NCBI GenBank assembly: GCA_903927955.1
Contig: CAIYOW010000054.1
Span: 1 to 47,302 of the forward strand
Reading direction: 5' to 3'
Origin: an uncultured Methylococcaceae bacterium
GTDB taxonomy: Bacteria; Pseudomonadota; Gammaproteobacteria; Methylococcales; Methylomonadaceae
DNA length: 47,302 bases
Shown one piece after another: positions 1-47,302 of the stretch. Under the pieces are notes generated by a model. It saw only the letters and a list, made by a program, of their open reading frames with translations, had not been told where the DNA came from and did no database searches. Numbering within the stretch: position 1 is the first letter of the stretch; each line of letters begins with the position of its first letter. Both the position numbers and the translations under genes were made by a program.

Positions 1-2
1 AC

Positions 3-1676
3 CACTGCTTCATCCAAAACACACAGTTTGGCGTAACGTTCCATACCGACGCCCTCACCGGCAATGTGTCGTGGGCAACGATAGATGCCGCCGGTGCGCT
101 GCCCTTTGTCCAGGCAGGGTTCACCACACCGCTTGCCGTTTTCGACACCGATGCCAACATAGCCGCCAATGCTGATGCGTTGGTCAAGGCGGGCGGGCAA
201 CTCAACACCGTACAGATTAGCAATTCTTACAAAACGCTCGATTCCACCATCAGCGCGGCGGATGCCATCGCCTTGGCGCCCAAGTTGATGGATGACTTTG
301 GTAATTATGGCGTAGTCTTTCAAAGTATCATCGATACCGCCCAAAATATCTCCGCCCATATCGACCAACTCGAAAGCATGGCATCGCAAATCGCTAAGGG
401 ATGGAGCATCGGTATTAGCGACTCCCAAAACCACCTAAGCTTAACAGCGGCACAATACGCCAACGACTTGTCCGTACTACAAAATATGGGGCCCATATAT
501 ACTATGACTATCGCTAATGTCAGTGCTGCTAATGCCGCTACTGTTCTGGCCAGCAAGGTTCTATCGAACTATAACGGGAGCGTTGTCGGTACGGTTAGTG
601 CCATTTCGCTATTGGACAGTACTGCCAATGTGTTGACCAAGTTGGATTCGCTGCAAGCCAACGCCGCCAAGCTGTCAGGTATTACCCTGACCGATAAGAC
701 CACCCCGACCCTCGCCATTAAAGCCAGCCAGTTGATCAACGACTCGGCGGTACTGGCCAAAATCGGCACGGCTTACAAATTGGGTGTCAGCGGCGAGTCG
801 GTGGCGAATGTAGTCACCGACCTGAAGAACAGCCATGTCACTGCGATTGGCGTGACGGACAGTGCCGCCCATGTGTTGACCAAGCTGGATTCGCTGCAAG
901 CCAACGCAGCCAAACTCAGCGGCATCACCCTGACCGACAGCGGCATCCCGACTTTGGCGGTCTCAGCCCAACAGTTCGCCAATGATGCGGCGGTGCTGGC
1001 CAAAATCGGCACGGCTTACAAATTGGCACTGACCGATAAAGGCACCCCCACCATTACCTTGACGGCTAGTCAATTCAGTCAAGATACCGCTCTGCTGGGC
1101 AAGATCAGCACACCTTACAACTTGGGCATCAGCGGCGAGTTGGCGACCAAAGTGGCAGTGGATGTCAAGAACAGCCATGTCACCACCATCGGCTTAGTGG
1201 ACAGCGCGGCCAATATCAGTGCTAATCTGAGTGTCTTGGCAAGCAACCTCGGCAAGCTGTCCGGCATCACCCTGACCGACAAAGCCACCCCTACGTTGTC
1301 TTTGACCGCCGCGCAAGTAACCGGCGACTTAGGTGTGCTGAACGCCATCAAATCACCTTATTTGTTGTCGGTGAAGGACACGGTGGCGAACCTCAACAGC
1401 TTGGCACTGGGCGGTGTGCATAACAGCCAGATAGAAATCATGCCCACTTCGCTGCTCGCCACGCTGACTGAGAATACACAAATCACCAACCTGAACTTGT
1501 CGCAGATCAACCTTACTGGGTTTTCAATCACCGAAAAGGTTTACCACGGCACAGGTACGGAAGTGGACATTGTCAACAGCAAGGGTGTGATTACTAATCA
1601 GCTGTTGTTCACCCACGACACTGAAAGCCAGTTGCATTTGTTGGGTACTGGCAGCGCCGTTGTGCATGTGATGTAG
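3..1676 (+). CDS. C-terminal part of a large repeat-built secreted protein (T1SS/RTX-like), 5' end outside window
   Basis: The frame is open from the left edge of the window. The first GTG at 66 is internal, because about 20 codons upstream have no stop, so this is a 3' fragment of a larger gene. The protein is a chain of degenerate modules of about 80 residues. They are rich in Ala, Asn, Thr, Leu and Asp and carry recurring phrases such as TKLDSLQANAAKLSGITLTD and DAAVLAKIGTAYKLG. There is almost no Cys. The last 60 residues change in character (short beta-prone, glycine- and hydrophobic-rich tail ending AVVHVM), as in C-terminal uncleaved export signals of type I secreted proteins. No catalytic motif is visible in this part. 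An adhesin, surface protein or enzyme carrier are all possible; the function lies in the missing part. The repeat character is certain, the export route is inferred. Confidence 0.6.
   Translation, partial: HCFIQNTQFGVTFHTDALTGNVSWATIDAAGALPFVQAGFTTPLAVFDTDANIAANADALVKAGGQLNTVQISNSYKTLDSTISAADAIALAPKLMDDFGNYGVVFQSIIDTAQNISAHIDQLESMASQIAKGWSIGISDSQNHLSLTAAQYANDLSVLQNMGPIYTMTIANVSAANAATVLASKVLSNYNGSVVGTVSAISLLDSTANVLTKLDSLQANAAKLSGITLTDKTTPTLAIKASQLINDSAVLAKIGTAYKLGVSGESVANVVTDLKNSHVTAIGVTDSAAHVLTKLDSLQANAAKLSGITLTDSGIPTLAVSAQQFANDAAVLAKIGTAYKLALTDKGTPTITLTASQFSQDTALLGKISTPYNLGISGELATKVAVDVKNSHVTTIGLVDSAANISANLSVLASNLGKLSGITLTDKATPTLSLTAAQVTGDLGVLNAIKSPYLLSVKDTVANLNSLALGGVHNSQIEIMPTSLLATLTENTQITNLNLSQINLTGFSITEKVYHGTGTEVDIVNSKGVITNQLLFTHDTESQLHLLGTGSAVVHVM
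604..1026 (+). repeat. Tandem coding repeats inside the secreted protein, period about 240 bp
   Basis: The segment starting near 604 recurs near 844, a shift of 240 bp. It has long nearly identical stretches, for example the DNA encoding KLDSLQANAAKLSGITLTD at about 640 and again at about 880. The AVLAKIGTAYKL segment at about 746 recurs at about 988. More diverged copies continue to about 1380. High nucleotide identity between neighbouring copies suggests recent duplication or gene conversion. Confidence 0.75.
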
Positions 1677-1687
1677 GCGGTTTTTTT

Positions 1688-1715
1688 GGGCGAAGCTAGG
1701 TATATGGCTTCGCCC
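1688..1715. repeat. 9-bp perfect inverted repeat just after the secreted-protein gene
   Basis: GGGCGAAGC at 1688-1696 pairs perfectly with GCTTCGCCC at 1707-1715 across a 10-nt loop, 11 nt after the stop codon. The T-run lies before the stem (1681-1687), not after it, so this does not match a canonical Rho-independent terminator on either strand. It may still protect the mRNA 3' end. Confidence 0.5.
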
Positions 1716-1893
1716 AGCCAATGGCTTTGGGTTGCAGGCTTTAGTAACACGGTTGCCCCGTATTGCGCTACCCTCCATACGAGCTACTTTTTTTGCCTTT
1801 TGCATTAACCCGGCCAATATAACTACCGATAAGCTTTGCTGCGGTTCCCGACTTTAACCAGCAAAATAATTAAAGAGTATTTTTGTGTAACGT

Positions 1894-2313
1894 TCATAAA
1901 ATCCAAGGATTTAAAATTTCCACACCCGTCGGTGCAAAATCTGCCACATTGCGGGTAACCACCGTTATGCCATGTACCAACGCGGTAGCCGCAATCAAGG
2001 CATCACGATCTGAGCGTGGATCAGGTACATGCAGTTTGGCGCAACATAACGCCACAGCCGTGTCCACAGGCAAAATACGACCATCAAAGGCAGGCAATAC
2101 ATGATGATTTAACCATGTTCTCAACAATGCGCCCTGTGTACTATCACGCCGTTCAAGCTGACCAATTCCGATTGACAATTCCAGCACGGTTATTGCTGAT
2201 ACAAACAAGCTGCCTGTCGGAATACGCTCTGCCCATGTGATAACGTTTGGAGCTGCTTTACCGGATTTAGCCTTCCTTAGCTCTGAAACCACATTCGTGT
2301 CAAGCAAGTACAT
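1894..2313 (-). CDS. vapC: PIN-domain ribonuclease toxin, VapC/FitB type
   Basis: A 139-residue single-domain PIN protein, the usual VapC length. The acidic metal-binding residues expected for the family are visible: D5 in MYLLDTN, E45 in ITVLEL, D104 in SDRDALIAA and D125 in RNVADF. These toxins are Mg-dependent RNases that cut tRNA or rRNA when the antitoxin is lost. Its ATG shares one base with the TGA of the upstream antitoxin (TGATG junction), so the pair is translationally coupled. It closes the leftmost module of a toxin-antitoxin island. The target RNA cannot be told from sequence. Confidence 0.85.
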   Translation of the reverse strand: MYLLDTNVVSELRKAKSGKAAPNVITWAERIPTGSLFVSAITVLELSIGIGQLERRDSTQGALLRTWLNHHVLPAFDGRILPVDTAVALCCAKLHVPDPRSDRDALIAATALVHGITVVTRNVADFAPTGVEILNPWIL

Positions 2314-2567
2314 CAGAAGTCAACAGTTTGAAATAATTGACCTGTTAGACGGGGTGGCTCAAACTCAATATCGGGTAATGCCGGCATGGCCAATTGCTCA
2401 ACTATGCTCACCTGATTGCTGGTGAGTTTTCTGTAATCCTCAATCGTTAGTAAAACATGGGCAGGCCGCCCACGATCTGTGATTAACACGGGACCGTTAC
2501 GCGCCGCTTTTTTGGCTTTGCCGACATCTTGATTTAACTCACGACTGGATAATGTGGTTATGCTCAT
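2313..2567 (-). CDS. Phd/YefM-family antitoxin of the PIN toxin
   Basis: 84 residues. The N-terminal half has the Phd/YefM fold signature: a short strand plus SRELNQDVGKAKKAA, then GPVLITDRGRPAHVLLTIEDYRKL. This part dimerises and binds DNA. The C-terminal half is the disordered, proline-containing tail that wraps the toxin. The start is chosen at 2567 because GGAG on the coding strand (2574-2578) sits 6 nt upstream. The gene precedes and overlaps vapC by one base. A palindrome at 2586-2601 directly upstream is the likely autoregulatory operator. Confidence 0.85.
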   Translation of the reverse strand: MSITTLSSRELNQDVGKAKKAARNGPVLITDRGRPAHVLLTIEDYRKLTSNQVSIVEQLAMPALPDIEFEPPRLTGQLFQTVDF

Positions 2568-2585
2568 AACGATCTCCCTACAAAA

Positions 2586-2601
2586 GTAGTTACGTTACTA
2601 C
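2586..2601. promoter_or_regulatory. Palindromic operator candidate of the Phd/PIN module
   Basis: GTAGT-TACGTT-ACTAC is a 16-bp near-perfect palindrome. It lies 19 nt upstream of the antitoxin start and next to its ribosome-binding site. Phd/YefM antitoxins typically repress their own operons by binding such sites. The assignment rests on position and symmetry only. Confidence 0.5.
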
Positions 2602-2923
2602 AATTGTTCTGTTTTGCCAATTTATGGGTTGTCCGATCATTACATTCACGTCAATGGTATCGATATGTTCTACCAATAACGGGCTATACCTTTCAGCAAA
2701 ATGGCATTGGTAATTTTGGATAGCTTTTGTTTTTATGTATATGAACTTAAAGCATGAAATACGAAAAACCTATACTTAATCAGCAATGCCCATATTGGGA
2801 TGCGTTTGGCAATGGGGGTGGCTTTGGCGGACAGAAATGTCATCACACAGGTTTGCCCACCCGACCCTGCAACGGGAATGACCAAGCAGGTGGTGATGCC
2901 TGCTTTTTGCGCTTCCAATCCCC
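2602..2923. other. Intergenic stretch without a supportable gene
   Basis: About 320 bp between the PIN module and the first copy of the 107-bp repeat. Short open frames exist on both strands (for example 2754-2990 plus and 2733-2918 minus). They have no ribosome-binding site that I can support and no recognisable motif. I treat it as non-coding or decayed DNA. Confidence 0.5.
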
Positions 2924-3030
2924 TTTAGTCAACTTTCAGCTAATTCTGCTTGAAGCCAGTCCATTTTGGCGGGTTTTGGGTATACTTTAACCTAATAATC
3001 CTATTTTTATCCGTTAGTTAATATTGTGTC
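2924..3030. repeat. 107-bp direct repeat, copy 1
   Basis: This segment is aligned without gaps to 4202-4308, and I count 7 mismatches in 107 positions. It lies immediately upstream of the first DUF1778-GNAT module and copy 2 lies upstream of the second. On the minus strand it contains a short reading frame ending MDWLQAELAES followed by a stop. The repeat may therefore be the 3' end of a lost gene rather than purely regulatory DNA. Confidence 0.85.
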
Positions 3031-3058
3031 AAATATTTATATTTTTGATATTTGACAC
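3026..3058. promoter_or_regulatory. 11-bp inverted repeat, operator candidate of first DUF1778-GNAT module
   Basis: GTGTCAAATAT (3026-3036) and ATATTTGACAC (3048-3058) are perfect reverse complements separated by 11 nt. The site is about 33 bp upstream of the -35 box at 3092. DUF1778 antitoxins are ribbon-helix-helix proteins that bind such symmetric sites together with the toxin. Confidence 0.5.
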
Positions 3059-3091
3059 TTTATAAGTCATAAATTGGGGCATATTTGTCTG

Positions 3092-3120
3092 TTGACATGT
3101 ACGACTTACCGCCGTACACT
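3092..3120 (+). promoter_or_regulatory. Sigma-70-type promoter of first DUF1778-GNAT module
   Basis: A consensus -35 TTGACA (3092-3097) is followed after 17 nt by TACACT (3115-3120), which matches the -10 consensus at 4 of 6 positions. The expected start would fall about 15-20 nt before the ATG at 3144. Confidence 0.55.
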
Positions 3121-3143
3121 CAAAAAAAGAATTGAGGTTAGCC

Positions 3144-3431
3144 ATGATGACACAAGAAAAACATCGTACCGCCCGAGTTGAAGCACGGATTGCCCCTGAT
3201 GCCCTTGCCTTGGTTCGCCGTGCTGCCGAACTCCAAGGGCGTAGTGTCAGTGATTTTATGGTTACTGCAGCACAGGAAGCCGCCAACAGGACTATAGAAG
3301 AAACCAATATCATCCGCTTATCAGCGGAAGATCAGCTCCGCTTTTATGAGCTTCTGCTTAACCCGCCCGCCCCGTCACCTGCCATGCTCAAGGCTTTTGA
3401 GCGTCACCGCGAGCTTTTGGGCAGCGGGTGA
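3144..3431 (+). CDS. DUF1778-family (TacA-like) antitoxin 1
   Basis: 95 residues. The N-terminal part has the ribbon-helix-helix pattern of DUF1778 proteins: RVEARIAPDALALVRRAAELQG followed in the same domain by RSVSDFMVTAAQEAANRTI. The C-terminal tail (FYELLLNPPAPSPAMLKAFERH) has the proline-containing toxin-neutralising segment typical of TacA. ATG 3144 is preferred because TGAGG at 3133-3137 is 6 nt upstream; a TTG at 3132 in the same frame overlaps that site. The gene overlaps the following acetyltransferase by 4 nt. It would repress the operon and neutralise the toxin. Confidence 0.85.
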   Translation: MMTQEKHRTARVEARIAPDALALVRRAAELQGRSVSDFMVTAAQEAANRTIEETNIIRLSAEDQLRFYELLLNPPAPSPAMLKAFERHRELLGSG

Positions 3432-3934
3432 TAGCAAGGTTTCGCATAGAGCTACTTTCCGGTGAACATAATCGCTCTGCCTTTAGCTGTGGAGTCCTTG
3501 CCCTTGACCGTTACTTGAAGGAACAGGCGAGCCAAGATGTCCGCCGCCGTGCGGCTTCTTGCTATGTTGCCATAGACAACAGCAGCGATTCCCTGGCAGG
3601 TTACTACACGCTTTCTGCCGCTTGCACACCGTTGAATGAACTGCCAGCCCAGCTTACCAAAGGGCTTCCCCGTTATCCGTCTGTCCCCGTCGCTTTGCTC
3701 GGTCGTCTAGCCGTTGATGCCACCTTTCAAGGGTGTGGTCTCGGTGCGACCCTCTTGGCAGATGCCACCCTCCGTGCCTTGCGTTCCGAGGTTGCCGTTG
3801 CCGCCCTCGTGGTCACCGCCAAAGATGAGCAAGCCGAAGCCTTCTACCGCTACCATAATTTTTTGAATTTTGGTAGCCTTCCACATCGGTTGATATTGCC
3901 CATTGCGGGCTATAAACCTGTCCTATCAAACTAA
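3428..3934 (+). CDS. GNAT-family acetyltransferase toxin 1 (TacT-like)
   Basis: 168 residues, one GNAT domain. TacT-type toxins acetylate aminoacyl-tRNA and stop translation. Visible features are the opening LLSGEHNRSAFSCGVLALDRYL that is typical of TA-linked GNATs, LGRLAVDATF followed by the acetyl-CoA loop QGCGLG (residues 101-106), and the conserved tyrosine segment AFYRYHNF (138-145). The loop is less basic than the usual RGQGLG form. It starts at GTG 3428, whose last two bases form the antitoxin's TGA stop (GTGA overlap), indicating translational coupling. Confidence 0.85.
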   Translation: MIARFRIELLSGEHNRSAFSCGVLALDRYLKEQASQDVRRRAASCYVAIDNSSDSLAGYYTLSAACTPLNELPAQLTKGLPRYPSVPVALLGRLAVDATFQGCGLGATLLADATLRALRSEVAVAALVVTAKDEQAEAFYRYHNFLNFGSLPHRLILPIAGYKPVLSN

Positions 3935-3959
3935 CTGACTTATCACCAAGCCTTGCTGA

Positions 3960-4200
3960 GCTGCCACGCTGGGCCTGGGTTTGCTTCTCCAAGACTTCAA
4001 TCAAGGCGGCAGTGTGGGTGATCACCAAATCCGGCGTTTCCCCCGGTGGCTTTTAACGCATGCAGCTGGTTTTTGGCCTGCGTTTTCAGCGCGTAGGTTG
4101 GGGCGTACCCAAGGGCATAAAAGGTCTGAACAAAACTGCTTTTAAAGTTTTGTAGCCATATCCTCCTAAAAAATTTTAACCCTGAGTCATTTTTGCTCAT
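3960..4200 (-). pseudogene. Remnant of an AAA (RecF/SMC-like) ATPase gene, ends joined across an internal deletion
   Basis: On the minus strand a frame starting at ATG 4200 reads MSKNDSGLKFFRRIWLQNFK and then SSFVQTFYALG. This resembles the first strand and LQNFKSF motif that opens many AAA15/RecF-like ATPases, but no Walker A motif follows. About 150 bp further on another frame reads DLVITHTAALIEVLEKQTQA, which resembles the Walker B-proximal VITHS and C-terminal helix of the same family. Everything between is missing, so two ends of one gene appear to have been joined and frame-shifted. The identification is by eye and moderate. Confidence 0.4.
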
Positions 4201-4201
4201 T

Positions 4202-4308
4202 TTTAGTCAACTTTCAGCTAATTCTGCTTGAAGCCAGTCCATTTTGGCGGGTTTTGGGCATACTTTACCCTAATAAGCCTATGTTTATCAGTGATTTAAT
4301 ATTGTGTC
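4202..4308. repeat. 107-bp direct repeat, copy 2
   Basis: Partner of 2924-3030, with 7 differences clustered in the right third. It sits between the ATPase remnant and the promoter of the second DUF1778-GNAT module. The two copies lie 1278 bp apart and bracket the first module, so recombination between them would delete exactly that module. Confidence 0.85.
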
Positions 4309-4318
4309 GAATGTCTTG
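4301..4318. repeat. 18-bp direct repeat upstream of second DUF1778-GNAT module
   Basis: ATTGTGTCGAATGTCTTG occurs identically at 4301-4318 and 5193-5210, bracketing the second antitoxin-toxin pair. The first 8 bp are shared with the end of the 107-bp repeat copy 1 (3023-3030). Confidence 0.7.
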
Positions 4319-4331
4319 CATTGTTTCCGTG

Positions 4332-4360
4332 TTGACATTTGCAACACATTTGGTTAATAC
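4332..4360 (+). promoter_or_regulatory. Promoter candidate of second DUF1778-GNAT module
   Basis: TTGACA at 4332-4337 is followed after 17 nt by TAATAC (4355-4360, a weak -10). The arrangement mirrors the promoter at 3092-3120 of the first module, at the same position relative to the repeat. Confidence 0.45.
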
Positions 4361-4394
4361 TAGAATTCAGATTGATTTAACCGAGCTTAAGTTT

Positions 4395-4673
4395 ATGAGA
4401 ACAGAACACGCACCCGCCGAAGTGAATATCCATTTGCGGGCTAAGGCACACGACAGATTGCTGATTGACCAAGCAGCCGAATTGCTTGGTTTTAACCGCT
4501 CACAATTTATGATGGCATCGGCACTGAAAGAAGCAAAAAGCGTAATTCTTGACCAAACTTCAATTTATGTGGACAACAAGACATTCCAAAAAGTCTTGGA
4601 TTGGTTAGACACACCCGCAACAGAAGAACAAATTGAAGGTATGAAACGCTTGAAAGCAACCAATCGTGAATGA
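4395..4673 (+). CDS. DUF1778-family (TacA-like) antitoxin 2
   Basis: 92 residues from ATG 4395. The frame is open further upstream, to 4254, but that part runs through the repeat and promoter, so the internal ATG is chosen even though its ribosome-binding site is weak. The ribbon-helix-helix core is EVNIHLRAKAHDRLLIDQAA with LLGFNRSQFMMASALKEAK. The neutralising tail is FQKVLDWLDTPATEEQIEGM. The tail is recognisably the TacA type but the sequence is quite different from the first antitoxin, so this is not a recent duplicate. It overlaps its toxin by 8 nt. Confidence 0.85.
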   Translation: MRTEHAPAEVNIHLRAKAHDRLLIDQAAELLGFNRSQFMMASALKEAKSVILDQTSIYVDNKTFQKVLDWLDTPATEEQIEGMKRLKATNRE

Positions 4674-5169
4674 ATTTACCAGGCCCCACCCGCTGACCGC
4701 AAAGCATGATACGGAGGATTTTTGGTCTGGTGAAGAAACAGTAGATAGTTGGTTGCGGGAACGGGCATTGGACAACATGGCTGCATCGGCAAGCCGAACC
4801 TATGTCATTTGTCCGCCTAGCTCCCGTAAGGTGATTGGCTACTATGCCATTTGCATGGGGCAGATTTTTAACCAAGAGGTTATCGGCTCCATGCGTAGGA
4901 ATATGCCCCGCCAGATTCCAGCGGTGATTCTTGGGCGTTTGGCTATTGATGAGAAATGGCAGAGGCAAGGGCTAGGCAAGGAATTGCTTCAAGATGCCGT
5001 ACAAAGGTCTATCCGTGCAGCCCAGGAAATTTCCGCCCGCCTTCTGATTGTTCATGCCATTTCCACAAATGCAGAGGCTTTTTATTGCCATTATGGGTTC
5101 ACCCGTCTACCGACCGACACGCCTACTTACGCCCTTGACCTTGTCAAATTTGCCACCTTTCCAGAGTAA
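4666..5169 (+). CDS. GNAT-family acetyltransferase toxin 2 (TacT-like)
   Basis: 167 residues from GTG 4666, which lies inside the antitoxin's last codons (8-nt overlap). The acetyl-CoA loop is the canonical basic form RQGLG (residues 100-104) after LGRLAIDEKWQ. The catalytic tyrosine segment is AFYCHYGF (138-145), and the substrate-side YYAICMGQI strand is present. Predicted role: acetylation of charged tRNA, held in check by the upstream antitoxin. Compared with the first GNAT it is only distantly similar, so the two pairs probably do not cross-neutralise. Confidence 0.85.
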   Translation: MNEFTRPHPLTAKHDTEDFWSGEETVDSWLRERALDNMAASASRTYVICPPSSRKVIGYYAICMGQIFNQEVIGSMRRNMPRQIPAVILGRLAIDEKWQRQGLGKELLQDAVQRSIRAAQEISARLLIVHAISTNAEAFYCHYGFTRLPTDTPTYALDLVKFATFPE

Positions 5170-5192
5170 ACCCCTCATAAAATAAAAAATAA

Positions 5193-5231
5193 ATTGTGTC
5201 GAATGTCTTGAATTTTGGCACAAGACACAAT
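5193..5231. repeat. 18-bp repeat copy plus inverted repeat downstream of second GNAT toxin
   Basis: 5193-5210 repeats 4301-4318 exactly. Its first 8 bases, ATTGTGTC, are mirrored as GACACAAT at 5224-5231, with a further partial match GTCTTG/CAAGAC inside. No T-run follows, so this is a symmetric site or a recombination scar rather than an obvious terminator. Confidence 0.5.
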
Positions 5232-5366
5232 AGCCATAACAGAATACAGAATCGTTGCAATGGCAACCGCACCATTTGACAGCCCAGCCATTTGCAACCG
5301 CTAAAAAAACGCTTTTAGCACCAGCGAGATGACACCAGCCAAGATCACGCCTAGCATCCATCGGGG

Positions 5367-5395
5367 TTGACAAACATAAGCAGATTGCCCATACT
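5367..5395 (+). promoter_or_regulatory. Promoter candidate of the Xre/MbcA-RES module
   Basis: TTGACA at 5367-5372, a 17-nt spacer, then CATACT (5390-5395, 4 of 6 matches). It lies 34 nt upstream of the antitoxin ATG and abuts a perfect palindrome. Confidence 0.5.
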
Positions 5396-5399
5396 TTAT

Positions 5400-5413
5400 G
5401 TATCAATTGATAC
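5400..5413. promoter_or_regulatory. 14-bp perfect palindrome, operator candidate of the RES module
   Basis: GTATCAATTGATAC reads identically on both strands. It falls between the -10 box and the ribosome-binding site, where binding by the antitoxin (or antitoxin-toxin complex) would block transcription start. Confidence 0.6.
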
Positions 5414-5428
5414 TCTAAGGAGTACAAC

Positions 5429-5857
5429 ATGGTTTTGGTTACGCCTGAACAGATTGCCGCCATTATGGCACTGATGCCCCTGCCCCATTCCTTCGCCGAA
5501 CTTGACCGGTTAGTGTCTGCTGGGTTACCCAAACAAGCACTCAAAGCGAGCGTTGAACGCGTGTGCAGTAGTGCCGAAGAACGCAAACAACTGTTGCACC
5601 GAATTATCCCTGAAGCAACCTATAAACGCCGACGGGATAAATTAATCGGTGAAGAGTCGGGGCGTACTGAACGCCTTGCCAGAATCTATGCCACAACTCA
5701 GTATGTTTGGAATTCTGATGATGACGCGAGGGCTTTCCTGCATACACCCCATCCCATGCTACAAGACCAGACGCCGCTTGACGTTTCGCTGACAGAACTA
5801 GGGGCCCGTCGTGTAGAAGAGCTGTTGTGGAAGCTGTATTATGGCTTGGCGGCGTAG
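5429..5857 (+). CDS. Xre/MbcA/ParS-family antitoxin of a RES toxin (DUF2384 type)
   Basis: 142 residues. The N-terminal two thirds is a helical DNA-binding region (FAELDRLVSAGLPKQALKAS, then IIPEATYKRRRD). The C-terminal third is the toxin-binding domain of the DUF2384/MbcA group: RLARIYATTQYVWNSDDDAR, FLHTPHPML and TPLDVSLTELGARRVEELLW. That tail inserts into the RES active site. AAGGAG at 5417-5422 lies 6 nt before the ATG and fixes the start. The stop TAG shares its G with the toxin's GTG start. Confidence 0.9.
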   Translation: MVLVTPEQIAAIMALMPLPHSFAELDRLVSAGLPKQALKASVERVCSSAEERKQLLHRIIPEATYKRRRDKLIGEESGRTERLARIYATTQYVWNSDDDARAFLHTPHPMLQDQTPLDVSLTELGARRVEELLWKLYYGLAA

Positions 5858-6339
5858 TGCGGATTTTCCGCATTGCTGACGCGCGCCACCCCATTTGGGA
5901 TGGCACGGGAGCAGCGCTGGTCGGTGGTCGCTGGAACAGTCCCAGCAAAGCAGTCATTTATGGCTCATTAAGCTACGCCTGTGCCATGCTAGAGATACTC
6001 GCCCACGCCAATATTGGACGCATCCCTTCGTCACATCGGTTTGTTATTGCACAAGTACCCGATCATGTAGCCATAGAAAAACCCGATGCAACTGACCTGC
6101 CTATCGGTTGGGACCATGAAGGCATGGCAGTTAGCAGGGCGTTTGGCGACCAATGGTTAACTGAAAACCGGAGCGCGGTATTAATTGTTCCGTCTGTAGT
6201 GGCGCGGCTGGACAATAATGCCTTGGTCAATCCCCAACATCCTGATACCCAACACTTGCTGATTAGTCAAAGCGAACCGGTGTTGTGGGACAAGCGGCTG
6301 TTTGCAAAACCATCTTCTTGGGTTGCGGGCAACAGTTAA
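5857..6339 (+). CDS. RES-domain toxin (NAD+-degrading type)
   Basis: 160 residues from GTG 5857, which overlaps the antitoxin stop by one base. An earlier GTG at 5827 would add ten residues outside the domain. The three family residues are visible: R25 in GGRWNSP, E46 in AMLEILAH and a Ser in the RSAVLIVPS strand (106 or 113). RES toxins such as MbcT consume NAD+ by phosphorolysis or hydrolysis. The order antitoxin then toxin, with tight overlap, is the standard arrangement. Which of the two NAD+ reactions it performs cannot be read from the sequence. Confidence 0.9.
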   Translation: MRIFRIADARHPIWDGTGAALVGGRWNSPSKAVIYGSLSYACAMLEILAHANIGRIPSSHRFVIAQVPDHVAIEKPDATDLPIGWDHEGMAVSRAFGDQWLTENRSAVLIVPSVVARLDNNALVNPQHPDTQHLLISQSEPVLWDKRLFAKPSSWVAGNS

Positions 6340-6632
6340 AAATTAATATTAGTTTGCACCCAGAACTTTTGCTAAAAAAGCCATAACAGCAGAAAAGTAC
6401 ATTTGTTTTTTGCCAATGCTGGCTTCATCCTATACAATGGCTCATCCAAAACCGTACAGTTATTATGCTAGTAGCAGGTTTGACCTAGACAAGCCCCGTG
6501 TCCGGCACTTGGTCAACCTCAAAACCCTCCCATCAAGGCCATGCCTACATTCGATTTTACTCGCCAAACAGCGGTGACAGAAAAACACCCTCCGTTGCTT
6601 CTACTTGACAGCAAACCAACCGCTATTGACTG

Positions 6633-7841
6633 ATGGACAACTGGACACTGGTTATCAATGTTGGCAGCACGTCGGTAAAAACGGGATTATTTACCGCTGA
6701 CTTGGAGCTTAAGGCCGCGCTTAATGCCAGCCAGAACAGCACCGAATGGGCTATTGACGGGCAAGGCTTGGATGGCGGTGCGGTGACGGCAAGCCAGCCA
6801 CTGACCAGCCCCATAAGCACCTTAGTTGCTGGTTTGCTGCACAATTGGCGTTGCTTGTTGCAGTCAGCGGGGATTACATTGACCGCCATTGGGCATCGGG
6901 TGGTGCATGGCGGCCCCGATTTTCAAACCCTGACCCCTATCACGCCGCGTTTTTTGGAATGCTTGGGCAAGCTCGATGCTTATGCCCCTTTGCATAACCC
7001 TGCCAATCGGTTAGGCATCAGCTTGGCGGGCGAAATATTTCCTGCAACCGCCCAATTTGCGCTATTCGATACGGCATTTCACCGTTCTATCCCAGAACTG
7101 GCCAGCCGCTACGCCATACCGCCGCAATTATGCGAAAATGTCCAATTTCATCGCTTTGGTTTTCATGGCATTTCTTGCCAGCATAGTTTAAGCCGTGCGG
7201 CAACCGTGCTGGGCCGTGATGAGCAGGCACTTAATTTAATCATTTTGCACTTGGGCGGCGGTGCCAGCATCACTGCCGTTAGTGCGGGTAAGAGCATTGA
7301 CACCTCAATGGGCTTTTCGCCATTGGAAGGCTTGATTATGGCAAGCCGTAGCGGCGATTTGGATCCTGCCATTATCCTGACCTTGCAGCAGCAGGGGTGG
7401 TCTGCGCAACAACTGGACAATCTGCTAAACCACCAAAGCGGCTTACAGGGTCTGTGTGGCGCAACCGATATGCGCACTATCATTAACAATGCGGCTGGAG
7501 GTGATGCTAAGGCAAAACTGGCCATTGACATGTTTTGTTACCGCATAAAAAAATATATTGGCGCATACTACGCGGTGTTAGGCAAACCCCACGCGCTGGT
7601 TTTTACCGGAGGCATCGGCGAACATGCCCCAGTCATCAGGGCAAACATTATTGACGGGCTGGAATCCTTGGGTTTTTTCTTGGATGCCCATGCCAACCAA
7701 ACCTGCCAAAACAACAGCGATATTAGCCAGCCCACTGGCGATATACGGATACTGGTGGTCCATGCCGAAGAAGAGCGTGAGATTGCCAGACAAATCAATA
7801 ATTTTCAAGCGGCAACACTAACCAAGCAAGCAAGAGGATGA
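6633..7841 (+). CDS. ackA: Acetate kinase
   Basis: 402 residues, the normal AckA length. It interconverts acetyl-phosphate plus ADP with acetate plus ATP in the cytosol. Family landmarks are the N-terminal phosphate loop INVGSTSVK (8-16), GHRVVHGG with the catalytic Arg (87-94), FDTAFH with the catalytic Asp (145-150), HRFGFHG (173-179), HLGGGAS (206-212) and TGGIGEHA near the C terminus. It lies 4 nt before xfp, so acetyl-phosphate made by phosphoketolase is cashed in for ATP. The ribosome-binding site is weak. It could accept propionyl-phosphate too, as AckA enzymes often do. Confidence 0.95.
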
Positions 7842-7845
7842 ACTA

Positions 7846-10227
7846 ATGGAAAACATACTAACGGCTGAATTGCTGGAAACGATGGATGCCTATTGGCGGG
7901 CCGCCAATTACCTGTCTGTCGGGCAAATTTATCTGCTCAACAACCCCCTACTAAAAGAACCCTTGTCCTTAAAGGACATCAAACCGCGTCTACTGGGACA
8001 TTGGGGCACCACACCGGGCCTTAACTTTATCAACGTACATGTTAACCGCTTGATAAAAGCCCATGATCTGAACATGATCTTTATCTGCGGGCCAGGCCAC
8101 GGTGGCCCGGCAATGGTGGCAAATGCCTGGCTTGAAGGCACTTACAGCGAATACTACCCGAATGTGCCGCAAGACCTAGAGGGCATGCAAGCCCTATTCA
8201 AACAATTTTCTTTCCCGGGCGGTATCCCTAGCCATGTGGCACCGGAAACACCGGGTTCTATCCATGAAGGCGGTGAATTGGGCTACGCGCTATCCCATGC
8301 TTACGGCGCGGTGTTCGACAACCCTGATTTAATCGCCTGTTGTGTGGTGGGCGATGGCGAAGCGGAAACTGGGCCCATGGCTGCCGCTTGGCATTCCAAC
8401 AAATTCCTGAACCCCGCCACGGATGGCGCGGTGTTGCCGATATTGCACCTGAATGGCTATAAGATTGCCGGCCCTACCCTGCTCAGCCGGATTGATGAAG
8501 ATGAGCTGATTAAGCTGTTTGAAGGCTATGGCTACCGCCCTTATTTGGTGGAAGGCAGCGATCCGGAAATTGTCCATCCGCGCATGGCCAGTGTATTGCA
8601 CCAATGCTTTGAAGAAATTAAAGCCATCCAGCACGATGCCCGTCATGGGGAAATAAACGAAAGACCCACTTGGCCTATGGTGATTTTACGGACACCCAAG
8701 GGCTGGACTGGTCCCGCCGTGGTCGATGGCAAAAAAACCGAAGGCTCTTGGCGTTCGCACCAAGTGCCGTTGGCAAATATGGCTGACCACCCCGAACACG
8801 TCACTCTGTTGGAAAACTGGCTGAAAAGCTATCGCCCTGAAGAGCTGTTTGACGAATCCGGCAAGCCAATTGCCAAACTACTGGACTTGGTGCCGCATGG
8901 ACACCGACGCATGAGTGACAATCCGCACACTAATGGCGGCCTGTTGCTACGCGACTTGCGCTTACCGGATTTCCGCGATTATGCCGTTGCCGTTGCCAGC
9001 CCCGGTGCAGTAGATGAAGAAGCCACGCGCATCATGGGGCGGTTTTTGCGTGATGTTATGCGCCAAAATATGGAACAAGGCAATTTTAGGGTGTTCGGCC
9101 CTGATGAAACCGCTTCCAACCGTTGGGACGCGCTGTTTGAAGTGACCAACCGCACCTGGATGGAAACCATTTATGCCGATGACACCAGCCTGGCACAAGA
9201 TGGCCGCGTCATGGAAATATTAAGCGAACACACCTGCCAAGGTTGGCTGGAAGGATATCTGCTTACCGGACGGCATGGCTTTTTCTCATGTTATGAAGCG
9301 TTTATCCATATTGTCGATTCCATGTTCAACCAACATGCCAAATGGTTGAAAACCTGTAACCACATTCCTTGGCGCCGACCAGTGGCATCGTTAAATTACC
9401 TGCTCACCTCACACGTCTGGCGACAGGACCACAATGGTTTTTCGCACCAAGACCCCGGTTTTATTGACCATGTGGTCAACAAAAAAGCCGAAGTTATCCG
9501 CGTGTTCTTGCCACCCGATGCCAACACCTTATTATCAGTGACCGACCATGTGCTGCGTAGCCGCAACTATGTCAATGTCATTGTCGCCGGTAAGCAACCC
9601 GCCCCACAATGGCTAAGCATGGATGCCGCCGTTAAGCATTGCGAAGCGGGCATCAGTGTTTGGGATTGGGCCAGCAATGACTGCGGTGAAGAACCCGATG
9701 CGGTAATGGCCTGTGCCGGTGATGTGCCGACCTTAGAAACGCTGGCGGCGGTGGATTGGTTGCGCCAAGCCGTGCCGGAGCTGAAAATCCGTGTCATCAA
9801 TGTCGTAAACCTGATGAAACTGCAACCGCCCCACGAACACCCCAATGGCTTGCCGGATGCCGATTTTGATGACTTGTTCACCCGCGACAAGCCGGTTATC
9901 TTCGCCTATCATGGCTATCCTTGGCTTATCCATCGCCTGACTTACCGCCGTAATAACCACGCCAACCTGCATGTGCGTGGTTACAAAGAAGAAGGCACCA
10001 CCTCCACGCCTTTTGATATGGTGGTGATGAATGAACTGGACCGTTTCCATTTGGCAATGGATGTGATTGACCGGCTACCCGCTTTGCAGCATAAGGCTGT
10101 TTATCTGAAACAGACCTTGCGTAATAAGTTGGTGGACCACAATCATTACATCCGCCAATATGGTGAAGATATGCCAGAAATCCAGAATTGGCGCTGGCCT
10201 GTGGAGGCGACAAAGCCCATTGGTTAA
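7846..10227 (+). CDS. xfp: Phosphoketolase (xylulose-5-P/fructose-6-P)
   Basis: 793 residues, typical for the family. It is a thiamine-diphosphate enzyme that splits xylulose 5-phosphate, or fructose 6-phosphate, with phosphate to acetyl-phosphate and glyceraldehyde 3-phosphate or erythrose 4-phosphate. Visible motifs are [35 protein letters not shown] and [11 protein letters not shown] with WHSNKFLNP (ThDP/Mg binding). [19 protein letters not shown] in the pyrimidine domain carries the catalytic-region residues, and [11 protein letters not shown] follows. AGAGGA 7 nt before the ATG supports the start. With ackA it forms an operon closed by a terminator at 10239. In RuMP-cycle methanotrophs this route yields C2 units without loss of CO2. 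Confidence 0.95.
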
Positions 10228-10238
10228 CTGTTGATGTG

Positions 10239-10274
10239 AAAAGCCCCGGTTGTTTTGGCAACCGGGGCTTTTTT
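10239..10274 (+). terminator. Rho-independent terminator of ackA-xfp
   Basis: AAAAGCCCCGGTTG (10239-10252) pairs perfectly with CAACCGGGGCTTTT (10259-10272) across a 6-nt loop, ending in a run of six T. It lies 11 nt after the xfp stop. The A-run on the other side means it could also stop minus-strand transcripts coming from ppsA. Confidence 0.93.
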
Positions 10275-10303
10275 GTTTGCGATAGGCTTGGCTGAGCCTC
10301 GGC

Positions 10304-10549
10304 TTATGCCGGAAAATACGCTCGAAGGATTAATGCCAAGATTCCACCCACCAGCAATCCCATCATCCATTTCAACAAACTTAGTTCACCCATCAGGCGC
10401 GTATCGATGCGGTCAATGTTAATGATGTCTGTTTTGGTGGCAAGTTGGGATTCTAGCGTTTCTGCAAAGACACCTTGTAAGGCTTCTGCTTCTGCTTCTG
10501 CTTCCGCTTCCGCTTTGGCTTGAAGGTCAGATGCCAGCGGCTTTAAGTT
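10304..10549 (-). pseudogene. 5'-truncated DUF1640 (CCDC90-like) coiled-coil membrane protein remnant
   Basis: On the minus strand, 81 codons end in TAA. The pattern is the C-terminal half of a DUF1640 protein: a coiled coil (LATKTDIINIDRIDTRLMGE) followed by one C-terminal membrane helix (LKWMMGLLVGGILALILRAYFPA). There is an AE-repeat (five copies) before the coil. No ATG, GTG or TTG lies upstream of the coiled coil in this frame. The frame is bounded directly by the TGA stop of ppsA, with which it is in phase. It is therefore either a headless remnant or a segment reachable only by read-through of ppsA. Confidence 0.65.
10482..10511. repeat. Hexanucleotide tandem repeat (5 units) in the DUF1640 remnant
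   Basis: GCTTCT x3 and GCTTCC x2 on the plus strand encode the Glu-Ala repeat on the minus strand. Such tracts are prone to slippage but here change length in whole codons. Confidence 0.7.
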
Positions 10550-12955
10550 TCAAGCCAAACCCTGCTCAGTATCCAACACCAATTGAGTGGTTTGCAGCAC
10601 AGTGTCAGGATTCAAGCTCATCGAATCAATACCGCAACTGACCAAAAATTGTGCCATTTCTGGGTAGTCGGAAGGAGCTTGTCCGCACAGGCCACAGTGG
10701 CGATGGTTGCGATGCGCACCGGTTATCGCCAGCCGTATCATTTCCTTGACCCCCGCATCCCGTTCGTCAAAACTTTCGGCAACAATCGCCGAATCGCGGT
10801 CTACGCCCAAGGTCAATTGGGTCAGGTCGTTGGAGCCGATGGAAAAGCCGTCAAAATGTTCAGAAAATGCGTCAATTTGAATGACATTGTTAGGTATTTC
10901 GCACATGACGTAAATTTCTAAGCCATTTTCGCCGCGCTTAAGCCCGAGTTCTGCCATATAGTCCAGCACCCGCTTGGCTTCGTCGATACGACGGCAGAAC
11001 GGTATCATTAAAATCACATTGGTTAGCCCCATATCTTGCCGTACCCGCTTCATGGCGGCACATTCCAGTGCAAAACCTTCGGCGTAAGCGGGGTGGGTGT
11101 AACGGGATGCACCACGGAAGCCGATCATGGGGTTTTCTTCAGAAAACTCGAACCATTGCCCGCCCAACAACGTGGCGTATTCGTTGCTTTTAAAGTCGGA
11201 CATGCGCACCACCACCGGTTTGGGATAAAACGCGGCGGCAATAGTGCCGACCCCTTCGGACAGCCGTTCAATGAAAAAATCGCTTGCCGTGGCATGGTTG
11301 CGGGTCAGTTGGGTCAGTTGTTCCAGTTCGTCGGCATCTTGTACCCGTTCAGGATGCAACAAGGCCATCGGGTGCGCCTTGATGTATTCGGTGATAATAA
11401 ATTCCATACGCGCCAAACCCACACCGTCATTGGGCAAGAAGCTGGTCTTAAAGGCCAGTTCAGGGTTGCCCATATTCAGCATAATCTTGGTTTTGGGGCG
11501 TTTTAGGGCGGACAGGTCGGTGCTTAGAATGGCAAAATCCAGTAGGCCATCATAAACTTTGCCGTTGTCGCCTTCGGCACAGGACACCGTTACCAGCGAT
11601 TGGTCTTTAATGGTGGTGGTGGCGTTGTCGCAACCAATCACGGCGGGTACACCCAGTTCACGGGAAATGATTGCAGCGTGGCACGTCCGGCCGCCACGGT
11701 TGGTGACGATAGCCGAAGCTATTTTCATGATCGGTTCCCAGTCCGGCGTGGTCATATCGGCCACCAACACATCGCCCGGCTTAAAACTGTCCAGTTGCCC
11801 GACATGGTCAATAATGCGCGCCCTGCCCTGTGCAATTTTGCTGCCCACGGCATGACCGGTGACAATGGCCTTGCCCTTTTCTTTAAGTTGATATTGCTCC
11901 AGCATCATGCCGTTGAGTTGTGACACCACCGTTTCTGGACGGGCTTGTACTATGTACAGCTTGCCATCCAGGCCATCTTTGGCCCATTCCATGTCCATCG
12001 GCTTGGCGTGTCCGGCTTTGTCGCTGTAATGTTGCTCGATTTTTAGGGCATAATCGGCAAGGGTCAGCACGTCGTTGTCATTCAGGCAGAAACGTTGCCG
12101 TTCTTCTTCGGAAGTGACAATATTGCGGGTCGGTTCGCGGGTACGCCCGTCGCTGTAAACCATTTTTATTTTTTTGGCACCCAGGCTGCGTTTTAACACC
12201 GCACGGTGTCCTTGGCTGAAAGTGGGCTTATGGACGTAAAATTCATCAGGATCAACCGCCCCTTGCACGACATTTTCGCCCAAGCCATAAGCGCCGGTGA
12301 TAAACACCACATCACTAAAGCCGGATTCGGTATCTAACGAGAACATCACGCCGCTGGCATCCAAATCGGAACGCACCATTTTCATGATGCCGATGGATAA
12401 GGCCAGTTTGAAATGGTCAAAACCTTGGTCAATGCGGTAATGGATGGCGCGGTCGGTGAACAAGCTGGCAAAGCAGCGTTTACAGGCTTCCAACAGGGCT
12501 TGTTTGCCGCGTATGTTCAAATAAGTGTCTTGTTGTCCGGCAAAGCTGGCGGTGGGCAGGTCTTCGGCAGTGGCGGAACTACGCACGGCAACACTCAGGC
12601 TGTCGCCGTATTGGCTTTGCAGTTGCGTGTAAGCCGCCAAAATCTGTTGCACCAAATCTTCCGGCAAAGGGGCTGCGTAGATAATTTCCCGTGCTTTTAG
12701 GGCGCGTTTGGCAAGGTCGTTGACATCGTCGGGGTTTAAGCCATCCAAGGCTTGGTGTAAAGCTGTCCAGCCATCGGCTTGGTCGAGCAAGTAACGGTAA
12801 GCTTCGGCAGTAATGGCAAAACCGTTGGGGATGAGGATGCCTTGCGGGGTGAGTGCTTGGTACATTTCCCCTAATGAGGCGTTTTTGCCGCCCACCAAGG
12901 GGATATCATCTATGCTTAGCTCATTGAACCAGCGGATGTAATTGTTATTGTTCAT
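10550..12955 (-). CDS. ppsA: Phosphoenolpyruvate synthase (pyruvate, water dikinase)
   Basis: 801 residues from ATG 12955. It is preceded by AGGAG on the coding strand (12963-12967, 7-nt spacing), which is better than an upstream in-frame ATG at 12982. The enzyme makes PEP from pyruvate and ATP. Domains in order: ATP-binding domain opening with VGGKNASLGEMYQ and VRSSATAEDLPTASFAGQQDT; phosphohistidine domain with TNRGGRTCHAAIISRELGVP (catalytic His); and PEP/pyruvate-binding barrel with MCEIPNNV, SIGSNDLTQLTLG and the CGLCGQAPSDYPE motif. It is the last gene of the nifJ operon, 67 nt after the DHOD-like gene. Pyruvate from NifJ would be its substrate. Confidence 0.95.
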   Translation of the reverse strand: MNNNNYIRWFNELSIDDIPLVGGKNASLGEMYQALTPQGILIPNGFAITAEAYRYLLDQADGWTALHQALDGLNPDDVNDLAKRALKAREIIYAAPLPEDLVQQILAAYTQLQSQYGDSLSVAVRSSATAEDLPTASFAGQQDTYLNIRGKQALLEACKRCFASLFTDRAIHYRIDQGFDHFKLALSIGIMKMVRSDLDASGVMFSLDTESGFSDVVFITGAYGLGENVVQGAVDPDEFYVHKPTFSQGHRAVLKRSLGAKKIKMVYSDGRTREPTRNIVTSEEERQRFCLNDNDVLTLADYALKIEQHYSDKAGHAKPMDMEWAKDGLDGKLYIVQARPETVVSQLNGMMLEQYQLKEKGKAIVTGHAVGSKIAQGRARIIDHVGQLDSFKPGDVLVADMTTPDWEPIMKIASAIVTNRGGRTCHAAIISRELGVPAVIGCDNATTTIKDQSLVTVSCAEGDNGKVYDGLLDFAILSTDLSALKRPKTKIMLNMGNPELAFKTSFLPNDGVGLARMEFIITEYIKAHPMALLHPERVQDADELEQLTQLTRNHATASDFFIERLSEGVGTIAAAFYPKPVVVRMSDFKSNEYATLLGGQWFEFSEENPMIGFRGASRYTHPAYAEGFALECAAMKRVRQDMGLTNVILMIPFCRRIDEAKRVLDYMAELGLKRGENGLEIYVMCEIPNNVIQIDAFSEHFDGFSIGSNDLTQLTLGVDRDSAIVAESFDERDAGVKEMIRLAITGAHRNHRHCGLCGQAPSDYPEMAQFLVSCGIDSMSLNPDTVLQTTQLVLDTEQGLA

Positions 12956-13022
12956 TTTGGCTCTCCTGTTTTTGTGGGCCATGCCTATTGTTTTGATTGC
13001 CTTATTATTGATTTACTTGGGT

Positions 13023-14028
13023 TTATCTTAAAACGCCGGGTGGGCAGGAATAATTGTCCAATACTTGGATATAGTTCGCCCGCTCGTAGGCGCTGGGGTC
13101 AATGGCGTGTTGTTGGCTAACGCTACCTTTCAGTTGGCTGACGGATTGGTAGCCATGTTCGTCCAGCCAGTGTTGCATAGCCGCCAACAAGCCAGTGATA
13201 TGCTCCGGCCCATGTGCCAGTAGTACGCTGCACAGTTGCACGGCATCAGCCCCGGCCAGCAGTGCTTTCAATATGTCCGGCATGGTATGGAAACCGCCGG
13301 TGACCGCCAACGACACGTTGACCCGACCGTGCATTAAGGCTGTCCAACGGATACGCAATAAGGCTTCGGCAGGTGTGGACAGTTCCAATTTTGGCACTAC
13401 TTGCAGGGTGTCCAGATCAATATCGGGTTGGTAAAAGCGGTTGAACAGCACTAGGCCATCTGCTCCGGCTTGCTCAAGCCGTTTGGCAAAATGTACGGGC
13501 GAGCTGAATTGTGCCGACAGTTTTACGGCAATCGGTAGGCGGATATGGCGTTTGAGTTCCTGCAAAATATCAATATAGCGGTTTTCCACGCTGTTGCTGT
13601 CTTCGTTGCTGTCCGTCGGCATGTAGTAGCTATTAAGCTCCAAGGCATCCGCACCAGCTTCTTGCAAGGCCCGGCCGTATTCCAGCCAGCCCCCCAGAGA
13701 AGTGCCGTTCAGGCTGGCGATAACGGGGATTTTCAGGCGGATTTTCAGTTTTTGCAGATGTTCCAAGTATTGTTCTTGGTAAGTTTGCAAGTTAGCAGGC
13801 AGCGGATGGAAAGAATCCGCCTCGCCGTGACCGATGGCTTGTTGGAAAAAAAACCGCGCATGATGTTGAGTTTCAGCAGTGATTTTTTCTTCGAACAGCG
13901 AATACATGACCAATGCGGATGCTCCGGCATCTTCCAGCCGTAAGGCACTGGCGAGGTCTTTGCTGAGCGGTGAGGCGGAAGGTACTAGCGGATTAGCCAG
14001 TGCTAAGCCGAGGTAGTGGGTGCTTAAA

Positions 14029-14036
<8 letters not shown>
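13023..14036 (-). CDS. Dihydroorotate dehydrogenase-like flavoprotein linked to nifJ
   Basis: 337 residues from ATG 14036. The ATG lies inside the last codons of nifJ (8-nt overlap), and a longer upstream frame is only nifJ shadow. It has an FMN-type TIM barrel of the DHOD class: LALANPLVPSASPLS at the N terminus, PVIASLNGTS, ADALELNSYYMPT, LPIAVKLSAQ, ADGLVLFNRFY, VTGGFHT and GADAVQLCSVLL. A DHOD-like gene fused or coupled to pyruvate:ferredoxin oxidoreductase is a recurring arrangement in bacteria. It is not the pyrimidine-pathway PyrD. It may pass electrons or act on a related substrate; its reaction is not established. Confidence 0.85.
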
Positions 14037-17664
<3,628 letters not shown>

Positions 17665-18038
17665 AACAAGACCTCTTGAATATGAGATTAAGCCAAAGCA
17701 ATTGTTATTATCTTAAACCTAATAGGGTCTTTGTCGAGGTTAATTTTATCTTGTTCAAGCACAGATCGACTGGACAATGGTGTCCATTAAATCGTGCCGC
17801 TGATTGCGCTCTATTCGTCGGTCGGCTAACGTTGAAAAATGCTCTAAAAACGGGGGGGCATAAGCTTTAAGCAAAAATGTCATTGCCATAACCCTATAGT
17901 GCATTATTTTTAAATATTTTTATGTGCGTTTGCCCTACAACGGCAACCGCTTTGCTTGCTGTAAATCAGCCCACCCTGCTGTTAATCAGGTATAATGCCA
18001 CGCAAAGCTACCCAATTAACGTATAGACCCGCTCACGC
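17665..18038. other. Divergent intergenic region between nifJ and mtdA
   Basis: 374 bp with no supportable gene. It must hold promoters for both the minus-strand nifJ operon and the plus-strand mtdA operon. It is AT-rich toward the middle (around 17900-17930). The only clear box is a TATAAT at 17991. Confidence 0.6.
17991..17996 (+). promoter_or_regulatory. -10 box candidate upstream of mtdA
   Basis: A perfect TATAAT lies 42 nt before the mtdA ATG. No good -35 match is visible at 16-18 nt spacing, so if it is used an activator may be needed. Confidence 0.4.
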
Positions 18039-18896
18039 ATGAAGAAACTGCTCTTCCAATTTGACACTGACTTGCATCCTTCTGTTTTTGACACGGTGGT
18101 TGGCTACGATGGTGGCGCCGATCATGTTATCGGCTACGGCGGTTTGACCCCGGACACGATCAAACCACTGGTTGAAGGCGCTATTTTTACCCGCCCCCCG
18201 AAAGACAAAAAAAACACCGCCATTTTCGTCGGTGGCAGTAATATGCTGGCCGGACAACAATTGTTTACTGCCGTGCAAAGCCATTTTTTCCCCGGCTTTC
18301 AGGTCTCGGTGATGCTTGACAGCAATGGCAGCAACACCACGGCGGCGGCGGCGGTTGCCAAGCTGGCCAGCAGCGGCGTTTTACAAGGCAAAAAGGCGGT
18401 TGTTTTGGCGGGCACTGGGCCGGTGGGACAACGCGCTGCGGTCATGTTGGCTTTGGAAGGTGCCCAAGTCACCATTACTGGCCGCAATCTTGCCAAAACA
18501 ACTGATGCCTGCGACCTTATGAAAGCCCGCTTTGGCGTTGATCTGACAGCGGTTGAGGCGTTTGACCATGCGGCCCGTGCCGAGGCGATTGCCGATGCCC
18601 ATATTGTTATTGCCGCTGGGGCTGCCGGTGTGGAATTATTGTCTGAACAGCACTGGCGCGACAATGCCACCTTGGAAATGATCGCCGATGCCAATGCCAC
18701 CCCGCCATTGGGGATAGGTGGCACGGATATGATGGACAAAGGCGTGGCACGGCACGGCACAATTATCTGGGGTGCGATTGGTTTTGGTGCGTTAAAACTC
18801 GCTTTGCATCGCGCTTGTGTCGCCAAACTGTTCGAGGACAATAAATTGGTGTTGGATGCTGAAAACATCTTCGCCCTTGCCAAGCTTATGGCTTAA
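18039..18896 (+). CDS. mtdA: NADP-dependent methylene-H4MPT/methylene-H4F dehydrogenase (MtdA type)
   Basis: 285 residues. It oxidises methylene-tetrahydromethanopterin or methylene-tetrahydrofolate to the methenyl form with NADP+. The N terminus KKLLFQFDTDLHPSVFDTVV with GYDGGADHVIGYGGLTPD is the MtdA signature and differs clearly from MtdB. FVGGSNMLAG, MLDSNGSNTTAAAA and the Rossmann segment VVLAGTGPVGQRAA (about 127-140) follow. PPLGIGGTD and HRACVAKLFE close the protein. It leads an operon with glycerate kinase (8-nt gap) and glyA, placing it in the C1-to-serine branch. Confidence in MtdA rather than MtdB is high from the N-terminal pattern. Confidence 0.93.
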   Translation: MKKLLFQFDTDLHPSVFDTVVGYDGGADHVIGYGGLTPDTIKPLVEGAIFTRPPKDKKNTAIFVGGSNMLAGQQLFTAVQSHFFPGFQVSVMLDSNGSNTTAAAAVAKLASSGVLQGKKAVVLAGTGPVGQRAAVMLALEGAQVTITGRNLAKTTDACDLMKARFGVDLTAVEAFDHAARAEAIADAHIVIAAGAAGVELLSEQHWRDNATLEMIADANATPPLGIGGTDMMDKGVARHGTIIWGAIGFGALKLALHRACVAKLFEDNKLVLDAENIFALAKLMA

Positions 18897-18904
18897 GCGG
18901 CTTG

Positions 18905-20269
18905 ATGCCCACCTCCAATCGGCTGGCAACCCGTGCCAACGCCCAACGCTTGTTCCAAGCGGGCATTGCCGCCGCCGATCCCTATCTGGCTGTCAAGCAC
19001 TGTCTGTCGGTATCAAGGCAAAGCTTAGAAATCTTGTTGGATGACGGTGTCCAAACACGCTACGGCGACTGGTCAAGTGTACACCTGATTGCTTTTGGCA
19101 AAGCCGCCTGTGCGATGGCAAAAGCGGCGCAAGAACTGTTGCCCGCGCATTTGTTAGCCAGCAAAGGGCTGGTTGTCACTAATTATGATAATGTAAGCCC
19201 GATAGACACTATTGATGTATTGGGGGCGGGGCATCCGTTTCCCGATGCCAACGGTCTGCTAGCTGCACAACGCATTGCCGAACAAGCCCGACGGGCACCA
19301 GCAAACGATTTGGTGCTGGTGCTGGTCAGTGGCGGCGGTTCGGCACTTATCCCCTGCCCTGTTGCTGGCATCAGTTTACAAGATAAGATAGACACCACCG
19401 GGCTATTGCTGGCCTCAGGGGCAACTATTAATGAAATCAATTGTGTACGCAAGCATTTGTCACAACTGAAAGGCGGCGGTCTGGCTCGTTTGATTGCCCC
19501 GGCGGATTGCCACGCGCTGATTTTATCGGATGTGCTGGGTGACGATTTGAGTGCCATTGCCAGCGGCCCCACCGTACCAGATAGCAGCACTTACGCCGAT
19601 GCCGTGGCACTGCTAACCAACAAGAAACTCTGGCAGCGGTTGCCCTTAACCGTGCAAAAGCATTTACAGCAAGGTGCAGAGGGTCGTCTGGACGAAACAC
19701 CTAAACCTAATAACCCGTTGTTCAATACTACCGGCCATACCTTGATTGGCAGTAATGGCATTAGCCTGAAAGCCGTGCATCAAGCAGCCTTGGCACTGGG
19801 CTATGAGTGCCTGATTTATAGCGAACAATTGACCGGTATTGCTTCTGAACAGGCCCGGCAACTGGCGAAAACTGCCAAAGATATGCTGACCAACGGCCTA
19901 ACCCGCCCCACCGCCGTGCTTGCCGGTGGCGAAACCACTGTTATGCTGACAGGCAATGGCAAGGGGGGGCGCAATCAGGAAATGGCTTTGGCCTTTGCCA
20001 TAGCCGCCAGAGAGTGCGGGCTAAACAGCCCGTGGGTTTTTCTGAGCGGCGGCACTGACGGGCGCGATGGCCCGACCGATGCGGCGGGTGGCTTGGTCGA
20101 TAACGGCACATTGCAACGCATGGTGGCAAGCGGCATTGACCCCCAAGCTGCCTTGGACAACAACGATTCTTATACGGCGCTTAAACATTCGCAAGACCTG
20201 TTGACGACCGGTGCCACCGGCACTAATGTCGCTGACTTGCAAATTTTATTGCTCCATCCCCATTCTTAA
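18905..20269 (+). CDS. gckA: Glycerate 2-kinase (MOFRL family)
   Basis: 454 residues from ATG 18905; a TTG directly before it is in frame but less likely. It phosphorylates D-glycerate to 2-phosphoglycerate, the kinase step of the serine cycle. Family motifs are HLIAFGKAACAMAKAA, GAGHPFPDANG, LVSGGGSALIPCP, INCVRKHLSQLKGGGLA and SDVLGDDLSAIASGPTVPD. The C-terminal MOFRL domain has GGETTVMLTGNGKGGRNQEM and LSGGTDGRDGPTDAAGG. It sits between mtdA (8 nt) and glyA (24 nt). The related TtuD/GarK roles in hydroxypyruvate or tartrate metabolism are less likely in this context. Confidence 0.93.
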   Translation: MPTSNRLATRANAQRLFQAGIAAADPYLAVKHCLSVSRQSLEILLDDGVQTRYGDWSSVHLIAFGKAACAMAKAAQELLPAHLLASKGLVVTNYDNVSPIDTIDVLGAGHPFPDANGLLAAQRIAEQARRAPANDLVLVLVSGGGSALIPCPVAGISLQDKIDTTGLLLASGATINEINCVRKHLSQLKGGGLARLIAPADCHALILSDVLGDDLSAIASGPTVPDSSTYADAVALLTNKKLWQRLPLTVQKHLQQGAEGRLDETPKPNNPLFNTTGHTLIGSNGISLKAVHQAALALGYECLIYSEQLTGIASEQARQLAKTAKDMLTNGLTRPTAVLAGGETTVMLTGNGKGGRNQEMALAFAIAARECGLNSPWVFLSGGTDGRDGPTDAAGGLVDNGTLQRMVASGIDPQAALDNNDSYTALKHSQDLLTTGATGTNVADLQILLLHPHS

Positions 20270-20293
20270 CACTTTCCCCTTCAGGAGAACACC

Positions 20294-21547
20294 ATGTTTA
20301 CAGCATCCATGACCATCTCTGGTTTTGACGACGATTTGTTTTTGGCAATGGAAGAAGAACGCCAACGCCAAGAAGACCACATTGAGTTGATCGCCTCGGA
20401 AAATTACGCCAGCCCACGCGTCATGCAAGCATTAGGGTCGCAATTGACCAACAAATATGCCGAAGGCTACCCAGGCAAACGTTATTATGGCGGCTGTGAA
20501 TTTGTTGATAAGGTAGAACAACTGGCAATAGACCGCGCCAAGGCATTGTTTGGCGTGGATTATGCCAATGTGCAACCGCATTCTGGCTCACAAGCCAATA
20601 TGGCGGTGTTGATGGCCATGATGCAACCGGGTGACACCTTGTTGGGCTTAAGCCTTGCCGATGGCGGTCATTTGACCCACGGTGCAAAACCCAACTTTTC
20701 CGGTAAATTATATAATGCCGTGCAGTATGGTCTAGACCCTGAGACCAGTGAAATCAACTACGCGCAAGTGGAAGCGCTGGCCTTGGAACATAAGCCCAAA
20801 GTGATTATCGCCGGATTCTCGGCTTATTCAAGAATCTGGGACTGGCAGCGTTTCCGTGAAATTGCCGATTTGGTCGGTGCTTATTTGGTGGTGGATATGG
20901 CGCATGTCGCCGGTTTGATTGCCGCCGGTTTATACCCCAATCCCGTGCCGTTTGCCGATGCCGTCACCAGCACCACGCACAAATCTTTGCGCGGCCCTCG
21001 CGGTGGCCTGATTGTGTGCCGCAGCAACCCTGAGCTGGAGAAAAAATTTGATTCCAATATTTTCCCGGGCATCCAAGGCGGCCCGTCCATGCATGTGATC
21101 GCCGCCAAAGCCGTCGCCTTTAAAGAGGCGATGGAACCCGAATTTAAAACATACCAACAACAAGTGATTAAAAATGCCCAAGCCATGGCAGCGGTGTTTA
21201 TGTCGCGTGGTTTTGATGTCGTTTCCGGCGGCACGGATGACCATTTGATGTTGGTGTCACTGATTGCCAAAGGCATCACCGGCAAAGCCGCCGATGCTGC
21301 TTTAGGCCGCGCCCATATCACGGTCAATAAAAATGCCGTACCTAACGACCCGCAATCACCTTTTGTCACCAGCGGTATCCGTGTCGGCACACCCGCCCCC
21401 ACCACCCGTGGCTTTAAAGAAGCGGAAATGGTCGAGATTGCCAATATGATGTGTGATGTGATGGATAATCTTGAAGACGACAGTGTGATTGCCGCGGTCA
21501 GGGAACGGGTCGGTAATTTGTGCGCCCGTTTTCCGGTTTACGGATAG
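20294..21547 (+). CDS. glyA: Serine hydroxymethyltransferase
   Basis: 417 residues, standard length. It is a PLP enzyme interconverting serine and glycine with methylene-tetrahydrofolate. Landmarks are [57 protein letters not shown] and the PLP lysine in [14 protein letters not shown] (about residue 230). AGGAGA at 20283-20288 supports ATG 20294; a second in-frame ATG at 20309 would remove five residues. In this operon it is likely to be the serine-cycle entry enzyme as well as the general C1 supplier. Confidence 0.96.
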
Positions 21548-21581
21548 ACAAGTTCAGTCTTAGACTGCCCAACGTTACGGT

Positions 21582-21603
21582 AAGGGGCGCGGCGCGTCCC
21601 TTT
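21582..21603 (+). terminator. Possible 3' hairpin of the mtdA-gckA-glyA operon
   Basis: AAGGG (21582-21586) pairs with CCCTT (21598-21602), extended inward by a G-T pair and CGC/GCG with a 3-nt loop. This strong stem lies 35 nt after the glyA stop. There are only three T, so it is at best a weak intrinsic terminator. Confidence 0.4.
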
Positions 21604-21653
21604 GACCGACTTGTTGGGCTTATAAACAGCTAACAGTGAAAACAACACAAAAT

Positions 21654-21840
21654 TCACCCTATAACCTCACGACTCAAAGCCTCAATAGCCCATTAGTAAG
21701 GCTTTTCCAACAGCTTGCGCCCTGACTAAGGCCGCCGCATGAAGCTCTGGCGGAACTCTTAGCAAAAGCTTACCGCTAACGGGTTTTTCAGGTGATTTAG
21801 CAATTTTTTCACACGCTTCCGCAGCGCGGGCAGGTGTGTC
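21654..21840 (-). pseudogene. Decayed HicB-type antitoxin remnant (C-terminal domain with frameshift)
   Basis: On the minus strand the frame from 21840 reads EACEKIAKSPEKPVSGKLLL and continues RVPPELHAAALVRAQAVGKALL before stopping. Across a shift at about 21690-21696 a second frame reads WAIEALSREVIG and stops at 21654. Together they reconstruct the HicB C-terminal pattern (K-P-x-SGK-(F/L)-x-x-RxPPELH ... GKSLNQW-x-x-EAL). A 2-nt deletion in the NQ codons would explain the break. The N-terminal HicB domain and any HicA toxin are absent. Confidence 0.65.
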
Positions 21841-21876
21841 TGTTGGTTATCATGCCCTCTATTGTACCCGAAACAG

Positions 21877-22980
21877 TTACAAATTAACCATTACCGCGCC
21901 CGCAATAACCGCCACAATCTCTTCAACTGATGCCCTAGTCAAATAAGGGCAAATCGGCAGGGAAAAGCAGTTTGCGGCGACTGATTCGGTCACTGGCAGG
22001 GTCATCCCTGCACATTCTGTTTTAAAGGCATTTTGCTGGTGCAAGGGTACGGGGTAATACACGGCACAGGCAATTTGCCGGTCTTGTAGGGCTTTCATGA
22101 TGTCGTCGCGGCGTTCAGACAACAAGGTGTATTGATGGTAGACATGCACGCCCCAGTTATCTTCATGCGGGGTAATAATGGGCAAATCGGCCATCAGTTC
22201 GGAATACCAATGCGCCACTTGGCGGCGGCCTTCGTTGTACTGGTCGATGCGTTTCAGTTTGGCGCGCAGAATCACCGCTTGCATTTCATCCAGACGGCTG
22301 TTGTAGCCGATGATGTCATGATAATAGCGGACATTGGAACCGTGGTTACGCAATTGCTTGAGTAGTGCCGCTGACTCGTCCGATTGGGTGACCACCAAAC
22401 CGCCATCACCAAACGCGCCTAAGTTTTTGCTGGGGAAAAAACTGAATCCGGCAGAATGGCCCATAGAGCCGGTTTGTTTACCGTTGACGCTGGCACCGAA
22501 AGACTGGGCGCAGTCTTCTATTAGTTTAAGGTTGTGGGCTTGGCAAATTTGGGCAATCTGCTCCATGTCGGCAGGTTGACCAAACAGATGCACCGGCATC
22601 ACTGCCTTAGTTTTGGGCGTGATGGCCTTAAGGATAGCTTCCGGGCTGATATTGAACGAACGCGGGTCAATATCGACAAAGACTGGTACCGCCCCGACAT
22701 ATTTGATGGCTTCGGCGGTGGCGATAAAGGTGAACGGGGTGGTGATCACTTCATCACCCGCGCTAATCCCTTCCGCCAGCAGTGCCAAATGCAGGGCATC
22801 AGTACCGGAAGCCACGCCGATGGCATGTTTAACCCCTAAATAAGCGGCACATTCTTGCTCAAAGGCTTGCACGTTGGGGCCTAAGATAAATGAGCAATTT
22901 TCTATTGTTTGTGCCAAGCCCTGCTCTATTTCATCTTTTATTTCGGCGTATTGGGCTTTTAGGTTGACCATCGGTATCAT
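21877..22980 (-). CDS. gnnB: PLP aminotransferase, DegT/DnrJ/EryC1 family, likely UDP-GlcNAc 3-aminotransferase
   Basis: 367 residues. The fold-type I PLP lysine is K185 in FFPSKNLGAFGDGG. Other landmarks are the N-terminal VNLKAQYAEIKDEI, SGTDALHLAL and EDCAQSFGAS. The partner on the same strand is a GnnA-type oxidoreductase 78 nt upstream. In Acidithiobacillus, GnnA oxidises the 3-OH of UDP-GlcNAc and GnnB transaminates the ketone to give UDP-GlcNAc3N for amide-rich lipid A. WbpE/WlbC enzymes of mannuronate-type O-antigens are close relatives, so assignment to GnnB depends on the neighbour. An in-frame ATG three codons inside is an alternative start. Confidence 0.75.
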   Translation of the reverse strand: MIPMVNLKAQYAEIKDEIEQGLAQTIENCSFILGPNVQAFEQECAAYLGVKHAIGVASGTDALHLALLAEGISAGDEVITTPFTFIATAEAIKYVGAVPVFVDIDPRSFNISPEAILKAITPKTKAVMPVHLFGQPADMEQIAQICQAHNLKLIEDCAQSFGASVNGKQTGSMGHSAGFSFFPSKNLGAFGDGGLVVTQSDESAALLKQLRNHGSNVRYYHDIIGYNSRLDEMQAVILRAKLKRIDQYNEGRRQVAHWYSELMADLPIITPHEDNWGVHVYHQYTLLSERRDDIMKALQDRQIACAVYYPVPLHQQNAFKTECAGMTLPVTESVAANCFSLPICPYLTRASVEEIVAVIAGAVMVNL

Positions 22981-23058
22981 ATTTTTTCCTTATTGCTATT
23001 TTATTAATGTGTTGTGACGCTTAACGGGATAGGGCAAAACAGGCTGGATTAGCCCGAC

Positions 23059-23997
23059 CTATCCATTATCGCCCAACAGCTCAGTTATCTTGATGGCGGT
23101 TGCCAAAGCCCGCCGACCTGCTTCGCCGGACACCAAGGGTTGATCGCCAGTTTGGATGCAGTGGACAAAATGCTTGATCTCTTCCAGCAACGCGTCACCG
23201 CTTTCAAACACTGATTCTTCGGTTTCTATTTCAGGAATGCCGGGGAACATTTCTTTGCTGCCGGTGCGGTGTTTGGTCAGCGTTTTGTTTTGGAAATCAA
23301 CGGCAATATAAGAACTGGGGCGGAACAGGCGCATTTTGCGTTCCAATTTCATGCTAATGCGGCTGGCGGTGACATTGGCAACGCAACCATTTTTGAACAA
23401 TAAGCGGGCATTGGCTATGTCCGTGCCTTGCGTCAATACCGCCGTGCCGCTGGCATCAATGCGTTCAATTTCGGAATCGACCAATGCCTGGATTATATCT
23501 ATGTCGTGGATCATCAGATCCAGCACCACACTGACATCATTGGCGCGGGGATTAAATGGCGATAGCCGGTGCGATTCAATAAACAGCGGTTTTTCGTCTT
23601 TATCCAGCCCTAGCACAGCAGGGTTGAAGCGTTCCAAATGCCCGACTTGCAACACTCGGTCATGGGCTTTGGCGGCGGCAATCAGCTCATCGGCTTCGGC
23701 AATGGTCACAGTGATGGGTTTTTCAACCAGCACATGGCTACCGGCATTAAGAAACGCCAAGGCAATTTGATGATGCAAGGTGGTGGGTACAACGATGCTG
23801 ACCGCATCGACACGGCCTAGCAATTCCGTATAGTCAGTGAGGGCTAAGGCATTGTATTGTTGGGCAACCGCTTGGGCGGCGGCGTGGTTGATGTCCACCA
23901 CGGCGACCAGCTCGCAGTCCGGCAGTGCAGCATATTTTTGCGCGTGAAATTTGCCAAGATAGCCCGTGCCAATCACAGCGCATTGTAATTTTTTCAT
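23059..23997 (-). CDS. gnnA: Gfo/Idh/MocA oxidoreductase, likely UDP-GlcNAc 3-dehydrogenase
   Basis: 312 residues. The N-terminal NAD-binding Rossmann motif is VIGTGYLGKFHAQKY. The catalytic-side EKP motif is in VLVEKPITVTIAEAD, followed by VGHLERFNPAVLGL. The segment IESHRLSPFNPRANDVSVVL with LMIHDIDI (His/Asp pair) and CVANVTASRISMKLERK is the GnnA pattern rather than that of inositol dehydrogenases. It would make the 3-keto sugar nucleotide for GnnB. No lpxA or lpxB lies in this window, although these genes are often near in other species. Confidence 0.75.
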   Translation of the reverse strand: MKKLQCAVIGTGYLGKFHAQKYAALPDCELVAVVDINHAAAQAVAQQYNALALTDYTELLGRVDAVSIVVPTTLHHQIALAFLNAGSHVLVEKPITVTIAEADELIAAAKAHDRVLQVGHLERFNPAVLGLDKDEKPLFIESHRLSPFNPRANDVSVVLDLMIHDIDIIQALVDSEIERIDASGTAVLTQGTDIANARLLFKNGCVANVTASRISMKLERKMRLFRPSSYIAVDFQNKTLTKHRTGSKEMFPGIPEIETEESVFESGDALLEEIKHFVHCIQTGDQPLVSGEAGRRALATAIKITELLGDNG

Positions 23998-24189
23998 AGA
24001 TAATCAGTCAGGTTCAATTGACAGCCCAAAAGCGGTTGTTTAAAACCCGTTATTGTAGACTATCGGCTTGTTTTCAGAAAATGCGGTGCGGTTGTTGGGT
24101 TTCCGGGTGGACACAAAAAGCCGTGTTCACCCTACCGTAATCAGGGAACGCATAGGCAGCACGTTGGCTGGGCGTAGTCGAAGCCCAGT

Positions 24190-25248
24190 CTAGTAATCCG
24201 CTAGTCGTTCATGCGCCAAATAAGCCACGGCAACCGCTGGAGCGCAATCGGCAGCATTCAGTGCTGTGTTGGTCAACGGGGCGGGCAGCAGGTCGGCAAA
24301 ATCACGGTAGGGATAGCGCAAATGCCGGGCCAGTTCTTTTACCAAAAACCGCCCTACCCCCGCGCCAATCAATGGGCTACGGTTAGGCAAAGGGAGGCGG
24401 GATAGCTGTAATTCACAAGCTTGCTCTAAAGTTTGCAATTGTTGCAGGCGCAAATGTTGGGCAACCGCTTGCCAGCGTGGCAAGTCGGTGGGGTCAAAAT
24501 CGCTACCAAGCATTCTTGCCAACCGTCTGGCACTGGCTAGCAGAGTTTTTTCACCCTTATCGGCAGGTGCAGTTTGATCGTGCGCTTCGTCCAGTTCGCC
24601 GGTCAACCGATACACGTCTGCTGTGGTGGCAAAATATTCTGCCATCAGTGGCACGTCTTGACCGTTATCAGTCACGCTTTGGGCAATCGCCATTACCGGT
24701 GTTCTGATAATGCCGGTATAAACCAACTCGCGGGATATTAAGCGACCATAATCACTGTAAGCTTCTGCCAGCACTTGCCCGTCTTTAAGCAATAAAATGT
24801 CGGCGGTGGTGCTGCCGATGTCCACCAACAGGCCATTGCGGCACTGTTGCGCGGCAACTTGGGCACTGGCTAACCAGTTAGCTGAGGCAATGGCGGGATA
24901 ATGCTGGGCGGTTATTTGCCCGATGGACAATAGACCCGCCGTACCGGCAAATGCAGTAAGCTCCGTGTTGGGCAGTAACTTTTTCATGGTATCGAGAATT
25001 TGCCTAACGCCATCATCGCGGCAGCCAAACAAATCGACCAGCTCGCCCGTCATGGTAATGGCGTGGCAATGGCGGGCAGATTCAAGATTTTGCATTATGG
25101 TCTGCACCGCCCTTTCCAACTGATCCAGACCTTGCCAAAGCGGGCAAGGCTGTTGGTAGGTGGCAAGCAGCTTGCCGTCGGGGTTTAGCACAGCGGCTTT
25201 TAAATGGGCGCCGCCAATGTCCCAGCCTACGTTATGGGGTGTTGTCAT
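24190..25248 (-). CDS. mfnF: H4MPT-linked C1 pathway protein, MfnF homologue (hydantoinase-like ASKHA fold)
   Basis: 352 residues. The N-terminal phosphate-1 motif is VGWDIGGAHLKAAVLN (D10). The second phosphate motif is LLVDIGSTTADILLL (about 141). GAGVGRFLVKELAR lies near the C terminus. This matches the family annotated as probable H4MPT-linked C1 transfer pathway protein. Its archaeal member MfnF joins the furan and tyramine-glutamate parts of methanofuran. In methylotrophs the family is found only with tetrahydromethanopterin/methylofuran genes. It lies 18 nt downstream of an MfnD-like ATP-grasp gene, consistent with methylofuran synthesis. Confidence 0.8.
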   Translation of the reverse strand: MTTPHNVGWDIGGAHLKAAVLNPDGKLLATYQQPCPLWQGLDQLERAVQTIMQNLESARHCHAITMTGELVDLFGCRDDGVRQILDTMKKLLPNTELTAFAGTAGLLSIGQITAQHYPAIASANWLASAQVAAQQCRNGLLVDIGSTTADILLLKDGQVLAEAYSDYGRLISRELVYTGIIRTPVMAIAQSVTDNGQDVPLMAEYFATTADVYRLTGELDEAHDQTAPADKGEKTLLASARRLARMLGSDFDPTDLPRWQAVAQHLRLQQLQTLEQACELQLSRLPLPNRSPLIGAGVGRFLVKELARHLRYPYRDFADLLPAPLTNTALNAADCAPAVAVAYLAHERLADY

Positions 25249-25266
25249 GTTTTATATATCAATCAG

Positions 25267-26238
25267 TTATAGGTTGATTGTGACTGTTTTCTGACGGGTC
25301 GCCTGAATGCTGTGGGTAGCGTCTAAGCCATTAATGACCTGTTCCGCCACGTTGATACCGGTGGCATTATAAATGCCAACGTAGGAAGTCGTCAGCCTGG
25401 GGTTGATTTCCAACACTAATAAGCCGTCTTGGCTGGCAATCAGGTCAACGCCGGCATAGCCGGACAGTTCTGGCATAGCATGGGCTATTTTGTCCAACAA
25501 GGCTTGGTGGCTTGTGGCGTTTTGGCAATAATTAACGTCGATACGGGTCAAATGGTAATACTGGTCGATAAGCTGAAAATATTGCCGATTAACGCATAGC
25601 AGATAGCCCCTGCCGTGTGCAAACAAAGCCGACAAGCTGATTTTGTCGCCGGACAAATGCGGCTGGATAATATACTGATCGTTAGGTTTGTCCAATACTG
25701 GCCAATCTTGCCGTTGTTTAATCAGGTAACTGTCGCGGCAACCGGCTCCGTCTATAGCCTTTACCATCCATTCGCCACTGCCATTATAATGGCAATGGTC
25801 GAGCCGTTGGGTGGCTACGGTTGGCACGGCAAAGTCTGTTAAGCGTTGGTAAGTCTGCCATTTATCGGCGGTGAGTGCCACTACCGCCGCTGAGGGGGTC
25901 AGCAAGCGTTTACCCAGCTGCTCCACGTCGCGGCATAGGGTTTCCAAAATACCATCAAATTCCGGCGCAATCGGCCAAACGGCAGCGCATTGGCTGACCT
26001 CTTGCAAAAACACGGCTTGGTAGTCTTGTTGGGGGCTGACCGTTACGGTAGCGAAAGGGTGTTTTATGCGTCCGGTAAAACGTTCATCCAACATCACAAT
26101 GGGTTGGATGTTGGCTAGGCGGGCCAGGTCATCCAACAGGGCTTGCAGCATCAGCTGGCCTTCCCGTGCCAACGCATCAGGCAGGGCTTCGTTATTAAAA
26201 CCGCCACCGGTGATGTATTCAAACACTAGGATCTTCAT
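25267..26238 (-). CDS. mfnD: ATP-grasp ligase, MfnD-like (tyramine/tyrosine-glutamate ligase)
   Basis: 323 residues. The N terminus MKILVFEYITGGG is shared by the methylotroph ATP-grasp proteins assigned to methanofuran/methylofuran synthesis. ATP-grasp landmarks are MVKAIDGAGCRDSYLI (about 157), QYIIQPHLSGDKISLSALF and the metal-binding EINPRLTTSYVGI (about 276). The archaeal MfnD ligates tyramine to glutamate; methylotrophs use a tyrosine-based methylofuran with a polyglutamate chain, so the exact amine substrate here is inferred. It is cotranscribed with the mfnF-like gene. Confidence 0.75.
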   Translation of the reverse strand: MKILVFEYITGGGFNNEALPDALAREGQLMLQALLDDLARLANIQPIVMLDERFTGRIKHPFATVTVSPQQDYQAVFLQEVSQCAAVWPIAPEFDGILETLCRDVEQLGKRLLTPSAAVVALTADKWQTYQRLTDFAVPTVATQRLDHCHYNGSGEWMVKAIDGAGCRDSYLIKQRQDWPVLDKPNDQYIIQPHLSGDKISLSALFAHGRGYLLCVNRQYFQLIDQYYHLTRIDVNYCQNATSHQALLDKIAHAMPELSGYAGVDLIASQDGLLVLEINPRLTTSYVGIYNATGINVAEQVINGLDATHSIQATRQKTVTINL

Positions 26239-26414
26239 GATTGATTGGCTTTGCTTTTGGTGTTAAATCGCCGAAACCTATACAGTGGCAGGCTATAACA
26301 GCTTGTCTAGGCATTTCCTTGCCCAGTTACTGAGAAAATCAAAAGGCTACAGCAAAAGCAAGGCTATGCTTAAATATTCCGTCATGCTTTTGAGGCTCAA
26401 ATGAAGTGGTGAAG

Positions 26415-26477
26415 GGGTTACTCTAACACGCTTGTTGGAAGTCCTTTTGCTCAACTACTTACATCATAGAGTAACCC
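26415..26477. repeat. 11-bp perfect inverted repeat around the Anbu 3' end
   Basis: GGGTTACTCTA (26415-26425) and TAGAGTAACCC (26467-26477) are exact reverse complements 41 nt apart. The right arm encodes the last residues of Anbu. It could form a long-looped hairpin at the mRNA end or be the scar of a short insertion. Confidence 0.5.
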
Positions 26478-27219
26478 GCATAGCACGGACAGATTGGCTA
26501 TCCAAGATGGGCAGGTTGGCTATGGCTTCGCGCAATTTGCCTTCCCAGCTGCGACGCAATTGCAGCATGTAATCGTCATCGCCATCAAAGCAGTAGTATT
26601 CTGCCAAGCTAAAGCTGTCTTTGCGGTACACCAGCATTTCCACTGGCGGCCCTACGCTGGCGTTACTGCGGATGGTGGAGTCCATTGACACCAGGCAGCA
26701 GCGGGCGGCTTCGTCGATGGAGGTGTTCAATTTGAGGAAACGGTCGAGGATGGGTTTACCGTATTTGCTTTCGCCAATTTGTAGGAATGGGGTATTGGCG
26801 GAGCTGGTGATGCTGTTGCCTTCGGCATAGATCATATAGGCGCTGTGTTCTTCATCGCCAATTTGCCCGGCCAGGATAAACGTTGCGGAGGGATTAAAGG
26901 CGGATTGGCCTTGGGCGTGTAGATGTTGCTTTTGCTTTTCTACGCTGATGCCGCCCAGATAATCGGCCGCTTCGGACAGGCATTCAACTGTGTTCAGGTT
27001 GATTTTGGCATTTTTAAGCTTATCGCGATGCAATTGTTCCAGCACCGATTGGGTTGTGGCCAGATTGCCCGCACACATTAAGATGATGGTCCGGTCGTCT
27101 GTGGTGGCAAACGGGTGCATCTTGCTGTGGGTGCTGACGTTATCAATCCCTGCATTGGTTCTGGAATCAGATACCAAGATAAGGCCTTCGTTGATAGAAG
27201 CTGCAATACAATAAGTCAT
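26464..27219 (-). CDS. Anbu/BPH, bacterial proteasome homologue (NTN hydrolase)
   Basis: 251 residues. The start MTYCIAASINEGLILVSDSR is the Anbu signature. After removal of Met, Thr becomes the N-terminal nucleophile; the proteasome-type Asp (D18) and Lys (K33 in HSKMHP) are in place. The body has IILMCAGNLATTQSVLEQL, FILAGQIGD, IYAEGNSI and QIGESKYGKPILDR. Unlike 20S subunits it has no propeptide. Anbu proteins assemble into open ring or spiral particles; a physiological protease substrate is not established. It is the last gene of a locus with transglutaminases, an ATP-grasp/alpha-E fusion and DUF2126, its classic neighbours. Confidence 0.93.
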   Translation of the reverse strand: MTYCIAASINEGLILVSDSRTNAGIDNVSTHSKMHPFATTDDRTIILMCAGNLATTQSVLEQLHRDKLKNAKINLNTVECLSEAADYLGGISVEKQKQHLHAQGQSAFNPSATFILAGQIGDEEHSAYMIYAEGNSITSSANTPFLQIGESKYGKPILDRFLKLNTSIDEAARCCLVSMDSTIRSNASVGPPVEMLVYRKDSFSLAEYYCFDGDDDYMLQLRRSWEGKLREAIANLPILDSQSVRAMRVTL

Positions 27220-27350
27220 CGGTTAATTAAATATTCACAAAAACGTTCGCTATTTTAGCCTAGCCAGACTTGCTAATCCACAAATACCCTGAAAATATCC
27301 ATAAAATTGAGCCAATACAATGTGTCTAGTGGCTTACTGACATTGCCCTG

Positions 27351-28142
27351 TCAAGTATTTTTCAGTGGCTCCACATTGACGGTCATGTCATTTAAAATGC
27401 AGCCATAGCCAAATTGGTGGAACACGGACACATCTGCCGCATCGCGCCCGAACGCCACAATAACCCGCCCGCCATACAGGTTGGCCTGGGTGGGGTCGAA
27501 GGTATACCAGTGTCCGCCAACGTAAGCTTCGAACCAAGCATGTAAGTCCATGGGCTGCAAATTTTGCAGATAGCCTACGGTAATCCGTGCGGGTATGCTG
27601 ATGCTACGGCATAAGGCAATCCCCAGGTGGGCAAGGTCGCGGCATACGCCATAGCCGCGTTGGTGAATTTCCGTTGCCGATAGCGGAAAATCACTGGAAC
27701 CGGGCACATATTGCACGGTTTGCCTGATCCATTCGACAATTTTACTGACTTGGTCATAACCTGGCAGGGCATCGGCGATAATGTCCCTGGCTAGCTCGCC
27801 AAACCGGTCTGATTCACAATAGCGGCTGGGCAATAAGAACCGCAAAACATCAGAGGGCAAATATTGGATTTCAATAAAGCCCGCACCGGGCGCAGCTTCG
27901 GCGTAACCATCGGCGATCACTTCCGCCGAGCTATGCACCAACAGATAGCCTTTAGGGGCGACCAGCCGCTGGCAGGAGTTGCCGTAGCTGTCGGTGCTTT
28001 CCAGTATCGGCAATGTGGGCTTGATGACGAAGGTCTCGCGGACAATCCATTGCCGTATGCCCCGGTAAGGGCGCAACATGAAAATTAACGCGCTTTCGTC
28101 TTCAATATAAAAACGTAGGCTAGAACTGACCCTGAATTTCAT
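27351..28142 (-). CDS. Transglutaminase-like cysteine protease/ligase (Anbu locus, third copy)
   Basis: 263 residues. The C-terminal transglutaminase core has the catalytic triad C167 in GYGVCRDLAH, H201 in MDLHAWFEAY and D216 in YTFDPTQ. The N-terminal half is a beta-rich region as in other bacterial transglutaminase-like proteins. No signal peptide is visible, so it is probably cytosolic. It lies 131 nt before Anbu and 20 nt after the ParA-like gene. The families around Anbu are predicted to cut or form isopeptide bonds in peptide tags. Confidence 0.88.
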   Translation of the reverse strand: MKFRVSSSLRFYIEDESALIFMLRPYRGIRQWIVRETFVIKPTLPILESTDSYGNSCQRLVAPKGYLLVHSSAEVIADGYAEAAPGAGFIEIQYLPSDVLRFLLPSRYCESDRFGELARDIIADALPGYDQVSKIVEWIRQTVQYVPGSSDFPLSATEIHQRGYGVCRDLAHLGIALCRSISIPARITVGYLQNLQPMDLHAWFEAYVGGHWYTFDPTQANLYGGRVIVAFGRDAADVSVFHQFGYGCILNDMTVNVEPLKNT

Positions 28143-28162
28143 AGGAGCAACAAAGGCTTGCC

Positions 28163-28858
28163 TTAAACGCCTATGGCGGCGATTTCATCGTAGGCACGTC
28201 TGAGCCACAATTTTACCCGTTGCCTTTCCAGCAAGCCCAAGCTGTTCGGGTTGCCAGCATCTTTGTTTTTGGCCGCCCAAAAACTGGCGCTGCTGCCGTC
28301 TATTTTAGTCATCACTGGTGCATGTAAGCGTCTAAGTTTCATGACTTTGGCGTTTAAATCCAAGGCCCGCTCCAGTACACCGGAATATTCCAGCAGGTTA
28401 AAATCGTCATCTCGCACTTGGTTAAGCACTAGCACATAGTGCAAGCGTGAACCAAATTGATCCAGTAGCCTGTCCAGCAAGTCCACACAATCTTTGCCGG
28501 AATCCATGACATTCCAATAGCACAAGTCAATACCCAACTCTTGGGTCAAATCCAGCACGCCTGAGTCGTCTATCCATTGCGCCAGCGGGTGGTGGGTTTG
28601 TGATGCCAAATCCACCAAAATACGGCTATCGGGGTTTTCGGCAGCCGTTTCAATGATGCTGTCCAGGCTTTGGTAATTGTCCACTACGGTGGGCGAGGCA
28701 AAACCTGAGTAGAAACGTAGCAGATTGCCGTGCGAGCGGTCGGTGTCAAAACCAATGAATGGGATTTCGTGGTCGATCATGTATTGGGCCAACAGCCGTG
28801 CCATGACAGATTTGCCAACACCGCCTTTTTCACCACCGATAAGATGTACTGTTGTCAT
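28163..28858 (-). CDS. ParA/MinD-like P-loop ATPase inside the Anbu locus
   Basis: 231 residues from ATG 28858, chosen because AGAGGA lies 8 nt upstream; the open frame beyond has no support. The deviant Walker A motif GGEKGGVGKSVMARLL (K11, K16) defines the ParA/MinD/SIMIBI class. FIGFDTDRSHGN corresponds to the switch region and RILVDLASQTHHPLAQWID to Walker B. A basic C-terminal stretch (RQRVKLWLRRAYDEI) could bind DNA or membrane. It is not next to a ParB and has no replicon context. Such ATPases usually position cargo. Its presence in an Anbu operon suggests localisation or ATP-driven assembly of the complex, which is inference. Confidence 0.85.
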   Translation of the reverse strand: MTTVHLIGGEKGGVGKSVMARLLAQYMIDHEIPFIGFDTDRSHGNLLRFYSGFASPTVVDNYQSLDSIIETAAENPDSRILVDLASQTHHPLAQWIDDSGVLDLTQELGIDLCYWNVMDSGKDCVDLLDRLLDQFGSRLHYVLVLNQVRDDDFNLLEYSGVLERALDLNAKVMKLRRLHAPVMTKIDGSSASFWAAKNKDAGNPNSLGLLERQRVKLWLRRAYDEIAAIGV

Positions 28859-28943
28859 TATTTTTCCTCTATTTTTTAATTTATTAGCTAAAAGATGGAC
28901 ACCCGCCGGAAGGCTGGGTTTACCGGTTTTTCCCAAAATGGGC

Positions 28944-29837
28944 TTATTGTTCAATTCGTAGCACATCGACAGACACCGACAAAGTATGTTGCCCGCCACC
29001 AAAAGCGATGCCTTTTAAGGGTGTGACATCGGCAAAATCGCGCCCCCAAGCCAAGGTGATATGCTGGTCTTCGGGCAATTTGTTGTTGGTGGGGTCAAAG
29101 TCCAGCCAGCCACCGCCCGGGATATAAACTGCAAACCACGCATGGGAGGCATCGGCACCGACCAAGCGGGGCTTGCCAGCAGCGGGGATGGTTTCGACAT
29201 AGCCGCTGACATAGCGGGTGGCAATGCCAAAACTACGCAAGCAAGCAATCGCCAAATGGGCAAAGTCTTGGCACACGCCACGCCGGTGCGCCAAGACTTC
29301 CGATAGGGGCGTGGCAATGGTGGTGAAACTGGGGTCGTAGGTAAAGTCGTTATAGATGCGCCCCATTAAATCTTGCACCACTTCCACTAAAGGCCTTGCA
29401 GGGGTAAACGACGGCAAGGCATAGTCCGCCAGTTCGGGGCATGCAGTCACCATGGGCGAATCCAACAGATATTGCTTGGCTTGTAGAATGTCATCGGTCT
29501 GGTCGGTGTGCGCGGCAGCCTGCAACCATTCACGCGCCATTTCCCAAGGCAGTGCGTTGTTTAACAGATTATCCGGTGAGGGGGGCTGCACGGTGACCTC
29601 GCTGATGGCGGAAACAACCAGACGCTTATGGGCTTGCGGAATGGCGAAATAGGCGACGCGGTTACCAAAAAAATCAAGCCGACCGGTCATTTCCACCGGT
29701 GCCGGAGTGATTTCAAAACGGCTATAATGGCACTGTTGCCGCCAACATTCACGGGGTTGCAAGCGAGCTTCGTTTTGGCAGAGGCCCACTGGCTGGCTAT
29801 AGTTGTAGGTGGTGCTATGAGTGATACGGTATTTCAT
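28944..29837 (-). CDS. Transglutaminase-like protein with N-terminal beta domain (Anbu locus, second copy)
   Basis: 297 residues. An N-terminal bacterial transglutaminase-like domain (MKYRITHSTTYNYSQPVGLC, ending near the FFGNRVAYF strand) precedes the transglutaminase core. The core has C179 in HRRGVCQDFAHL, H222 in DASHAWFAVY and D238 in WLDFDPTNN. This is the common transglutaminase partner of the ATP-grasp/alpha-E proteins. Its ATG overlaps the upstream stop by 4 nt (ATGA), so the two are translated together. The closing segment DFADVTPLKGIAFGGGQHTL is typical of this subfamily. Confidence 0.92.
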   Translation of the reverse strand: MKYRITHSTTYNYSQPVGLCQNEARLQPRECWRQQCHYSRFEITPAPVEMTGRLDFFGNRVAYFAIPQAHKRLVVSAISEVTVQPPSPDNLLNNALPWEMAREWLQAAAHTDQTDDILQAKQYLLDSPMVTACPELADYALPSFTPARPLVEVVQDLMGRIYNDFTYDPSFTTIATPLSEVLAHRRGVCQDFAHLAIACLRSFGIATRYVSGYVETIPAAGKPRLVGADASHAWFAVYIPGGGWLDFDPTNNKLPEDQHITLAWGRDFADVTPLKGIAFGGGQHTLSVSVDVLRIEQ

Positions 29838-32422
29838 AACTCATCTTCGCCAGGAGGGTTGGCCATAAGCAATTGTGAGGTTTGCGAGTGGCTAAAATAA
29901 GACTCGGCAATCACATCGGCAAGCCGCCATAGGTCTTTGGTGATGCCTGCCAGCAACGCTTCCAAGGCAACGTAAACGCCGCCATCTTCGGGGCATTGCA
30001 ATAAATCGGCAATTTTGCATAACCGTACATCGGTATAAACCTTTAAGATTAAGCGTTCTTCCTCGCTTAACTGGCAGCCCCGACATTCTTTGGGCAAGGC
30101 TTTTATGTGCACCGAAAGCTGGCTTAATTGATAGGCTATGGAGCGCGGGTGGGTTTCATCCAGCAGCAATAACGCCAATACCATAGGCAACTGGATGCTG
30201 GAACGGTAGCGGCGCAAGTAAATGGTCAGGCTATCGGTTGAAATCAACACCGACTCCAGCACTTGGCTCAGTAAGGCCTCTTCATGGCGCAACGCCAGTG
30301 TTGCGCGTAATAATGAGGCCAACACCACTGCCCGCTCCAGCCTGCGCCCGCTATCCAACATCAGCCAACCGGCCTCGCGGGTGAGGCTTTCGGTTATCAA
30401 ACCGCTGAATGCCACAATGCCGGTGACCAGTTCATCCAAATGGGCTTGTAGCTGGTCGAAGGCAATATCCGCATTGACCACCTTTTGTTCCCAGCGCCGG
30501 TGGATGTTGTCAACGCTGCGCCAGGTGTCTTGCGACCATAGATCACGGATGCTGAATGCTGAGTTAAAAAAGCCGTTGATATTGGCGGAAAGCGACCCTA
30601 ATCGGTGGCCATCTTTCACTAAAGAAAGCAATTCAGCCTGCGGCGCTTTTAATAGTTGCTCGCTACCGCCGACAAACCCAGGATAGATACCGGTGATATG
30701 GGTTAAGGTTTTTAGCAACACTTGTAAGCATTTTACATCAATCTCATCTTGAAATTCGTACACTTCCCAAATTTTCCGCACAATCGTCTTGAGTACCCGG
30801 CTTTCCGCCTCGGTGCGCTCAAGATAGCGCCCGACCCAAAACAAGTTATCGGCGGCACGGCTGGTCAGTGGTTCGGCAACCACGTCCACGATGATATTAC
30901 GGTTGGCTTGGGCATTGCCCAAGGCGGCGCGATCCAGTTCGGGTGATAAGCCCAACACCCAAGTATCCTTGCTGATGCCACCCGCTTGGTTGGAAACGAT
31001 AAAATCGTCTTTTTCTTTGGCAATGCGGGTCAAACCACCGGGCATGACCAGATAATCCTCGCCATCAGCCACTACAAAATTACGCAATACTGAATTACGG
31101 TGTTCGATATGCTTGTCGATAAAGGCCGGGGCGGTGGAAAAACTGACCCGTTCCTGACCGACATACAAATGTGGTTTGGCCTTGATCTGGTCGCGCAAGG
31201 CAGTTTTTTCGGCATTACTTAGGGTGTTGCCAAAAATGACACCATGCCCTCTGCGGTTGACTTGTTTGATGACCAGATGCTCGATATTTTGCAGCACGAA
31301 ATCACGCTCCCTTGGCTGTCCGCACCACCAAGTTGCCACTGAATGTAAAATGAGTTCCTGATTTAAAAAATATTGTGCCAAACGCGGCAAAAACGCCAGC
31401 AAGCCGGGGTTTTCCAATAGACTGCTGCCTAACGGATTGGCTATTGCCACATTGCCACGACGCACCGCTTCCAACAACCCCGCCACGCCCAGTCGGGAGT
31501 TGCTTTTAAGCTCCAACGGGTCGCAATAAAAATCATCCACCCTGCGTAAAATGACATCAACCGGTTTGAGACCTTCCAAGGATTTGAGCAGTACCCGACC
31601 GTCACGCACCGTGAGATCATCGCCTTGCACTAAGGTGAAGCCTAAATAAGAGGCCAGATAAGCATGTTCAAAATAAGTTTCGTTAAACGGCCCCGGAGTC
31701 AGCACCACAATGCGGGGATTATCTTTGTTTTGCGGGGCAATGTTAGCCAGTGCCTTGCTGAAGGTTTTGAAAAAGCCGGACAAACGCCGCACTTGTGTTT
31801 CACGAAAAATTTCCGGCAATACCCGAGTGATTGCAGCGCGGTTTTCTAAGGCATAGCCAAAACCGGAAGGCGCTTGGGTGCGGTCGTCCAAAATCCACAT
31901 CTGCCCGTCGGGGCCACGCGCCAAGTTGGCGGAATAAATGGTCAAATGGCGTTTCTGGTCAGGCAATGTGCCAACACAAGGATGTAAAAAACCCTCGTGG
32001 CCAAACACCATCTCAACCGGCAACAGTCCCTTTTTGAGCAAGGTCTGTGGCCCATAAATATCTTTTAAGATCAAATCGAGCAACACGGCGCGTTGTTTAA
32101 GCCCCGCTTCTATGGTGCACCACTCCTCCCTGCCAATCAGCAAGGGCACGGGATCCAGCCGCCAAGTGCGGGTCAGTGTTTCGCTATCACCATAGACGTT
32201 GTAAGTGACGCCGTTTTCACGCAGCAAGCGTTGTGCCTCGCGGCGGCGGCGTTCCAATTCGTCACTGCCCATAGCTTCCAAGGAAGCAATGAAACGTTGC
32301 CAGTACGGCAGCACTTTATGCTGGGTGGCGTACATTTCATCGTAAGTGCCCAGTTGGGTGGCATAGAATTGGGTGCCAATATCACTGGAGTGGGTGTTGC
32401 GGTTTGCTGCTAATCGATCCAT
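29834..32422 (-). CDS. Circularly permuted ATP-grasp and alpha-E domain fusion protein
   Basis: 862 residues. The N-terminal two thirds is a circularly permuted ATP-grasp (DUF404/DUF407-type): LLDLILKDIYGPQTLLKKG, IYSANLARGPDGQMWILDDR, TPGPFNETYFEHAYLAS and VIKQVNRRGHG. From about residue 510 the alpha-helical alpha-E domain (DUF403) begins: TSRAADNLFWVGRYLERTEA. It has an RRYRSSIQLP region and a terminal DVIAESYFSHS. In many genomes these are two genes; here they are one chain. The ATP-grasp is predicted to form peptide or amide bonds. The start ATG has no strong ribosome-binding site. The downstream transglutaminase is translationally coupled. Confidence 0.92.
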   Translation of the reverse strand: MDRLAANRNTHSSDIGTQFYATQLGTYDEMYATQHKVLPYWQRFIASLEAMGSDELERRRREAQRLLRENGVTYNVYGDSETLTRTWRLDPVPLLIGREEWCTIEAGLKQRAVLLDLILKDIYGPQTLLKKGLLPVEMVFGHEGFLHPCVGTLPDQKRHLTIYSANLARGPDGQMWILDDRTQAPSGFGYALENRAAITRVLPEIFRETQVRRLSGFFKTFSKALANIAPQNKDNPRIVVLTPGPFNETYFEHAYLASYLGFTLVQGDDLTVRDGRVLLKSLEGLKPVDVILRRVDDFYCDPLELKSNSRLGVAGLLEAVRRGNVAIANPLGSSLLENPGLLAFLPRLAQYFLNQELILHSVATWWCGQPRERDFVLQNIEHLVIKQVNRRGHGVIFGNTLSNAEKTALRDQIKAKPHLYVGQERVSFSTAPAFIDKHIEHRNSVLRNFVVADGEDYLVMPGGLTRIAKEKDDFIVSNQAGGISKDTWVLGLSPELDRAALGNAQANRNIIVDVVAEPLTSRAADNLFWVGRYLERTEAESRVLKTIVRKIWEVYEFQDEIDVKCLQVLLKTLTHITGIYPGFVGGSEQLLKAPQAELLSLVKDGHRLGSLSANINGFFNSAFSIRDLWSQDTWRSVDNIHRRWEQKVVNADIAFDQLQAHLDELVTGIVAFSGLITESLTREAGWLMLDSGRRLERAVVLASLLRATLALRHEEALLSQVLESVLISTDSLTIYLRRYRSSIQLPMVLALLLLDETHPRSIAYQLSQLSVHIKALPKECRGCQLSEEERLILKVYTDVRLCKIADLLQCPEDGGVYVALEALLAGITKDLWRLADVIAESYFSHSQTSQLLMANPPGEDEL

Positions 32423-32664
32423 ACGCTGCCATAAGATTTTGAATTTTTAAGGCGCATTATTTGTTTTTATAGCCATTTGGAGGAATTTATACGGCAAGGG
32501 TAACGCGCCCACCACGGTGGCTTGTGCCATTAACAACCGGTCGCCCTAGTGCGGGGCGGGTGTTGTAAAACTGGCACAAAACACGCGGCTGCTGCCGGAC
32601 TAACCATAACATAATCCGGCAGACATGGGGAGCGGTGAAAGACTAGGCTAGACAAGCAATGCCG

Positions 32665-35600
32665 CTAGCGGTTCTTTTTGCGTAAATCCAGCGTAAAAGG
32701 GAATTCCAAATCAAATTCTTCTGGTGGTGGTGCCATCGGCCTAGGTGCATAGTCGCTGACGGTAAAACGGTCGGCAAAGGGTGTTTCGGAGGCCGCATCA
32801 TTGGAACCCGACAGAGGCGGCCTAATGACCACGCCCGGAGTATGCCCATAATCCCAAAAACGGGTGATCCGGCGGGCTTCGGCTTCAAAGCTATTGACCG
32901 GAAAGGTATCGTAGCTACGCCCGCCCGGGTGGGCGACGTGGTAAGTGCAGCCACCAATTGCATGGCCATTCCAGCTGTCAATCACATCAAAAACCAGCGG
33001 TACATGCGGGCTGATGGTGGGGTGCAAGGCTGACGGCGGCTGCCAAGCGCGGTAACGTACCCCCGCCGTGTATTCGCCTTTGCGTCCGGTATTGCGCAGC
33101 GGCAAGCGCCGTCCGTTACAGGCCAGCACATAGCGGCCTTCAGTAAAGCCCGTGACTTTTATTTGCACCCGTTCCACAGAGGAATCAACATAGCGTGCTG
33201 TACCCATGCTGCCCATTTCTTCACCCAACACATGCCAAGGTTCAATGGCAAAACGCAGTTCCAGTTCCATATCGTCGATCATGGTGGTGCCATAACGCGG
33301 AAAACGGAATTCAAAAAAGGGCGCCAGCCATTCCAGCTCAAACGGATAGCCTGCCCGCTGCAAGTCTTTGACGATATGCTTCATGTCTTCATGGACATAA
33401 TGCGGCAACATGAAGCGGTCATGTAGTTCGGTGCCCCAGCGCACCAATTCGTGTTGGTAGGGTTTACGCCAGAACCAGGCAATTAGCGAACGCAGCAACA
33501 ACATTTGCACCAGCGACATGCGCCCGTGGGGCGGCATTTCAAACGCACGCAGCTCCAAAATACCTAAGCGCCCTGTGGAACTGTCCGGTGAATACAGCTT
33601 GTCAATACAAAATTCTGAGCGGTGCGTGTTGCCGGTGATGTCGGTCAGCAAATGCCTTAACAAACGATCCACTAGCCACGGGGTCAGCACCTCGCCTTCA
33701 GGCATTTGCTGGAAAGCTATTTCCAGTTCATACAGTTTTTCGTCGCGGCCTTCATCAACACGCGGCGCTTGGCTGGTGGGTCCGATGAACATACCGGAAA
33801 ATAAGTAAGACAAGCCGGGATGATGCTGCCAATAAGTCACTAAGCTACGCAGCAGGTCAGGGCGGCGCAATAACGGGCTATCATTGGGGGTTGCCGCACC
33901 CATAGTGATATGGTTGCCGCCACCGGTGCCGGTATGGCGACCATCGAGCATGAATTTTTCCGTACCCAAGCGGACTTGAAAAGCCTGTTCGTACAATATC
34001 TCGGTTTTTTCAACCAATTCCGCCCAGCTTTTTGATGGGTGGATATTCACCTCGATTACGCCCGGGTCTGGGGTGACCATTAGGCGTTCCACACGATAAT
34101 CGCGCGGTGGCTCATAGCCTTCAATGACTACTGGTAATGACAGCTTTTCAGCGGTTGCTTCAATGGCGGCAAGCAAGTCCAGATAATGTTCCAGCAACGA
34201 CAAAGGCGGCATAAAAATGTACAAACGCCCATCTCGTGGTTGGATACAAATGGCGGTATGCGGCACTTCAACATGCACCGCATCGGCATCACCTGGTTCT
34301 TGCTCAACAATTTCTGGATGCTCGTTGGCCTTCTCTTCAAAATGACTGTATCGGCGGCACACCTCGCCGTAATAATCGCCCAATTCAGGCAGGCTGGTGA
34401 ACAAACTTTGCGGCTCTTGGTTATCGCGCTTGTCGGGAGCCACCCAAGGCAGGCTGTTTAGCGGCATCCTCATGCCCATAGGTGAATTGCCCGGGATCAG
34501 GTACATTTGACCCCGTCTAAAGTTCCACGGGCCGCCTTGCCAAGTCTGTCCGTACCAATTCCATTTGAGCGGTAGGGCAAAGCCTACTGGAATGCCCAAA
34601 TCGGCGTCCAGCACTTTGGTGATATTTTTGCGCTCTATGGAATCTTTTAAATCATATTTCAGCGGATTGACATTAAGCGGCAAGTTGCCTTCTTGCCAGA
34701 GATAATAAAAGTTGTCTTCAAAGGCGGCAGTGATGTAGCGCGACGAAACGCCCAGATGTTGGCTAAGATGGCGGACAAAACGCTCGGCATCAAGGGCGGT
34801 ATGTTCGTAATCTTTGTTGATGTCTGCCAGCAGCGCATCATTACGCCACATGGCAACCCCATCTTTGCGCCAAAAAATGCCATATTGCCAACGCGGGATA
34901 GGTTCGCCCGGATACCATTTGCCTTGCCCATAATGGAGCAATGCACCTTTGGCAAACACATCACGCAAGCGTTTGGTCAGCTCTTGGGCGCGTTCGCGTT
35001 TATGCACACCATCCGCCAAGGTGTTCCACTCAGCGCCTTCCATATCATCAACCGATACAAAAGTCGGCTCGCCACCCATGGTCAGGCGCACATCGTCAGC
35101 CAGCAATTGGCGGTCGACTTTTTCGCCCAAGGCATTGATAAAATGCCATTGCTCATCGGTATAGGGTTTAGTGACGCGGGGGTCTTCGTGCAACCGGCTG
35201 ACGGTGTTGCTAAATTCAAACTCCACTTCACATTTGTCAGTGCCGCCGGTCACTGGGGCGGCACTGGCGGGGTTAGGCGTACAAGCCAGAGGGATGTGGC
35301 CTTCACCTGCCAATAGGCCAGAGGTGGGGTCCAGGCCAATCCAGCCAGCACCGGGTATATAAACCTCAGTCCATGCATGTAAATCAGTAAAATCTTGTTC
35401 CGGGCCGGAAGGGCCGTCAAGTGATTTGATGTCGGCCGTCAACTGCACCAAATAGCCGGAAACAAAGCGCGCTGCCAAACCGATGTGCCGTAAAATTTGC
35501 ACCAACAGCCAAGCCGAATCACGGCAAGAACCGCTTTTAATGGTCAGTGTTTCTTCACAGCTTTGGATGCCCACTTCCATGCGAATGTTATAGCTGATGT

Positions 35601-36063
35601 CGCTATAAACCTTGCGGTTAATGTCCACAAGAAAATCGTTGATGTTGCGCTGGGTCAGGTCAAATTCTTTCACCCATTGGGTCAGTAACGGCCCTTTTTC
35701 GGTTACTTCCAAATACGGCTGCAATTCATTAAGCAGTTGTTCTTCGTATTTGAACGGGAATTTTTCTGCGTACTCTTCCACAAAAAAATCAAAGGGGTTG
35801 ATCACCGTCATATCGGCGATCACTTCCACTTCAACGCTGAGCGTGCGGGTTTTGTTGGGGAAAACCACCCGAGCCAGAATATTGCCGAACGGGTCTTGCT
35901 GCCAATTGATAAAATGGTCTTTCGGCTCAATGTTCAGGCTGTAACCGATGATCGGTGTCCGGCTATGCACGGCAGGGCGCAACCGGAACACATGCGGCGA
36001 CAACGCCACTGGGCGGTCGAAGTTATATCGGGTTTTGTGGTTGATGGCCACTCGAATAGTCAT
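32665..36063 (-). CDS. Transglutaminase-DUF2126 protein with COOH-NH2 ligase-like domain
   Basis: 1132 residues. The N-terminal 300 residues form a transglutaminase module with C180 in KSGSCRDSAWLL, H229 in DLHAWTEVYI and D245 in IGLDPTSGLL. The rest is DUF2126, which comparative analyses relate to glutamine-synthetase/GCS-type carboxylate-amine ligases. Visible segments are RLTMGGEPTFVSVDD, EVNIHPSKSWAELVE, HTGTGGGNHITMGAATP and RLGILELRAFEMPPHGRMS. It is the first gene of the locus on the minus strand, 242 nt before the ATP-grasp fusion. One chain thus joins a peptide-cleaving or transferring domain with a ligase domain, typical of the predicted Anbu-linked peptide-tagging loci. Confidence 0.92.
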   Translation of the reverse strand: MTIRVAINHKTRYNFDRPVALSPHVFRLRPAVHSRTPIIGYSLNIEPKDHFINWQQDPFGNILARVVFPNKTRTLSVEVEVIADMTVINPFDFFVEEYAEKFPFKYEEQLLNELQPYLEVTEKGPLLTQWVKEFDLTQRNINDFLVDINRKVYSDISYNIRMEVGIQSCEETLTIKSGSCRDSAWLLVQILRHIGLAARFVSGYLVQLTADIKSLDGPSGPEQDFTDLHAWTEVYIPGAGWIGLDPTSGLLAGEGHIPLACTPNPASAAPVTGGTDKCEVEFEFSNTVSRLHEDPRVTKPYTDEQWHFINALGEKVDRQLLADDVRLTMGGEPTFVSVDDMEGAEWNTLADGVHKRERAQELTKRLRDVFAKGALLHYGQGKWYPGEPIPRWQYGIFWRKDGVAMWRNDALLADINKDYEHTALDAERFVRHLSQHLGVSSRYITAAFEDNFYYLWQEGNLPLNVNPLKYDLKDSIERKNITKVLDADLGIPVGFALPLKWNWYGQTWQGGPWNFRRGQMYLIPGNSPMGMRMPLNSLPWVAPDKRDNQEPQSLFTSLPELGDYYGEVCRRYSHFEEKANEHPEIVEQEPGDADAVHVEVPHTAICIQPRDGRLYIFMPPLSLLEHYLDLLAAIEATAEKLSLPVVIEGYEPPRDYRVERLMVTPDPGVIEVNIHPSKSWAELVEKTEILYEQAFQVRLGTEKFMLDGRHTGTGGGNHITMGAATPNDSPLLRRPDLLRSLVTYWQHHPGLSYLFSGMFIGPTSQAPRVDEGRDEKLYELEIAFQQMPEGEVLTPWLVDRLLRHLLTDITGNTHRSEFCIDKLYSPDSSTGRLGILELRAFEMPPHGRMSLVQMLLLRSLIAWFWRKPYQHELVRWGTELHDRFMLPHYVHEDMKHIVKDLQRAGYPFELEWLAPFFEFRFPRYGTTMIDDMELELRFAIEPWHVLGEEMGSMGTARYVDSSVERVQIKVTGFTEGRYVLACNGRRLPLRNTGRKGEYTAGVRYRAWQPPSALHPTISPHVPLVFDVIDSWNGHAIGGCTYHVAHPGGRSYDTFPVNSFEAEARRITRFWDYGHTPGVVIRPPLSGSNDAASETPFADRFTVSDYAPRPMAPPPEEFDLEFPFTLDLRKKNR

Positions 36064-36220
36064 AATTTTGCTTCCTCATCTATAGCCATAAAATTAACAA
36101 TTTTTTGCTAGCTCGTACTGCCTTAACCAATTGACACAATAACAGGTGTTTACCTGACAACAAAGCCAATCATTTTTTATGCTGCCCCATAGTCACCTGG
36201 GCAAACGCCAGCCCGTCGGG

Positions 36221-37480
36221 TCAGCTTGGTTTAATAGCCTGCTGCCCATCGGCCTGCATGACCATTAACGCCTCTTCTATCCCTGCGGCATGGGTCAGTT
36301 CCGCCACATTGTTGGCATGGAAATAACCGTGGAAACCGCTAAACCGTTGCACATATTCAATAATCAGCGAAGAATGCTCGGAAGCGCTGGAAAAAATCTG
36401 CTTTAGGCCTTCAAACTTGGAGCCAATAATGTCCAGCAAAAAACTTTTGCCCTCTTCGCGTATCGCTTCGACCACATAGTCGATATTCTCAACCCCCTGC
36501 TGTTTGCCATCTTTAACGGCCAGGGCCAAATGATGCAGCCTAGGGCCATAGTTACGCACATAATTCTCGGTCGGCGATGGAAAAATCTTTAAATGATTGA
36601 CAAAATAGGGCGTGTTATTGGCTGTGAACACTTTGGCTGGGCTGTGCAGCTCGTCTTGGCAATGCATACTTTTGGTGACATTAGTTGATGAATTTTGGTC
36701 AATAATGTCAAACGAACCCCAATAATAATAACTGGACAGGGACAGCCATTCCAAAATGGCCACTTCGCGGTTTTGACTGTAAATGCGCGTTGCCAAATGG
36801 TCTACCGGCAAAATCAATTCAGCAATGCCCAGTTGCTGTTGGCGTTCCTTGGCACGTTGGCAAACCTCATAGGCCGCTGGGCTGACATCTTTGAAACCCA
36901 AATCGTAATGCCGTTCCTGCTGGCTGCCACGCTCGACATAAGCCACTATGTTATGCGTGTAGGGCGACGGTTTGCTGATGGCAAGGTTGCCCGGCAGTTC
37001 CAGCCTAGCCACTTCTTCCGAAGAAAAGAAACTGATCCCTCGCGCCTGTTGCAATTTGACCACTGCTGCGAGATCGGTCACGCGCAAAACTTCGCCAATG
37101 TAGCGGCTATTCGGCTTGTTATTGCCGATAGGATACACCTCGTTGAGGCTACGGAAAATACCGCGAATGCCGTCATGCTTGACTTCGCGGACAATCAAAT
37201 CGGGTGATTGGCCATCAATCCTGAGTACATGCGTCCAATGTGATGCGCTCTCTATAGTGTGCAGATACCAGTAGGGCGACATCAGACACAGCTCGCCAAT
37301 GTATTCAATGGCATTACCCGGTTCTACGGTCAGCATCATGGCATCTATTTCCCTGACCATGTCGGTCAAGCCAATCTCATCACGCTCTTCCAGTAACTTT
37401 TCCAAGTACTCATTAAAAAACAGTGAGTTTTTTACGCCACAATGGGCAGGATAAGCAAGTGATTTGGAAACGGTGGTCAT
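36221..37480 (-). CDS. Divergent VOC-fold dioxygenase, 4-hydroxyphenylpyruvate dioxygenase-like
   Basis: 419 residues from ATG 37480. An open frame back to GTG 37546 would add a hydrophobic stretch but has no ribosome-binding site. The C-terminal half follows the HPPD plan. Candidate iron ligands are His in PVDHLATRIY (about 227), His in GPRLHHLALAVKDG (about 315) and Glu in LIIEYVQRFSGF (about 375), a 2-His-1-Glu set. EYVQRFSGFHGYFHANNV corresponds to the C-terminal E-I-Q-R...G-F-G...N-F segment of HPPD. The N-terminal half is not recognisable as a standard HPPD first repeat. Substrate unknown. It lies 157 nt upstream of the DUF2126 gene on the same strand. Confidence 0.6.
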   Translation of the reverse strand: MTTVSKSLAYPAHCGVKNSLFFNEYLEKLLEERDEIGLTDMVREIDAMMLTVEPGNAIEYIGELCLMSPYWYLHTIESASHWTHVLRIDGQSPDLIVREVKHDGIRGIFRSLNEVYPIGNNKPNSRYIGEVLRVTDLAAVVKLQQARGISFFSSEEVARLELPGNLAISKPSPYTHNIVAYVERGSQQERHYDLGFKDVSPAAYEVCQRAKERQQQLGIAELILPVDHLATRIYSQNREVAILEWLSLSSYYYWGSFDIIDQNSSTNVTKSMHCQDELHSPAKVFTANNTPYFVNHLKIFPSPTENYVRNYGPRLHHLALAVKDGKQQGVENIDYVVEAIREEGKSFLLDIIGSKFEGLKQIFSSASEHSSLIIEYVQRFSGFHGYFHANNVAELTHAAGIEEALMVMQADGQQAIKPS

Positions 37481-37987
37481 GGTGATTGCCTGTAAAAATA
37501 TACCAATAGTGACAAGCAAAAATAGTACCAACACAATAACAGGCACAATAAAAAATTAAGCACTGGTTATAGAACGCCTTATACCCGAAGACTGGCAGTT
37601 AGCTAAAAAAACGGTCATTAAAGGGGCGGCGGTCGGCCTAACATGCACAGTTTTAGTGCATTAATGGGCGGAATTGCCGCTGTATTTAATGCGGCAATGG
37701 CATCATCACAAAATGCACTGGGGATAGCTCAACTCCAGAGCAAAAAAAGGGACTTAAATGACGATAAGTTTTTTGTGTCTGTTCAGCCCCCTAAAAAAAC
37801 GTTATTATTCTTACCGCATACCGATACGCCCCACATAAGCCACAGACCCTAAAAGCGTGGGCGAAGCTTTAGCTAGCGGACTAAAAAACCGTCGCAGCAA
37901 CTTAAGGATATTTTGTGTGCCGTCAGGGTGGGGAGGTATCCAACAATATGATTGTCTTTCAATTTTTCGGCCGCAGGTTTCTTCATC
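37481..37987. other. Divergent intergenic region upstream of the VOC and membrane-protein genes
   Basis: About 500 bp with no supportable gene; the short frame at 37643-37852 shows no motif. It should carry promoters for both flanking genes. The one structured element seen is the hairpin at 37673-37698, with a smaller one just before it (TGCAC/GTGCA at 37644-37660). Confidence 0.5.
37673..37698. repeat. 8-bp perfect inverted repeat in the divergent region
   Basis: ATTGCCGC (37673-37680) and GCGGCAAT (37691-37698) are exact reverse complements with a 10-nt spacer. This is the size expected of a dimeric-regulator site or a small RNA hairpin. There is no T-run, so it is not a terminator. Confidence 0.45.
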
Positions 37988-39562
37988 ATGTCTTCGCAAC
38001 CATCCCGCTTTTGGACAAAAGATTTTTTACTTAACTACCCTGACGGCCTAGGCAGGTTCGGTTTTTATATCATTGTGTTATATGGCGGCCTGATGCTTTG
38101 GTTCGCGCCGCATTTGCCGATCATTGACCTGCCCCAACATGCCGCCCAAGTTGCCTTGTTCCGAGATATTTTGGAAGGCCAGTCTAAATGGCCCGAACTG
38201 TTTTATATCAATTACTTTACCCCTTATCTGGTAGGGTATGGGTTGGTCTTCCTACTGTCTTACCTGATGCCCATAGCCGCCACCTTTAAGGTATTGCTGG
38301 CCTTAGGCTATTACGGCTTTGTCTACGCCTGTGTGTTATTGCGCAAGCAATTTGGCAGTGACAACCGGTTGGACTGGTTGTTTATTCCCAGCTACTTTGG
38401 TTTTGCGTATATCTTCGGTTTTTTCACTTTCCTTTTGGCGGCACCGCTGGGTCTGTTGTTTATAGCATTGGCCTACCGTTATGCCCACCAGCCCAATGTC
38501 CGCTTTGGCATCGCATTGGCTTTTGCCAGCTTCGGCCTGTTTTTTTCGCATGGCTTGGTCTTTGTGTTTGCCAATATCATAGGGGTCATGTTTATTGTCT
38601 TAAAACACAGGCAATTAAGTAAAATTATAGGTACACTTTATCCCTATATAATTGCCGCCACCTTATTTGTTTGTTACATTCTCATCCGCATAAAATTTGA
38701 GGTGGATGTCATTGGCGACGCAGCCAATAAAATTTACTGGGGATTTAACAAGGGGCGTTTGACCTTCCCTTTTATGTCTTTCACCCGCTATGTGCAAGAC
38801 GACAAGATAATGCTTCCGATTGGCATCGGCTTTTTTATCGCTCCCTTATTGCTAAAGTCACATTTAAACAGCAAAAATATCTATGCCTTTGTACCATTGA
38901 CCCTCTTAGTGGTCATCTGGTTCGTCATCCCCAGTATTGCCCTAACATCCAGTTCGCTTTATCAGCGTTTTGCAATATTTCTACTGCCCTGCTACGGATT
39001 TATATTCTGCAATCCGCAACACTTGGGTGCAGCTGCCATAGCAGGTGGTAACAGCCTACGGACTTTGTTGGGCAATAGTTTGCTGCCGTTACTGTGCTGT
39101 GTATTCCTAGGCATACAAACCGAACGCTTAATTAAATTCGCCCATGAAAGTGCTGCTTTTGATGAATTACTGGTCGTCGTCGAACCCCATCAAAGGGCGC
39201 TATCGCTGGTATTTGAAAAAGATAGCCCTGCGGCTGCCAGCTATGATGCCTATCTGCATTACCCACTCTGGTATCAAGCCGAAAAACATGGGCTGGTTGA
39301 TTTTAACTTCGCCATATTCCTGCCCCAAGTAGTCCGCTTCAAGCCCAGTGCCATGCCCGCCGTACTGCCTGGTTTCGAATGGCATCCTGAAGAATTCAAT
39401 TGGGTAAAACACCAAGGCTACCTTTACCGCTACTTTTTTGTGCGCAACAGCAAACTATTGCCTGTCTCATTTTTTGACAACCAGCAATGCAAAGTCAATT
39501 TGGTCAAGTCCGCTGGAATTTGGCAACTTTACGAATCCACTGATTGCGTATCGGGGCAATAA
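37988..39562 (+). CDS. Polytopic inner-membrane protein of unknown function (GT-C-like topology)
   Basis: 524 residues from ATG 37988, with AGG about 10 nt upstream; a TTG at 37952 is a weaker alternative. Roughly ten hydrophobic segments span residues 20-400 (for example FGFYIIVLYGGLMLWF, VGYGLVFLLSYLMPIAA and PYIIAATLFVCYILIRI). They are followed by a soluble C-terminal domain of about 130 residues. After the first helix comes PHLPIIDLPQHAAQVALFRD, whose Asp and His sit where GT-C glycosyltransferases carry their first-loop acidic motif. This suggests, but does not prove, a lipid-sugar transferase. It stands alone between the VOC gene and the efflux operon. Confidence 0.6.
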   Translation: MSSQPSRFWTKDFLLNYPDGLGRFGFYIIVLYGGLMLWFAPHLPIIDLPQHAAQVALFRDILEGQSKWPELFYINYFTPYLVGYGLVFLLSYLMPIAATFKVLLALGYYGFVYACVLLRKQFGSDNRLDWLFIPSYFGFAYIFGFFTFLLAAPLGLLFIALAYRYAHQPNVRFGIALAFASFGLFFSHGLVFVFANIIGVMFIVLKHRQLSKIIGTLYPYIIAATLFVCYILIRIKFEVDVIGDAANKIYWGFNKGRLTFPFMSFTRYVQDDKIMLPIGIGFFIAPLLLKSHLNSKNIYAFVPLTLLVVIWFVIPSIALTSSSLYQRFAIFLLPCYGFIFCNPQHLGAAAIAGGNSLRTLLGNSLLPLLCCVFLGIQTERLIKFAHESAAFDELLVVVEPHQRALSLVFEKDSPAAASYDAYLHYPLWYQAEKHGLVDFNFAIFLPQVVRFKPSAMPAVLPGFEWHPEEFNWVKHQGYLYRYFFVRNSKLLPVSFFDNQQCKVNLVKSAGIWQLYESTDCVSGQ

Positions 39563-39649
39563 ATCCCGATATATCATTCAGCAGTCAATTAGGTACGGTT
39601 TGGTCATTTTGCTGGCCAGACTTCCTGAACACACTAATCAGTTAAATTA

Positions 39650-40900
39650 ATGCATCAAGACTTTGATCATAACCCGGCAACTTCCCGACCGGACAAGCCT
39701 TGGTTTCTCAAATGGCGCTGGTGGCTTATCGTATTGTCCGTGATCGCCGCTATGGGTTGGGGCATTTGGCAGTTCAGTAATAAGCCAGAAAATAATGCAG
39801 CCAATGCCGCCGCCCCCAAAGACAGCCACGAGCAACGCCCTGTAGCGGTGGCGGTTGCTACTGCCAGCCAAGGCGATTTGCCCGTTTTTCTGAATGGCTT
39901 GGGTACGGTGACACCGCTGCGCACGGTCACTGTGCGTTCGCGGGTGGATGGTGAGTTGGTGCGGGTGGCGTTTAAAGAAAGCCAACTGGTCCAGCAAGGC
40001 GATGTGCTGGTGGAAATTGACCCACGGGCTTTTCAGGTGCAATTGCATCAGGCGGAAGGGCAGTTATTGCACGATGAAGCTTTGTTAAAAAATGCTGAGA
40101 TTGATTTAACCCGTTACCAAACCTTGCTTAAGCAAGATTCCATTGCCGCCCAACAAACCGTGACGCAAGAGGCATTGGTCAAGCAGTACCGTGGCACGGT
40201 GGAGGTTGACAAGGCGCAAGTGGAAAACGCCAAATTGCAGCTTAGCTATACCAAAATCACTGCGCCCATCACGGGACGGCTGGGGCTACGCTTGGTTGAC
40301 CAAGGCAACTTAGTCCACGCCACTGACAGTAATGGCTTGGTGGTGATCACCCAACTGCAACCCATCACGGTGGTGTTTACCTTACCGGAAGATGTAGTGC
40401 CGCCGGTCTTGCGGCGTTGGCATTCCGGCGCCAGCTTGCCGATTGAGGCTTATGACCGCACGGGTAGCCAGAAGCTGGCCGAAGGCAAGCTGTTGGCGAT
40501 TGATAATGTAATTGACCCAACCACTGGCACGTTTAAACTAAAAGCCCAATTTAATAATGATGACGGGCTATTGTTTGCCAATCAGTTCGTCAACATCAAA
40601 ATGCACTTGGACAGCCTGCATAATGCCACGTTAGTAGCGACAGCAGCCATTCAGCAAGGGGCTATGGGTAGTTTTGTCTATGTGGTTAAAGAGGACCAAA
40701 GCGTTACGGTGCAGCCTGTCAAGGTTGGCCCCAGCAATGCTGACACCACGGCAGTTTTGGATGGGTTGAAAGCGGGCCAAAAAGTGGTGGTCGAGGGCAT
40801 CGACAAGCTGCGCGAAGGCATCAAAGTTAAGGTGTTAGGGCAAAATAATGACCCGCCGCCTGCCGAGGCAAGCCCTCGCCCGCATAACAAACAGCCCTGA
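39650..40900 (+). CDS. mdtA: RND efflux periplasmic adaptor (MdtA type)
   Basis: 416 residues. A single N-terminal membrane anchor (about residues 24-42, [17 protein letters not shown]) is followed by the adaptor architecture. The lipoyl-like barrel has [20 protein letters not shown] and [16 protein letters not shown] helical hairpin of about 70 residues leads to [20 protein letters not shown]. The beta-barrel and membrane-proximal domains carry [17 protein letters not shown] and FVNIKM. It bridges the MdtBC pump to an outer-membrane TolC-like channel not encoded here. It starts the operon and lies 2 nt before mdtB. The ribosome-binding site is weak. Confidence 0.93.
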
Positions 40901-40902
40901 TT

Positions 40903-43900
40903 ATGGTAGCTGAGGTAAAAACCCAACCGGGCTTTAATCCATCCCGCCTATTCATCCTGCGACCCGTAGCCACATCATTGCTGATGGTCGCCTTGTTATT
41001 GGCAGGCATCATTGCTTATCGGCTGCTACCTATATCGGCATTGCCGCAAGTCGATTATCCAACGCTACAGGTTGTCACGCTCTACCCCGGGGCTAGCCCT
41101 GAGGTGATAACTTCGGTGATCACATCGCCATTGGAAAGGCAGTTTGGGCAAATGCCCGGGCTACGGCAAATGTCCTCCAGCAGTTCCGGCGGCGCTTCGG
41201 TGATCACCTTACAATTTAATCTGGCACTGGCACTGGATATTGCAGAGCAAACTGTACAGGCCGCCATTAATGCAGCGGGCAATTTTCTGCCGACTGATCT
41301 GCCCATGCCACCCATTTACAATAAGGTGAACCCCGCTGATGCGCCTATCCTGACCTTGGCGGTTAGTTCGGCCACGTTGTCTTTACCGCAACTGGAAGAT
41401 ATTATCGATACCCGTCTGGCGCAAAAAATTGCCCAATTGCCCGACGTGGGCTTGGTCACTATTAGCGGCGGTCAGCGTCCGGCAGTGCGTATCCAAGCCA
41501 ACCAAAAAGCCTTGGCGGCCTACGGCCTGAGTTTGGAAGATTTGCGCTTGGCGGTGGTGGCGGCCAATGTCAACCAGCCGAAAGGTTCTTTTGACGGCAA
41601 GACGCGTTCAGCCATTATTGACAATAATGACCAATTACGCAGTGCGGCGGAATACCACGACCTTGTGGTCGCTTACCGCAATGGCGCACCGGTGTTGCTG
41701 TCAACCGTAGCCAATGTGGTGGATGCCAACGAAAATACCCGCTTGGCGGCTTGGGCGAACAATACTGCCGCTGTTATCGTGAATATCCAGCGCCAACCCG
41801 GCGCCAATGTGATTGAGGTGACTAACCGCATCAAAGCCTTGTTGCCCAAAATACAGGCCTCGCTGCCGGGTGCAGTTGATGTGGCTGCACTGACTGACCG
41901 CACCGTGACCATTCGGGCCTCGGTGCACGATGTGCAAATCGAGTTGCTGCTGGCGGTGGCGCTGGTGGTGATGGTGATCTTTTTGTTTTTGCGTAATTTA
42001 CCGGCCACCGCCATTCCTGCCATTGCTGTGCCGTTGTCGCTGATCGGCACTTTTGCGGTTATGTATCTGGCAGGGTTTAGCATCAACAACCTGACCCTGA
42101 TGGCGTTGACTATTGCAACGGGGTTTGTGGTGGATGATGCCATTGTGGTGATTGAGAATATTTCCCGCTATATCGAACAAGGCGATAGCCCGCTAAAAGC
42201 GGCTTTGAAGGGGTCTGAACAAATTGGTTTCACCATTATTTCACTGACTTTTTCGCTGGTGGCGGTGTTAATGCCATTGTTGTTCATGCAAGATGTGGTG
42301 GGGATGCTGTTCCGTGAGCTTGCCATTACCTTGGCGGTGGCCATCCTTATCTCAGCGGTCATTTCACTGACCCTGACCCCAATGATGTGTGCAAAAATGC
42401 TGCGTCCTGCCCATGCCGCCCACACGGCTGAAGCAGCCAGCCAACATGACAGCGGTCTGTTTGCGCGGGTGCTGGCAGGCTATGCCCGTAGTCTGGATTG
42501 GGTGTTGCAGCATCAGAATCTGACCTTAGTGGTTGCTTTCGCGACGCTATTGCTGACAGTGCTGTTGTACTTGTTCATCCCCAAAGGTTTTTTTCCGGTA
42601 CAAGACACGGGGTTGATCCAAGGGGTTTCTGAAGCACCGGCGAGCATTTCTTTTGTGGCAATGGCCGAACGGCAAACCCAGCTGGCTAAAGCCATTTTGG
42701 ATGATCCGGCGGTGGACAGCCTGTCTTCATTTATTGGTGTCGATGGCAGCAACCCCACCTTAAATAGCGGGCGTTTTTTAATCAATTTGAAACCCTTTAA
42801 CCAGCGCAATGATGATGTGCAAGCGGTGATTGCCCGTCTGCACCGCAATTTGGCCAATATGCCCAGCATTGCCCTTTATCTGCAACCCGTGCAAGATTTA
42901 ACCTTAGAAAACCAAATTAGCCGAACCCAATATCAATTTACACTGCAAGCGGTTGATCTGGATGAGCTTAGCCAATGGACCCAGCGCTTGGTCGGGGAAA
43001 TGCGCCAGTTGCCGCAATTCAGTGATGTGGCGAGCGACCTGCAAGATCAGGGCTTACAGGCTTATGTGACTATCGACCGCAGCACCGCCAGCCGCTTGGG
43101 TGTCAGTACTGCCGCCATTGACAGTGTGCTGTACGATGCTTACGGACAGCGTTTGGTATCGACCATTTTCACGCAATCCAACCAATATCGGGTGGTGCTG
43201 GAGGTGTTGCATAATGATCAAAATGATATTTATAAAATCAATGACTTGCGCATTCCTTCCACGACCGGAAAACTGGTGCCGTTATCCGCCATAGCCAGCG
43301 TTTCTGAACGCTCTGCGCGCTTGGCGATTGGTCATCTTGACCAGTTTCCCGCCACGACGGTATCTTTTAATCTGGCTGCTGGCGTGTCTTTGGGTGAGGC
43401 GATAGCCGCCATAGAGGCCAGCAAACAAGCAATTGATCCGCCCCTGAGCATTCAAACGGCTTATCAGGGTTCGGCCTTGGCCTTCAATGCTTCGTTAAGT
43501 AATACGCTCTGGCTGATTGTTGCTGCGATTGTAACGGTTTACATCGTGCTGGGGGTGCTTTATGAAAGTTATATCCATCCTTTGACGATACTGTCCACCT
43601 TGCCGTCTGCGGGTGTCGGGGCATTGTTGGCACTGCAGTTGACCGGCCATGATTTGGGCATTATTGGCATTATCGGTATTATTTTGTTGATTGGCATTGT
43701 CAAGAAAAACGCCATCATGATGATTGATTTCGCTTTGGAGGCCGAGCGTAAACAAGGGTTGCCGCCGCGTGAAGCCATTTACCAAGCCTGTCTGTTGCGT
43801 TTGCGGCCTATTTTAATGACCACGATGTCGGCCCTGCTAGGTGCTTTGCCGTTGATGATCGGTGGCGGGGTCGGCTCTGAATTGCGTCATCCACTCGGCA

Positions 43901-44028
43901 TTACGATGGTTGGCGGTTTGATTTTCAGCCAATTGCTGACCCTCTACACCACACCCGTCATTTACCTGGCTTTGGACAGGCTAGCGCAGCGTTGCAATGG
44001 TAATGACGTGGGCAAACACCGCGCATGA
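40903..44028 (+). CDS. mdtB: RND efflux pump subunit MdtB
   Basis: 1041 residues, 12 transmembrane helices with two large periplasmic loops after TM1 and TM7. The opening [19 protein letters not shown] and [20 protein letters not shown] are HAE1-RND hallmarks. The proton-relay pair of Asp is in [19 protein letters not shown] (about 411). [19 protein letters not shown] marks TM10. In E. coli MdtB and MdtC form a mixed trimer exporting bile salts and novobiocin-like drugs. The next pump gene overlaps by 4 nt (ATGA), consistent with the mixed complex. Confidence 0.94.
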
Positions 44029-47000
44029 ACCTGTCGGCTTTGTTTATCCATCGTCCGGTTGCCACCACCCTGTTGACCTTGGGTTTAGCACTGGCGGGTT
44101 GGGTGGCTTTCTTGCAATTGCCCGTGGCACCAATACCGCAAGTGGATTCCCCGACCATTGCCGTGTCCGCCGCGCTGCCGGGTGCCAGCCCTGAAACGAT
44201 GGCGTCCAGTGTCGCCACACCACTAGAACGCACGCTAGGACGAATTGCCGGTATCACCGAAATGACTTCCGCCAGCAGCTTAGGTTCGACCACTATCACG
44301 CTACAATTTGATCTGGAGCGCGATATAGACGGTGCAGCACGGGATGTGCAAGCAGCCATTAACGCCGCCAGCAGTTTGTTGCCCAGCCAGTTGCCCAGCC
44401 GCCCCAAATATCGCAAGCTCAATCCCTCTGACTCCCCTATCCTGATTTTGGCGCTCACCTCGGAAGTCATTAGCCGAGGAAAAATGTATGATCTGGCTTC
44501 AACTATCTTGGCGCAAAAAATTTCGCAAATCGACGGTATCGGCCAAGTGACTGTTGGCGGCAGCTCCTTACCGGCGGTCAGGGTCGAATTAAATCCGTCT
44601 TTGCTGAGCAAATATGGCATTAGCCTTGATGACGTGCGCACTGCCATTGTCCAAACCAATGTCAGCCGCCCGAAAGGTGCGTTGGAAAGCCCGACCCAGC
44701 ATTGGCAAGTGCAAGCTAACGACCAAGCCACACGGGCCAATGATTACAATCCCCTGATTGTCGCCTATCGTAATGGTGCGCCGGTGCGGATTGCGGATTT
44801 GGGGGCGGCGGTCGATTCCGTGGAAGATTTACATAATGCTGGCATTAAAAATGGCAAACCGTCGGTGTTGTTGATACTTTTTAAACAGCCCGGTGCCAAC
44901 ATTATCGAAACGGTCAATCGGGTCAAAGCCTTGTTGCCTAACTTACGGGCTATTCTACCCAGTGCCATTGATTTGTCGGTAGCGTTGGATAGGTCTTTGA
45001 CTATCCGTGCATCGGTCAACGAAGTGGAGCATAGCTTGTTGATTGCCATTGCTTTGGTAATTTTGGTGGTATTGCTGTTTTTGCGGAAATTACGCTCGGC
45101 ACTGATTCCGGTGATTGCCGTGCCGGTGTCGCTGATTGGCGCTTGTGCATTGATGTATTTGTGCGATTACAGCTTGGACAATTTGTCGTTAATGGCACTG
45201 ACCATTGCCACAGGGTTTGTGGTGGATGATGCGATTGTGGTATTGGAAAATATTAGCCGCCATGTTGAAAAAGGCAGCCCACCCTTTGAAGCGGCACTGC
45301 TGGGTTCGCGTGAAGTGGGCTTTACCGTGGTGTCCATGAGCCTATCGCTGATAGCCGTTTTTATACCTATTTTGCTGATGGGGGGCTTAGTGGGGCGCTT
45401 GTTCAGGGAATTTGCCGTTACCTTATCGGCCGCTGTGTTGGTGTCCTTAGCCGTTTCACTTACCGTAACGCCTATGCTTTGTGCACGTTGGTTAGCATCC
45501 AAACCCGCACCACCAGGCTATTTATCGCGTAAGATAGAACAGTTTTTTGTCCGTTTGCATAATGGCTACCGGATCAGCTTACACTGGGCTTTGCGCCATG
45601 CGCCGCTGATGATAGTGCTGCTGTTTGCTTGCATTGGCCTGAATGTGTATTTATACAGTATTGTGCCTAAAGGCTTTTTTCCAATCCAAGATAACGGCAG
45701 GTTAATGGGTTCGCTACAGGCGGATCAGAGCATTTCCTTTATGGCGATGCAAAAAAAACTACAGGATTTTGCCGACATTTTACAGACCGACCCCGACATA
45801 ACCACCGTAGTGGGGTTTGCCGGTGGTGGGCAGAACAGCAATGCCGGGCGGATGTTTGCAGTACTTAAGCCACCCGACCAACGCGATGCGTCGATAGACA
45901 CCATTATGCAACGCTTGCGGCAACGCTTGGGTAAAGTGGCCGGTGCCACCCTGCTGATGCAACCCGCTCAAGATTTACGCATTGGCGGTAGGCTATCGCC
46001 CTCCCTGTATGAATTTACCTTACAGGCGGATAGTCTGGCTGAGTTGCGGGAATGGACGCCCAAAATTGTGGCCGCTTTGCAGCGTAACCCCGGCTTGCTT
46101 GATGTCAACACCGACCAACAAGACAAGGGCATGCAAGTCTCGTTGACTGTTGATCGTGAAAAGGCGGCCCGTTTTGGTGTTAGCCAAGCCACTATTGACA
46201 GCGCCTTATATAATGCTTTTGGGCAACGCCAAGTGTCGGTCATTTACAATCCGCTCAACCAATACCATGTCATTATGGAATTGGCACCGGAATATTGGCA
46301 AGATCCTGAAATTTTAAAACAAATTTATGTCAGTGCCACTGGCAACAGCAGCAACCAAATCCCCTTGTCGGCACTGGCTAGCTTTAAGCCGACCAATGCC
46401 CCGTTAACGGTTAACCATCAGGGGCAATTTGCCGCCGCCACCGTTGCTTTTAACCTAAAGCCGGGCGTGTCGTTATCGGATGCCACCGCGATTATCCAAC
46501 AAACCTTACAAGAAATAGGTACACCCGCTTCCGTGCGGGGTGGTTTTCAGGGGGCCGCCAAGGCCTTCCAGCAATCGTTAAACAATCAGCCTTGGCTGAT
46601 TTTGGCGGCATTAGTGACCATTTATATTGTTTTGGGTGTGCTGTACGAAAGCTACATCCATCCACTGACCATCCTATCAACCTTACCCTCCGCTGGCATG
46701 GGCGCTATTTTGGCGCTGCTGGTATGCGGCATAGAATTTAGTATTATTGCCCTGATTGGGGTAATTTTGTTGATTGGCATCGTGAAAAAAAATGCCATTA
46801 TGATGATAGATGTTGCCCTGCAAGCAGAACGTGAGCAGGGTATGAACAGCGAAGAGGCTATTTTTACCGCTTGCCTGTTACGCTTTCGGCCCATCCTGAT
46901 GACCACCTTGGCGGCCCTGCTCGGTGCCTTGCCCTTGGCACTGGCAAGTGGTTACGGTGCGGAATTGCGCCAACCGCTAGGCATCTCCATTGTCGGTGGC

Positions 47001-47108
47001 TTGCTGGTCAGCCAGTTGCTGACCTTATATACCACGCCTGTGGTTTATTTGTACCTAGACCGCTTAAGCCTGTATAGCCGCAATTTGTTCAATAAGGAGA
47101 AGCATTGA
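44025..47108 (+). CDS. mdtC: RND efflux pump subunit MdtC
   Basis: 1027 residues, same 12-helix RND layout as its neighbour. Landmarks are [40 protein letters not shown], the Asp pair in [19 protein letters not shown] (about 400), [13 protein letters not shown] and [19 protein letters not shown]. It overlaps mdtB by ATGA. The signature QVDSPTI and the operon order after mdtB fit MdtC. A two-component system (as baeSR in E. coli) and an outer-membrane channel are not visible inside this window. Confidence 0.94.
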
Positions 47109-47172
47109 CGCCCTTTCAGAGGATCGGCTGCCAAAAGATAAAATGATTTATCAAGTGCAGTTAACTGAACAA

Positions 47173-47236
47173 CCACCAGCTAAAGCTGGTGGGTTCGTAT
47201 AATGGACTAAAGTCCGGATACGGGTCATAAGACCCG
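47173..47236. repeat. Three consecutive hairpins, IS200/IS605-type end
   Basis: CCACCAGC-TAAA-GCTGGTGG (47173-47192), GGACT-AA-AGTCC (47204-47215) and CGGGTC-ATAA-GACCCG (47221-47236) are perfect stem-loops with short AT loops. They lie between the mdtC stop and the end of a minus-strand coding frame. Such loop-TTTA hairpins flank IS200/IS605 elements, whose transposase recognises subterminal hairpins. The first could also serve as the mdtC 3' end. Confidence 0.6.
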
Positions 47237-47237
47237 T

Positions 47238-47302
47238 TCATGTTTCGGTTCTAAAATTATCATCTCCTTTAGGCTCGAAATGATGTTCCAGATAATTTTT
47301 TA
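47238..47302 (-). CDS. C-terminal end of a gene running in from the right edge, likely IS200/IS605-type transposase (partial)
   Basis: On the minus strand the frame entering from the right edge ends LEHHFEPKGDDNFRTET and TGA at 47238. Only about 20 codons are visible. Position directly next to the three hairpins suggests the C-terminus of a Y1 transposase (TnpA-like) of an IS200/IS605 element. This cannot be confirmed from so short a piece. Confidence 0.45.
   Translation of the reverse strand, partial: KNYLEHHFEPKGDDNFRTET

Follow-up and report, generated by a model that had tools for sequence, protein, structure and literature searches.

Anbu, a proteasome-like NTN hydrolase, is described in the available excerpts of two papers as part of a four-gene operon, together with a circularly permuted (CP) ATP-grasp protein, an alpha-E protein and a transglutaminase (PMC6376114, PMC5666114). 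According to these excerpts, Anbu reportedly has no associated AAA+ ATPase (PMC5666114), the Anbu proteins that were tested showed neither peptidase nor amidase activity, and no specific interaction was found between the proteins of the operon (both PMC6376114). In marine metagenomes, domains of urea metabolism have also been tied to transglutaminase-N, alpha-E and ATP-grasp domains, in a paper whose available excerpts mention no ATPase (PMC3597751). In P. putida, transcript levels of PP_2685, which encodes its proteasome beta subunit, and of PP_2688, a CP-ATP-grasp gene, are about 2^4-fold higher with nitrate than with ammonium (PMC8050072, Table 2). The words 'ParA' and 'MinD' are absent from the main text of PMC6376114 and PMC5666114, and among the matches listed from the open-licence PMC literature we recognised no report of an association of this ATPase with these operons.

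Here we considered a contig of 47,302 nucleotides (CAIYOW010000054.1; hereafter the window) from an uncultured bacterium of the order Methylococcales. All four families of the described operon are also present in this window, and the catalytic residues of Anbu are kept. The window differs from that operon in carrying ATP-grasp and alpha-E as one fusion protein and DUF2126 joined to a transglutaminase, and in having an ATPase gene and two additional genes for transglutaminases (Table 1).

Results

The operon and its ATPase

A first-pass annotation of the window had placed six genes of a predicted Anbu-linked system on one strand. All six were recovered as minus-strand open reading frames with the Pfam matches given in Table 1, and Anbu, CP ATP-grasp, alpha-E and transglutaminase do occur together as it had said. 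The third, shorter transglutaminase that it had added to the core (Tgl3) is real, with a Transglut_core match and a Cys167-His201-Asp216 triad that is kept in 83/83 sequences; its N-terminal domain resembles Bact_transglu_N_2 with 26.6 bits, just below the Pfam cut-off of 27. The corresponding triads are kept in Tgl2 (Cys189-His232-Asp248, 84/84 sequences) and in Tgl-DUF2126 (Cys180-His229-Asp245, 32/32). In Anbu, T2, D18 and K33 are invariant in 10/10 aligned sequences and become Thr1, Asp17 and Lys32 after Met removal, and the available excerpts of PMC6376114 give the catalytic set as Thr1, Asp17 and Lys32/33. From the ORF coordinates, Tgl2 and the ATP-grasp gene overlap by 4 nt, and the spacing of 20 nt that had been counted between the ATPase gene and the following gene, Tgl3, is correct.

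Table 1. Coordinates of the operon genes and of a possible further member in the window.
Gene product	Position	Strand	Remarks
Possible first gene, VOC-like protein	36221..37546	-	~419 aa from ATG near 37480
Tgl-DUF2126, transglutaminase domain + putative amidoligase, 1132 aa	32665..36063	-	Pfam Bact_transglu_N + Transglut_core + DUF2126 (1353 bits)
CP-ATP-grasp/alpha-E fusion, 862 aa	29834..32422	-	Pfam CP_ATPgrasp_2 4.9e-153, Alpha-E 4.8e-66
Transglutaminase Tgl2, 297 aa	28944..29837	-	Pfam Transglut_core
ParA/MinD-type ATPase (best explanation), 231 aa	28163..28858	-	Deviant Walker A GGEKGGVGKS; Pfam CbiA/ParA below cut-off
Third transglutaminase Tgl3, 263 aa	27351..28142	-	Pfam Transglut_core 4.9e-22
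Anbu, proteasome-like NTN hydrolase, 251 aa	26464..27219	-	Pfam Proteasome PF00227, 3.6e-5, over cut-off

Judging from its sequence, the ATPase gene is best explained as encoding a ParA/MinD-type (A/D) ATPase that is related to plasmid mobilisation ATPases. It matched Pfam CbiA/ParA with an E value of 1.7e-4 (22.0 bits, under the cut-off of 25.4), a ParA-like PHROG with 2.8e-4, and the NCBIfam TraL model NF010461 with 4.4e-12 (45.9 bits, below the cut-off of 360). Its GGEKGGVGKS stretch is a deviant Walker A motif (KGGxGKS/T) with the signature lysine K11, and each of K11, K16, D38, D40 and D83 is kept by 98% or more of 56 orthologs. We take K11 to be the first lysine of this motif and D38, D40 and D83 to be the acidic residues of switch I and Walker B, with D83 assigned to Walker B. 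The deviant Walker A lysine K11, D40 and D83 are in common with the A/D ATPases ParA, MinD, McdA, ParC and VirC1. The start at 28858 is supported by M1, which does not vary among 26 aligned orthologs, and in the C-terminal part D187, S192-A196, R212, R214 and W218 are invariant (26 sequences). The gene is under purifying selection, with a dN of 0.009 and a dS of 0.438 for the pair with G158, and a median dN/dS of 0.086 over 21 pairs, many of which have a high dS. No AAA+ family came over its cut-off (the best was AAA_16, E 0.12, 13.3 bits against 32.6), so that the 'ATP-remodelled' complex proposed in the first-pass annotation is not supported in the AAA+ sense.

Distant relatives of the ATPase are found on plasmids (237 records). 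It resembles cyanobacterial plasmid proteins of the MobD/TraL kind over at least 97% of its length (28.5-33.2% identity), and 12 of the 15 plasmid matches listed are named mobilisation or MobD-like protein. Most motif residues are common to the window ATPase and the two plasmid relatives compared, in both of which D83 is replaced by N; two plasmid relatives whose surroundings were looked at are encoded near relaxase genes, whereas the window ATPase is encoded beside ligase genes. According to the available excerpts of PMC10241942, the genes of A/D ATPases often lie close to those of their cargo, which the ATPases reach via a partner protein. The window ATPase likewise lies near a putative cargo, but no partner was identified for it that is ParB-like or has a disordered, basic N-terminus, and amidoligase/transglutaminase cargo is not among the cargoes named in those excerpts. 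Special regulation in the gap between Tgl2 and the ATPase gene was considered and rejected (fold z -1.1; 18 promoter-like sites versus 14.2, sd 3.3, in shuffles; 17 terminator-like sites versus 17.8).

Gene order

In Methylococcales, the ATPase gene sits inside the operon with a transglutaminase gene on either side; other groups mostly encode it apart but keep it together with DUF2126. An ATPase match of any kind was present in 120 genomes of the order, and with a threshold of our own choice (E below 1e-30) an ortholog was counted in 101/301 genomes; a further 4 had short fragments and were scored as being without the ATPase, and 15 had distant paralogs only. In the 97 full-length copies (window included), Tgl2 lies directly before the ATPase gene in 70, Tgl3 directly after it in 76, and both flanks are in place in 59. 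A gene of the system is found within 5 kb in 94/97 copies and Anbu in 68/97, so the proximity to Anbu is not peculiar to this genome. Tgl3 is the commonest downstream neighbour in the order, yet the two genes also occur apart. Because of the conserved flanks at 59/97 loci and the purifying selection, we consider this placement to be beyond chance, and the gene order conserved across genomes bears out the earlier proposal that the ATPase is a member of the operon unit.

Other arrangements involve DUF2126 directly. Six family f4 genomes carry the ATPase gene immediately before DUF2126, and in Thiobacillus (L223) and G374, there at the end of a contig, it comes immediately after DUF2126. In genus g2 as in family f4 it accompanies DUF2126 or ligase genes, with Anbu encoded at another site. 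The ATPase is dispensable, as short remnants of it are seen in G106 and in G157 (where DUF2126 also contains a stop) and no match was found in G054, G112 and G215, which retain DUF2126, Anbu and Tgl3. Of the genomes of the order that were scored as lacking the ATPase, 77 have DUF2126 (3 of these contain ATPase fragments), and an extra DUF2126 copy adjoins Anbu without the ATPase in G033 and G099.

Co-occurrence with DUF2126 and with Anbu

Within the order, DUF2126 was found in 100/101 ATPase genomes versus 77/200 others (p=4.8e-29; here as in all group comparisons by Fisher tests, which ignore shared ancestry). Anbu is present in all 101 ATPase genomes. When only Anbu-positive genomes were considered, DUF2126 was still found in 100/101 with the ATPase versus 73/99 without (p=2.9e-8), and in the DUF2126-positive subset Anbu occurred in 100/100 versus 73/77 (p=0.034). 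A similar pattern was seen in the Burkholderiales family of G334 (ATPase threshold E below 1e-40, chosen by us), with DUF2126 in 35/37 ATPase genomes versus 45/83 (p=5.7e-6, or 6.5e-6 without the centre genome) and, in its Anbu-positive subset, in 32/33 versus 41/65 (p=1.5e-4); in its DUF2126-positive subset there was no association between the ATPase and Anbu (p=1). For the verrucomicrobial class (threshold 1e-70, also our choice), full-length DUF2126, a category that we set and that covers 32 of the 57 DUF2126-positive genomes, was found in 6/7 ATPase genomes versus 26/162 (p=1.9e-4; 8.4e-4 without the centre), and any DUF2126 in 6/7 versus 51/162 (p=0.006; 0.016 without the centre). The centre genomes G334 and G306 had been picked for carrying the ATPase. 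The sole exception among the seven, G469, has an ATPase gene interrupted by a stop, and weaker verrucomicrobial ATPase relatives showed only a mild link to DUF2126 (7/20 versus 19/142, p=0.022).

The first-pass annotation had suggested checking whether the ATPase phylogeny follows that of Anbu. Pairwise distances over 51 genomes, computed for CP-ATP-grasp, Tgl3, Tgl2 and Anbu, correlated with those of the ATPase at 0.92, 0.88, 0.87 and 0.60, respectively. The ATPase therefore follows the ATP-grasp and transglutaminase genes, and Anbu less closely; the low value for Anbu may be partly due to its slow evolution (mean distance 0.18 versus 0.29).

Relatives outside the operon

A genome scan of the best 80 of 485 relatives, which is not a random sample, gave 34 loci that were counted, in 34 other genomes with ATPase copies that are 60-69% identical and mostly stand alone. 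DUF2126 was present in 28 of these genomes and not seen in 6, and only 14 had Anbu. The 15 verrucomicrobial ATPase genomes include 14 with DUF2126 and none with detected Anbu; the Anbu profile was built from Methylococcales sequences, yet it detected Anbu in 98/120 Burkholderiales genomes. No ligase gene was nearby at 33/34 loci (stretches of <1 to 10 kb), and a conserved neighbour outside Methylococcales was sought and discarded, as no gene family occurred within 6 kb at more than 3/33 loci in a count that left out clusters overlapping the ATPase itself. One of the 34 loci, L189, groups with the family of the window and may belong to its order. Closest relatives in unrelated operons would have spoken against the ATPase as part of the unit. 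This is not what was found for the nearest relatives, but the next-nearest, mostly from Verrucomicrobia and Burkholderiales, are the 33 loci without a common neighbour.

The tie between the ATPase and Anbu on which the earlier proposal was built is not upheld by these data: Anbu went undetected in the 15 verrucomicrobial ATPase genomes, among genomes alike in Anbu status the ATPase follows DUF2126, the converse being slight or absent, and other lineages have the ATPase gene next to DUF2126 or ligase genes and at a distance from Anbu.

Discussion

The data direct attention to the DUF2126 ligase half of these systems rather than to Anbu. We favour the view that the ATPase is a dedicated partner of the DUF2126 amidoligase/transglutaminase module, whatever the mode (probability about 0.6), and Anbu is best explained as an optional neighbour of this ATPase-DUF2126 module. 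As for the mode, we tentatively consider positioning. Driven by ATP, the ATPase would dimerise on a cell surface, either the nucleoid or the membrane; the DUF2126, CP-ATP-grasp and transglutaminase proteins would be its partner or cargo, and these would be recruited, clustered or released upon ATP hydrolysis, such that amide or isopeptide bonds are formed at the right place or time; Anbu, where present, would work downstream of the DUF2126 module.

The same partnership could take another mode, in which the ATPase does not position the module but energises or assembles it, its ATP-driven dimer loading substrate or cofactor into the DUF2126/ATP-grasp enzymes or activating them. NifH- and ArsA-type relatives load substrate or cofactor, or switch on partner enzymes, in this manner. 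The genetic evidence fits this mode equally, the invariant C-terminal residues could serve a catalytic partner, and among proteins of solved structure the best sequence match is with an ArsA-type ATPase (E values of 0.006 and 0.011). This match is weak, though, and spans only ~65 residues, and the plasmid relatives are mostly named mobilisation proteins (12/15 among the matches listed), which are linked to DNA transfer and placement; we regard an energising role as rather doubtful. That the ATPase is a bystander, a mobilisation-type gene inserted into the operon and carried along there without function, could be argued from its distant plasmid relatives, from the outside loci that share no neighbour and from the losses that occur, but the low dN/dS, the conserved motifs, the gene order kept across many genera and the co-occurrence with DUF2126 in three groups make this improbable. 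Least probable of all is that the ATPase replaces a missing unfoldase and turns Anbu into a new ATP-dependent protease: every one of the 101 genomes of the order with the ATPase does have Anbu, often within 5 kb (68/97), and Anbu reportedly has no AAA+ ATPase of its own (PMC5666114, available excerpts), but the verrucomicrobial genomes (Anbu undetected in 15/15), the f4 and g2 loci beside DUF2126 or ligase genes with Anbu elsewhere, the p=1 in DUF2126-positive Burkholderiales genomes and the lack of any AAA+ domain over cut-off all speak against it.

The ATPase is a possible missing component of Anbu/ATP-grasp/transglutaminase systems. It is conceivable, at less than even odds, that an intracellular amidoligase/transglutaminase complex (DUF2126 with CP-ATP-grasp/alpha-E) is an unrecognised cargo class of A/D ATPases, and that an ATPase derived from plasmid mobilisation localises or gates the making of amide bonds, in Methylococcales as in Burkholderiales and Verrucomicrobia, with or without Anbu. 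Verrucomicrobia with the ATPase and DUF2126 and undetected Anbu would let both halves be studied separately.

Two further observations concern DUF2126 and the upstream end of the operon. Lineages with a gene-linked ATPase, and their near relatives, have a longer C-terminal linker in DUF2126 (36-46 versus 14-18 residues; 54 sequences, of which 5 could not be measured). The pattern has exceptions: G118 is ATPase-linked with a linker of 14, G054, G074 and G144 have long linkers without the ATPase, and G175 and G275 have long ones with a non-adjacent ATPase. A contact site for the ATPase on DUF2126 was not established.

A further gene on the same strand, 157 nt 5' of Tgl-DUF2126, may belong to the operon unit and have been overlooked in the first-pass annotation; its true start is more likely near 37480. 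Homologs of this VOC-like gene occupy the equivalent site in 2 of 8 other genomes whose available upstream sequence reaches 1.7 kb or more (3/9 by locus, two loci being one contig) and were not found there in the other 6. A homolog also lies at the edge of a sequence stretch in G123. Others are found in L068, 5' of a remnant ATPase gene, in the cluster of Thiobacillus (L223), and in L144, where the neighbour is DUF2126. The protein matched Glyoxalase_4 below the cut-off (E 0.07), and its residues H228, H316, H317 and E375, which may be metal ligands, are invariant among 5 sequences.

Composition of the operon

All six ORFs that the first-pass annotation had placed in the operon were present on the minus strand at the coordinates it gave, and the families it had assigned agreed with a Pfam search. 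The ATPase (231 aa; ATG at 28858, preceded by AGAGGA) is separated from Tgl3, the third transglutaminase, by 20 nt. It passed no Pfam or NCBIfam cut-off, because its scores against Pfam CbiA (22.0 bits, just below the cut-off of 25.4) and the TraL model (45.9 bits, far below 360) both fell short. Its motif residues were conserved at 98% or more among 56 orthologs. The three transglutaminase domains kept their catalytic triads in 32/32, 84/84 and 83/83 aligned sequences, and the proteasome-like hydrolase Anbu kept T2, D18 and K33 in 10/10.

Features of the window discussed in this section
Feature	Position	Strand	Remark
Acetate kinase and phosphoketolase pair	6633-10227	+	
PEP-utilising PPDK-like enzyme, dihydroorotate dehydrogenase-family protein, pyruvate:ferredoxin oxidoreductase-like protein	10550-17664	-	
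MfnD-like ATP-grasp (below cut-off) and H4MPT-linked C1 pathway protein (TIGR03123)	24190-26238	-	After Anbu, same strand
DUF2126 C-terminus	about 32665-32860	-	Linker of 36-46 residues before final YPFTLDLR-like motif
VOC-like gene	36221-37546	-	157 nt upstream of Tgl-DUF2126, same strand
HlyD-type adaptor, then two RND (AcrB-type) transporter genes	39650-47108	+	

Gene order within Methylococcales

ATPase matches were found in 120 of the 301 genomes of the order, comprising 101 orthologs (E < 1e-30), 4 fragments and 15 distant paralogs. The copy at locus L151 was 98% identical to that of the window; this and most of the nearest loci are named Methylococcales, and the order was assigned on that basis. 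Gene neighbourhoods were compared at 104 ATPase loci including the window, 97 of them full-length after removal of 7 fragments; neighbour counts are lower bounds, since some contigs end close by. On the same strand and within 1 kb, the ATPase directly followed Tgl2 at 70/97 loci and directly preceded Tgl3 at 76/97, DUF2126 at 6/97 and Anbu at 2/97. The earlier proposal that the ATPase belongs to the operon unit held, with Tgl2-ATPase-Tgl3 direct on both sides at 59/97 loci and a system gene within 5 kb at 94/97; the other 3 had none within that distance. Tgl-DUF2126, ATP-grasp/alpha-E or Tgl2 lay within 5 kb at 79/97 loci, and Anbu at 68/97.

Several lineages departed from this order. In five genomes of genus g2 the ATPase was the last gene of the ligase operon and Anbu was located elsewhere. 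In six genomes of family f4 it lay upstream of two tandem Tgl-DUF2126 genes; in the two fetched (G033 and G099) Anbu was on a different contig, adjoined by an extra DUF2126 copy without the ATPase. Tgl3 and the ATPase are separable, because loci of g2, f4 and a second genus (g15) have the ATPase without adjacent Tgl3. Nor is the ATPase essential to the system. Genomes G106 and G157 retained short remnants of it (L067 and L068) and kept other system genes, and G054, G112 and G215 gave no ATPase match, with Tgl3, Anbu and DUF2126 all present.

Other variations were also seen. The gene at L094:3393-4700 and its equivalents form a family that was present in 36 of the loci fetched; in 34 cases it stood between Tgl-DUF2126 and CP-ATP-grasp/alpha-E. 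By Pfam, the single member tested was a citrate synthase. Many loci (L041, L076, L093, L102 and others) carried a second CP-ATP-grasp and alpha-E pair, as separate matches, on the opposite strand downstream of Anbu, where the window has other genes. At L034 and L044, insertions of 5-8 kb separate the ATPase from Tgl3; their genes presumably resemble those of pqq cofactor biosynthesis.

Co-occurrence of the ATPase with DUF2126 and Anbu

DUF2126 was found in 177 and Anbu in 200 of the 301 genomes of the order. DUF2126 was present in 100/101 ATPase genomes versus 77/200 others (p = 4.8e-29; all p values are from Fisher tests that ignore kinship), and Anbu in 101/101 versus 99/200. Among Anbu-positive genomes, DUF2126 occurred in 100/101 with the ATPase versus 73/99 without (p = 2.9e-8); among DUF2126-positive genomes, Anbu occurred in 100/100 versus 73/77 (p = 0.034). 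In the Burkholderiales family of genome G334 (n = 120), the values were 35/37 versus 45/83 for DUF2126 (p = 5.7e-6; 6.5e-6 without the centre genome) and 33/37 versus 65/83 for Anbu (p = 0.2). DUF2126 remained associated among Anbu-positive members (32/33 versus 41/65, p = 1.5e-4), and Anbu showed no association among DUF2126-positive ones (32/35 versus 41/45, p = 1). In the verrucomicrobial class of genome G306 (n = 169), full-length DUF2126 accompanied the ATPase in 6/7 genomes versus 26/162 (p = 1.9e-4; 8.4e-4 without the centre genome; 0.006 for any DUF2126), and weaker ATPase relatives gave 7/20 versus 19/142 (p = 0.022). The first-pass annotation had centred the system on Anbu; for the ATPase this is wrong on present evidence, as its distribution follows DUF2126.

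To see whether the ATPase phylogeny tracks that of Anbu, distances were compared in 51 genomes having five of the families; DUF2126, complete in just 15 of these, was omitted. ATPase distances correlated at 0.60 with those of Anbu, against 0.92 with CP-ATP-grasp, 0.88 with Tgl3 and 0.87 with Tgl2, Anbu being the slowest-evolving gene and an outlier against every other (0.60-0.66). The long DUF2126 linker was seen where the ATPase is gene-linked and in near kin of those lineages; most others had 14-18 residues, and exceptions exist.

Relatives outside the order

A GTDB genome scan returned at least 485 confirmed ATPase relatives. Among the best 80 of 485, 34 loci with copies 60-69% identical were not named Methylococcales; they came from Verrucomicrobia, Burkholderiales, Nevskiaceae, Thiobacillus and taxa with less exact names. 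Among them was L189, which the ATPase tree places with the window's family. Within the stretch examined, 33/34 had no ligase or Anbu gene near the ATPase; in L198 a weak transglutaminase match lay at a distance of 9 kb. No family of neighbouring genes recurred at more than three loci. In Thiobacillus (L223) DUF2126 directly precedes the ATPase, with 27 bases between matches, and the two genes are arranged likewise where a contig of the Burkholderiales genome G374 ends. Across the 34 genomes, mostly drafts, DUF2126 was found in 28 and Anbu in 14; the 15 named Verrucomicrobia had DUF2126 in 14 and Anbu in none. The DUF2126 search matched 1/14 control genomes.

In a quick tree that carried a long-branch warning, 17/19 rows of the window's family and L189 formed one group (support 97), which L061 joined at 81 and L062 (42% identical) did not. 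Three f4 rows clustered with Thiobacillus (89). Two 15-row groups, one verrucomicrobial and one mainly Burkholderiales with one verrucomicrobial row, each had support 97.

A search of plasmids gave 237 further records beyond the orthologous group, all below 60% identity and 153 typed conjugative. The 15 matches listed were all cyanobacterial (28.5-33.2% identical), and 12 were named mobilisation or MobD-like proteins; the two examined have relaxase genes nearby. Phage records gave one weak match.

Possible role of the ATPase

On the best-supported reading, the ATPase is a partner of the DUF2126 module (putative amidoligase and transglutaminases). Judging from its family, the A/D ATPases, it may position, cluster or gate this module; genes of such ATPases frequently lie close to those for their cargo, which is reached via partner proteins (PMC10241942). 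In P. putida, genes of the system are expressed more strongly on nitrate than on ammonium (PMC8050072); this and a metagenomic link of the system's domains to urea metabolism (PMC3597751) hint at a role in nitrogen limitation. The operon is a gene cluster of a known kind, here in a new form, with a testable partner assignment for the ATPase.

The VOC-like gene is a possible seventh member of the unit. Its product passed no Pfam cut-off; a weak Glyoxalase_4 match prompts the guess that it may be a VOC dioxygenase-like enzyme. A homolog occupied the same place in 2/8 other genomes with enough upstream sequence (3/9 loci, two of those being one contig), and in G123 one lay at the stretch edge. 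Four homologs were 63-76% identical to the product, and at L144 and the Thiobacillus locus L223 a homolog likewise stands beside DUF2126.
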